Assembly (NCBI RefSeq): GCF_030253575.1
Contig: NC_080564.1
Location: 2,276,501 to 2,340,500 of the forward strand
Origin: Rhododendron vialii
Lineage: Eukaryota > Streptophyta > Magnoliopsida > Ericales > Ericaceae
Length of the DNA stretch: 64,000 nt
Reading direction: 5' to 3'
The notes under the pieces were generated by a model. The model ran no database searches. It saw nothing but the letters and a program-made list of their open reading frames with translations, and was not told the origin of the DNA. Each line of letters starts with the position of its first letter. Within the stretch, counting starts at the first letter, position 1. Positions 1 to 64,000 of this stretch are shown here, piece after piece. A program made the position numbers and the translations under genes.

Positions 1-640
1 AAAACTTTGATAAACCGTAGAGAAACAAACTGCGGCTAAGTTCGGCTAAAGATTTTTTTGGGTTTTTTCTTGTTTGGTTTTAATTCAATTTTTTTTTTCG
101 TGTTTGTTATTTTTGCGCCTATCTTTTCTGAATTATTGATTCGTCTTGTCAGAACGAATCGGAAAAGAAAAAAAAAAATAATTTTATGCAAATAATTTTT
201 AAAAATATCCAAGATGAAGCCCAAAAAACTAGCATTTTAGATTCGAATCGTCATGACGAAGCAATAATCCTCCAAAAATTGACGCAAAATTAACAAATGC
301 GAAAAATTGAATAAGAATCCTCAAAAAATTGACACAAAATTAACAAATACTAAAAAAATTAATAAGGACAAAATAATCTATTTGGATTCTTAGGCCAAAA
401 TAGGCCTTAGCCTAAGACTTTTGTCTCCAAAAATTTTCGTACACATTCACACTCCCTTTTTTGATTTTCACTCTCTTTTTTATTTTTTAGTGTCAAAGTG
501 TATATATATATTTGCTAAAAGAACAAAAAAAAAAGTGTAGAAATAAAAAAGGGGTGTGAAAATCATTTTCAAAAAAAAAAATGTGAAAGGGAAATTTCGT
601 CATATGTATAGTAATATGATATATAAGGGAACTAAAAGGG
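1..640. other. AT-rich intergenic DNA with a small inverted-repeat element
   Basis: No gene is seen. The stretch is very AT-rich. Two imperfect tandem copies of a roughly 45-bp unit containing TTGACGCAAAATTAACAAAT lie near 280-350. Around 463-595 a segment begins TGATTTTCACTCTC and ends with its near reverse complement (GTGTGAAAATCATTTTC). The same end sequences recur just downstream of the tRNA gene at 37.5 kb, so this is probably a small MITE of a family present at least twice here. Confidence 0.5.
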
Positions 641-650
641 AATAGAGTTA

Positions 651-1267
651 GGGTATTCACAATGCTATAATAAAAAATTGATAATCAAAAATTGTCACAT
701 CAGCTTTTGATTATTCATTTAAGATATTGCTAAGGTTAGCAATGTATATGTTTACAATGGCATAATCAAAATTGGATAACTAAAACTTGTCACATCATCT
801 TTTTAAACTATAAAAACCAAAAACTGTGAACAATAGAAAATAATTTTTTTTTAAAATAATTTTGAAACTAATAAAAACTATTTACTAGAAATATGGAAAA
901 TAGTTTTTGAAACTTTTTTTTGGAAAAAAACTATTTTTAAAAAACTGTTTTCTAAAAAAAATATTTTTTCATAAAATATTTTTTTTCCGAAAATATTGTT
1001 CGAAGAGAGAGAGAGAGAGAGAGAGAGAGGGAAGAGAGATAGAACATTTTTGTATAATGATTAATTGGTATATTTGATTGAGAATACGTATGGTTTATTA
1101 AATTTGGTTATTGTCAAAATGTTGTTAGTTTTGATTATTCAAAACCAAAATTTTGATTATTTCTAAGGAGGTTATTAAGTTTAATTATAGCATTGTGAGT
1201 CATATTTTATACAAACATTGATAACTTTAAAAAAAATTTATTTTTTATTATAGTATTGTGGATACTC
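651..1267. mobile_element. MITE-like TIR element
   Basis: The left end starts GGGTATTCACAATGCTATAA. The right end, read in reverse complement, starts GAGTATCCACAATACTATAA and continues TAAAAAAT in both. The terminal inverted repeats are therefore about 27 bp with three or four mismatches, on an element of about 617 bp. The interior is AT-rich, has no ORF of note, and holds a (GA)n microsatellite near 1003-1028. I could not define a target-site duplication, so the superfamily is not assigned. Confidence 0.6.
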
Positions 1268-1317
1268 TTTTGGGTTAACTTGGAGAGTTAAGGGGAAGTT
1301 AAACAGTAAAGATAGGA

Positions 1318-1657
1318 GTACAACAACTGCGTACAGATCTCTATTGCGTTCGTTTTGGGTCTCACAAAGATGATTGGAACTGCTCATTTTGTTCAAAATA
1401 TTTTGTTTAGGTTCCTGTAAAAAATCATCTCAGTCCGATATCGGTAAGCGCAATTACTAATCATCCAACTTTGGTTTAAAATTTAGCCTAAATTCTGAAG
1501 CAAAGTTAGATGATTCGTAAGCGTCATTTCCGATATCGAATTGAGATAATTTTTTACGGGAATCCTAAAAAAAATATTTTGAACAAAATTAGCGGCTCCG
1601 ATCATCTGTGCAGGACCCACGACTGGCACAAAAGAAATCTATACACGACTGTTGTAC
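1318..1657. mobile_element. Foldback (inverted-repeat) element
   Basis: The left arm (about 1318-1450) and right arm (about 1522-1657) are imperfect reverse complements. They include a shared block reading TTTTGTTCAAAATATTTTGT on the left strand and a shared CCGATATCG block near the loop. The outer ends are GTACAACAA and TTGTTGTAC. Internal sequence such as GCGGCTCCGATCATCT is shared with the element at 9306-9498, so both belong to one local foldback family. No coding capacity is seen. Confidence 0.6.
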
Positions 1658-2439
1658 AGCCTTTGTTGTACTTGTAGCAGAACTCGAAGTGAAAAGAGAG
1701 GGAGAGTGGAAAACGTGGCAGGTTTTGTAGAGTGGGGCAGAGTACATTCGAAGTTACGTAAAAGAGAGCGAGAGTGGGTAACGTGGCAGGTTTTGGAGGA
1801 TGGGGCAGAGAGAGTTGCATAGAGGATCTGCGTCAGAAATTGACGCACAATTATTGAATACTACTCATTTCGTCCTGTTTGTCTCCTTTTCAACTTTTTT
1901 AGAACTTTTGACTTTTAAAAAAATTATCTATAATTTTAAATTCATAATATTTTTAATGTGCAATATAAATTTTATTTGGTAGATCTCAATTAATTTTATT
2001 ATACAAAATCTTTAAAATCATAAAAAATATTATAAAATGTAAGATATTATAAGTATATTTTTAAAAGATACGAATTTCGACAATTGAATAAACAAATTAA
2101 AACGAAATAAGTATATACTTCCTGGACATATTTATTGTCTTGTCGTTCCACCGAATATGTGGTCCAAATCCATCAAAAACAACATGGTCATATGTTCATT
2201 GCATGGAGGATACTTCACTTTCATTTGGAAAGGATCAGGTTTGGTCATGAGTTGAGTAGTACCGGAACTTCAAATAAATAATGATGGGTGTCTTTTAGTG
2301 TTGAAAAATACTACGTAGTATCAACAAATTATAATGATCAAGAGTACCGTACTCAATGGTGTCTGGTGGTGTGACCACAAAACCATTGGCTGAGAGTTTT
2401 TCCTTGGAATATAAATCCCATTCGTAAAGTGTTTCTGAA
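1658..2439. other. Intergenic DNA, nothing recognised
   Basis: I see no gene, RNA or clear repeat in this AT-rich stretch. A short direct repeat of AACGTGGCAGGTTTTG lies near 1710-1795. Confidence 0.4.
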
Positions 2440-3187
2440 ATTAATAATTGAGAATGCATGGGAGCTGGAATGTGGATAATACAGCTCGATCGTATACTAC
2501 AGTAGATGATATGATCGATAGAATTACTACTCCATTATCCTCGGTGCTAATATTCCCATGTTTTCCACAGCTTCTGGAAATTCTTATAACTATTGTGTGG
2601 TTGATTTTGCTGAATAATAAACTGCCTACGAATTTCCTCGGAGTTCGTAGAGGAATTACGGATTGCAATCAGTGTCTCCGACAAGGGAGAATGGATATTG
2701 GGATACTATGGCAAGACTCTATGCGAGACGAGCTTGGAAATTTGGAGAATCTACAGAGGATTGATTATAATACTAGAGAAAAGCATGTCTGGAGGAATCA
2801 CCATTGAATTTGATGCCCTCATTACCGTGAAGCTGATTGATGAGGGTTATTCGGTTAACCACCCTCAGAGGGTCACGATCGATGACGCACATGCTATCCT
2901 AAGCCGGACAGAATCAACGCTAACACACATATACTGGGAGGCAAACCAATGTGCTGACCATTTGGCAAGGCTAGAAACTGAGCAGAATGAAGACTTAGTG
3001 GTTTCGATGGACAAACTACGTACCCCTCGGGAATTCTGGCTTTGTGATCGCAATTAATTGAAGGCAGCTCCTTGATTAGTTAGGGCTAGACATCTACGTC
3101 GGTGGTAATTTAACTATGCTCACACATTTGATGCATAACATTTCCATCGATTAGTTTTATAATATTCTGAAGTACCAAAAAAAAATG
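2440..3187 (+). pseudogene. RNase H fragment of a non-LTR retrotransposon (relic)
   Basis: The reading frame that ends at 3057 resembles the C-terminal RNase H (RVT_3-type) domain found in plant LINE polyproteins and in so-called putative ribonuclease H proteins. It shows GYYGK, an IYRGL helix, a FDAL segment at the position of the catalytic ESDS, and the closing ANQCADHLA motif. It parallels the better preserved copy at 7511-8131 block for block. The first catalytic block (TDG) is not recognisable upstream, and two residues are missing at the site of the catalytic glutamate, so it is a dead fragment. A short A-run near 3178-3186 may be the remains of the poly(A) tail. Confidence 0.6.
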
Positions 3188-4121
3188 ATCACCATTATTC
3201 TGAACGGGAATTCAGTATTCGAATAATGGTTGTGGGTCTGGAATGAGCCCGCAAAATTGGAGGATGGAGGACGAGGAACCGGTAGAATGCATAATTTTTT
3301 TTAAGACATAATTTTAAGACATGTTCTTTTTGCATGATGGAAATCTGATCCCAATATTTTATGGTTGTTCCACGAAAGACCCCGATGGTGAGATTGGCGT
3401 GGAATGGAGACTCAACCCCACGTTATTCAAGAAGGGCACCATGAACTTTTCTCTACCATTCATTTCTAACTCTCCTACAACCACACGTACTTATTACGCA
3501 CACAGATACTCCACAAATTCCTTTCACACGAGAAGTGGAGCCCACACACGCTGTACCACGCACACTTACACACACAAATACACAAACTCCTCAATTGTCT
3601 GTGGGGCTCCATTTCTCAAGTGAGAAGAGTTTGTGTATTTGTGCGTGATTATAAATCAATACTTAATTGCATTCCCTTTGCCTTACCAAACTTTTATTCA
3701 TACCTTCGGATTGAAAAAGGACATCGATCTTTGGTGGTTGGAACTTGGAACACAGATTAATTTCTGTCACAAACAACATTAATTTCTGACAGAAACAACA
3801 TCTCAAACGTCATAAGAAAACACATAGGAGGAGTATGTGGTACTAACATATATTGTTGCGTAGCGCTCCTTAGAAATTGGAACTATTTTTACTTTTCTTG
3901 GGTGGAAGGCATCATAGTACTATTAGTACAGCAGATGATAAAGATGAGGACCGAAAGGTTTAGTGCAACTTTTATAGTTCTTTTGGACTAGCAAGGCCTA
4001 TTTTCCTCTGTCTTTAGGTCAAAGTCACCCAATTTATTTTTGACCGCCACCATAATTTCTATGACCAATTATATTGTCCTTGATTATTATATGATATAAT
4101 CAATGTATGATTAACATGATT
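3188..4121. other. Intergenic DNA, nothing recognised
   Basis: No convincing gene is seen. A 100-codon open frame at 3321-3623 is low-complexity (rich in Thr, His and Tyr from CACACA-type sequence) and has no family resemblance. A short inverted repeat pairs ACACAAATACACAAACTCCT with AGGAGTTTG-like sequence around 3570-3640. Confidence 0.4.
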
Positions 4122-4754
4122 TTTAAGTTCAAATGCAGTGTTCAGCGATTTATATATACTATAGTAAACAGAACAATTCAAATCACGACGATGAAATTTT
4201 GATTATGCTCTTTTACGTCAGCGCATTACGAGGATCCCCTCTCCTTTTTAAAAGGATGTTATGTTAAATTAGCTTACCGCACATGGAACAAAATAGGAGA
4301 ACTGAGGTAGTATGTTTTACAGTAATTTGGAATTTAGGGTCCCAAGTGTACGACTTTTAAAAAGTGGGTACTTAGGTCACAATCAATGAAGAAACCCAAC
4401 TACTTTTGTTGCTAACTTTAGTAAAATCCACATAATTCCTATCTAACAATTGGTACTTTTTTTTTACTTTTTTGTTTCATTTTTTCTTAGTAATTTTTAG
4501 GATAAATAATCATTCATCACGACGATGATTTTTAAGTTCAAATGTAGTGTTCAGCGATTTATATATACTATAGTAAACAGAACAATTCAGATCACGACGA
4601 TGAAATTTTGATTATGCTCCTTTACGTCAGCGCATTACGAGGATCCCCTCTCCTTTTTAAAAGAATGCTATGTTAAATTAGCTTACCGCACATGGAACAA
4701 AATACGAGAACTGAGGTTGTATGTTTTACAGTAATTTGGAATTTAGGATCCCAA

Positions 4755-5950
4755 GGGCCCGTTTGGACGCGGGAAAAAAATTGGGGGTATTAGTTAATAA
4801 GGGGGATAAGATAGTAGGGGGTATTAGTTAATAAGGGATGACCCACATTGATGTGATGTTTATAGATGTGGGATTAAATAGTAGGTTGTTTGGATGCGGT
4901 ATTAGAGAATATGGATTAAATAATATTTCGTTTGGATGGAGGATTAATAGGGGGTATAAGGAGGGTGGATGATATAAAAAAACTATCAAATGACCCTTTT
5001 GCCCTTGTGCAGTCCCTAAATTATTATGTATTACGTATTATATGTAAGCAAATTTAATTATTCTTTCACAATTTAAGCCGTAATATTTATTTCTACTAAC
5101 AAATTAACTAATTTACTATTATTATTAAACAATTTTTTTGGTATAAAATTTGATTTTTGTAAAAAAAAAAATTAAGTGCTCCAAATTTCAATTCGTTTGA
5201 ACCGGTGGAAAGATTTTAGTTTTATGATCAATTTATCCTAAATGATTATGATTAAATTTTGACTCTAGAGTTCTCATTGATTAGTCTTAAGAAAGTCGTA
5301 GAATCAAATATCTCTTAGGGCTAATCAACGAGAGCCATAGAGTCAAAATTTAATTATGATCATTTAAGATAAAATGATCAAAAAATTAAAATCTTTCCAC
5401 CGATTCAAACGGATTGCAATTTGGAACACTTAATTTTTACACCGTTGATGTATTATAAAAAATATGGTTAAAAATTAAGTGCTCTAATTTTCAATCTGTT
5501 TGAACCGGTGCGAAGATCTTATTTTTTTGATCATTTTATCTTAAATGGTCATAATGGATTTTTAGCTCTAAGGCCTTTCAATGAGCATCCGAAGAGAGTC
5601 CTGAAACTAAATAAGAAGTTTTCGGATAAATTTGAATGGAAAATATGATTTTAGGTAGAATGGAGAGTAGAAGTTGGTTGAATGACGGATGGAGAAAGGG
5701 GATAACGAGGGGTATTTTTGTCCACAAAATACCCCTCCAAACTCGGATTATTTTTGGGGAGCTCAAAGGGAGCCCAAAATTAATACCCGGGAATTCCTAA
5801 AACTGGGGAAAACTAAAAGGGGGTAAAAAATAATTGGCGGGGGGGGGGGGGGGGGGGGGGGGGATTGCCAAACGGGGGGAAAAAGGGTGGACCCCTCTCT
5901 TATACCCCTCTTATTTTTTCCCTCCCTTTTTTACTCCATCCAAACAGGCC
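4755..5950. mobile_element. TIR-like insertion carrying a 25-nt poly-G tract and a large hairpin
   Basis: The insertion begins GGGCCCGTTTGGACG and ends CCATCCAAACAGGCCCC. Read inward, the two ends are imperfect inverted repeats (GGGCCCGTTTGGA against GGGGCCTGTTTGGA). The uninterrupted tandem copy at 4340-4350 shows the empty site. The target duplication may be CCAA or CCCAA, but the base identity at the junction makes this ambiguous. Inside, a direct repeat of GGGGGTATTAGTTAATAAGG lies near 4784-4840, and a run of 25 G lies at 5839-5863. I found no transposase. The superfamily is left open. Confidence 0.65.
5168..5445. repeat. Inverted repeat (hairpin) with a third partial copy
   Basis: The left arm starting AATTAAGTGCTCCAAATTTC (about 5170) is repeated in reverse complement ending near 5442. 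The arms are about 110-120 bp and share blocks such as AAAGATTTTA, ATGATCA and TTTGACTC/GAGTCAAA. A third copy in left-arm orientation follows at about 5473-5580. The hairpin lies within the larger insertion at 4755-5950. Confidence 0.7.
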
Positions 5951-6128
5951 CCAAGTGTACAACTTTTAAAAAGTGGGTACTTAGGTCACAATCAATGAAG
6001 AAACCCAACTACTTTTGTTGCTAACTTTAGTAAAATCCACATAATTCCTATCCAACAATTGGTATTTTTTTTTACTTTTTTGTTTCATTTTTTCGTAGTA
6101 ATTTTTAGGATAAATAATCATTCATCAC

Positions 6129-7510
6129 GACAAGAGAAACCAAAAAGGTATAAAAATGTAAACCGAATGTGAAAAAAGTTCATATTAGACGACATTTTAG
6201 ACAAAAAGACAAATGTTTATTTATATTTGTCTTCGGTGAACCTTTTTTTTTTTTGTCATAATTTTTTACTTTTTAGATTTCTTTCGATGAGACGAATGAT
6301 ATAATCCAAGAAATACAACACCAATCTAAGAAAAATTCAGGAAAAAAATGAACAAAAATCGCAAAATCAAAAGACAAAAAAAAGTTAGTAGAATTTGTTC
6401 TGGTTAAAGACAAATTGCTTCCAAGTCCAAACGTAAAACTATTTGGATTTGTAGAGAGGTTTTTAGTTTGTTTGTTTGTTTGTTTGTTTTTTTTCGTGAA
6501 ATTGGATTCTTAGAGGGTTTAAATTAGTAGTAATTGATTTTAACTCTATGTAACTGCCACATAGAAACATCAAGAAAATCTTTTTGGACAAACAAAATCT
6601 TTTACTTTTTTGATTTAAAATTAAAGAAAATTGTCTCTAGTATATCTCAATTGAATGGTTCAGAGGATTACTGAAGTACTCTGTAGGGACTACATATGTG
6701 TCAGTTCAATTTGGATCACATAATTTATCTTATTTTTGACTGTAGAAACTTGGTCAATTCTAAGGGTTTAATTAATCACCATAGTTTTCGTTGGTGGGAT
6801 CAGCTAAAAACTAGTCACCGTTGAGATTAAAGAATTGAAACACTCTTGGTATTTTTGGTTGGTGAGTGGGAATGGCAATTTGGAGAAACTTTCGAGCATG
6901 TAGTTAATTCACTTGACGACAAGGCAAGAGCACATTTTTAATTAACCTAGTTACCTACCAAGGGCGGTTGCACTACTTGTGAGTAGGTCTATCATATAGC
7001 TTAATGAGACAAAAAAAACAAAAAAAAAATTAGGCCCGATAAATTTTCAACCAAAATAAATTGTCTTTAAAATTTAGTGGTTCATATGCGAAAATTTTTG
7101 AAAATACTTTTGTCACTATTGACCTAAAAGCCGGCACCCGACCTGTCTTAACTACTATCTTTAGGTAGTGATAGGATTAAGGTTTTATACAAGGAATCGT
7201 AAAAATATATATAGTGTCAATGTTAATTCCATATTTGATCCTCAGTGACCATGAAATTAAGCAGTTTGTGTTTGAGATTTATGTGAGCTAGCTCACCCTT
7301 CATCCACCGGTGGTGCCCCAAGATCATTGAATAATTAATCCTCTACCGACTACCGTTCAAAAAAAGAAACAATAATGACTCATCCCCACTTGGTGATCTT
7401 CTTTTGCTAAGAGTTTTTAAAAAATAAGTACTACTTATTTGTAATATTCAAATTTAAAAATAATGTATTTACGAAACAAGATTTCATGAGATAAACTGGT
7501 GCTATCTAGT
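6129..7510. other. AT-rich intergenic DNA
   Basis: No gene, RNA or well-bounded repeat was identified. A (TTTG)n tetranucleotide run occurs near 6466-6490. Confidence 0.4.
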
Positions 7511-8131
7511 CGCCCTTTTTGACACACACTGGACTAACCCATCTGCAGGAAATGTCAAACTGAATACGGATGGATGCTGGTATGAATCGAATGGAACAGG
7601 AGGGTTTGGAGGATTATTTAGAAATCATATGGGAGATTGGATCATGGGATACTATGGCAAGCGAAGCTTTCATTCAAGCTTGGAGGCAGAGCTATGGAGT
7701 ATATACAAGGGGCTGGAAGTCATACTAGAAAGGAAGCTGGAAAATGTGAAGATTGAATCTGACTCTCTCGTAGCGGTGAACCTCACCATGGAAGGAAACC
7801 CAGGCAACCACCCCCAGAGTGTGCTGATCAATGAAATCCATGCCCTTCTGACTCAGACTAACACTACGATTGGGCATATCTATCGTTCGGCCAATCAATG
7901 CGCCGACCACCTTGCCAGGATGGGTGCGGAACGCACCGAAGAGCTCGTGTTTGTCATGGACATGCCCATCGCGATAAGGGAATTTGTAATTAGAGATAGC
8001 CTGAATATCAGGCAAGTGCTTGACTAGGTTGCGAGTTCTTGTGCTCTAGTTTTTAAAACTCTGGTTGTACTCCTATGTGGTACTCTCTTTAAGTTTTATT
8101 GAATTTTCCGCTTGACCGAAAAAAAAAAAAA
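7511..8131 (+). mobile_element. 3'-terminal LINE fragment with RNase H domain and poly(A) tail
   Basis: An open frame runs from about 7511, with the first Met at 7629, to a stop at 8027. It encodes a fairly complete RNase H domain of the kind at the C-terminus of plant non-LTR retrotransposon polyproteins. The catalytic blocks are visible in order: NTDGC (D), EAELW (E), ESDS (D) and ANQCADHLA (D). A 3' untranslated stretch follows and ends in 13 A residues at 8119-8131, which fits a 5'-truncated LINE insertion. No reverse transcriptase or endonuclease lies upstream. It could instead be a domesticated single-domain RNase H-like gene, but the poly(A) end and the damaged relative at 2.4-3.2 kb favour a retroelement remnant. 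No target duplication was found. Confidence 0.65.
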
Positions 8132-8557
8132 GTAAAGGAAACATGTGAGTCCCCATGTTCCCAATCCCAATCCTCCCTTTATAGTCCATGTAATCAAACA
8201 AGAGTTTGGATACAATAATATTCCCCAAGTACAAAACAAAAATAGTAAAAAAAGAGTTTCGATACAATGGTTTGCCCCTTGATTATATCCTACTGAATAC
8301 AATAAATGAAATTAATTGGGTTTCCAATAACTAAAGTTCGTGTAATCTTCATACTGCTCATTAGGTGGGTAGTGTACCATAGGGCTCCTTATGCGTGGAG
8401 TTAAGTAATTCATGTGTTATGACGGAGCCCGACTACTATACTCAATATCTAACCGAAGTCCATCTCAGCACTACCAAACATGACTGTTAGTGTTGAGAAC
8501 ATGCGTGAAGGATTGAGTCCCACATCGGATTAATAAAAAAAAAAAAAAAGTTAGACC

Positions 8558-8629
<72 letters not shown>

Positions 8630-9305
8630 CATATGGCTCACCACTTGCAAGACTTATTATTTTAAGTGGATATGAGTCGTTCAATGCATATTGGGTCCAT
8701 GTAATGCAGTGTCAACTCTGTACTCATGAATTTTTATGAAGATGAAGAAGAAATCAAGAACAAGGTTCTGGATGTAAAAAGTTGTTAATCACCATTAGGA
8801 CAACAAATTAACTGAAACATGCACAGATTGCTAGGAGTATAAAATTAAGATGGCAAAAAACAAAATAAAAACCATCACAACTACTGCATGTACGTACATG
8901 TGAAACCTGTCAATGGTGCCTTTTGTGATCTCTGCAAACTAGTACTGTACTAATATTTAATTTATAATAAAAACCCATATGGAAAATAAGGAAACAGTAG
9001 ACTTTTAAAAATCCCATGGCAATTGTAGAAGGTAACGGGCTCAACTTCTAAGAACACCAATGGCTCTCTCTTGTGGAAGATTATAGTTCAAGCTCCGTTG
9101 TGGCCTTGTGGACGGTTTGTGGGTTCAGTGCTTTGGATAGCTTTTGAATTTTCTGCGAACTAACTTACTAATTTCTCCATAAACCCTGCTGATATTTATA
9201 ATATTGACAAAAAATAATATTAAAAAAACTTCTAAGATCTGTTAAATCGTAAACCAACCAAATATAGTACTATTTTGTAGTAGTATAAATTAAACAGAAA
9301 TGATT
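8132..9305. other. Intergenic DNA with a long (AT)n microsatellite
   Basis: No gene is seen. An A-run at about 8535-8549 is followed by a perfect (AT)n tract at about 8561-8627. The tyrosine/isoleucine open frames through the tract are artefacts of the repeat. Confidence 0.5.
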
Positions 9306-9498
9306 CGTGCACAGACTGCTGTGCACAAATTAGGAAGTGATTTTGGGTGTTTTGTTAACGCCTCAAACGATATCGAACGAAGCTCATTTTTTACAGAGAC
9401 CTTAAACGATATATTTTGAACAAAATGAGCGGCTCCGATCATCTTTGTGCGACCCGAGGCGGGAGAAAAAAGCTGCTGTGCACAGCAGTCTGTGCACG
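9306..9498. mobile_element. Short MITE with perfect 21-bp terminal inverted repeats
   Basis: Positions 9306-9326 (beginning CGTGCACAGACTGCTGTG) are the exact reverse complement of 9478-9498. The TIRs are themselves partly palindromic (GTGCAC, AGACTGCTGTGCAC). The interior shares GCGGCTCCGATCATCT and a TATTTTGAACAAAAT block with the foldback at 1318-1657, so the two are relatives. It is non-coding, and no clear target-site duplication is seen. Confidence 0.7.
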
Positions 9499-10107
9499 TA
9501 GCACAGCTCTAAATTAAATATGTAAACTAATGAAAAGACACACAACTAGAAAAAGGTGTGGTGTCTCTTGAGAAAACTCCTTTCATTTGATTTTTGAATT
9601 AGTCCAGTCCAGTCAAAATGACTAGTGAAAATCCCAACCCTTATTCATACTATCGAGAATTTTCAAACAAGAGAATTTTCTTATTTTGTACTTGTACGTA
9701 TCAAGCAAAAAACTAGTTAATCAAGCGCACCCAAACTGCAATTTACTCCTTGGACCTATTTTTTTTAGTAATAGTAGTAATTAGCATTAGAAAACAATTG
9801 AACCTCAACAACTTTTTTTTGGCGTGCGCGTTCCTCTGCGGGCCAGCTATCGACCACGAATTTTGAGGGATCACCAAACTTACGGTCTACTAGCAGATGG
9901 CCCGAGGAAAGTTAGAACAAAGCTGATCCATATAAACTGAACCCATATGACCATCCAATAACAAATGGTCAAGGTTTTGATGCTCAATGTTACTTTTTCT
10001 TTCTTTACCAGGAAGAAACATAGTTGTAGAAAAGAGATAAGTTGCATGCATTAATTTTCTTTTGTTCTCTAATTGTTGAAGAAGAAACTCAATGGAAAAT
10101 AATAATA
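9499..10107. other. Intergenic DNA, nothing recognised
   Basis: No supported gene or repeat is seen in this AT-rich stretch. Confidence 0.4.
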
Positions 10108-10341
10108 CTCCCTCCGTTCCAAAATGAGTGGCCTTTTTGGGATTCCGTGCCATTTTAAAATGCTTTTATCATTCGATTTATGAAGTTTTATATGATTTTG
10201 AAAACTTTGTTTAATTGAACTAATTAAAATCTATCAAACAAGATACATATTGCATATTTTTTAACACTCATGTTAAAAGATATAAACAATTGAAAATGAC
10301 ACGCTTTTTCAAAAAGACCACTCATTTTGGAACAGAAAGAG
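10108..10341. mobile_element. Stowaway-like MITE
   Basis: The element begins CTCCCTCCGTTCCAAAATGA and ends with the near reverse complement TCATTTTGGAACAGAAAGAG, flanked by TA on both sides (10106-10107 and 10342-10343). The CTCCCTCCGT terminus plus a TA target duplication is typical of Stowaway (Tc1/mariner-related) MITEs. It is non-coding. Confidence 0.8.
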
Positions 10342-11117
10342 TAAAAAAAAATAAAGAGAAGAGAACAAAATACTCCAGTTAAGTGATGATGATGCCATTT
10401 TCTTCGAGCAAGGTTCTGGGAAGTTTTCCCCTCAACAATAGTCATGTATCACGATTTCCTCAACATTTCCCCAAGACTTGTGTGTTGTAGTACTAGTAGA
10501 CTAAAAAAATTCAAAAGTCTGTTAAGCAAAAATGTTGAAGAAATCCACGTCAAGGTACGTGTACGTGAGTGTTGGCCACAAACAAAGTATATACGTACGA
10601 GAACGACCATTATTATATATAAGGACTGTGTGAATGAATGAATTAATGAGGCCGGTGTACTCCTCTCTTCATCGTTCACTCTATCCTTTTCTTGACCACA
10701 AATTTTGAGGAGAGACGTACAGAGAGAAGAATCCCACTTGTTAAAAATGTTTTTTATGCGGCAGAATGTGGTTTTTACTCTGTGGCGTGGTCGGTGTATT
10801 TATTATTGGAGTAAGCACCTTTTATATAATACAGTACCAAACAGAAAGACGATGAAAAAGGCAATAAAATCTCTGCGGGTCAAGCCGCCACGCCATGAGT
10901 TGGGATTCTACTGTTTTTACTAGTACTTGATTCCAGCAAGACTAGAGTTTTGGATCAATGAAAGTTAATTGGGACTTGGATTTCGGATACGGATAGAGAT
11001 ACGGATGAGACATATTCTGTAACGGGTCAATTTACCCGAACTCTTAATTTTTTTGTAGGAACCATTCTATATATACAGTTCACTTCCTGTAAAGACCATA
11101 TTAACTTAATAAAATGC
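10342..11117. other. Intergenic DNA, nothing recognised
   Basis: Short open frames at 10444-10641 and 10705-10923 lack any recognisable motif or family. No RNA gene is seen. Confidence 0.4.
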
Positions 11118-11416
11118 GAACCTTCCTTTTCCGATCGAATTTTCGATGATCCGAGCCGCTCAATGCGTTCAGAATGTGATTTTAAGGGTACTTGCGAGAG
11201 ATCAAAAAAAAAAAAAAGACCGGGAAGGGCTTCATCCGAGCAGTTTTTGTTTGTTTTTTATCGAACGGTTCAAACAAAAAAATGCTCGGATAAAGCTCTT
11301 TCTGGTAATTTGTTTTGCATATTTCTTGAAGGTACCTTTAAAATCATGTTCTGTACACATTAAACGGTTCGGATCATCGAAATTCGATCGAAAAATAGGA
11401 GAAATAAGAAGGTTTT
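11118..11416. mobile_element. Foldback element, single hairpin unit
   Basis: The left arm (GAACCTTCC, TTCGATGATCCGAGCCG, GACCGGGAAGGGCTTCATCC) and right arm (ending about 11416) are imperfect reverse complements meeting near 11262. It belongs to the same family as the double hairpin at 61884-62430, sharing blocks such as GGGAAGGGCTTCATCCGAGC and TTTTAAGGGTAC. No protein is encoded; the open frames across it only read the arms. Confidence 0.7.
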
Positions 11417-12080
11417 TATTTTAACTAAAATAAGAACCTCCTCATTTGAAAATGACTATCGATGTCCGAATCTATACGCAAACATATACTGGCGCATACA
11501 GACTGCAGTTTTTACAACTGTATGTATGAGCTATGAATTGTGAATCGAGATCCTTTAAAGTTGCTTGCTTTTGTGGTTTAAAGCTTGTGTTAGAAAAAAC
11601 AACCCCTTAAAGTGAAAAAAAATGATAGACAGATAACTTGAATAGTTTTAAATCCCTTTCAAAAAAAAATAGTTTTAAATCATTGATTTTTTTATTTATT
11701 TTTACTTCTGCATCATCATAACTGTAATTCGAGATGCACGATTGAAAAACAATAAAATAAAGTTCAAAATTAATCATTCTAATATAATTGAGACAATGGA
11801 TATTTCATATTTGAAAATTATTTATTCCAACTTCCAAGAAAAATATTTGAGTTGAAATATTTGTTCATAGTGTGTATTAGTTTTCAATTTACCTTTACAT
11901 GATACGTCTAGGCACGACATGACATGGCTTGTGGTGTGCCCATTAGCTAGACAACCTACTTTTTCTTTTTCTAGACAACCTTGGCACGACAAAAAACACC
12001 ATAGGCACGAAAATAACACGACATGACCAGGGACCGATTCACGCGGGGGCACATGCCCCACTCGAATGCGTGCCCCCGCT
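11417..12080. other. AT-rich intergenic DNA
   Basis: No gene is recognised. Near 12041-12082 a short palindrome pairs GGGGGCACATGCCCC with GCGTGCCCCCGC, directly before the two-copy repeat that follows. Confidence 0.4.
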
Positions 12081-12097
12081 CGAAATTAAAATATTTT

Positions 12098-12304
12098 TTC
12101 AAAATATTTATGTATAAATTAGCATAATTATGAAAATGTACTAATATATAAACATACACACTGTCTATATCCCGAAAATACACATATAAAATTAGTTTTA
12201 TGAAAATATTTATGCATAAATTAGCATAATTATGAAAGTGTACTAATATATAAACATACACACTGTATATATCCTAAAAATACACATATAAAATTAGTTT
12301 TATG
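12098..12304. repeat. Two-copy tandem repeat of about 102 bp
   Basis: Two nearly identical AT-rich units, each containing TAAATTAGCATAATTATGAA, CATACACACTG and AAATTAGTTTTATG, lie head to tail. They sit just after a GGGGGCAC/GTGCCCCC palindrome. A related GTGCCCCCCACTAGG lies near 12630, so the whole 12.0-12.65 kb block may be one degenerate element. Confidence 0.65.
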
Positions 12305-13350
12305 CATGAATTTCATCAGATGATGCATTTATACTTGTTATGTTACGAATTGTTTGTCTATTATGAGCTATTCTTTCTTGATTCTCTTTATTTTTAACCG
12401 TCTGAGAGAAATATTTTGAAATAAAGGCATTAACAAAACTAGCTCGACCATTCTAAAATTTGTTGATGTTCATTTAAATCATACTTCAAAAATTTTGTGC
12501 TCATTTTCACCTAATTTATCTTAAAGTACGCGTTATAAACTTTTGTAATTAGTAATGTATGTTTTAATTTTGTACGATCTTACTATGGTTGACTAAAAAA
12601 AATAAACTTTAGCCATTGTAATTAACAAGTGCCCCCCACTAGGGTATATTCCTGGATCATTCCCTGGACACGACTCATTACCTCTGCGTCGGTCTTTCTA
12701 TATTTTCCTATGGTTGAAAATTCTATTAGGGCAACGGGGAGGTTCCAAGCAGAGTCCCAACTACTTTCTTTTCAACTTCTACACCATTTCCTGTTTGAAC
12801 GTGGTGTCGCTTCCACTTTGTAACTACTCATATTTTGTTTGCAACTTCCGAATAAAAAGAATAAGGGGTGAAGTCTCTCGGTTCAAAAAGAAAAAAGAAT
12901 TAAGGGTGAAGTCTCTCAAGTCAAGCAGCCCGTGGCATAATGGGGGAATGGGAAGTGGGAACCCATTTATCTACTCTTTTTTTCGATAGTTAGGATGCCG
13001 GGACCAACTTACGCAAACTTCAACTAATCACCTTTTCGATCCGGTCAAATGGCAGGCCATACCGTGACTACAGAATTAATAAGAAGTTAGTACTTTATTA
13101 CAGTAGGACTCCTAGAATCAAATTATGATCAATTGAATGAGAAGCAAATTCACTAACCAACCGGACTTAATATAATGCTTCTGGCTTATGGAACCCATGT
13201 ACCACTGTTTTCTTTGTACTCATAAATGGTCTTTGTTAAAACACTATCAATTTGTCTTGTAACTATCATAGCAGTTTCCCCCTCAATTTCCACACAATGC
13301 AGATCTCCCCCCTCAGGAATAACGTGGCACTGGCCCCACACTGCTGCCTT
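12305..13350. other. Intergenic DNA upstream of the acyl-CoA ligase gene
   Basis: No gene is recognised. A short direct repeat of AGGGTGAAGTCTCTC occurs near 12866-12917. Confidence 0.4.
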
Positions 13351-13352
13351 CC

Positions 13353-13359
13353 TATAAAT
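13353..13359 (+). promoter_or_regulatory. Probable TATA box of the acyl-CoA ligase gene
   Basis: TATAAAT lies about 155 bp upstream of the chosen ATG (13512). It is followed by a CT-rich stretch (about 13385-13445) typical of a plant 5' leader. It is supported by position and sequence only. Confidence 0.5.
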
Positions 13360-13511
13360 TCCCACCATAATTTTCTGTGTATATATATCTCCCTCCCTCT
13401 CCATCTCACTCACAAAACTATTTTCCCATCTCTCTCTCTCTCTCGCAAATCTTCTTTGCAACTCTTGAGAACCAAATAGGCAAACAAAAAAAGGACCAAA
13501 GACATTCTGTA

Positions 13512-15431
13512 ATGGATAGGCTACCAAAATGTGAAGCAAACTATGTGCCTCTCACTCCTCTCACTTTCTTGAAACGAGCCGCTATGGTTTACGCCAAGCG
13601 GACCTCGGTCATATACGGCCGAACGCGTTTCACATGGCGGCTAACCTACGACCGTTGCCTCCGCCTCGCTTCCTCCCTCCGGGCCCTCAACATCGTCAAG
13701 AACGATGTCGTAAGTTTCTTTCTAACATATCCAAATCGAATTTTGCCCGTCGATATAAGTTCTTGAGTACTTTTTCCTTTAACCTCTGGTTAATAAAAAT
13801 TTCTTTGTCGTTCAAAAAAAAATAAAAATCCAACATGTCATTCCTCTTGGACAAAATTCCTGATGGTAAGTGATTTTTTTATTGTATAGGTATCAGTGTT
13901 GGCGCCAAATGTTCCAGCAATGTATGAGATGCATTTTGCAGTGCCCATGGCTGGGGCAATCCTGAACACCATCAACACCAGGCTGGATGCCAAGACCGTT
14001 GCCAACATTCTCAAGCACTCTGAAGCCAAGATCTTCTTCGTGGACTACGAGTATGTGCCACTGGCAAGAGACGCCCTCCGGCTGATTGCCGAGTCTTCCA
14101 TGCCCCTTGTTGTCGTCATCGACGATGTAGACTCGCCCACCAAGGTCCGCCTCGGCGAGCTGGAATACGAGCAGCTGGTATCTAGCGGTGATCCGAGGTT
14201 TGTCCCGAACGAAGTTCAAGACGAGTGGGACCCTATCGCCTTGAACTACACTTCCGGGACTACTTCGGCTCCCAAGGGGGTTGTGTACAGCCATAGAGGT
14301 GCTTACCTGAGCACTCTGAGCCTGATTCTCGGTTGGGAAATGGGGAGCGCACCTGTTTACCTATGGTCGCTCCCCATGTTCCACTGCAACGGTTGGACCT
14401 TCACGTGGGGAGTGGCAGCACGAGGCGGGACCAACGTGTGCATGCGCAACACGACGGCCCAAGAGATGTACGCGAGCATAGCACTGCACAAGGTTACGCA
14501 CATGTGTTGCGCACCAATAGTCTTCAACATCCTTCTGGAGGCCAAGCCTAACGAGCGTGTGGCAATCGCCACCCCCGTGGAAGTGCTCACCGGTGGGGCG
14601 CCGCCACCAGCTGCTCTCCTCGAGAAGATCGAGAAGCTAGGATTCCACGTCGTTCACGCCTATGGCCTAACCGAGGCCACTGGACCTGCCCTGGTCTGCG
14701 AGTGGCAGGCCCAGTGGAACCAGCTACCGCGCCAAGAACAGGCGAAAATCAAGGCGCGGCAGGGGATAAGCATACTGACGCTATCCGATGTTGACGTGAA
14801 GGATTTGGATACGATGCAGAGCGTGCCGCGCGATGGCAAAACGATGGGAGAAATCGTCCTTCGGGGTAGCAGCATCATGAAAGGGTACTTCAAGGACGAA
14901 CAAGCAACCTCGAAAGCCTTCCACAAGGGGTGGTTCGTTACTGGCGACGTCGGTGTCATTCACCCCGATGGGTACCTGGAAATAAAAGACAGGTCCAAGG
15001 ACGTGATCATATCGGGCGGCGAGAACATCAGCAGCGTTGAGTTGGAGGCGGTACTATACCACCACCCGAGCGTGCTCGAAGCGGCAGTGGTGGCTATGCC
15101 GCATCCTCGTTGGGGGGAGAGCCCTTGTGCTTTCGTGGCGCTAAAGAAGGACTCCTCCGGCGTAACGAAGGACGATATCCTCGCGCATTTCCAGAAAAAC
15201 GTCGCCCGGTTTATGATGCCAAAGAAAGTGCATTTCATGGAAGCGCTGCCCAAGAATGCAAATGGCAAGATTCAGAAATTCGAACTAAGGGTTTTGGCAA
15301 AGACACTAGTGGTTACAGAGAGCAATGAGTTGCCCAAAAGGAAATCCTCCACTCAAGTAAACAGGGGATCTCAACCAACCCATTACAGGGATCAACCTCA
15401 TGAACAGATTCTAGCGATGTCCCGCCTTTGA
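13512..15431 (+). CDS. CNL: Peroxisomal acyl-activating enzyme, benzoate/cinnamate-CoA-ligase-like
   Basis: Two exons, 13512-13709 and 13890-15431, joined at GT-AG sites in phase 0, encode 579 aa, close to the usual 570-580 aa of BZO1/CNL-type enzymes. The family adenylates a carboxylic acid with ATP and transfers it to CoA. The closest members I recall, Arabidopsis BZO1 and petunia CNL, act on benzoate or cinnamate in the peroxisomal beta-oxidative route to benzenoids. Visible motifs are the AMP-binding loop YTSGTTSAPKG (residues 186-196), YGLTEA, TGD with Asp419, the DRSKDVIISGGENIS core, and the C-terminal catalytic Lys526 in NGKIQK. The protein ends in SRL, a canonical PTS1 peroxisomal signal. 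The start is the first ATG after a TATA box and a CT-rich leader, and the N-terminus (MDRLPKCEANYVPLTPL) is typical. The substrate is inferred from the subfamily; another aromatic or short acyl acid is possible. A broken copy lies downstream. Confidence 0.92.
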
Positions 15432-16845
15432 AAGCCCATATTTACTGCAAGATTTAAAGCAATATTTGGAATAAGTGAGTGTACAGAGCTTGTTCTATAT
15501 GTTTACGTGGTATTAGATTGTAGCATAAGGGGGAGGCTTATTGTCCTTTTTCTCCAGGGAAGTTTGGTTGTAACTTGTAAGATATTAACATATACTAGCA
15601 GTGTTTTTTTCAAGACTTTATTGAAGTTCGAATTAAGCTAGTTGGTTGATTAAGCAGGACAAAAATTGGGGAAACGACGGTTACGATTGACCTAAAGTTC
15701 ACTTGCCGGGCAATGCTACGACGACCACGTTTAAGTAGATGCCGCTTTACGTGACTTTGACACATTCATTGAACAGCGCTGTAATGAAAAAAGTCCACCA
15801 ATTCAATGGCAGGACATGAGATTGTCTTGCATCCATTCATTCAGAAATTAACAGCTATGGCACTAGTTTTTTTTTTTTTTTTTTTAACTGGAGTTATGGC
15901 ACTAGTTGATTACCATGTCCTAATCAAATAATCGAGATAAAATTTGTGGGGAAAAATTGTACTCCTTAGAGACATTAGGTCCTGTTGGTGGTCTGATAAA
16001 TATTGTGCCAATGCATCAAACCACAAGAACACACCAAGATTTTTATGTGGTACGGATAAATTGGGTTTTAGCCAAATTTGCCTATTCCACAAAAGCATCA
16101 TCCATTAGAATTAATAAATCTAAGTCGGTGGCAGAGCCAGAATTTAAAGTTTGGAGTGACACTATTCAAGAGGAGTCTACTTTTGTTGTTGCGTGTTGTT
16201 CGTAAAAGTGTGAAGAATAATGTTATGTGCATATGTATTTACTTATTAATTAAATTATGTCTTGAGCTTTTCCTTCGTTAAAAAGAATAATAGTTTGGCC
16301 AAAGTCTATTGTGGTCTTATATGATGCTAATAATAGTCATTGAAGCATCATATATACATTATATGTGATGCAAATCGTTCATTTTTTAGAAAGATATCCT
16401 TACATTGACTGTATAAGATAATATGAACTTATCATAGGTGTCTAACGGAATTACCTTAGTGTGATTCCGTACAGATATCCACTTACATATTTTTTCAAAA
16501 TAATCACAATGGATATTACAATATTTTTCCAAAATACAGTAATGAATATTTTCCACCAATGCAGTACTGTCTCCTCGAAAGTACAACAGCTTGTCTGACT
16601 ATTAAGTTCTATTGACTCGAAGCACTCTATACAATTAAGTTTGACTTCAAATCTCCACCACAAAAACACCCCAACACTTTGCTGGGCAATCTCTACAAAA
16701 TCTATTGAAAATAAGACAAATATGGAGCAATAGGGGAAGCCTTGACAGAAATCCTTGGGCTCTCAAAGCCTCTTGCTCTCAATATTCAAATATTCCACAA
16801 AAGATTTGTAAGAGGTATAACTAACTATAAGTTCTTATTTACTAC
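15432..16845. other. 3' flank of the ligase gene and intergenic DNA
   Basis: The first roughly 170 bases are presumably 3' UTR. A T-run lies at about 15868-15886. I see no further gene or well-bounded repeat until the MITE at 16846. Confidence 0.4.
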
Positions 16846-17085
16846 TCCCTCCGTTTCAAATTGAGAGTCCCTTATTCTATTTTGGGATGTTCCAAAATGA
16901 TTGTCCCTTTCCAAAAATAGAAGTGGAAATTTGATAAAATTCCAAAAGTGTCCCTCTTATTTGAATACAAATGGTGCAAAATAAGTAAAATATAGGGGTA
17001 ATGATGGAAAGTAGCTGTAATGATTACATGTCCCCTAAAAAAGTTGAAATTCCAAAGAGGGACTCTCATTTAGGAACGGAGGGAA
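16846..17085. mobile_element. Stowaway-like MITE
   Basis: It begins CTCCCTCCGTTTCAAATTGA and ends TAGGAACGGAGGGAA, flanked by TA at 16844-16845 and 17086-17087. Ends, size (240 bp) and target dinucleotide fit Stowaway. It lies about 70 bp upstream of the ligase pseudogene, in what would be its intron. Confidence 0.8.
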
Positions 17086-17158
17086 TAGTTGTTATGGAAT
17101 CTTTGTTTAATTACTGCTTTTGTTGGACAATTTTTTTTGTGATTTCCTTATATAGATA

Positions 17159-17988
17159 TCAATACTGGCACCAAATGCTCCAGCAATGTATGAGATGAAT
17201 TTTTCAGTACCCATTGGCTGGGGCAGTCCTGAACACCAGACTAGATGCTAAGAAAATTGCCTACATTCTCGAGCACTCTGAAGCTAAGGTCTTATGCGTC
17301 GACTACAGTATGCGTGGCTGTCTGTGACAGCTGACTTGCAAGGTCACCCGGCGGTCAATTTTACTATGTCCGTTGACAATCGCCCACCGGGGTCTGCTTT
17401 GGAGAGTTGGAATACGAGCAGTTGGTCAAATGTGGCAATCCATCTTTTATCCCGGACGAGATCGATAATGGGTGGGAGACCCAATGACCCTGAATTACAC
17501 ATCCGGGACAACGTTAGCTCAGAAGGGAGATGTCTACAGTTGTAGAGGTGCCTACCTGAGCACTGTATGCCTGATTTAAGGTTGGGAAATAGGAAAGCGG
17601 ACCTTAACTTATGGTCGCTCCCAATGTTCCACTGCAACTGGTGGCCCTGTACCGGTGAGGGGCAACACACGATGGGACCAAGGTGTGCATGCGCACCACC
17701 ACGGCCTACTCGAACATAGCAATGCACAAAGTCACGCGTATATGTGTTGTGCGCCAATACTCTTCCACATCCTCCTCGCGGCCAAGCTTAACAAGCTCTT
17801 GGATATGACTACCCCTTTGCAGATACTCACTAGTGGAGTGACTCCACCGGCTCCGCTTCTCAAGAAGGTTAGACAGCTCGGGTTCCACTTTGTTCGCGCT
17901 TACGACATCACTGAGGCTACCGATCCTGGTCCTGCCCTGGTCTGCGACTGCGAGTGGCAAGGTCAATGAAACCAGCTACCGCATCAAT
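17159..17988 (+). pseudogene. Broken partial copy of the acyl-CoA ligase gene
   Basis: The sequence starts at an intact acceptor (ATATAG, then ATATCAATACTGGCACCAAA) matching the 3' end of intron 1 and the start of exon 2 of the gene at 13512. It follows that exon through the adenylate-binding half and stops near the segment corresponding to CEWQAQWNQLP. Exon 1 and the C-terminal domain with the catalytic lysine are absent. The frame is broken repeatedly: the segment after GTCGACTACAGTATG is scrambled, and the P-loop block and others show small deletions and in-frame stops. Because intron sequence precedes the exon, the copy arose by DNA duplication, not through mRNA. The adjacent Stowaway element lies inside the former intron or flank. 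Confidence 0.85.
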
Positions 17989-18302
17989 TACTAGTCTTGG
18001 GTTTGCTTCAACTTTCGATCTTTGAACGTATTAATATACCACCACCAAAGCCAATACCTGATCTCCATGCCGCCACACGGTGTGGAAAACAAGACAGCAA
18101 ATTATTTCATTCACCTTCCTCTGTGGAAGTTCAAAACAGGTCCACAAAGAAGAGAGAACAAATGTTGAATACTTCTACTGACTACTTCCTATATTGAGTA
18201 CATATTAAGTGCTGAAGCTTTACGACATGTAAAGACTGCAGAGAGTCTGAAACTTTATCACCACAAATACGCGTGCGCGCTTGTTTGTGTGTGTGTGCGT
18301 GC

Positions 18303-18351
<49 letters not shown>

Positions 18352-19527
18352 TTTTTTTAACTTTTAGATTTCAGGATGAAAGCATCCATAAAAATCCTTA
18401 TACATGTCATCTACAGGGGAATGAGAATGAAATTGTTTCTCGACTTCTTTATGACCAATAGTTTACATCAACAACTCCTTACCCAGTCATTCATACACAC
18501 AAAGCAACTAACCATTTCCAGTGATCAGCAATGGCGACCGAGATTTCTGCAATTCCTGTGTATAATAAACGTAGAGCATCATGTTCCTGCCAAACAAGGC
18601 AATGTTGATCATGTTATGACCCAGAAAGAAGAGCTTTTTCAGCACATGGGAACAAAAGGATACACAAAGAACCCACAATAAGTAATTGAAATCATACAAT
18701 AAACAATCAGGTTCTTACCAAACCATTCTCACTAAAACTAAAAGGGTAAATAGTGACCCTTCTACACCCACCCTAAACCTTCAACATTTACGAATCTAGC
18801 AACACTTCTGCACTCGGAAGTCTCTAGCCTGACTAGGACCGAGATTGCTAGTTCGTAAACGAGTTATTTGCCAGGAAAGCGAGGGGCAAAACGACAAACA
18901 AATTTTATGCAGGTACACTCATGTTGCGCATCAAGTGGGGAGATAGCATTATATTTCTTTGATTGAAGAAATACACTACAATATTATACATCAACCAAAA
19001 TCAGAAAAAAAAATGCAGAGTTGCAAACTTGCAGACACCCCAACACTTGCAGGACGCATGTTTCATGACAACTCTTATTTAATCATCCATTCATGCCACC
19101 TTCGCCAAGATACATACATTACTTGAAGTGCATTTCAGACGGTAGAGCACAATCGCCAACCATGCGATTTTCTCCTATGAAAATGATTGCAATTGTAAGT
19201 AAATCATACAAAGTACTCTGATTTTCAAAGGAAAATGCTAAGCACAGCAGCAGTGGTACTTACGGTACAAAAAGTGTGTTGGAATTTGATAAAATATACT
19301 GACGTGCTTGAAAGTGAATTGAAAGGTTTGAAGCGTATATCGAAATTTTAACTTTCAGGCTTTATTTGCACCTCAACCACCGACTAGTGGGTAGTTGTTA
19401 GCATGACTCATTTCTAAAACCATACATCTATAGGATGATGAATAACCAAAACAAAAAGACAATAATTAAAAACGAAGACGGGGAAAAATATGAGTGAAAG
19501 AAGATTACAGGCTTTGTAAGACTATCC
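17989..19527. other. Intergenic DNA and 3' flank of the Rab5 gene
   Basis: A (GA)n microsatellite lies at about 18304-18346, preceded by a short GT-rich stretch. No gene was recognised. Bases toward 19527 probably include the 3' UTR of the minus-strand Rab5 gene, but no clear poly(A) signal could be fixed. Confidence 0.4.
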
Positions 19528-22802
<3,275 letters not shown>

Positions 22803-23140
22803 GGGATCAAAGAGGTCGACGGATCGAGAGGTTTTTCGTTTTCAAGAAGTTTGATTTGAAGAGAGAGAGAGAGAGAGAGAGAGAGAGGTTTTGGCTTGGA
22901 AACGGAAGACGTGTAACTGCCGGGGGGGGGTTTGTTTTTGGTACGAAGCGTGGGGGGCTAAACTGTATTTATGGCGGTTGCTTTCGGGGTAATTGCACTG
23001 GTTGCCCTAAGGTTTCTAAAATGTGCAACAAGCCGTTTTTTCTTTTACCTACAGTGTATTGTTTGGTTTTCCTGCTGGAATGATTTCAAGATGGAAATGG
23101 ATGCTTTCTAGTCCACGTTTTGGACTGGAGGAGGGCAATC

Positions 23141-23508
23141 CTCATCGAAACCGTTCATTTGGTGCAATAAGTGGTTTGGATGTATTTTTAGACTTTTACG
23201 GGTAAGAGTGTATTCTTACCGATAAAAGTATATGAGAAAATCCGAATAATTGAATCTAACAATGCAGTCCTGATCGAGACCGTTCATTTGCTGCAATCAG
23301 CAGTTTGGATGTATTTACACTTTTACCGGTAAGAGTGTATAAAAGTGTATGAGAAAATCCAAATCATTAAATCTACCAATGAAGTCTTGATCGAGACCGT
23401 TCATTTGCTGCAATCAGCGGTTTGGATGTATTTTTATACTTTTTACGTGTAATAGTGTATTCTTACTGATAAAAGTGTATGAGAAAATCTGAACCATTCA
23501 ATCTTATT
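23141..23508. repeat. Three tandem copies of an approximately 120-bp unit upstream of Rab5
   Basis: Three head-to-tail copies, starting near 23145, 23270 and 23390, share GACCGTTCATTTGCTGCAAT, GGTTTGGATGTATTT and GTGTATGAGAAAATC. The array begins about 340 bp upstream of the Rab5 start codon, so it may overlap the promoter region. Confidence 0.8.
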
Positions 23509-24620
23509 GTAATACCCCATTGTACATTTTCGTTAATTTATACATTTACTGTTTATAAGTTCTTCTTTATATGTCTTTCATATGAATTTTTTTTTTTTAC
23601 ATAAGGAGAAGTTAAAAGATGAAGATAAGCGAATTACTATTAAAAGAGAAAAAAGATTATTGGTGGGTGATTTTGTACGCGGGTGCATGCATGTGAGGCA
23701 CATACTTAACATCTATGGTATAAAATGACAAGGAAATGAATTAAGTGGTGGATGGACAAGTGTCTTGATTAGACACCTTGCATGTGAGCTTACTGAGCAG
23801 GTGGTGTAAAAACAAGAGCAAAGGATTTCTTTTAAGGACAAATAAGTTTTCGGTGAGATTCTGCCAAGAGCTAGAAGGCCAAGTACTTGGGAGTTGGACG
23901 CGAAGCTTTTACGGTGTTGCATGCGATTTCGGAGCGTGATGGCAAAGCGATTTGAAAGCGAGTGTGAGATACATATTTTTTTGTACAGTATTAATGTTGG
24001 GTTTTTGTTAATTGTGTTATGTGCGGTAACTATATGTCGTGGAACTATTTGGTATGCATGTGACAGAATGACTAGACTAATAAGTTATGCCAAAAGACAA
24101 ATTGGCCAATGGGCTATGGTGAGGCTAGTGAGGTGGTACGTCACCCGTCACATACTGAGGAGGGATTGGATATGTGATTCCATTTACGTGGAATGTGTTA
24201 TATTCGTGGTTGGTGTTAGTACGTGGTGGTTGATGTTGTGCAGTTAATTTAGTATTGATATTGTACACGTTATTAAGTCTCACATACTTCTGGGGTCCTT
24301 TTGGACTCCAGCTTGCAAGGTAGTTAGCGGGTCAGGTGCTGGTGATGCGAGCTTGTCTAAGTTGCTGCAAGGGTGTGTTGTTGTTTATCTACTTTAGAGT
24401 TAGTTGTAAATTATATGATTTTTGAAATAAAAGACAGATTGTAATCTTTTTAATATCATGGTGCTTAAGGATCCGAATTGTTATACTACTGATGAGCGGT
24501 CCTGATTTGGGAGCCACAACCTTTCAAGAAGGAACGGAATGGTCACCACTTCACGTCCCACGGCCACTAGAATGGCCACTTGATTGAAGTCATAAATTAC
24601 AATTTCACATATGTGAGGAT
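23509..24620 (+). other. Possible degenerate solo LTR or retroelement remnant
   Basis: The segment begins TGTAATACCCCATTG, the kind of start seen in many plant Ty3/gypsy LTRs. It contains a CTTCTGGGGTCCTTTTGGAC stretch of the sort found near LTR processing sites, and a TTGAAATAAAAG poly(A)-like signal near 24423. An ORF of 117 codons at 23894-24247 has no recognisable motif and a hydrophobic middle. No matching second LTR, PBS or polypurine tract was found, and the right end is undefined because the large retrotransposon is inserted at 24621. The sequence resumes at 36411. Confidence 0.3.
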
Positions 24621-24792
24621 TGTAGACACCCCATTCTGGACTGTCCGGATAATGTCATTTGTCGATCTTTTATTTCCCCAATGATGATTATAGTCGAAAA
24701 CAGATCAAGGATAAGGGTGTGCTTAAGCCTTGAGCATCCAAAACCCATTTCAAACCTTTCAAACCAGAGACAAACGGCCCCAGCAAAACCCA

Positions 24793-26055
24793 ACTGGCAT
24801 ACGCCAGTGTCTTGGTGACGTACGCCAGTAAGCTGCCACGTGTCAGTCATCGACCAGTGGTCCAGCTTATACTGGCTCACGCCAGTAAGAAATGGCGCAC
24901 GCCAGTCAAACCCAGTCAAATCAACTTTATTCAGCCACTTGGGCGGGACTTTTGTGCCACCCTGACGTAGGCTACAGTTCCCCTGATGATTACATTCGGC
25001 AGGGATGTTCCCCCACTCTCCTACATTTACCCTATCACCCTTTCTTCTCTCTCAAGCTTTCCCTCCAAAAACCAACCAATCCAACCAGCCATTACTTGGC
25101 TGGTTACACCCCTCTCTCCTCTATATATACTCCCCCCTCACACTCTTGCAAAGGGTTACCAAGTTCACAAAAGGGTTGGCCTCATTAAGAAGAAAAGTTC
25201 TCTCTTCTTCCTCCTTTCTTGCTTTCTCTCTTCTTCTTCCATTGAAAGAGAAAGGAAAGAAGCCCACTTCCACATACCTCCACTGATATCCAGTCACCAT
25301 ACAACATCCATCTTCAACCTCTAGGCTCTAAACCACCTTCAAACTTCAACACCCAAAAGGTATACCACCTTTGCATTCCTTTCTGTTTTCGGCCCCTGAG
25401 GGGAACCAGCAAGGCCCAGGCTGGTAAACAATACTAGTCCTGGCCTTGAACTGGTAAAAATACAACAATCGTATGCGACGATACTTGGCGCACGCCAGTT
25501 CCTACATGCCGTACGCCAGTCATGGCAGTATGAGCACAACTGGCGTGGGGATCATGGATCGTCATTCCTTTTGTTTTATCTTTCTGTCGATCACCTTAGC
25601 ATGCTAATAACCGGTTTACTGCTTTCCATATTTAGAACTGTTTAGTGGTACTATCCTATCTTTTTCATCTCTGTCATGTAAAGGCCTCTGGGATCCTTCT
25701 GGTCATGTTCCAGAACCCAGATGATGCAAAGCCAAACACTGGAATCAAAGGCAAAGTGGCGTACGGCAGTAATATACTGGCGTACGGCAGTAGGCTTCTG
25801 GGTCCAGTGACTGGCCCTTGCATCTGAAGCGAAAGCTAGGCCTATCTTTTGTCCCACACTGTTTTGGGGTGTTCTGCTTTCTTTCATGGCCTAAAGCCAT
25901 TCGTTTTGCCTGTGACTGTGTATATTCTTCTATATTAAACTGCGTGGTTTGCCCTGGGTGTGCGCTGGTCCTTTTCCAGAGCCCAGAGGGTTGCAAACAA
26001 AGACTGAGAGATCCAACAAGTGGAGTACGCCAGTTTATATGTGGCGTGCGCAGGT
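24793..26055. repeat. Dispersed array of a 16-bp palindrome in the 5' LTR
   Basis: Copies related to the perfect palindrome ACTGGCGTACGCCAGT start at 24793, 24814, 24871, 24891, 25484, 25505, 25755, 25776 and 26019, each matching 13-15 of 16 positions. A weaker copy starts at 26040. Four lie upstream of the TATA box and the rest downstream. Several occur in pairs about 20 bp apart. The 3' LTR has the same set, shifted by 9,793 bp. Confidence 0.85.
25122..25129 (+). promoter_or_regulatory. TATA box of the 5' LTR
   Basis: TATATATA follows a pyrimidine-rich stretch and is followed by TCCCCCCTCACACTC, a plausible start region. It divides the LTR into a U3 of about 500 bp and a long R/U5. Confidence 0.55.
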
Positions 26056-26618
26056 TGTATCACCATGCAGTGGCTCGACCAGTGCATGCTGGCAGAATCT
26101 GCTCACGTCACCTTGTGACAGCGTACTGCAGTTTGCTCGGGATGCTCAGTGCTTGTTCTCAATCTATACTTAGCATCGCAATCAAATCATTCATAAGCAT
26201 TTTGTCACATAAACTGCAATTTGTTACCGCTTTCGTCCCCATTAACTGTTCCCCCGCCCTAACTGGCTAAAAAAATGATAAAATGAGAGAAAAATGCAAA
26301 GGTTTTCATGAAATGCCCGAGTAGAGACCGATCTCCGGATTGGGCGAGAGGGGGTGCCATAAAACCCTTCCCCTCTCGTAACCTGGCTCCCGAACCTCAG
26401 ATATCGAAGGTGACGACGGACCGGTCTACGCCTTTTCAAAATCAAACAAACGTAGCAAAAACGTTTTCGAGTTCGGTTCCTTGGGTGTTCCTACCGCTAA
26501 AACCCGAGTGGCGACTCTGAATCGAGGCGTTTCGCCGCGCTTTTTCCAAAATGGGCCGCGCTCAGTCTTTAAAAAGGGAACCCAAAGATCGAACGATTTT
26601 CGGGGCGCGTGCCCACAG

Positions 26619-26640
26619 TGGCGACTCTGCTGGGGATCGA
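26619..26640 (+). promoter_or_regulatory. Primer binding site, tRNA-Arg type
   Basis: One base after the 5' LTR, TGGCGACTCTGCTGGGGA plus the next few bases is complementary to the 3' end of plant tRNA-Arg(ACG) including CCA, with one mismatch as I recall that tRNA. A tRNA-Arg primer is characteristic of the Tat/Ogre lineage of Ty3/gypsy elements. Confidence 0.75.
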
Positions 26641-27840
26641 TTGCGTTGATTGATATTTGGCGATTAATACATAATTGAACAATTCTCAAAAGCTTGTCAA
26701 AACAGCACGCTTCGCGCTGCTGAAGAACGGAATGGTAACGTAACAGGATCTCAGCATCCGACCAGTCCGAACTGGGGCTTTCATTATTGTTCTCTTGTGT
26801 AGTTTTCTACAAGTATCAATTAACAAAAGTGGGCCAAGCTTCAAAAGGCATTTGTTTTCAAAGCGTTGCATTTCTCTCTCATTTAATCATTCTTCGGTGT
26901 TCTCCGTTCGTATTGATGGTTGGTCAACCCCGTTGAGGTGTTTTGGGTAACCGGCACAGTTTACTGGAGCCCGGGGTCCTCGAACGCCCAACAACCTTGG
27001 ACGATGATGAGTCGTACTACCGTTCGACCATTGCTTTGCTCTACGCGTTGCAATGGGAGGTATATTGCGGCTCTAGTCAGAGGAACCCCTTTAAGCCAAA
27101 ACCGGCCTCTACAGCGTGTACAAAGCATTAGAACCTTTCAACATAAGACAGGAACCCGCAGGGTAGGATTACTTGTTTCTAACCCCATATCCTGTTTATG
27201 TGTTACTGCTTTTCCTATCGCATGCTTGTACATACATTCATGACCGTTTTTGCGTAGGAGCATGCTAGGGCGGCTTCTAGGATATCTTTTGTCGAGTCTG
27301 TCTTGCGCCCATTCGACGTTGCCTTGGCCCGATGACGAGTCATGCATCTCGATGGTGCATGTTTTCAATTTTCAAAGTCCTTGGATCAACGAGACTTTGG
27401 GAAATCAAGACTTTCTAAGTCCTTGTCTAAACGCCCGATCGAGGTTTCAAACAGAAAACTCCGAAGTTGAAACTTCGATAAGGGAAAAGTCAAAGACTTA
27501 GGCTGTTTTGGCATCTCTTAGTGACAGTCGATTCAATCAAGGATACACCCTCGAAAAGAATATCCGAGGATTCATGGCAACGTCCAAATGTCATGAGATA
27601 GACACTCTTTAGTCATAGAGTCTAGGAGGACACCGACGACGATGACATGCGCTTTGCATTCCTTCAAATTCTTTCAAAAAGCTTGCTGCAGGAACGCCAC
27701 TGAGTTCTCATTTACTTTACTGTCAAAAGCTCTAGGCCATTTCACTGAAGGAGAGAGCCAAACCTACTTGGGAGCGTCTGCCAGGGCTATTTCACTGTCA
27801 CTTCCAAAGCCATATCGCCCTCCTCAACCATTAATCCAAA

Positions 27841-28938
27841 ATGGCAGCACAAACAGAGCTGGCTGAGCTAAAGAGGTTTGTTCAAGAAATGAACCAGAAA
27901 ATGGACAAACAAATGGCTATGGTCCAGGGACTGGTTGACCTTTTTGCCTCTGTCATTTCAAAGACAGATTTGGGGCTAGTCAAAGAACCTCTTCAGGCCC
28001 GCCACGCTCCTGCGGTTGGAACCAAGCTGTGCTCGAAAGACGTGTTCAAAGACCTGGTTGAGTTTCATAAAGCCAGGACTCACCCGGAGGAGAATGTTGA
28101 ATCCTTGTTCAAAGCCAACGCCGAAAGGGAGGATATGTGCGACAAAGAAATCAATCCCAAGGGCAAAAGAGTGCACCCTGTTGATGGTGCAATGTTGTGC
28201 AACTACAAAGCAAGCAAAGGCTCCACCTTGAACCCCCAATCCAATCGCCGAAACCCACCAAGGACCTTCTCCCGTTTCTCCACGCCTTTGTCCTCGGTTT
28301 ATGAGAAGCTCCTCGAAGCTGGCTTCCTCAAGCCACTCCTTCCAACTCCTTCGCCTCGAACATTCCCGGCATCCTACAACCCAAACGCCTATTGTGCTTT
28401 CCATCAAATGCCTGGCCATCTCACCGATGCCTGTTTCCGCCTTAGACATGAAGTTCAAAATCTCATTGACAATGGCACCATTCAAGCTCCACTCCCATCA
28501 AAGCCCAGCGTCATATCCAACTTCATGCTCCAACACGTTTCAAACCCATGTGTTAACCAGATATCCATCAACTCTACTCAAATCAACTCAAGCTCCACTC
28601 AAATCAAACCTAGCTCCACCATATTCAACCCAACCCTTTTTATTAGCCCAGAAAATCAAACCAAGCCAACTTTGTCTCTCCCATCGGAACTTGAGGTTAA
28701 CCTGATGGCCATAGGTGCAATCGAGGTCCTTACCGCCGATACCTGGGTTGACAGTGATGAGCAGTCTACAAAGGAAGAACTCAAGAGGAAGCTTAATCAA
28801 TCAAAGGAGAAAACGGACTGGCTTGGACCCTTCAATCATGAGAATTTGGGGCTGTTGTTCAAGGAGTTCTCTCAGGTGGGTTTGGACGAAGAAGCTGAAG
28901 AAGCCGAAGTGCTGTTGCTCGAGCCTGTTGTCCTCTAG
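27841..28938 (+). CDS. Gag-like protein of the non-autonomous retrotransposon
   Basis: The 365-aa ORF starts at an ATG in good context (AAAATGGCA). The N-terminus is a short heptad-like helix with Leu, Met and Gln. The middle has a block of the type FTPLSSVYEKLLEAG, and then a zinc-knuckle variant C-x2-H-x4-H-x4-C (CAFHQMPGHLTDAC) followed by FRLRHEVQNLIDNG. This order (aromatic block, knuckle, LxHxVQxLID) is characteristic of the C-terminal half of Tat/Ogre-lineage Gag. The usual large capsid domain before it is missing or strongly reduced, so the protein is shorter than the roughly 600 aa expected. The C-terminal part is Ser/Thr/Asn-rich, then acidic. Gag would package element RNA, but with no pol here it depends on another element. 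Function is inferred from the family. Confidence 0.7.
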   Translation: MAAQTELAELKRFVQEMNQKMDKQMAMVQGLVDLFASVISKTDLGLVKEPLQARHAPAVGTKLCSKDVFKDLVEFHKARTHPEENVESLFKANAEREDMCDKEINPKGKRVHPVDGAMLCNYKASKGSTLNPQSNRRNPPRTFSRFSTPLSSVYEKLLEAGFLKPLLPTPSPRTFPASYNPNAYCAFHQMPGHLTDACFRLRHEVQNLIDNGTIQAPLPSKPSVISNFMLQHVSNPCVNQISINSTQINSSSTQIKPSSTIFNPTLFISPENQTKPTLSLPSELEVNLMAIGAIEVLTADTWVDSDEQSTKEELKRKLNQSKEKTDWLGPFNHENLGLLFKEFSQVGLDEEAEEAEVLLLEPVVL

Positions 28939-29407
28939 CTCCCACCTCTCTGCGAGGAAGTCAAGGATAACTATAAAAGTTGCATTTTCAAATCGCGTCT
29001 CTTTTGCATTGACACTTTCGAGTCTGAGTCTGACGCAGTGTCTGTTAAAGTCTAGCTCTGAGTCGGAGCTCGTGCCTCTTGGCCCTCCATGTCGTCGCTT
29101 CTATTCTCAATTTGAGTCTTTTTGCTGTACTTGGCAACCCCGAGGGTTCTTATGATATGCATTATCCTGCTTTTAAGTAGTTTGCTGGCTTTTGAATAAA
29201 CCGTGTCGACCCCGACGACGAAGGGATAGATTTCGATGGGATCATCCCCAAGGAAATGTGTTCCCTCGCCGAAAGGGAAGACGAAAGGCATGCTTAGCCT
29301 CTAAAAAGAAGAAGTAATTTCAAATAAACTTGAAAGATGGGGCAGACCCCCGGATGGTTCAAATTGGTTCAGCGCTGTCCCCATAGGAGTATTGCGCCCG
29401 TTGAGAC

Positions 29408-29566
29408 TTGTTCAAAGAATTCAACAATATCTTGGCATGGTCTCACAAAGCCACGCTTGGCGTTGATCATGGGATAAAGAAGTATCAAGTCCCCTGCCGC
29501 CGGATGCCAAGCCAGAAAGCAGAAGCTCAGAAGGCTCCAGGCCTCGTACCATGCTCAAAACAATAA
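29408..29566 (+). pseudogene. Relic of the start of pol (reverse-transcriptase region)
   Basis: A 52-codon open stretch reads LFKEFNNILAWSHK, then a GVD block and a Tyr-Gln-Val segment. This resembles the conserved entry to the reverse-transcriptase domain of plant Ty3/gypsy elements (typically FxDIFAWSYxDMPGIDP). It stops at TAA 29564, and nothing like the catalytic FADD segment follows. It is best read as the stub left after pol was deleted. Confidence 0.45.
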
Positions 29567-29754
29567 CAACAGTGTTCCATCAAACACACATTAAAGAGGT
29601 ACAAAAGTGGCCTAGAGCGAGGCATTCCCAATTGTAGCAGTCAGGACCCTTTCACTATCAAAGCCGTTCTATCTGGGGCTACAATCAAAGATCATCGACC
29701 TCGACGGTAGCACATCAATACCTCGGTCAACATGGATCAACACAAGTGTTGCTT

Positions 29755-30040
29755 TTTCCTGAGAGAAGCTCGTTGGACTGAAAACCCCAAGGGTGGGCAG
29801 TTCCAAGCAAAAGTTAGAGCAGCCTGCTAGACCGAAAACCTATGAAGGCGGTCTAGGCAAAAGTTGGCGAAAAGTCGAAAGCTCGCTAGACCGAAAACCT
29901 GAAAAGGCGGTACTAGGCAAAAGTTAGAGCATAAAAGGAGAGGTAGAACACACGAGTGAACCTTTTCCTGAACTACGTTTTGACCTGATTCCCAGAAAGG
30001 GATACGTAGGCAGTCTCTCTTCGAGACTCGGTCATACTCT
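29755..30040 (+). repeat. Conserved non-coding repeats and 3' block of Tat/Ogre type
   Basis: Three imperfect direct repeats pair a GACTGAAAACC/GACCGAAAACC half with GGCAAAAGTTAG-type sequence (29775-29935). They are followed by TGAACTACGTTTTGACCTGA and GGGATACGTAGGCAGT (about 29970-30015). Similar blocks are widespread in plant Tat/Ogre elements between pol and the 3' end, so they support the lineage assignment. Confidence 0.55.
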
Positions 30041-31920
30041 ATCAATTGGATCCAAGGTTGACGTTTTGGTGCACATCAAGGGTCAAGAAAAGTCGAGAAC
30101 AAGACAAGCTTCATTGGAGAAACAGACAGGGGAAACCATTCGTCTTTCAAGTTTAATGCAAGCTGCTACTTCGATTTCAAGGCTGAGCAAAAGTCTTAAA
30201 ATATTTTGAAGCATCAAAAACAGAACGAAATGCTTATAAGGCCTAACGGCTCACGGTTTATTCTAGGTTCAGCAACGTTTATTTTAAGCGGCTGCAGCAG
30301 CTTTACAATTTCGCGCGCTAGTCTGAGGTTCACACGCACTTGTACAAAAGTGATGCGCGTTGGTCTCAAGCCTGCGCGCGCTTCTTCAATTCCTGTATCA
30401 GACAGCGGTAGGCAACTACCACGCCTAAAAGAGATTTTTTTAGACCCATGGGGGTACATTTCAAATTCAAAGCACCTCAAATCTCGTTCAAGGGGCCTTT
30501 GCCAAGTTTTGTCATGCTGTGCAGGTCATATGGTCCTAACGTGGCTGCACAGGGGTGTCGGTTTCAGTCTGGGCCTATATGAGTCATCATTTGCGTCTTT
30601 TGTCCATCTTTGCGACACGTTTCTAGTTCTTCAATCCATTGTCATGTCGGGATGCTTTTCCTAGTTTTACCAATTTGTACAGGTCAATGTACATTTATTG
30701 GACCTTATGCAAGTGTCAGTTTCACCTGTCTAAGGGATACTGTGAATTTTGGCACATTAATGCCCAAAATTTCATTGTTTTCCATATGTTTAGGAGTCCG
30801 TGACATATCCGGGGCTCTTCTTCCTTTCTCATTTGAGCTAGGCGAGTCTGTACATATGTGTGTGTTTGTCGATTCAGTTCGCTTGTCAATGCAAATTAGA
30901 TATTAGTGATTGGTTTATGCATTCTTTTAGACATTCTCAAAAGAGAGTCAAATAAACTGAAAAATGCAATTTACATTGCTACTCCACCATCTGTGGTCCA
31001 CAAGCAGTGGAGTCTTGTGAGCAGCGAGGGCATGTCGGCTCAAGGCCAAGTAAAGCTTATCTATGGGGCTCATCCGCCCCAGCATCAAAGAAAAGGGGTA
31101 CGTCGACCCAATGCCACTCCTAAATGTCAACTGAGGCATGCTGGCCCGCTCAACGTCTATCTATCTAAGGACACATCTCAGAAGCAAAGGACAGTAAAGT
31201 AAAGAGGCTCAATGGTAGTCCTCAGTGGTAGAGCTCAGCCTCGTTCTCGTCGTTGTCGTCACTCTTGATCTCCTTGAGTACCTGGGGCTCCTATCCCATC
31301 CGCCTCTTCTGAGGAGGCTTTCGCTGATGGACTATTTCTCTCTCACTCTCTCTTAATCTCTCAGACTTCTCTCTCTGGGCCTCTAAAAAACTCTTTGGCG
31401 CGAGCCACCCTTTCTATGGGCCTTTCTTTCAACTGCACACCTCTAGCCGCTGGTTATCTATTGCTCTCGTGTCTCTGAGCTGTGGCTAAGGTGACAGTAC
31501 CACTTTCTGTAACTCTTGTTTATGTGGCCATTCTAGGCCACCATCCTCTAGAAGCCGCCATAGTCTGCCCTTGCATTTTCAATTTATGCATTCAATTCCA
31601 TACATATCATTGCATACTGTATATCAACTGTTGAAAACAGGAAAATCTATCCAGTGTCAAAGCATGCCTGTCCAGTATCGAAAGCAGCAAGTAATCAGGA
31701 TTTTGGGGGTTCATACGTGGGATCTAGTCACTACTGGAACTGGAGCCGAAGCCGCTGCTCTGGGAAAGTGCAATTGTAAGGGGGGGTGCCACATGCTGTT
31801 CTCCTTGTCTATTTCTCCATGGCAAATGTCAAGCACACAGCCTCACTGTCTCACTCCACTAGCACTTGGAGCACACTTTGGCAATCAGAATACAATTCAA
31901 AGCAGCAATGGCTTATGCTA

Positions 31921-32560
31921 CCCTTCTCAATCAAATCAACGACGATCAGCCATGTCGTCCTTCTCAATCAAATCAACGACGATCAGCCATGTCGTCCCTC
32001 TCAAATCAAATCAATGACGATTAGCCATGTCGTCCCTCTCAATCGAATCAACGACGATCAGCCATCAATCAAATCAACGACGATCAGCCATGTCGTCCCT
32101 CTCAAATCAAATCAATGACGATTAGCCATGTCGTCCCTCTCAATCGAATCAACGACGATCAGCCATGTCGTCCCTCTCAATCAAATCAACGGCGATCAGC
32201 CATGTCGTCCTTCTCAATCAAATCAACGACGATCAGCCATGTCGTCCCTCTCAAATCAAATCAATGACGATTAGCCATGTCGTCCCTCTCAATCGAATCA
32301 ACGACGATCAGCCATGTCGTCCCTCTCAATCAAATCAACGACGATCAGCCATGTCGTCCCTCTCAAATCAAATCAATGACGATTAGCCATGTCGTCCCTC
32401 TCAATCGAATCAACGACGATCAGCCATGTCGTCCCTCTCAATCAAATCAACGGCGATCAGCCATGTCGTCCTTCTCAATCAAATCAACGATGATCAGCCA
32501 TGTCGTCCCTCTCAATCAAATCAACGACGATCAGCCATGTCGTCCTATCGTCTTTTCAAT
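31921..32560. repeat. Minisatellite A, 37-38-bp period
   Basis: About seventeen imperfect copies of a unit containing AATCAACGACGATCAGCC and ATGTCGTCCCTCTC. Variants (CAATGACGATTAGCC) alternate in a pattern that suggests a higher-order unit of two or three repeats. Overlapping short open frames repeating HVVPLNQINDDQPC are a by-product. Confidence 0.9.
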
Positions 32561-33295
32561 CAATCAACAATGATCAGAATATCGTCTTTTCAATCAATCA
32601 ACGATGGTTCAACGAGTCGTCTTCAGTGATGACCCACCGTCTCAAATCAATGATGGTTCAACGAGTCGTCCTCAACGATGACCCACCGTCTCAAATCAAC
32701 GATGGTTCAACGGGTCGTCCTCAACGATGACCCACCGTCTCAAATCAATGATGGTTCAACGAGTCATCCTTCAGTGATGACCCACCGTCTCAAATCAACG
32801 ATGGTTTAACGAGTCGTCCTTCAGTGATGACCCACCGTCTCAAATCAACGATGGTTCAACGAGTCGTCCTCACCGATGACCCACCGTCTCAAATCAACGA
32901 TGGTTCAACGAGTCGTCCTTCAGTGATGACCCACCGTCTCAAATCAACGATGGTTTAACGAGTCGTCCTTCAGTGATGACCCACCGTCTCAAATCAACGA
33001 TGGTTCAACGAGTCATCCTCACCGATGACCCACCGTCCCAAATCAACGATGGTTCAACGAGTCGTCCTTCAGTGATGACCCACCGTCTCAAATCAACGAT
33101 GGTTTAACGAGTCGTCCTTCAGTGATGACCCACCGTCTCAAATCAACGATGGTTCAACGAGTCGTCCTTCAACGATGACCCACCGTCTCAAATCAACGAT
33201 GGTTCAACGAGTCGTCCTCAACGATGACCCACCGTCTCAAATCAACGATAGTTCCCGAGTCATCCTCAACGATGATCCATTATCCATGTTCAACG
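32561..33295. repeat. Minisatellite B, about 49-50-bp period
   Basis: About fourteen copies of a unit containing CAAATCAACGATGGTTCAAC, GAGTCGTCCT and GATGACCCACCGTCT. The TCAAATCAACGATG core is shared with minisatellites A and C, which flank it. Confidence 0.9.
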
Positions 33296-33534
33296 ATGGT
33301 CCATCCATTCTGTATGACTACCTCTATTTCAGACCAGCTTAGAGCACATTTTCCAGCAGTCCTATTGCTCTGTCTCGGATGGTCCTTGATAAGGAGATTG
33401 GCTCTGATTCCCAACAGATGGAATTTAACCTCCCTGACGCGACCTACCCGTGATTGTTGGAGTTCTTTGTGTGCCGGATAAGGTTTGGTCCCCAACAACG
33501 TTCATCATTCCGCGATTAAACCATTTCCCTAAGC

Positions 33535-34180
33535 AGAGTCAAATCAACGACGGTCTGCCCGTCCAACTCTCAACTCAACGACGGTTCGCCCGTCCACTTT
33601 CAAATCAAACGAGCGACGGTTTGCCCGTCCAACTTCAAATCAACGACGGTCCACCCGTCCAAATCCGAATCAACGACGGTCCATCCATCCAAAATCAAAT
33701 CAACGACGATCCACTCGTCCAAATCCAAATCAACGACGGTCCATCCGTCCAAATTCAAATCAACGACGATCCACCTGTCCAAATTCAAATCAACGACGAT
33801 CCACCTGTCCAAATTCAAATCAACGACGATCCACCTGTCCAAAATCAAATCAACGACGATCCACTCGTCCAAATCCAAATCAACGACGGTCCATCCGTCC
33901 GAATTCAAATCAACGACGATCCACCTGTCCAAATTCAAATCAACGACGATCCACCTGTCCAAAATCAAATCAACGACGATCCACTCGTCCAAATCCAAAT
34001 CAACGACGGTCCATCCGTCCAAATTCAAATCAACGACGATCCACCTGTCCAAATTCAAATCAACGACGATCCACCTGTCCAAATTCAGATCAACGACAAT
34101 CCACTCGTCCAAATTCAGATCAACGACGGTCCACCCGTCCAATTTCAAATCAACGACGATCTATCCGTCCCACAGTCTTT
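33535..34180. repeat. Minisatellite C, 30-bp period
   Basis: About twenty-one copies of a unit containing AAATCAACGACGATCCACC and TGTCC. Because 30 is a multiple of three and the unit has no stop in those frames, long open frames run through it on both strands (for example 33450-34244 plus and 33600-34148 minus). They encode decapeptide repeats and are not taken as genes. The array ends about 230 bp before the polypurine tract. Confidence 0.9.
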
Positions 34181-34399
34181 TTCCCCAACAGAGTCGATGC
34201 TGTTGCAAAAAAGATTGTTCCCCAGGAGAGTTCGCATTGTGTGATCTATCGGTCAAAGACAACAAAGCAGCGGTCTGTCCGCCCCAACTTCAAATCAAAC
34301 AGGTCCTTTAAAGTTCATGCATTCTGGATAGCCTCGAAGAGGGTGTCTAGAAAACCTTTGACGTTACTTGTCTCCAGTCAATGGTGCTTCAAGTGCCGT

Positions 34400-34413
34400 C
34401 AAAGGGGGGCTTC
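34400..34413 (+). promoter_or_regulatory. Polypurine tract
   Basis: CAAAGGGGGGCTTC lies immediately before the 3' LTR. A purine run abutting the LTR start is the plus-strand primer of LTR retrotransposons. Confidence 0.75.
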
Positions 34414-36410
34414 TGTAGACACCCCATTCTGGACTGTCCGGATAATGTCATTTGTCGATCTTTTATTTCCCCAATGATGATTATAGTCGAAAACAGATCA
34501 AGGACAAGGGTGTGCTTAAGCCTTGAGCGTCCAAAACCCATTTCAAACCTTTCAAACCAGAGCCAAACGGCCCCAGCAAAACCCAACTGGCATACGCCAG
34601 TGTCTTGGTGACGTACGCCAGTAAGCTGCCACGTGTCAGTCATCGACCAGTGGTCCAGCTTATACTGGCGCACGCCAGTAAGAAATGGCGCACGCCAGTC
34701 AAACCCAGTCAAATCAACTTTATTCAGCCACTTGGGCGGGACTTTTGTGCCACCCTGACGTAGGCTACAGTTCCCCTGATGATTACATTCGGCAGGGATG
34801 TTCCCCCACTCTCCTACATTTACCCTATCACCCTTTCTTCTCTCTCAAGCTTTCCCTCCAAAAACCAACCAATCCAACCAGCCATTACTTGGCTGGTTAC
34901 ACCCCTCTCTCCTCTATATATACTCCCCCCTCACACTCTTGCAAAGGGTTACCAAGTTCACAAAAGGGTTGGCCTCATTAAGAAGAAAAGTTCTCTCTTC
35001 TTCCTCCTTTCTTGCTTTCTCTCTTCTTCTTCCATTGAAAGAGAAAGGAAAGAAGCCCACTTCCACATACCTCCACTGATATCCAGTCACCATACAACAT
35101 CCATCTTCAACCTCTAGGCTCTAAACCACCTTCAAACTTCAACACCCAAAAGGTATACCACCTTTGCATTCCTTTCTGTTTTCGGCCCCTGAGGGGAACC
35201 AGCAAGGCCCAGGCTGGTAAACAATACTAGTCCTGGCCTTGAACTGGTAAAAATACAACAATCGTATGCGACGATACTTGGCGCACGCCAGTTCCTACAT
35301 GCCGTACGCCAGTCATGGCAGTATGAGCACAACTGGCGTGGGGATCATGGATCGTCATTCCTTTTGTTTTATCTTTCTGTCGATCACCTTAGCATGCTAA
35401 TAACCGGTTTACTGCTTTCCATATTTAGAACTGTTTAGTGGTACTATCCTATCTTTTTCATCTCTGTCATGTAAAGGCCTCTGGGATCCTTCTGGTCATG
35501 TTCCAGAACCCAGATGATGCAAAGCCAAACACTGGAATCAAAAGCAAAGTGGCGTACGGCAGTAATATACTGGCGTACGGCAGTAGGCTTCTGGGTCCAG
35601 TGACTGGCCCTTGCATCTGAAGCGAAAGCTAGGCCTATCTTTTGTCCCACACTGTTTTGGGGTGTTCTGCTTTCTTTCATGGCCTAAAGCCATTCGTTTT
35701 GCCTGTGACTGTGTATATTCTGCTATATTAAACTGCGTGGTTTGCCCTGGGTGTGCGCTGGTCCTTTTCCAGAGCCCAGAGGGTTGCAAACAAAGACTGA
35801 GAGATCCAACAAGTGGAGTACGCCAGTTTATATGTGGCGTGCGCAGGTTGTATCACCATGCAGTGGCTCGACCAGTGCATGCTGGCAGAATCTGCTCACG
35901 TCACCTTGTGACAGCGTACTGCAGTTTGCTCGGGATGCTCAGTGCTTGTTCTCAATCTATACTTAGCATCGCAATCAAATCATTCATAAGCATTTTGTCA
36001 CATAAACTGCAATTTGTTACCGCTTTCGTCCCCATTAACTGTTCCCCCGCCCTAACTGGCTAAAAAAATGATAAAATGAGAGAAAAATGCAAAGGTTTTC
36101 ATGAAATGCCCGAGTAGAGACCGATCTCCGGATTGGGCGAGAGGGGGTGCCATAAAACCCTTCCCCTCTCGTAACCTGACTCCCGAACCTCAGATATCGA
36201 AGGTGACGACGGACCGGTCTACGCCTTTTCAAAATCAAACAAACGTGGCAAAAACGTTTTCGAGTTCGGTTCCTTGGGTGTTCCTACCGCTAAAACCCGA
36301 GTGGCGACTCTGAATCGAGGCGTTTCGCCGCGCTTTTTCCAAAATGGGCCGCGCTCAGTCTTTAAAAAGAGAACCCAAAGATCGAGCGATTTTCGGGGCG
36401 CGTGCCCACA
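34414..36410 (+). repeat. 3' LTR (1,997 bp)
   Basis: Same length and ends as the 5' LTR, offset 9,793 bp. By eye the two differ by about ten substitutions (for example GGCTCACG against GGCGCACG at the third palindrome, and AAGGGAACCC against AAGAGAACCC near the end). No insertions or deletions are apparent. Confidence 0.95.
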
Positions 36411-36415
36411 AGGAT

Positions 36416-37250
36416 GTTTCAACAGATTTTGGTGACGTACTGTCGTTATGCGTTCCATTAGTTTTCAGCTAACTAAACATCAGAATGAGCGTCCGGCTCC
36501 CCTCGGTGCAAAATTTTAGCACCGTCATTGCCTCCAACAAACCAAGACAAAAAACCACCATTACTCAAGTAAAATTCCCCAGAACAAAATATCTTCTTAC
36601 ATATGTGATGAACCACCGAGTTGCAATTATCGAATCAACTTAAAAAGTTCTATACAAACTAATCTTCACTCCTTAATCTGCGACACAAACGAAAATGAAG
36701 CGAGTCCTCAAAGTGAGTCATGTGGTGGGCCTTTTTAGCTAAATTCTACCCAATCTAACTAGAAAGCATTCATGCCTAACAAAGGCTTTTATGTGCTGAC
36801 CGCTACCTACTTAATACACAATCATTCTCCTTTATCCGGATTTGGAACCATCTATAAAAAAAAAGCTAAGACTCTACGCATGGCACATGCGGAGTTTACT
36901 AAAGAGCTATGAAATCTGAAAATAATATATATTATTAAAAAAGGGAGTCCTAACAAACTTAACCATATAATGGTGTCTACGGCAATAGAAGATTTCTTGT
37001 TTGGTAACGCGACTATCACCGATATACTCATCAATATTTAATTGGACCTGGGATGTTGTACTGTACCCCGACACTATAGCATGTAGTCTGGTCGATCCGG
37101 CCACCTTTATTTCGGCACAAAAGTCTCAGATTTAATCTGAGCTTCTATTTATTGCTCGGATTAAAATTCGAGCCATCTAATACCGAAATGGGTGGTCAGA
37201 TCAGCTGCACTACACGCTGGAGGGCGGGGTGTGCAATTGCATCCCTAAAT

Positions 37251-37302
<52 letters not shown>

Positions 37303-37395
37303 CGTTTACATTTCATCCAATCAAGCAATTTCATTTAGTCTTGTGGACCCGGTGGTTAGGTTGAAGAATTTCATTTACAGAAAACTGCACGATAG
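36416..37395. other. Intergenic DNA with an (AT)n microsatellite
   Basis: The first part continues the sequence interrupted at 24620. No gene is recognised. A perfect (TA)n tract lies at about 37256-37302, roughly 95 bp upstream of the tRNA gene. Confidence 0.4.
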
Positions 37396-37477
37396 GTGGA
37401 CGTGCCGGAGTGGTTATCGGGCATGACTAGAAATCATGTGGGCTCTGCCCGCGCAGGTTCGAATCCTGCCGTCCACG
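37396..37477 (+). tRNA. tRNA-Ser (AGA anticodon)
   Basis: 82-nt cloverleaf: the acceptor strand GTGGACG pairs with CGTCCAC, followed by discriminator G. The A-box-type D arm (GCCGGAGTGGTTATCGGGC) is present. The anticodon stem CATGA/TCATG closes the loop CTAGAAA with anticodon AGA. A long variable arm (GGGCTCTGCCC) is typical of class II tRNA-Ser, and the T arm has GGTTCGAATCC. A TTTT Pol III terminator follows at 37478-37481. The sequence looks intact and close to the standard plant nuclear gene. A damaged relative lies at 48657. Confidence 0.97.
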
Positions 37478-37481
37478 TTTT
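37478..37481 (+). terminator. Pol III terminator of tRNA-Ser
   Basis: TTTT directly follows the discriminator base of the tRNA gene. Confidence 0.8.
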
Positions 37482-37511
37482 GACTGAATGGAGTTCTTCA
37501 GTTTGTTTTAA

Positions 37512-37705
37512 GGTATAATTGATTTTCACTCTCTTTTTAGCCACCCACACTCCTTTTTTGTTTGTATCCACTTGAATTTACTATCTTGCTTTTTAGTCAA
37601 TATATATATTTTTCACACATTCAAGGACAATATTGTAAATTCATGTGAATAAAAACAAAAAAAAAGTGTGAGTTGCTAAAAAAGGAATGTGAAAATCATT
37701 TTCCT
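37512..37705. mobile_element. Small MITE downstream of the tRNA gene
   Basis: The left end TGATTTTCACTCTCTTTTTA and right end TAAAAAAGGAATGTGAAAATCA are imperfect inverted repeats over about 22 bp. The same family is present near 463-595. It is non-coding. Confidence 0.55.
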
Positions 37706-38204
37706 TATTTTAATTCCCTAATACTGCAGAGAAAACATGAGATTAACTTTTTTCTTGTTATTCCACTTTTAGGAAAGTAAGAATGAATTGGCTTGACTAT
37801 CAAAAACCCAAAGGAAAGATGAAAAAGAGTGAAAATCTTCGATGCAATTTGATAAAACTGAAAGCGAAAAACAGGAAATTAATTACTGAATGCAGGATTT
37901 GTTAAGCTGAAAAAAAGTCAATGCTACAAACATTACAATACGTTAATGTGGCATTACTTTTATTGGGTATTGAACAAGTATCAACCAACCGAGATACCAA
38001 TGAAACAATGCCGCGCTATCATGTTGAGTACAATACTACTCCGTACAATGTTGTACAAGGTTTTTAGACTTTCCCGTTGAAAAATTATTTAATAAAAAAA
38101 CGAGAGCTGAATTGATATACTCCTATTTGATTCCATACAATGATTCAAAGCTAAATAAATCTTAATAATATTTTTTTCAATAATTTTCTTTTAATTTTAC
38201 TAAG

Positions 38205-38740
38205 TCACCGAGGGGTTGTGGTGGCAGCTGTGGAATGGTGGTGGAGGAGAGTTGGCGGCAGTGGGGGTGGTGCTAGTAACGAGTCATTACCAGCTAGGTT
38301 GGGTATATTTTTTAGTGGATGAGTTTGGGTTTAATTTGCCACCCCTAGTAATGACTATGGCGAGTGGTGGTGTAGTCATGTAAATGAAGAGCCGTGGGGT
38401 TATAGGAGTGGAAGGTGGAGAAGAGATCAAGACATGGTGTTGGTGGGGTGGCACCAATCAAGATGGCAACAGTTGAGCGGTGGTGGTGGTAGCAATGGTA
38501 GAGTAATTGTAGTCGTAGAGCAGTAGTGGTGGCGGCGAATGGCGGTGGAGTACTTGTAGTGGAGTGGTGGCGGCAGCAACGAGGGCGATGAAGTGATGGT
38601 GGTGGTGGTACAAGCGACAGCAACAATGGAGTGGTAATAGCGGCAACAGTGGTGAAGTAGTTATGATGGTGGGGATGGTGGTAGACTACTGGTGTCGGCG
38701 GCGACAACGACGACAACAATAGAGTGACAGTGGTGAAAAA
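38205..38740. repeat. G-rich degenerate (GTG)n/(GGC)n tract
   Basis: The plus strand is dominated by GGTGGT, GGCGGC and GTAGTG runs with almost no cytosine-rich interruptions. The minus strand would encode only His/Thr/Pro-rich low-complexity peptide (38345-38719), which I do not accept as a gene. It is probably a decayed triplet microsatellite. Confidence 0.6.
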
Positions 38741-38758
38741 TGGTGCTATTAAAATTTA

Positions 38759-39155
38759 GAGAGATGCTACATACACTACATAGTTACATTACACGTTACA
38801 CTACATTTTATGTGGAGCTCATTTCAGGTTTCAAAAAAATCCAGAAAAATATTCACAGATTCTAAAATATTATTTTATGGGGCTCTGTAAAAAATTAGTT
38901 TCAACGGATATTGGTAAGTATTATTTATAAATTCATAGTGGCGAAACTGCATAATTAAGCAATTTCACACCTATAAATCCAAAAGTAGTACTTACCGACA
39001 TTCATTGGAAGGAGTAATTTTTTATAGAACCCCATAAAACAATATTTTAAAATTTATCGGTATTTTTTTGAATTTTTTTGAGACTCAAAATAGGTTCCAT
39101 ATAAGATGTAGTGTAACTATGTAGTGTAAAAAGGTAATGTACCTATCTTTAGTGT
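38759..39155. mobile_element. Foldback element of about 397 bp, possible hAT-type MITE
   Basis: The arms are extended imperfect reverse complements. The left arm has ACTACATAGTTACA, CAAAAAAAT and TTTTATGGGGCTCTGTAAAA; the right arm has TTTTATAGAACCCCATAAAA and TGTAACTATGTAGTGTA. They meet near 38955. Flanking AAAATTTA at 38751-38758 and 39156-39163 could be an 8-bp target duplication. The TTTTTACAG/ATATTTT blocks recall the foldbacks at 1318 and 9306. Confidence 0.65.
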
Positions 39156-39507
39156 AAAATTTATTAAGCGCCACGCTACTTCATTTCTACAAATTTCTTA
39201 GCTTACATTTTTTTTTTTTGAGGCACCTAAAATTTAAGTAAATATGACAAAACATGATTTAACAAACCTACTTACCACTTGATAAATCCAATTTTAAGTG
39301 CTGAACCAGATCATCCAACACCACCTTACTAAATCTCTTTTTCCCTTCAATATTTCTTTCCCTTCCAGTTTACTTTAAAAAAAAACAAGAAAACTAGTAC
39401 CATGAACCAAACACGTTAACATCACAAATCCATACTTCAAACAGATTTCCTTGAGCCAAATGTTGTTCTGTTCTCTCTCTACTGCTTCACGAATTGCCAA
39501 CTCTTCT

Positions 39508-42500
39508 TCATCCCCTTGGCTTCTGTCTTCTCTGATTGTTCCTTTTGGACTTCACTTGGTTTCTGGAGTCCCTTCACACAGCAGTGGAACAAACAAGTGA
39601 AAGTTATAGTATAAAAACTCGGTCCAAATAGCAGTTCGAAACAAATACTCACTTGGTAATCGACGATCCTGGCTCATCCTTCATGGTTAATGAAGCTAAT
39701 TGGCTTTCTAAGAACCGTACATAATCTGCATTAGCGTGAGAAACCTCCGTACGAGCACTTGAGTTGGTTGGCCATGTCACTGGAACTACTATATTCCTGC
39801 CGTAATGAAAAAAACAAACAAACAGAAGAATAAAAGAAAAGTTTTTACTTCTTTCATGAGCAACATTGCAACACTTCTAGAGCATACCCTTCGAAGCTTC
39901 TGCATAAGCAGCGGTTCATCTTATTAACTGTATAGTCCCCAAACACGGTGTCTAGATGGTTTGCTAGAACTGGTATCTCAGCCGTAGGCAAAATATCCCA
40001 GACCTTTAGAACCTGAATGTCTTTTGAACTTTCGTTGACAACGTCCACACTCCATATAAGATTCAGCAATTCATTGACTGTGTCCAGCTCCAACAGTTGA
40101 GAAGAAGCCCCACCCCTATTTGCAACGGTAACCTTTCGGTGCTGATCCCAGCCACTTGAAAGCCTTTGTAAGATGGAAAGCACTTCCTTACGGACACCTA
40201 TATTCTTGATTCTAGATATGGATTTCCTAAAGTAGTCACTGAAACAAACCTACAAAAAGAAAAGAAAAGAAGATGATCCCTTCCTTATCGTTCCATATAA
40301 GAAACGAACCTAGCGCAAAGGGAAAAGGGTTAAACCACTTGGCGTGTCACTATTTAGGAACCAAGTTTTTTGATGTTACCAACCTATGATTTCTAGTTAA
40401 TTCCATGAATCAGAGACAGCTTTAGTTAGTGAAACACAAAGTGCAGTTTATTTACAAACATGGACTGTCGCCAACAAGGAATGACTACCTACTCGGAAAA
40501 CATAAATAGTTATAAGCTTTCTCGTAATCTTCCATTTTTATCAGATTTTACAAAGAAACTGATATTCAGTGCTTCTATTTCAGAACCTAGATAAAAAATC
40601 TCGGAGAAAATCACTCGCACACAAAATTGTAAATAGTAATACGAGGATGAATGTTAATGTGGAAATCATATAAACAAAATGGTAAACAAACTCCTCTCTG
40701 TTTTATGAATAAGGGAAGCATACCTTCCACCTCGTATTACGGAACAACAGTGAATCAGTTCTGAGTACTGTGTCAAGTTGGTTAAGCTCAACTAAGGCGC
40801 CTGCAACAGCTTGGGCCAAGTTCTTTTCATCAGTAGCATCATAAAAGCAACTTCGAGCCTTGGCATCGACGACTAGTTTCTTCCAAACAGAGCCGCTGTT
40901 AATCAAAGTAGCACCATTGCCCAGTATCCAGAGACAATGCCTATACCATGAAAGCAGAAAAGCACATTACAACCCACTTAGGGCGGAGCCAGGATTTCTA
41001 GACAGTATGGTCAAATACCTAGAGTCACTTTTGGCAATGATAGAAGTGAAACTTTTGTTATTTTAATGGGGTCTTTGGGACAATATTTTATTTCCTTGGG
41101 CGAAAAGGTGGGAGATAATTGCCGAGCAGAAAAAAAAAAGCGGGAGATAATCAATAAAATTTTAAGTCAGTATGCTTGACTCAACATCGGCATGGTAAAG
41201 CTAGTTAGCACAATGTTTTTATCCAAGGACAATGTCCTATGCTCAGATATACAGAAACAATACCTAGCGCGAGTGAGAGCCACATTTGTCCTCTGACGAT
41301 TGGAAAGAAAGCCCACAGATCCACGCCCATTACACCGCACAGTAGAAATGATTATGAGATCCTCCTCACCACCTTGAAACCCATCAACTGATCTAACATT
41401 TACAGAGAAGTCACCGTTTGAATCTGTATTGTATGTTTTCCCAAGTTTTTCTTGGAGTGCAAATACTTGAGCTTTGTATGGCGATATGCAACCAACCCTG
41501 ACCTTTTGTTTTGATGCCACAGATTCTGCAGTTAGAAGAAAATGCTTTCTTGTTTACCACAATTTAGGCAACAAATCAAACACTTGTAACTTAGAATACC
41601 GTATCAGTAGTGTAGAATACTATATCTAGCAAATTTTTTGATGAAAATAGAAAGAGTACCTTTAAAGAGGCTTGCAACAATATCGGAAACCACGGCCACC
41701 TCTACCATGTTTTTCCTGCTATGCCTGCTATCAAATTCCTCTTTTCCATGGGTTACGTTGATGAAAGAATAGGATCCGTACATACCTCCTTGAAGAAAAC
41801 GCCTCTCGTAGGTTCTTTCTTTTACATTAGGACCATCCAAAATCTTGCTGTCGTAGAACTCCCTATTTGGAAACAAGCTTATTGATGGATGCATTCGGTA
41901 CTGGATGTTAAGAAGGTGCCTCGTATGTCCTAATATTACCAGCCTCTCGAACAAGCTTCTTCCAAATTCAGCCAGCTCGCATAGCTATTATTAATAGATT
42001 CACGAAGTCAACTAAAAGAGATGCACCTTACTTCAAATCAAAGAGTAGGCTCCATTTGCTTAGACATTGATTTAAAACGAAAGGGTGAGGTATCAGAAGT
42101 AGAGTACCCAAAACATGAAGGAATAAAAACACGACAAGTAAAATACCCAGCCATTTCAAACCCATCACTATAAATAGTTAGAACTCAATATAGAAAGGCC
42201 ACACGAAAATGATCAAATCTACACTTTAGCTAATTCTCATTGCACAATCATGTCAAGTCCATAATTCCAAATAGAAGGTTTGGTGAGCAGAAAGAATAAC
42301 GAAAATAACAGACCTTGCTTTGGACCATTGCAGGCAGTTGCCGTTCATCCCCAATGAGTATAGCATGACAGAGGCCAGAGAGCTGCAATGGAATAGTGGA
42401 TTCACATTCTTTGAGTTGAGCAGCTTCATCGATAACCAACAATTCCAGTGGTCTCATTCCTTCAGTATGCAATTTAGCCGAGCTTGAGGCCGTGCAAAAT

Positions 42501-45500
42501 ATCAAGTATGCGTTTTCCAAGCAAAAACTCTGAATTTTATAGCGTTCAGTAAAATTAGGCAGACATAATGCTTCAGAGAGGAACTTTAGTATTTGGAGGC
42601 ACTCTGTTTTGGAAGAACTCAACTTTCCATAGTGTTTAATCATGTTATCGATGTTGTCAACTCCACTCATGACTTCTATCAAACCCTTATTTACAACAGC
42701 ACGGGTACACATAGTTCCAATGGATTTTAGCAAATCGAGAGCCTTAATCATCTTCTTTACCACTTCCACCGAAATGAAAGAAGTTGGCATATGTGTGTAC
42801 AGATTTGTAATACAAAAGATGAGCTGATTTTCGAAAAGTTTAAATCTCTTCATGAAAAATTCCTCAAATGTCATCGGATCTTCATCCTTCTCCACCTTTT
42901 CTCCTTTTTCTTTGTTACTTCTAGTTGAGTTGTAGTATTTCCCTTCTCTCTTTGAAGACTCCTTCTTCTTCTTTTCCGTTTTCTTGTTTTCCTTCAAGGT
43001 CTGAACAATTTCCCTCCTCCAAATTTCCCTCTTATCCCCATCATTCAAGTCCTTATCGCTATCTTCCTCTTTGTCTTCATTGTTATTTGCCATCTGATTT
43101 CCAAAACTTGCCTCTTCCTCCTCCTCCGCCTCCTCATCCTCCTCCTCCTCCTCCTCCTCCTCCTCCTCCTCCTCATCATCATCATCATCCTTATTCTTGT
43201 TCTTTTCTTCTCGTTCCAAATACATGCGGTACATCTCTTCAGGGTCTTCGAGTAAACATATCATCGATTCAACATTATGTTTCCACCCAGACCTCGGAGC
43301 AAGACAACGGCCAAGAGCATAAACACGGTAATCAAGAAACACATTGAAGAGGTCTTCATGATCGTCAATCTTCATTCTCTCCCCATTACCAAATAAAACT
43401 ATGTCGCCCAATCCATAAGTATCATACTCAAGTGCACCACTCACCAAACTCATAAGCCGTGAATCATACTCAAGTGCACCACTCACCAAACTCATAAGCC
43501 GTGAAGCAACTCCTAAGACTGCAATGTTGGTTGGAGCACATGTCAGTGTTCTGCATTTTATCCTCAATAGAACAAATAGTAATGAAGCCACTGTCTTTGT
43601 TTTCCCAGTGCCGGGAGGGCCCCAGATTAGTTTGACAGTATTCTGATGACGACATTGTCTTGTGGCAACACAACTTAACACAGCATCCTGTTGGGAAGCG
43701 TCCAATTTAAAGGAGCTGATAGTATTCTTGATGATGGATATGACAGCTAGGTTGCTCTCTTCAGACAAGCACTTGGTACAGCAGTTCTCGATCTGTGAAG
43801 GGTTATGACGAGTGAAATGATGCATGTATATCTGTATATGTATCACAATCACAAACCAGACGAAACAATGGCAGTATGTTTTCGAATGGTTACAACAGAA
43901 AAAGTAAAATAAAATTGCTGGCAACAAACTTAAAAAAGGTTATAAAAAAAAAAGGGACAAGAAGTCGGAGCCAAAGGAAAACACAACTAAAAAAAGAAGT
44001 GAGGAAAAAACTCTACCTATGAATCATAAAAAACAACGAAATCCTTTCAAAATTATGTGAAACCAATCCCCAAGCAAAAGATAAGTCCACATCGTATACC
44101 TCAGAGTTTTAATATCAACCGTACAATCAAATTTGTTGTTTACAGAGACAAGTCCGATGGGAGATTTATTGTTAAGAAAGATAAATGAAAACAATACCTA
44201 TTTGTAACACTTTGTTGTCCATTTGCTCAATAAAACATGGATCGCAATTTCTTGGTGCAAACATTTTCCTTATACTATAATGTGTCACGCAAAGTTGGAA
44301 ACTATATTTTCTACTAACTCTCTCTTGCAAATCAAACAAGTAGAGAGGGAGTTCGATAGTTATATGCTCTTGTTTTCTTTCTTTTCCTATATTCGTGAGA
44401 TATTCCTGATAACAAAATTCATATTGTAACAATAAAACAAGTGAAAAGACTGAATTCTTACAGTGGAATCAGTTTGCAGCACTCTTTTAATGATGTTCAT
44501 GTTTCCCCCTTCCAGCTCTGACTTCAATGCAGTCCATATTCTCAGATTAGTTATCATATTTGTAAGGTGAACAACAAAAAGTCTTCTGTTCTGCTTATTC
44601 CCTTGTGTACCTCCATATTCACCGGGCACGATAGGCTTGGAAGCCCGTATTTCAATTTTTCCAGAACCATAATCGTTCACCCTTTGGACTAAAGCAATAA
44701 GATAAGGACTTTTAGGCCTGTCTAGATCATCAATACATCTTGGTCTCACCTCTGTAAAGGCGATGAGATCTCCAAACTCAGGCTCGTACATTCCTTCATC
44801 ATTCGCGGTATCTCTCTTCCTATCCAATGAAATGTTGTAGTACAAGTCCTTGGGAGGTTTGAAGTCTTTGGATATTTTAACTGTCCATATTTCACGGGTT
44901 GGAGCACGATTCGCTGTCTCCACGCTTGAGGACAAATCAGCGTGCGTTTCTTCAATGAGGGGGTAGATAAATGAGTTCATATACTCATTGGTTGATGAAA
45001 AGGTCTTTGGAATTAGCTGAACCTGTTAAAAGCATAAAGCTGTGAAGATTGAAACTACTTCCAGATATAATCAAACAAAAAGGGTGAATATCCATTAAAG
45101 ATCTAATGCGAACTACTCAATGAATTCAACAAGGTTTTCCCTCATTTAGAGATGGCATAAAAGGAATATGCATGTGGTGGGGGACTCACCGTTTTCCATT
45201 CTATTCTTACCTAATAATGCTAAAGGGTTCCCGTATCGTGTGACGTGTCACATAACAGTAACCGTATTCAATAGACGTGCATGCATATTGGGCCACGTAG
45301 TAACGATAGATTTTCTTTAGTATGAATATATTGCTGTGTAACCATAGCAAGTCGTAAAAACACGAACATGTAACACCTCATAATTAAAATTTTAGCATCC
45401 TTAATCCGTTTATGAATGTTAATTTTCACAAACAATGTGCATGTTTACAGAGTAAGGCTTCTCTCTCATCCCACCAAATTTTTTTGTGGGCTCATTTTTG

Positions 45501-46522
45501 GACATTGCTCTTAACCATGCAAAAAAACAATTTGATCGAACATTCTAATCCATATAAGCTAGACAATTTTTTTCGGCTTATTACTTATTAGTCCCAAACA
45601 AGTGTCATTCACATCCCCAAACTATCAACTACTCGAACTTGGTACCCACAACTTAAAAAGTGTGACAATGTTGTCCCTCCAACTAACGTAGTTCAAACCT
45701 TCCGTCAAATGATGGGCAATGGCATTCATGATAATTTTACGCCTAGAATAATTATGAGCTTATGTCCTGTTTATGTGCATATAGGGTTTTGTGTTTTTCT
45801 TTGTGACCAAAAAAAAAAAAAAAAAGAAAAATCACGAAGAAACACAGGTACATAAATAAAGAACTAAAATTCACTACTGTTTTGTGAAAAAAAAAAAATT
45901 TACTCGGCAAAAAAGAAGAAGGAATATTTATAACAAGGTAACTAAGGGGCGTTTCCACTAAAAACTTTGGACTATATTTTGTTATATTATTCACACTAGC
46001 CCACAACTCCATCCTCTTCATATTTTTCTCTATTTTTTCCCTTTCACTCCTCATATACCAGAAAACAGGGTGCATATGTGTGTTGGGCCGAATCGGCCCT
46101 TCATGCTCGGCGATGAATGGATTAGATAAATCTCGGCTGGACATCTGAGATGAGATCAGTTCGAACGGATGAAATCTGAGCTATCTATTGCTCAACATGG
46201 ACAGATGGATCCCCCCTTTTCCCATCTACGATTTATAGATAAGTGGAAACAACTTGATTTATAGCTAAATAAAAACAATTTGACATTTTTCGGACAACAA
46301 GAATTGTTCATAACTTATTGGCCAGTAAGAATTGTTCATAACTTATTGGCCAGTAGATACACCCCTTGTCTATAAGAGAATAGGTAAGGAGAGTATATAG
46401 ATAGCAAGCCAAACCTTGGCCTTGTAAAGATGTCTGTTGAGCACATCAGAAAGAGACCAGGAGAAGACCAAGTCAATCAACCCTTCACCCTTGGATTCTC
46501 CCTTCTTCACATTTGTTCCCAT
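39508..46522 (-). CDS. SEN1/UPF1-like superfamily-1 helicase, tandem copy 1
   Basis: Nine minus-strand exons: 46415-46522, 44462-45022, 42314-43792, 41660-41984, 41264-41525, 40724-40940, 39888-40249, 39653-39796 and probably 39508-39562, about 1170 aa. This is the plant family of P-loop NTPases related to yeast SEN1 and MAGATAMA3, presumed nucleic-acid helicases. Members contain AAA_11/AAA_12 domains; cellular roles of this subgroup are poorly known. Visible motifs in order are the N-terminal [12 protein letters not shown] and ETHADL, Walker A GPPGTGKT (281-288), Walker B with DEAA (678-681), [31 protein letters not shown] and VALTRAR. All core motifs are intact. The Walker A-B insert holds a long Asp/Glu run (about 414-470), then a Lys-rich stretch. 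A 42-bp exact tandem duplication lies downstream of Walker A. The last exon is uncertain: reading through exon 8 gives TGA at 39649. Confidence 0.88.
43421..43504 (-). repeat. Exact 42-bp tandem duplication inside helicase copy 1
   Basis: 43421-43462 and 43463-43504 are identical, adding 14 residues ([14 protein letters not shown] twice) about 60 residues after Walker A. Helicase copy 2 has a single unit here. The frame is kept. Confidence 0.97.
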
Positions 46523-46599
46523 CTTCACCACAAAACTATCGATTCAAATCAAGAAACCCACTTACAAAAATATGATCATTTAGAATACACAGACACACA

Positions 46600-46647
<48 letters not shown>

Positions 46648-46850
46648 ACATCAATATGTAGCTCCCCATTTCCTAGTTTTCAAAGTTTCAGAAAAGAAAA
46701 AGGGAAATGCCGTACAAGTTCGATGTACAAGTTTACCAGCAATAGAAGAAAAGAAAAAGCAAGGGGACTTGCGCAAACATAATTAAAGGAGGAGTAAATT
46801 TCTTTTGATGTGGAGCCTTGGCACCGGGCAGCACCAGCCTGCAACGAAAA

Positions 46851-46892
<42 letters not shown>

Positions 46893-47576
46893 TGTTGCCT
46901 GAGAATACAGAAGGGCCGTACGCGGTGGAAGGTCATGAACATGTACGATGACGAGGGGGAGAGAATCTCCAAAGTTGTGGCAACCTATTTTTGCGTTTTC
47001 ATTTTCGATTTTTTGACTTTTTGAATTATCGCCATAATATATTTTGAATCTAAAAGAGTGTTTGAATAATATACGCAGAATGCATTTTGCAACATGAAAA
47101 GTATTTGAAAAATATGTAATGAAAATGAATTATGAGTTAATTTTTTACCCTGTTGTCATTGATTATTCAGTATGAGATATAAATCATATATAATGGGTAT
47201 AAATAATGGTTCAATCAATTTTGTAAAAATTATATTATGAAAATGTATTATTCTTAGTTAATTAAAAATCTCCAACTAAATTTTAGTTTTTTTGATAATT
47301 AAGAAATAATTATAAGTTAAATCCAAGTTATTGCAAAAGAGCATGAACACTTCCCATCATCATTAATCCAAAAAAAAGAAAAATGAACTGTTGTTTTAGC
47401 ATTATATATATATCACCATTAGGACGGTTGTAGCTTTTGTCAAAGTAAAGCACTGGTGAGGTAGTAGTTCGTAGTCAGTGACAAGGAAATATGAAAAGGT
47501 GCTCATGAAAATGTGAAAGGGCGATGAGAGACGACCCAGCGGGGTTTGGTTTTCCAAGGCAGGAAGTTAGCCGCGT
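46523..47576. promoter_or_regulatory. Upstream region of helicase copy 1 with two (GA)n tracts
   Basis: (GA)n tracts lie at about 46604-46643 and 46857-46890, seen as CT in the gene's direction. Blocks such as GGGAAATGCCGTACAA, ATGTGGAGCC and GGTTTGGTTTTCCAAG also occur in the same order upstream of copy 2 (56990-57910). The duplication therefore included about 1 kb of 5' flank. The individual promoter elements are not resolved. Confidence 0.6.
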
Positions 47577-48656
47577 AGGGGCAGTGGCATTGGATAGCAG
47601 GGCCGACATTGCAGGACGGAGTGGGGGAGCCTGCTATGAGCGTGGGACAGCATTAATGGAGCCGGCCAAGATGGGACCTGTTTAGTCGTACGCGATCCCA
47701 ACCTTAAAAGTATCATACGATCCTGACCGGGTAATTCATGGGGTTTTTTTTTGTAAATAATACCACAAAAATGATAAACCACACAACAAAAATTCGTAAA
47801 TAATACCACAAAAACTCTTAACGTTGAGCCGTCTTTTTTTTCAGGTTGTGACATCTTTTTACCACAAAATTCGTAAACACCACCACAAAATTGGTGAAAG
47901 TTACCAAAGAAATTCGTAAAAGTTCAATATGAATTAGACCACAAAAATTTATAAAAGGAGATACATAAGTTCGTGGAATAAACTATCACAGACTTTATAT
48001 CTCGGGCCACAAAAATTCGTAAATGATGTATCATGTATGGTACACACAAAAAAGGGGTGTCTATAGGAGATTTTTCCAAATAATTATGCTTCAATCGAAC
48101 TTTTGGTGGTGTTTGAGCAAGGAAATGGGAGTTGATGAGCTTACTGCAATAGAAATTTTTTGGTTGATTAATACCACAACTCTCACCGATATTTTCTCTC
48201 GCCATTAATTTCATCTGAAAGTAGTATTCTCGACTTGGTAAATTTCTCGAGCAAAAGCCACATAAAATAAGAGCTTTAATGGTTGGTTTGGCTTATTTTT
48301 TCGCTTTTATTCAAAAAAGTTCACATTTGCTAGTCTTGCGTCTATTTTTTTTTTTTGGACTATTTGTTCATCTCAACGATATAAATCTTGAAAATGAAAA
48401 ATTATGATCAAAACTTGAAAAAAGAAATTTTGAAGATAAAAATAAACCTGCAAAACATACAATTTTTTTGAATGATTTTTATCTTTATTGTTTTTTAATA
48501 TTATTCATATCTTCAAATTTTATGATTCCTCTTGTAGAGATGAAACAATAATATAACTAAAATTGACGCAAAAGTAACAAATGCCAAAAAAATAAAAAAA
48601 ATCATCCATTGTTAAGACAAACCACTCCTTAAGTTTAACCAATAGATTAACAACAG
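47577..48656. other. Intergenic DNA between helicase copies 1 and 2
   Basis: No gene is seen. The sequence CACAAAAATTCGTAAAT recurs in degenerate form several times between 47760 and 48025, probably decayed repeat DNA. Confidence 0.45.
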
Positions 48657-48728
48657 GTGGACGTGCCTGAGTCGGTATCGAGCATGACTAAAATATCATG
48701 TGCGCTCTGCCCGCGTAGGATCAAATCC
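48657..48728 (+). pseudogene. tRNA-Ser relic
   Basis: This matches the tRNA-Ser(AGA) at 37396 over the 5' acceptor strand (GTGGACGTGCC), D arm, anticodon stem (CATGACTAAAATATCATG) and variable arm (GCTCTGCCCGCG). The anticodon loop is altered, the B box is damaged (AGGATCAAATCC), and the 3' acceptor strand is missing. It lies 70 bp beyond the 3' end of helicase copy 2, as the intact tRNA lies 3' of copy 1. Confidence 0.85.
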
Positions 48729-48797
48729 AAAATAAAGCATCTTCTGTACCCAAAAAACAACAGAAAAGCTAAACTATCTTCCAAATTTCCTCAAAGC

Positions 48798-51700
48798 TTA
48801 AGTCTTGTTCTGTTTTTCCTCCTGTTTCACCACTCGCCAACTCTTATTCATCCCCTTGTCTTTTGCCTCTTTAATCTTCACTTTGGCATTCACATGGTAT
48901 CTGGTGTCCATTGGTAAAGCATTAAGACGAACACATGAAAACTACATAGAAAAACTCTGTCGAAGTAGCCATTTAAATCCAAGTACTCACCTATTACTTG
49001 GCGATCCCGGCTCATCCATTATACTTAATTTAGCTAATCGGCTTTCTAACGGCTGCACATAATCAGAATCAGCCGTAGAAGTCTTCTTACAAGCACCCGA
49101 GCCGGCTGGCCATGTCACCGGGACTACTAAATTCCTGCAGCAATCGAAGTAACATGAAAAAAGAAACAAGTAAAGGAAAACTCCTTTTATGAGCAACATA
49201 TCTAGAGCATTGGTGGTATTTTTTCCTTTCAAGCCTTATGAAGTTACTCTTTTTCTCCACTTATCCTCACCTCTTGGTCCGAAGTAAACCTGATGCACAG
49301 AATTACCTCTCAGGAGGCAGGTTGCTTGGAAGAAAAATTCGAAAAACTAACTTTGACAAAAAAAGTTTACTCACTGATGTATCATATAGTAACGGCACTT
49401 TGAAACGGGAAACTTGAAATGGATTCTTCTTGAATTTAATGATAAAGCCACCTCAGGTGAGTAGGAGAGATTTTTCACATCTGTTAGTTTGTGTAGCACT
49501 ACTCTACTTGTAAATGACTGTCTAGAAGCATTGGAAGAAAGAGTTTGTATATCAGCTGATAAGCAACGGGATTTTGGATCTCTTATACCAATACTTAAAA
49601 CACTGGTTGGAAGCCCAGTGAGTATCAGCTGATATTCAAAACCCAAGGACGGACGGTGAAGTTTGGTTGTCCCAAGGAATTTCTGGTCCGAGGGATAGAG
49701 TGTAGTCACACAATGGGAAGAAAGGTTGTAGAGATAATAATAATAATAATGTGTTGGTGACGAAAGAGATCATATGGTTGAGGTAATGGAGATGAATGCA
49801 GATAGAAAAACATCGATCTCATTTCATATGCAAGGAGGGGTTGGGTGACAGCTTGGTCTTCCCACCTTAACTCGTCTTCTGTTCATGCTACTCGGTTTTT
49901 CCAAGTCATTTCAATTCCTCTTCAAGGTCATATTATCAAGGTAAAGAAAATAGATGTTCAAAAGTATGAATACGTTTTCGTGTCCCCGTGTCTTAGAAGA
50001 TAGGAATATTTTTCTGTCCCCAATTCAATGCTACATAGCTATATGTCTTCCAATCAATAGGTGTGAAACATTTTTGTATCATTGCTTAATCCAAGAAAGC
50101 ATCTGATCGGCATTTCATACTTCAAAAAGTATCCTAGATTTGTACGTCAAAATAGACTAGGAGGAAATTATGTCAAAACAAGAAATAGCATGCATACCCT
50201 TCAAAGCGTCTGCATTTGCAGCTGTTCATCTTATCAAGCGTATAGTTCCCAAACAAACTGTCTAGATGCTTTGCCAGTTTTGGTATCTTGGCCATAGGCA
50301 AAATATCCCAGAACTTTAGAACCTGAAAGTCTTTTGAACCTTCCCTGACAACGTCCACACTCCAAATGAGGCTCAGCCATCCATTGACTGTGTACAGCTC
50401 CAACAGCTGAGGAGAAGTCCCACCCTGTTTTTCGAGAATGTTAGCCTTTCGATGCTGATGCCAGCAGCCACTTGAAAGCCTTTGTATGATGCAAAGCACT
50501 TGCTTTCGGTCATCTACGTTCTTAATTCTAGAATTGGACTCCACAAAATTGTCACTGAAGCAAGCCTACGAGAGAAGAAAAGAAGATGATCCAGTCATTA
50601 TCGTTTGGAAAACAATGACCCTTCTGAAGAAAGGAAGTTAGTGTGAATGAAAAAATCGTGAAATCACTTGTCACTGTCACTTTTTAAGGAGCCAAGTTTT
50701 TTGGATGTCACACACGGTTGAGTTTGTCAACAACCGTGGATTTCCACCATCAAGGAATCACTACCTACTTGTAAAACATAAATAGTTATCTGGGTTATCA
50801 TAATCTTCCAAATAAGATTATAATACTTTCTTGGTTTTCACAAAGAAAGTGATATTCGATGTTTCTTATTAAGAATTTAGTAACACGATTCTCAGAGAAA
50901 ATTACTTGGACAATTCCAAATTGGAATAAAAGGTTTTAACGTAAGCATGGAAATCATTGACACAAAATGGTATTATTAATGCTGTTTTACAAATAAAGGA
51001 AGCATACCTTCCACCTTGTATTGCGAAACAGCAGCGAATCAGTTGTGAGTAACGCATCAAGTTGGTTAAGCTCCACCAAGGCACCTGCAACAGCTTGAGC
51101 CAAGTTCTTGTCCTCAGTGGCATTGTAAAAGCAACTCCGAGCCTTGGCATCGACAACTAGTTTCTTCCAAACAGAGCCGCTGTTTATCAATGTAGCACCA
51201 TTGCCCAGTATCCAGAGGCAATGCCTATACCAAGAAAGCATAAATGCACATTACGAAACACACCAGGGCGGAACCAGGATTTCTAGACTGTGTGGACTCA
51301 CTGTGTTCAAATACCGAGACTCACTCTTGGCAATGGTAAAGGGAAATTTCTGTTATTTTAGTGGGATCTTTGGGACAATTTTTTTATGTCTAGGACGGCA
51401 AATGAGGGAGATAATCAACAAAAAGTTGACCTATTATATGATATTTTTTCACTCAGCTTGACTCCACAACGACATTATGACATGGGGTAAAGCTAGCTAT
51501 CACAATGCTCAGTTATGCAAGGACAATGACCTGTGTTCAGGTATACAGAACAGTACCTTGCACGGGTGAGGGCCACATTTGTTCTCTGACGATTGGAAAG
51601 AAAGCCCACAGATCCACTCCCATTACACCTCACAGTAGAAATTATTATGAGATCCTCCTCACCACCTTGAAACCCATCAACAGATCGAACGTTCACAGAG

Positions 51701-54700
51701 AAGTCACTGTTTGAATCTGTATTGTATGTTTTCCCAAATTTTTCTTGGAGTGCAAATACTTGAGCTTTGTATGGCGATATGCAACCCACCCTAACCTTTT
51801 GTTTTGATGCCACAGATTCTGTTGCGAGGAAAATGCTTTCTTATTTACCAATATTGAAGCAGTAAATCAAACACTTGTAAGTTAGAACACTACTCATATT
51901 TTACCACATTTTTCATTGAAAAAGGAGAAAAAGTACCTTTAAAGAGCCTTGCAACAATCTCAGAAACCACAGCCACCTCCACCATGTTTTTCCTGCTATG
52001 TCTGCTATCAAATTCCTCTTTTCCATGGCTTACGTTGATGAATGAATAGGATCCGTACATACTTCCTCGAAGAAAACACCTATTGTAGGCTTGTTCTTTG
52101 ACGTTGGGACCATCCAAAATCTTACTCTCATAGAACTCCCTATTTGGAAACAAGCTTATTGATGGATGCATTCTGTACTGGACACTAAGAAGATGTTTCT
52201 CATGTCCTAATATTACCAGCCTCTCAAATAAGCTTCTTCCAAATTCAACCCGCTGGCATATCTATTAGTAATAGATTGGCAAAGTCAACAAAAGAGATGT
52301 GTTTTACTTCAAATCAAAGAGTACGCTCCATTTGCATAGACATGGATTTCAAACAGAAGGGTTGGGTTTAAGGTTCACTTCAATGGCAAGTGGAGAGGTA
52401 GCCAAGTGGTAGGCGATCCCTTGCACTTGACAGGGGTTCAAACCTCACTAACTACAACTAACAATGCTGACTTTCGCCGATTAAAAAAAAGGTTTCACTT
52501 TCAATGAAATAAGAAATAGAGCCATAAGTGACTACAAAAATAAAGTGGAAGATGCATCAAAACTTAAAAGTAGGAGAGATGTATATTTTTGATGCCTTGT
52601 AATTGTATAACTAAAACATGAAGCAATCAAATCACTAATAGCACGCAGTCATTTCAAACCCACGATGATAAATAAAGCTTTTGAACTCTACATAGAAATC
52701 GGATTCAGACAAAAAAGAAAAAAAAACTCTACATAGAAAGGATTTACGAAAACTGTCAAATCTACATTTTAGCTAATTCTCATTGCATAATAATTTCAAG
52801 CCCTTCATTTGAAACCTACATTTATCCTAAAATGAAAGCCTCAGTGAATAGAAAGAAAATTGAAAATAACAGACCTTGCTTTGGACCATTGCAGGCAGTT
52901 GCCGTTCATCCCCAATGAGTATAGCATGACGGAGACCAGAGAGCTGCAATGGAATAGCGGATTCGCATTCTTTGAGCTGAGCAGCTTCGTCAATGACCAA
53001 CAGTTCCAGTGGTCTCATTCCCTCTGTATGCAATTTAGCGGAGCTTTTTTTTGGAATGAAATTTTCTTTTGAAACAGGCAATTTAGCGGAGCTTGAAGCA
53101 GTGCAAAATATCAAGGACGCGTTTTGCAAGCAAAAACTCCAAATTTGACAGAATCCTGTAAATTCTGGCAAATCTAATGTTTCAGAAACGAATTTGAGTA
53201 TTTGAATGCACTCTGTCTTGCAACTCAGCTTCCTATAGTGTTTAATCATGTAACCAACCTCGTCAACTCCATTCAAGACTTCTTTCAAACCCTTGTTTGC
53301 AACAGCACGGGTATACATAGTTTCAATGGTTTTTAGCAAATCGAGAGCCTTAATCATATTCTTTACCACTTCCAATGAAATGAAAGATGTTGGCATATGT
53401 GTGTACAAATTTCTAATACAAAAGCTGAGCTGATTTCCTATACGTTTAAATCTCTTCAGGAAAAACTCCTCAAACGTCATCGGATCTCCATCATTCTTCA
53501 CATTTCTTTCTTTCTTACTTGGAGTTGAGTTGCCCTTTTCATCTCTTTCATCACCCTTCAATTTCCCTCTTCTCTTCGAAGGCTCCTTTTTCTTCTTCTT
53601 TTCTGTTTTCTTGTTTTCCTTCAAGGTTTGAACAATCTCCCTCCTCCAAATTCCCTTTTTATCCACATCATTCAAGTCTTGACCGTAAATATGTGCCCCT
53701 TTGTCTTGATTGTTAATAACCATTCTTTTTCCAAAACCAGTCTCCTCCTCCTCCTCCTCCTCTTTCTTCTTCTTTTTCTCTTCTTTCAAATACAAACGGT
53801 ACATCTTTTCAGCGTTTTTAAGTAAACACATCATCGACTCTACATTATGTTTCCACCCAGAATCTGGAGCAAGACAACTTGAAAGAGCAGCAACACGGTA
53901 ATCAAGAAACACATCAAAGAGATCTTCATGATCGTCAATCTTCATTCGCTCCCCATTACCAAACAATACTATGTCTCCCAATCCATAAGTATCATACTTG
54001 AGTTCACGACTCACCAAACTCATCAGCCGTGAAGTAACTCCCAACACTGCAATGTTGGTTGGGGCACATGTCAGTGTTCTGCATTTTATCCTAAATAGAA
54101 CAAGCAACAATGAAGCTACTGTCTTTGTTTTCCCAGTTCCGGGAGGGCCCCATATTAGTTTGACAGTATTTTGATGACGACATTGTCTTGTGGCAACACA
54201 ACTTAACACAGCATCCTGTTGGGAGTTGTCTAACTTAAAGGAGCTTATGGCATTCTTGACAATGGACAAGACAGCTTGGTTACTCTCTTCAGACAAGCAC
54301 TTGGTACAACTTTCCTCAATCTGTAAAGGGTTACAAAAGGTGAGATGATGCATGAATATGTTTATCTTCACAAACCTTACAAAGCAATGGGTGATTGATG
54401 AGGAGTGAAATATGTATTCAAATGGTTACCAATGTACCAATCATAAAAATTGTATAAATTGATTGTCAACATGCGAATATTCAATCGAAAGCCGGAGAAA
54501 ATGTGCAAAAATAGAAGGGGTACAAGAAGTCCGCCAATGGAAAATAGAACTCATAAAATAAGTAAGGAAGAAATTCTACATATGGATCACACACTGTCTT
54601 CCAATCCTAGAGATAAGAACACAATATTAATCCATTTAGATGGATGTGAAACCAATCCCAAACAAAAGATAAATACCACACAGTATTTCTCAGAGAGTTG

Positions 54701-56783
54701 ATATCATTACCAGCAAAATCCCATTTGTTGATTACATTGACAAGCCGGACATGTGAGATTTGTGGACAAGGAAAGGTGAATGAAGATGATACCTGCTTAT
54801 TTTCCATTTACCTCAAGAAAACACGGATCCCAATTTGTTGGAGGGAACATTTGCCTTATACTACTATGTGGCACGCGAAAGTTGGAAACTAAACTTTCAA
54901 AAAACTTTTTCTTGCAAATCATACAAGTCATGGAGGTTTAATACTTGCACGTTTTCGTTTCCTTTCTTTTCCTATACTCGTTGATCTTCCTAATTACAGA
55001 ATGCATATTGCAACAGTAAACAAGTAAAAAGACGCAACTGTGATTCTTACAGTGGAATCCGGTTGCAGCACTCTTCTAATGATTTTCATGTTCTCCCCTT
55101 CTGGATCCGACTTCAAAGCCGTCCATATTCTTAGATTAGTAACCATGTTTGTAAGGTAAACAACAAAGAATCTTTTCTTATTCTCATCACCTCGTCTATC
55201 TCCATCTTCACCCAACATGATCGGCTTGGACGCCCGTATATAAATTCTTTCAGAAACATATTCGCCGCTTTGAACCAAAGCAATAAGATAAGGACTTTTA
55301 GGCCTGTCTAGATCATCAATACGTTTCGGCCTGACCTCTGTCAATGCGATAAGATCTCCAAACTCGGGCTCATACACTTCACCGTTTGCAGTGTCTCTGT
55401 TTCTATTCAATGAAATTTTGTAGTACAATTTCTTGGGAGGTTTGAAGCCTTTGGATATATTAACGGTCCATGTTTCACGGGTAGGAGCACGAGCCACTGT
55501 CTCCATGCTTGAGAACAAATCGGCGTGTGTTTCTTCGATGAGGGGGTAGATGAATGAGTTCAGATACTCATTGGTTGATGAAAATGTCTTTGGAATCAGC
55601 TTAACCTGTTAAAATGTTCACAGTTGTGAAGATTAAAAGTACTTGGAATTATCATCAAGCAAAGAGCTAATATTCACTAAAGATGCATGACCAAAGTACT
55701 CAACGAATTAAACAAAAAGTGTCATGATTTCTTGCAGATGAGATTTTCCCCGTACAATTGGTTTTTAAAAGCAGAGCAAGAAAGAAAATAAAAAGAGTGA
55801 TTCTTGAATTCCATAGCTCTTATATTTCGAAAAATTTAATCGTGGGTCACTAGAGTCCTCATGCAAATATGTATTTTATCAGAGAGACAGACTAATTAAA
55901 TTTACACAATTGGCCCCCATGTTCTCATAATGCAATTGCACAATTCATTTGTCATTTTTAATTATTTACCTTGAGAAATAGTTTTGTCTGCAAATTTTAG
56001 TTTTAAATAGTATTAATTTTTTGTAGGATAAAATTTTAAAAAATGAGCACGTAAACTTTAAAAATATCATATTGCGGAACTAAGTAAAAAAATTTCTCAA
56101 ATCCCGGCAATCTTGACTCGGTCCCAATCGGAACTGTTTAAATTTTATATCTAGTTGAGACAGTCGACTATCAAAACTTATACATTGATAAATAGATCCA
56201 ACGAGTAAAATAATTAATAATACAAAAAAGTATTCATGTTGAGAAAAAACTCTGCTACACTAGATCAAACTCATTTATTTAATAACAAATCTGTAAATTA
56301 TGCGTTTACCGATATTCGATCAACAAAAAAATAGCACAATCAATATAAGTTTTAAAAAAAAGAAGAGAAAATGACGGCCAATGACGTGTTTTGATAACTA
56401 ATAGTTGCCAAGGACATGCTGAGAACATTTGTTAATGCTGAAAATATGCTTAGCGGATATTAATTATTAAAACACGTTATTGGCTGCCATTTTTCCAAAA
56501 AATAAACTATTCTGATCATTTTAGAGAAAAAAATACTCTCTCTCTGCATGTGGGAACGTACGCACATTAGTTATACGCCACTGTATTGTGGAAGTTATAC
56601 TAAAGCGTAGTAAAAAGGTGAAGAGAAGGAAGGAGAATGTATTAGCTAGATTGTAATCCAAACCTTGGCCTTGTAAAGATTTTTGTTGAGCACATCAGAG
56701 AGAGACCATGAGAATACCAAATCTATCAAGCCTTGTTCATCCTTTGATCCTCCCTTCTTCGCACGAGTGCCTGTGCTTCCCAT
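48798..56783 (-). CDS. SEN1/UPF1-like superfamily-1 helicase, tandem copy 2
   Basis: Nine minus-strand exons: 56664-56783, 55051-55605, 52875-54320, 51937-52261, 51557-51818, 51008-51224, 50198-50565, 48991-49134 and 48798-48900, 1179 aa with phases matching copy 1. Exons 4, 5, 6 and 8 are the same lengths as in copy 1 (325, 262, 217 and 144 nt). All helicase motifs are present: GPPGTGKT from residue 283, [30 protein letters not shown] and VALTRAR. The acidic run is shorter than in copy 1 and is followed by a Lys-rich stretch. A 48-bp in-frame duplication-insertion lies just before Walker B (53030-53094). Intron 7 is enlarged to 1063 bp by an insertion, intron 3 carries a SINE, and intron 1 a small MITE. 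The C-terminal exon continues in frame to TAA and looks ancestral, being longer than in copies 1 and 3. Confidence 0.9.
49209..50190. mobile_element. About 980-bp insertion in intron 7 of helicase copy 2
   Basis: In copy 1 this intron is 91 bp and its two halves (TTTCATGAGCAACAT and TAGAGCATACCC) flank the inserted sequence here. The insertion is also in copy 3 (about 60365-61355). A 112-codon minus-strand open frame (49371-49709) is not kept in copy 3, where small indels break it, so it is probably not coding. Clear transposon ends were not identified. Confidence 0.6.
52386..52490 (+). mobile_element. tRNA-derived SINE in intron 3 of helicase copy 2
   Basis: An A-box-like TAGCCAAGTGGT (52399-52410) and a perfect B-box GGTTCAAACC (52435-52444) are followed by a short body and a CGATTAAAAAAAA tail. 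Near-duplicated flanks AAGGTTCACTTCAATG (52370-52385) and AAGGTTTCACTTTCAATG (52489-52506) look like a target duplication with two later single-base changes. Copy 1 lacks it. Confidence 0.75.
53030..53094 (-). repeat. In-frame 48-bp duplication-insertion in helicase copy 2
   Basis: The 17-mer GCAATTTAGCGGAGCTT occurs at 53030-53046 and 53078-53094. The intervening bases add 16 residues rich in Lys and Pro between the conserved TASSSAK and HTEG segments, shortly before Walker B. Copy 1 has the uninterrupted form. Confidence 0.9.
56367..56496. mobile_element. Small MITE in intron 1 of helicase copy 2
   Basis: The left arm GAAAATGACGGCCAATGACG, TGTTTTGATAACTAATA and the right arm TATTAATTATTAAAACACG, TTATTGGCTGCCATTTTTCC are imperfect inverted repeats of about 37 bp around a short loop. 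It is non-coding. Confidence 0.65.
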
Positions 56784-57101
56784 ACTTACTATCTATCTAT
56801 ATATCCCTCAAAATTATCGAAACCCAGTACTTCAGTTTTCAACTGATCAGATGTTCACATGAACAACTTGAAAAATTAACGCTCAGAAATGTTTGAGCTC
56901 GATCGATGATTTACCACAAGTCAGTCGCTCCATCCCATTACCTAGCTAGATATAGTTTTTAAGGTTCCAAATGCGCTTTAAGACGTCAAAAAAAGGGAAA
57001 TGCCGTACAATTTCCACCGGCAACAAAAGAAGAAGAAAAAGCAAAGGCATTAATCTACGCAAACATGATAAGAAAAGAATATCTATGTGGAGCCTGGGCA
57101 G

Positions 57102-57140
<39 letters not shown>

Positions 57141-57344
57141 TTTTAATTGTGTAGGAAGACAAAAGGACCCTCGTAGAAATAGGTGATGAGAGAATTAAGT
57201 GGGAACTGGGAAGGTCGGCCATGAACATGAATGATAACTAGAGTCCAGCTGAGAGACATGTATGTTCCCTCCATTTCCAATAATTATAGTACTAGTAGTA
57301 CTAGAATTTGGAAAGTAAAAGCAGAGAAACTTTTTTATATCTCA
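56784..57344. promoter_or_regulatory. Upstream region of helicase copy 2
   Basis: Contains blocks shared in order with the 5' flank of copy 1 (GGGAAATGCCGTACAA, TATGTGGAGCC, GGCCATGAACATG) and a (GA)n tract at about 57105-57136. The second copy-1 tract lies at the equivalent place. Confidence 0.55.
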
Positions 57345-57775
57345 GGTATACAAAGGCTCTTGGTATCCCTTTTCGGTCCGTTTTCAATTTTTAGGTCACT
57401 TTCCGAGCACAACTTGATAATCGGCTTCGTTCATTTTGTAGGGCTTGACGAGAACATTAATCATGTCAAAAATTATGATTATCGAACTTTAGTAGATATA
57501 TGATCGGCAAATGTGAAAAATGCCATAAAACAAAATTTGGGTTCTGACCTAGTGTGTTTTTGGATCCAATTTTTATTTTTTTGCATTTTTTACATGTGCC
57601 GATCATGTATCTACTAAAGTCCGATAATCATAATTTTTTGCAAGATTAATGTTCTCGTCGAACTCTACAAAATGAACGAAATCAATTAACAAAGTGTGCT
57701 CGGGAAGTGAACTAAAAATTGAAAACGGACCGGAAAGGGATACTAAAGAGCCCTTGTATACCTGGGATATACAAA
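57345..57775. mobile_element. Foldback element of about 430 bp
   Basis: The left arm from ATCTCAGGTATACAAAGG through GGTATCCCTTTTCGGTCCG is the imperfect reverse complement of the right arm ending CGGACCGGAAAGGGATAC ... CCTTGTATACCTGGGAT. The arms are about 200 bp each and meet near 57560. It is inserted within the 5' flank of helicase copy 2 and is absent from copy 1. Confidence 0.75.
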
Positions 57776-58262
57776 AGTCAGCAAGGAGGGGTCAAGTGTG
57801 AGAAGAATAAGGTAATCATGGAACGAGAATGTGAAAGGACGTGAGACGACCCAAGTGGAAGGGATGGATATTGTTATCATTAACGAACGGGTTTGGTTTT
57901 CCAAGAGAGTAAGTTACCCCCGCGCGCGCTGTACAAAGCCAGAGAATCAGAAATGCCTTGCTTGGCCCCTTGCCATGAGATATTCTGGCTAGGGGTTTGT
58001 TTTCTTTTAAAGGTCTCATGTTCTCTTTTAGAAGTCTTCGATTCTTCTTATTAATTGTCGGGACAACTCACTCCATGCGTAAGTGTGTAAAACGGCTAGG
58101 GATTGTAGAGCTCATCCCATGCGTAAGTGTGTAAAACAGCTGGAGGCCGTAGAGTTCAGTCTAAAGTGCCTGCAGGGTGAACCGAAACATCTTGCATTAC
58201 GAAAAAAGGAAAAAAGAAAGAAAAAAAAAGGCTGTGCTCACGCCATGGTTCATGAGTCACAC

Positions 58263-58600
58263 CTAGGCCTGTGCAAAAAAACCGCTCACCCGACCCGACC
58301 TGAAGGATTTCGGGTGGAGCCGAACATGTAGTTCGGACGGGTACGGGTTCAATTTCTGTTAAAAATCAGATTTCGGTTCAGGGATGGGGGTGCTGTGTTT
58401 CTTACCCGACCCGACAAAACTCAACCAATTCACAAAGAGCAACTCGTTTTTTGGTCGGACCTGACCTGACCCGACTAATTGGGTTCGCGGACAGTTTCTA
58501 CCCCTATTCAGTTCGGTTTACAGATCTAAAACATTTGTTACCTGACATGTCGGGTCGGGTTTGGGGTCAAGCCCGACCCGCCCAACCCGTGCACACCCTT
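58263..58600. mobile_element. hAT-type MITE
   Basis: Ends CTAGGCCTGTGCA and TGCACACCCTT are inverted repeats, flanked by AGTCACAC (58255-58262) and AGTCACAA (58601-58608), an 8-bp target duplication with one mismatch. Terminal GTGCA with 8-bp duplications fits hAT elements. The interior is rich in CCCGACCCGAC repeats and has no transposase. Confidence 0.7.
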
Positions 58601-58631
58601 AGTCACAAAGAAATCTAAAGCTTTTTTATTC

Positions 58632-58847
58632 CAAAAGTGCTACACACACAACGGTTGTGTAAAACACACAACCAATCTCTAGCCGTCCATTGTTGTAATA
58701 AATGGTCAGGATTCACTCAAACTCCTTCTCATAAAAATTAATCTTTTCCTTTGAAGAGTTTTTATAAAATCTAGACCGTCCAAATACATCTGAACGGTCT
58801 GAATTACATACACAACCAACACAACGGTTGTGCAAGTAGCATTTTTG
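58632..58847. mobile_element. Mutator-type MITE
   Basis: The 216-bp element begins CAAAAGTGCTAC and ends GTAGCATTTTTG. It is flanked by perfect 9-bp duplications TTTTTATTC at 58623-58631 and 58848-58856. A 9-bp target duplication is the hallmark of Mutator-like elements. ACAACGGTTGTG palindromes lie near both ends. Confidence 0.8.
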
Positions 58848-58856
58848 TTTTTATTC

Positions 58857-59807
58857 ACTATATTTCTCCATTATTTAGTCAGTATCAACGTAGAAGATAG
58901 ATTGCCCGCCCAACAACTTAAAATGTAAGGAAACTTTAACGACTAGTTAATTATGATTCCCACTTCTGTTCTATTCCTAGTCAAAAATACAGAAGCTGGG
59001 ACTTTATTCCAACAATGAAAAGTAACGAGTGTCCCAATCAGGGCCCTGGTCCAAAAATTATAGAGAGAAAAATATAGGTCTCTGCATAAAACACTCTCTC
59101 AATATAGAAAAATTGTTCCCCCCCCCTCCCAGCGCTATTCAATAGAAAAATCGTTCTTTTCACAAAATTTCTTTGAAATTTGGTTTAGAGTCATTCTTGG
59201 GCAGTTTCGGGATTTAAAAGAAGATCGAGTGTTTTGATGGATTGTTAAACCGTTTTCGTTCTATACGAGGAATGATTAAATTATGAAAATGCGTAAATTT
59301 TTTTATATATATTTTTGAATGGCAAAAAATTTCATTAATCTTGAAATTGTGAGCTTGCTTCTTCATGCTTTTCCTTCGGATAAAATGCTCAAATGAAAAA
59401 TCTATGCTTTATTATCTTGTGTTGGGAAGGCCACATGTTAATATATCCTTCTGAATGTGAATGGTACACAATTTTACCATTGCCTTTGATTCCAGGCTAA
59501 CCAAAGTAACAAATAACTTGCTGCAATTTTGCAAACCATGTGCAAGGCCAAATCATTTAAATGGATTTAAAAATAGTGTACATTACCCAAATATCCAAAG
59601 TAACTCCATATTTAAACATAACAAGTACGAACAACAACATATTAACAACACAGAGGCCTACAGGCAGGATTAGTTGAGCATCAACATACATTACCAACAA
59701 TTACAAAATAATGCCAAAAGTACCACTCTCTTATTCGAAGAGGACGAGCTTCATCCAAACGTATCACTCTGATTCATTTCATAGGGATCATCTGCCTGCA
59801 TACGACT
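58857..59807. other. Intergenic DNA, nothing recognised
   Basis: No supported gene or repeat. The 70-codon frame at 59461-59673 has no recognisable motif. Confidence 0.4.
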
Positions 59808-59913
59808 TCACAAGTCCTCCTCCATTTCTTTCTTGAGCCGTGATGTTTCCCTTTCAATTTCTAGGTCGACAGTTTCATTGCACTCATTGATCAAATCTAA
59901 GTGAGGATAACGC
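59808..59913 (-). other. Exon-like fragment of unknown protein
   Basis: On the minus strand, after a possible acceptor CTGCAG near 59914, an open stretch reads RYPHLDLINECNETVDLEIE and continues as a charged helix to TGA at 59808-59810. Amino-acid composition and codon use look protein-like, but I do not recognise the family and no upstream exon was found. It abuts the 3' end of helicase copy 3. Confidence 0.3.
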
Positions 59914-60008
59914 TGCAGAGTTCTATAATAATTTCCTCAAAGTCTTTTTTTTTTCCCTGTTTTTTCCTCCTGTTTCATCACTCGCCAACTCTTCTTCATC
60001 CCCTAGTC

Positions 60009-61731
60009 TTATGCCTCTTTAATCGTCACGTTGGCATTCACATGGTATCTGGTGTCCATTGGTAAAGCATTAAGATGAACACATGAAAACTACATAGAAA
60101 AACTCTGTCGAAGTAGCCATTTAAATCCAAGTACTCACCTATTACTTGGCGATCCCGGCTCATCCATTATACTTAAGTTAGTTAATCGGCTTTCTAACTG
60201 CCGCACATAATCAGAATCAGCTGTAGAAGTCTTCTTAGAAGCACCTGAGCCCGCTGGCCATGTCACCGGGACTACTAAATTCCTGCAGTAATCGAAGGAA
60301 CACAAAAAAAGAAACAAGTAAAGGAAAACTCCTTTTATGAGCAACATATCTAGAGCATTGGTGGTATTTTTTCCTTTCAAGCCTTATGAAGTTACTCTTT
60401 TTCTCCACTTATCCTCACCTCTTGGTCCGAAGTAAACCTGATGCACAGAATTGCCTCTCAGGAGGCAGGTTGCTTGTAAGAAAAATTCGAAAAACTAACA
60501 ACTTTGACAAAAAAAAGTTTAGTCACTGATGTATCATTAGTAATGGCACTTTGAAACAGGAAACTTGAAATGGATTCTTCTTGAATTTAATGATAAAGCC
60601 ACCTCAGGTGAGTAGGAGAGATTTTTCACATTTGTTAGTTTGTGTAGCACTACTCTACTTGTAAATGACTGTCTAGAAGCATTGGAAGAAAGATTTTGTA
60701 TATCAGCTGATAATCAACGGGATTTTGGATCTCTTATACCAATACTTAAAACACTGGTAATTAGAAGCCTAGTGAGTATCAGCTGATATTCAAAACCCAA
60801 GGACGGACGGTGACAGTTTGGTTGTCCCAAGGAATTTCTGGTCCGAGGGATAGAGTGTAGTCACACAGTGGGAAGAAGGGTTGTAGAGATAACAATAATA
60901 ATAATAATGTGTTGGCGACGAAAGAGATCATATGGTTGAGGTAATGGAGATGAATACAGAAAGAGAGGGTCCAACATCGATCTCATTTCATACGCAAGGA
61001 GGGGTTGGGTGACAGCTTGGTCTTCCCACCTTAACTCGTCTTTTGTTCATGCTACTCGGTTTTTCCCAGTCATTTCAATTCCTTTTCAAGGTCATATTAT
61101 CTAGGTAAAAAAAATAGATGTGGAAAACTAGGAATATCTTATTATGTCCCCGGGTCTTAGAAGATAGGAATATTCTTCTGTGTCCCCAATTCAATGGTAC
61201 ATAGCTATATGTCTTCCAATCAATAGGTGTGAAATATTTTTGTATCATTGCTTAATCCAAGAAAACATATGATCGGCATTGCATACTTCAAAAAGTATCC
61301 TAGATTCGTACGGCAAAATAGACTAGGAGGAAATTTTGTGAAAACAAGAAATAGCATGCATACCCTTCAAAGCGTCTGCATTTGCAGCGGGTCATCTTAT
61401 CAACCGTATAGTTCCCAAACAAACTGTCTAGATGCTTTGCCAGTTTTGGTATCTCAGCCTTAGGCAAAATATCCCAGAACTTTAGAACCTGAAAGTCTTT
61501 TGAACCTTCCCTGACAACGTCCACACTCCAAATGAGGTTCAGCCATCCATTGACTGTGTACATCTCCAACAGCTGGGAAGAAGTCCCACCCTGTTTTTCC
61601 AGAATGTTAGCCTTTTGACGCTGATGCCAGCAGCCACTTGAAAGCCTTTGTATGATGCAAAGCACTTGCTTTCGGACATCTACGTTCTTAATTCTTGAAT
61701 TGGACTTCACAAAATTGTCACTGAAGCAAGC
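60009..61731 (-). pseudogene. Truncated third copy of the helicase gene
   Basis: Only the last three exons are present: exon 7 at 61364-61731 (368 nt), exon 8 at 60139-60282 (144 nt) and a shortened exon 9 from 60048 to an in-frame TAA at 60009-60011. Lengths of exons 7 and 8 equal those of copy 2, and intron 7 carries the same roughly 1-kb insertion. Upstream, intron 6 sequence continues, interrupted by the foldback at 61.88-62.43 kb, to about 62770, where similarity stops. Exons 1-6 with every helicase motif are missing, so it cannot make an active enzyme. Exon 9 stops about 22 codons earlier than in copy 2. Confidence 0.9.
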
Positions 61732-61883
61732 CTACGAGAGAAGAAATGAAGATGATCCCGTCATTATAGTTTGAAAAGAAACAATGACCCTTCTGAAGAA
61801 ACGAATTTAGTCGAATGGGAAAAAGGTTAATCACTTGTCAGTGTCACTATTTAGGATCCAAAGATATATATATATATATATTA

Positions 61884-62430
61884 GTCCGGTTCCCTTGAGG
61901 GATCCCGCACGGGCTTACCGTGCGGGACTTCCATTTCCCGATCGAATTGGGACGATCCAAGCCGCTCAAAGTGATTAGAACATGATTTTAAAGGTAGCAG
62001 CAAGAAATCAGCAAAAAAAATGAACGGGAAGGGCTTGATCCGAGCAGTTTTTTATTGAACGGTTCAGTAAAAAACTGCTCGGATCAAGCCCTTCCCGATC
62101 ATTTTTTTTGCTGATTTCTCGCGGGTACCCTTAAAATCACGTTCTGCACACTTTGAGCTGCTCGGATCGTCGCAATTCGATCGGGAAAGGAGAGGTCCGC
62201 GCGAGAAATCAGCAAAAAAAATGACCGGGAAGGGCTTCATCCGAGCAGTTTTCATTGAACGGTTCAAAAAAAACTGCTCGGATGAAGCCCTTCCCGGTCA
62301 TTTTTTTTGCTGATTTCTCGCGGGGACCCTTAAAATCACGTTCTGCACACATTGAACGGTTCGGATTTTCAAATTTTGATCGGGAAATGAAAGTCCCTCA
62401 TTTTAAAAAAATGAGGGATCCCTCACTTGA
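61884..62430. mobile_element. Double-hairpin foldback element
   Basis: Two successive palindromic units lie side by side. The first (about 61935-62190) pairs GGGAAGGGCTTGATCCGAGC with its reverse complement. The second (about 62195-62395) pairs GGGAAGGGCTTCATCCGAGC with its reverse complement. The outer ends carry GAGGGATCCC. It is flanked by TA repeats on both sides and interrupts intron 6 sequence of helicase copy 3. The single-unit relative is at 11118-11416. The two similar open frames on opposite strands (62064-62267, 62255-62521) only read the arms. Confidence 0.8.
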
Positions 62431-62435
62431 TAATT

Positions 62436-62441
<6 letters not shown>

Positions 62442-62500
<59 letters not shown>
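62442..62500. repeat. (TA)n microsatellite
   Basis: A perfect dinucleotide tract of about 59 bp at the right border of the foldback element. A shorter (TA)n tract lies at the left border, near 61864-61881. Confidence 0.95.
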
Positions 62501-62503
<3 letters not shown>

Positions 62504-64000
62504 ACCAACCTAAGACGTTAATTTCTACAATGAAGCAGAGACAGGTTTAGTTTGTGAAACACACGCGGCTCAGTTTGTGAACAGTAGTTGATTTCCACCA
62601 TCAAGGAATCACTAACTACTTGTAAACACAAATAGTTAAGAGCATCATCCTATTCTTCCAATTTTATCAGACAATAATATTTTCTTAGTTTTCACAATGA
62701 AAGTACCATTCAGTGTTTCTAATCAAGAATTTAGTAGCATGATTCTCAAAGACAATTCCAAATGGGAAATTTTCAAAATACCCTTCAAATTCTGACCTCA
62801 ATGTCTAATAGACACCTAAATTATTGCTCTGTCATTAAATTAACCACCTCCTGTCTCAATCTGTCAAATTACTAACGGATTGAGATGAGTTGGACTAACT
62901 TCTCCGTTTCATAACTGAGTGGGATCAGGGTAATTTCATATCTCTCCCTCTCCACACCCTCTTTTCTTCTTCTTCCTCTAATCGCCCCCTCCCCCCTCCC
63001 CAAAGCCTAACTCAAATTTAGTGGCAGTGGTGATTGATTGGTCGTTGGGTTGTGATGTTGGTGGAAGGAATGGTTATGAATTGATGGAGTTTTAGTGGTG
63101 GATAAAGACAATTCTCTGGAAACTGGTTCCTATCTAATTGGTTATCTCCTTAAGTGAACAAGACCCGTCAAATTTTGTAACGGATTCCACGGAAAAGCAC
63201 CCTTCATTCTAGAGGTACCCTGTTCACCATATAATGCAACTTACGAGCCAAAACTCGTAAAACTCTTCACCTCCTCATGTTTTCTAAACAGAGCCGTACA
63301 CTTGCACCCTTGAGATGCACTCATTTTGGAAAACAGGGAGGAATTAGAAGATTTCTCTGTTGTGTTCTTTGTTTCTTCTCACCTGGGTATTTGGAAACCC
63401 TTTTGGGAGACTGATCTCGCTCCTCTGCGCACAGAATTGGACTATGAGAGAGATGGGTTTCTCTCTCATGCTCTGTTCTCTTATGTGTGTTTTCGATTGG
63501 AGGTTCACTCTCTTCCTCTCTCCTGCTCTGTTCTCTTAAGTCTTAATTAGAAGTGACAAATTGAATCCAAACCCATTAATACATTCATACCCATTAATTA
63601 AAAAAATAGACCCAATTCAACTCATTTATTAGTTGGATAAGAATGAGTCCAAACCCAGCTAACCCATTACTAATTGGGTCTTAATTTGACATCAATTTGG
63701 TCAACTTAAATGACCTAATGGGTAATAAAAGTAACCCACCAAATTCCGGCCTCTTTACCAATTACCAGGTTTCCCGTCTCTTTTGCAATTGGGAAGCCGA
63801 GGAATATGGCCTGCTCCCTCTCTCTTTTATTTAATTGTTCTGTGCTAAATCACACACATCCAAAAATATTTTGGATGGTCCGGATTAAAAATCAATTGTG
63901 ACCGGTAATAATTATTTTGATCAGTCAAAATTGAAAACACATCTCATCCATTGATTGCGCGAATGGACTGGTGAAATTGTGCTCCACTGTGAATAAATTT
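62501..64000. other. Remaining intron 6 of copy 3, then unassigned DNA
   Basis: Up to about 62770 the sequence follows intron 6 of the helicase genes (TTTCCACCATCAAGGAATCA, AATTTAGTA). Beyond that no gene is recognised. A CT-rich stretch lies at 62940-63000. The 74-codon frame at 63326-63550 has no known motif. AT-rich repeats of AACCCATTAA/TTAATGGGT type occur at about 63560-63740. Confidence 0.4.

Follow-up and report, generated by a model that had tools for sequence, protein, structure and literature searches.

Structure of the element

The window, a stretch of 64,000 nucleotides of Rhododendron vialii DNA, contains a complete LTR retrotransposon at positions 24621-36410. Near-identical LTRs with TG..CA ends, a target-site duplication, a primer site and a polypurine tract are all present:

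24616..24620, no strand: target-site duplication AGGAT, left copy (sequence comparison)
24621..26617, + strand: 5' LTR, TGTAGACACC...TGCCCACA, 1,997 bp
25122..25129, + strand: TATA-like motif at LTR 502-509 (position read, function putative)
26619..26636, + strand: primer-binding site TGGCGACTCTGCTGGGGA, identical in the single large element read there
34401..34409, + strand: polypurine tract AAAGGGGGG, identical in three large elements
34414..36410, + strand: 3' LTR, 1,997 bp
36411..36415, no strand: target-site duplication AGGAT, right copy (sequence comparison)

The LTR pair aligns gap-free with 10 differences (7 transitions; K2P 0.0050), corresponding to an age of 0.19 My if 1.3e-8 substitutions per site and year are assumed, or of 0.36 My with a rate of 7e-9. 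Both the structure described in the earlier note, with its one 365-codon ORF, and the youth claimed for the element are borne out. The primer site TGGCGACTCTGCTGGGGA is presumably of the tRNA-Arg type. Transcription would start about 30 nt downstream of the TATA-like motif, and the leader inferred in this way carries 39 upstream ATGs ahead of the ORF.

The 365-codon ORF

The ORF was delimited and divided using the frame list, Pfam, tblastn and alignment with large elements of the same genome, which are described below:

27841..28938, + strand: the single long sense ORF, 365 codons
Residues 1 to about 120: N-terminus, no similarity to the partner found (tblastn)
Residues about 120-290: part of Gag from behind the capsid (alignment with large elements)
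Residues 185-198 (28393..28434, + strand): zinc-knuckle-like CX2HX4HX4C, read from the sequence and aligned with the Gag of a large element
Residues 295-362: segment lying before RT in the partner (alignment with large elements)

From its motif, we take CX2HX4HX4C to be a zinc knuckle of the nucleocapsid type. In tblastn, two large relatives align to the ORF only behind the capsid (41-42%) and before RT (45%), with no partner similarity ahead of residue 117 at E up to 1. The window ORF matches no Pfam family at E up to 1, and at the same threshold Retrotrans_gag (PF03732) is absent from 9/9 family ORFs (the window and eight relatives); as a positive control, the two Gag stretches of large elements that were scanned both gave the domain. 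Comparison of residues 1-130 with the partner Gag detected no relation (hhalign probability 0.2%), and a resemblance by eye to the start of that Gag is not claimed. Searches of viral contigs and of PDB sequences with the ORF returned no match. The predicted structure of the window ORF alone has a mean pLDDT of 38, exceeding 50 only at about residues 1-26 (a helix), and thus speaks neither for nor against a capsid fold. Judged by profile and alignment, the ORF is an incomplete Gag in which the capsid part is absent. The description of the ORF as Gag-like therefore stands for the region behind the capsid and fails for the capsid itself, and the proposal that Gag is kept in the TR-GAG sense finds no support, as a capsid domain was found neither in the window ORF nor in the eight relatives.

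Pol remnants and tandem arrays

The interior behind the ORF holds degraded pol sequence followed by minisatellites:

28981..29368, + strand: stop-containing remnant of pol, matching three large elements at 77-79% DNA identity
29657..30265, + strand: pol-end remnant running into the sequence beyond it, matching two large elements at 79-81% DNA identity
31925..32545, + strand: 37-bp tandem array, 17 copies (minisatellite)
32596..33266, + strand: 50-bp tandem array, 13.6 copies (minisatellite)
33539..34170, + strand: 30-bp tandem array, 20.9 copies (minisatellite), with related arrays in large elements

Ten other open interior frames gave nothing above the curated Pfam cut-off at E up to 0.1. Two sub-threshold, unrelated Pfam matches were seen among them. 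The stretch 29301-29830 (+), which has no long open frame, was covered by tblastn with most of a partner gag-pol frame. Profile search of the scanned frames within 28939-31905 turned up no pol domain, and DNA and tblastn comparison recovered only the remnants. The earlier statement that the interior has no pol domains thus holds for the frames scanned, and needs amending for the two remnants of pol sequence, the first of them stop-ridden.

Large gag-pol relatives and exchange of LTR blocks

The genome searched comprises 532.6 Mb in 13 contigs. It contains a 21-kb relative with Retrotrans_gag, RT, two RNase H domains and integrase (Pfam), belonging to a gag-pol family with elements of 20.8-21 kb; in one partner, the domain order is RT_RNaseH, RVT_3 (PF13456), rve. 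Among the RT matches listed (150 scored from 6,545 candidates), at least 10 fall within open frames that are 2,513 codons long, and at least 5 within frames of 2,504-2,510 codons with the match stop-free. LTR ends, primer site and purine tract are common to the large and small elements, the primer site having been read in one large element and the purine-tract stretch in three. The multi-copy family and the full-domain relative with common ends that the earlier note anticipated are both present, and the window element, without pol domains, shares its ends with a pol-bearing family of the same genome, as expected of the non-autonomous member of a pair.

Elements of the Tat group carry a second RNase H, placed between the first one and integrase, a tRNA-Arg-like primer site and 3' tandem arrays. 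The partner's second RNase H, the tRNA-Arg-like primer site and the 3' arrays found here fit a putative Tat/Ogre assignment. One partner was scanned for antisense frames of at least 150 codons in the half containing the region between pol and the 3' LTR; four of the five such frames were covered, yielding one PMD (PF10536), one sub-threshold DUF7745 and two frames without a match; TRP28 (PF04195) was not found in these four.

Two blocks of the LTR differ in their relationships:

24621..24920, + strand: LTR 1-300, 2.7-3.3% from 6/8 non-autonomous relatives and 10.0-12.3% from three large elements
25220..25520, + strand: LTR 600-900, exchange block; of the three large elements, two are 0-0.3% away and the third 22%

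LTR 600-900 occurs in three types (21-27% apart, 0-2% within), two of which are present in both size classes. In addition, LTR 1-300 of one non-autonomous copy is only 0.6% from that of a large element. LTR blocks have moved between large and small elements, and this, together with the common ends, suggests that the two replicate in the same particles. Another possible route for such movement is gene conversion among copies in the genome.

Copies, frame integrity and selection

Frame integrity was assessed in 40 copies picked by non-coding DNA. The ORF is present in 40/40; it is stop-free in 35/40, keeps one reading frame throughout in 38/40 and combines the two properties in 33/40, so that most copies have the frame open over its full length. 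Large non-coding derivatives (LARDs) have no coding capacity, from which this 365-codon ORF, with its persistence in a single frame, sets the family apart. This evidence consists of single-frame matches and in-frame lengths; the count of zero indels in the codon alignment was left unused because it is true by construction. In the approximately 1 kb downstream of the ORF, frame-breaking indels average 3.7 per copy, and 29/29 protein-ranked copies carry at least two there. Eight other ORF-bearing copies, picked for having both LTRs among the 40 best LTR matches, all have LTR ages of 0.02-0.21 My.

Selection was first tested in 30 copies ranked by protein similarity and, because such ranking favours low dN, again in 26 DNA-chosen copies, in which overall constraint is weaker. 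The counting method is biased, as flanks read as codons give pN/pS of 0.59-0.76 rather than 1, and raw values are read against that baseline. In residues 121-225, variants common to at least three of the 26 copies number 6 nonsynonymous and 14 synonymous, and the region stands at 0.18 of expectation vs 0.79-1.13 in the flanks (p 0.002, regional test, uncorrected). Its pN/pS is 0.23 (0.14-0.39), and the part of Gag behind the capsid in three large elements gives 0.12-0.20. Recent constraint is borderline in residues 291-365 (p 0.064) and not significant in residues 1-120 and 226-290 (regional tests, uncorrected). For the whole ORF, the contrast with the flanks is weak (p 0.045), and shared and singleton variants do not differ significantly (p 0.16). 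Diverged capsid-less relatives show dN/dS of 0.24-0.46 at dS 0.36-1.03 in 11/11 cases. The zinc-knuckle region seems still to be kept by selection.

Comparison with known systems

The non-autonomous Athila families of Arabidopsis are LTR elements that likewise lack pol and carry intact ORFs on which purifying selection acts, and recombination between the families is frequent; they encode Gag or Gag plus Env, whereas no capsid domain was found in the window element (PMC2410132). Capsid loss is not reported for Athila in the main text of that paper, as the word capsid is absent from it (PMC2410132). In wheat, RLG_Quinta and RLG_Cereba form a non-autonomous/autonomous pair with common LTR ends, primer site and purine tract; RLG_Quinta, the origin of which is dated to 28-35 My ago, has its own ORF and is said to supply particle GAG, unlike the present family, in which no capsid domain was detected (PMC11302176). 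RLG_Sabrina and RLG_WHAM are gypsy elements without RT and INT that co-evolve with an autonomous partner, and LTR transfer via gene conversion or template switching has been proposed for them (PMC9744471). Sabrina_SA and WHAM differ in encoding GAG plus protease, and in other Sabrina variants the GAG-protease gene is replaced by unrelated short ORFs (PMC9744471).

TR-GAG elements share the two LTRs, the single Gag-related ORF and the absence of pol, but the active Arabidopsis element encodes a 562-aa GAG, whereas no capsid domain was found in the window ORF (PMC8704663). The sunflower Tyran/Varan short-Gag isoforms have the same composition, with a nucleocapsid motif present and capsid absent; they arise by splicing and are thought incapable of particle formation and mobilisation, whereas here the capsid-less Gag is the sole long ORF of a whole mobile family (PMC7730604). 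Both RNA protection and dominant-negative action are named for the sunflower short Gag (PMC7730604). Retand resembles the present system in having tandem arrays together with antisense ORFs in the region from pol to the 3' LTR, and in the recent activity of some defective clusters, but its LTRs measure 315-1,194 bp and it carries antisense TRP28; the LTRs here are close to 2 kb long, and the scanned ORFs gave no TRP28 (PMC11963269).

Proposed explanation

We explain the window element as a recent insertion from a long-lived, multi-copy, pol-less family of non-autonomous LTR retrotransposons. It is probably mobilised by the partner, with the capsid-less Gag aiding its own RNA in partner particles. 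The element RNA would be packaged, reverse-transcribed and integrated by proteins of the 20.8-21 kb gag-pol family, as the earlier note supposed, which we infer from the common ends and exchanged LTR blocks. The 365-aa protein, combining an N-terminal part without detected partner similarity with a nucleocapsid-like zinc knuckle and the pre-RT segment, would most likely bind its own RNA and aid entry or copying in the partner's particles. More tentatively, the family may be an old, active, satellite-like one, without capsid, protease, RT, RNase H or integrase, in which zinc knuckle and pre-RT segment act as a compact, selected adaptor that recruits its own RNA to the particles of another element.

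Contribution of capsid to partner particles has been proposed for Quinta, Sabrina and WHAM in wheat (PMC11302176, PMC9744471). A working Gag of the TR-GAG type, retained here for the same supply, would agree with a Gag-related and partly conserved ORF, but is highly improbable given that PF03732 was found in the large-element Gag stretches and in none of the nine family ORFs, and that tblastn gave no partner similarity ahead of residue 117; in its plain form it was rejected for want of the capsid domain. It is unlikely that the capsid-less Gag serves as a brake or decoy, holding back the autonomous element by binding to RNA or to partner proteins: its composition is that of the sunflower short Gag (PMC7730604), but selection among element copies would hardly keep a brake, and recent insertions are seen. 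A relic is also quite improbable; in that case a recent autonomous ancestor would have passed on the open frame and the low dN/dS, or the frame would stay open solely because translation protects the RNA. The copies are young, and constraint is weak or absent in residues 1-120 and 226-290 and weak overall in the DNA-chosen set; against this, the capsid-less layout recurs in all 11 diverged copies at the dS and dN/dS given above, and constraint is uneven, concentrated in the zinc-knuckle part.

The explanation offered for pol-less elements that keep Gag is supply of GAG for particles (PMC11302176, PMC9744471). With the RNA-binding-like end of Gag kept and the capsid lost, the selected role in the present family cannot be simply capsid supply. 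As the same genome holds large gag-pol relatives with long frames and shared LTR blocks, the pair is open to joint study, in a family that separates the two roles of Gag.

Composition and Layout of the Open Reading Frame

The studied element, a non-autonomous LTR retrotransposon at window 24621-36410, carries a single long sense ORF in its interior besides frames derived from repeats, and its main features are as follows.

24621-26617 and 34414-36410: 5' and 3' LTRs
25161-27840: inferred leader ahead of the ORF, with 39 ATGs
27642: ATG in a frame that stays open beyond the ORF start
27841-28938: the ORF (365 codons)
28981-29368: DNA with a 77-79% match to large gag-pol elements of the same genome, with stops in the pol frame
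29657-30265: DNA with a 79-81% match to the pol end of the large elements and the sequence beyond

Residues 117-354 and 121-363 of the ORF align behind the capsid in the Gag of two large elements, L011 and L013 (41-42% identity, E about 1e-50). A second match to their polyprotein pairs residues 295-362 with the protease-RT interval (45%, E about 1e-12). Pfam searches at E up to 1 returned no family in this ORF, nor in the ORFs of eight relatives, and, together with the alignments, this means that no capsid, protease or enzyme domain was found in it. The ORF had earlier been described as Gag-like, which holds for its relation to Gag behind the capsid but not for a capsid domain. Judged from sequence, the remaining Gag portion is the putative zinc-knuckle part; residues 185-198 fit the zinc-knuckle-like pattern CX2HX4HX4C. 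For residues 1 to about 120, no relative was detected outside the family. Given the 39 ATGs in the leader, translation of the ORF would need a spliced leader or reinitiation.

The capsid-less layout is shared by diverged copies. Eleven ORFs were taken from the lower part of the ORF-match list, and in all of them the N terminus joins the zinc-knuckle part directly, without space for a capsid. The aligned stretch is stop-free in six of the 11, a set of which some were picked for being stop-free, and over residues 1-290 all 11 differ from the window ORF with dS of 0.36-1.03 and dN/dS of 0.24-0.46. One of the 11, in stretch L047, retains more linker behind the zinc knuckle, as expected if the deletions were stepwise. 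Length variants of 343, 348, 360 and 371 codons are all in frame. All eight ORFs in the genomic stretches L074-L081 are 343-348 codons long, and two aligned rows, L074 and L080, lack 17 codons in frame just ahead of the Gag-related part. The ORF of another copy, L060, is apparently mosaic, its start resembling a diverged clade and its end the window's clade.

Selection on the ORF

To avoid selection by protein, copies were chosen via 1 kb of downstream non-coding DNA. Among the best 40 of 1,962 candidates, the ORF is present in all 40 and stop-free in 35; a single frame reaches residue 365 in 38, of which 33 are also stop-free. Twenty-six of the 40 were aligned and the other 14 left out, and all 26 have ORF lengths divisible by three. 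In 29 copies ranked by protein similarity, by comparison, frame-breaking indels relative to the window average 3.7 in the downstream flank (about 1 kb; every one of the 29 has some) and 3.6 in the upstream flank (330 bp; absent from one of 29).

Variation in the ORF, by residues: pN/pS (26 DNA-chosen copies, bounds in brackets); variants common to at least three copies, as a fraction of expectation with transition bias allowed for, with p for the contrast with flanks; p for shared versus singleton variants. All p values are nominal, without correction for multiple testing, and assume independent variants.
Whole ORF: 0.40 (0.30-0.52); 0.51, p 0.045; p 0.16
1-120: 0.50 (0.34-0.75); 0.71, no effect
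121-225: 0.23 (0.14-0.39); 0.18, p 0.002; p 0.018
226-290: 0.65 (0.32-1.66); 1.06, no effect
291-365: 0.31 (0.17-0.60); 0.34, p 0.064; p 0.25

The flanks of 30 protein-ranked copies, treated as codons in six frames, give pN/pS of 0.59-0.76, which marks the neutral line of the counting method there, and shared variants in flanks reach 0.79-1.13 of expectation. The 30 protein-ranked copies give a stronger value over the ORF, 0.40 of expectation, from a biased set. Synonymous divergence (mean dS 0.088) does not fall below that of the flanks (downstream 0.053, upstream 0.0895), and constraint thus acts on the protein. Small counts from three large elements, whose segments match those of the window ORF only roughly, give pN/pS of 0.12-0.20 for Gag behind the capsid, 0.17-0.28 for the stretch before RT, 0.02-0.08 for capsid and 0.03-0.05 for RT.

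Age and Abundance of the Family

The earlier report of near-identical LTRs was borne out: the two 1,997-bp copies align without gaps and differ by 10 substitutions. AGGAT stands at both ends of the element, which also has its primer site and its purine tract, with three minisatellite arrays ahead of the latter. The K2P distance of 0.0050 corresponds to 0.19 My at an assumed 1.3e-8, or 0.36 My at an assumed 7e-9, substitutions per site and year.

The window lies on contig C8 in an assembly of 532.6 Mb. Searches of the assembly give lower bounds on copy number: the best 40 of 2,718 LTR candidates contain at least ten short LTR pairs (10.8-12.9 kb end to end, the window's included) and at least three long ones (20.8-21 kb), and the best 112 of 2,775 ORF candidates yield at least 115 matches. 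Nine short pairs remain besides the window's, and in the eight of them examined the LTRs differ at 1-11 sites (0.02-0.21 My at 1.3e-8); these pairs were selected with both LTRs among the best matches, so the sample is tilted to young, complete copies. A 5-bp duplication is present in all four short copies whose 3' LTR end and flank were recovered.

Elsewhere in the window, the following were observed.

13371-15431 and 17344-17787: acyl-activating (AMP-binding) enzyme-like gene and a partial relative on the opposite strand, judged by eye
37396-37477: tRNA-Ser gene, starting 986 bp past the 3' LTR
38772-39141: about 360 bp that match their reverse complement at 76% identity, possibly left by a hairpin-type transposon
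39854-45025, 50173-55608 and 61300-61731, minus strand: tandem gene copies, judged by eye; helicase-like P-loop in two units, the third unit represented by one further ORF

The Proposed Large gag-pol Partner and LTR Exchange

Three large elements were examined in pieces. The gag-pol frame of one, L013/L014, scanned piecewise with Pfam, contains, above the cut-off, Retrotrans_gag (E 6.6e-8), RVT_1, RT_RNaseH, RT_RNaseH_2, RVT_3 and rve, with a weak aspartic protease match (0.075) and a sub-threshold G-patch match; a second element, L010, also matches Retrotrans_gag over its Gag stretch (9.3e-9). Among the best 150 of 6,545 RT candidates, at least ten matches fall within 2,513-codon open frames, and five more, themselves stop-free, within frames of 2,504-2,510 codons. 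Partial comparison of LTRs in the three large elements found 3 differences in about 1,000 positions (plus 20 gap positions), 1 in 784 and 0 in 1,067. The purine-tract stretch of the studied element recurs identically in all three, and its primer site in the single one read. In L014, the pol-3' LTR half of its element, an antisense ORF (5593-6327, minus strand) also matches the Plant mobile domain (PF10536, E 4.8e-27).

An alignment of the 5' LTR plus leader covered the studied element, eight non-autonomous copies and three large elements, one of the latter represented by fragments from both its LTRs. Over LTR positions 1-300, divergence from the studied element is 2.7-3.3% for six of the non-autonomous copies, 11.7 and 15.0% for the remaining two, and 10.0-12.3% for the large elements, and one pair made up of a non-autonomous copy and a large element differs by 0.6%. 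Over positions 600-900, two large elements differ from the studied element by 0-0.3% and the third by 22%. Between that third large element and two further non-autonomous copies the difference is 0.3-0.7%; a third type of this stretch is confined, among the aligned rows, to three non-autonomous copies. In the leader (1998-2690), all rows are 2.6-7.0% apart without a block pattern. Window 25021-25120 (LTR 401-500) aligns poorly with every other row, about half of it being mismatched.

No mobile family with a capsid-less Gag as its sole conserved ORF was found in titles and abstract openings, a search covering few subscription journals. Capsid-less Gag isoforms with a nucleocapsid motif are described in sunflower, with RNA protection or a dominant-negative role proposed for them (PMC7730604). 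Non-autonomous elements with a conserved Gag are tied to autonomous ones by recombination in Athila (PMC2410132), Quinta/Cereba (PMC11302176) and Sabrina/WHAM (PMC9744471), and the retained GAG of Quinta (PMC11302176), Sabrina and WHAM (PMC9744471) is held to serve particles. In the present family, LTR blocks shared in this way between the two size classes are what template switching between co-packaged RNAs would be expected to produce; gene conversion between genomic copies is a possible alternative.
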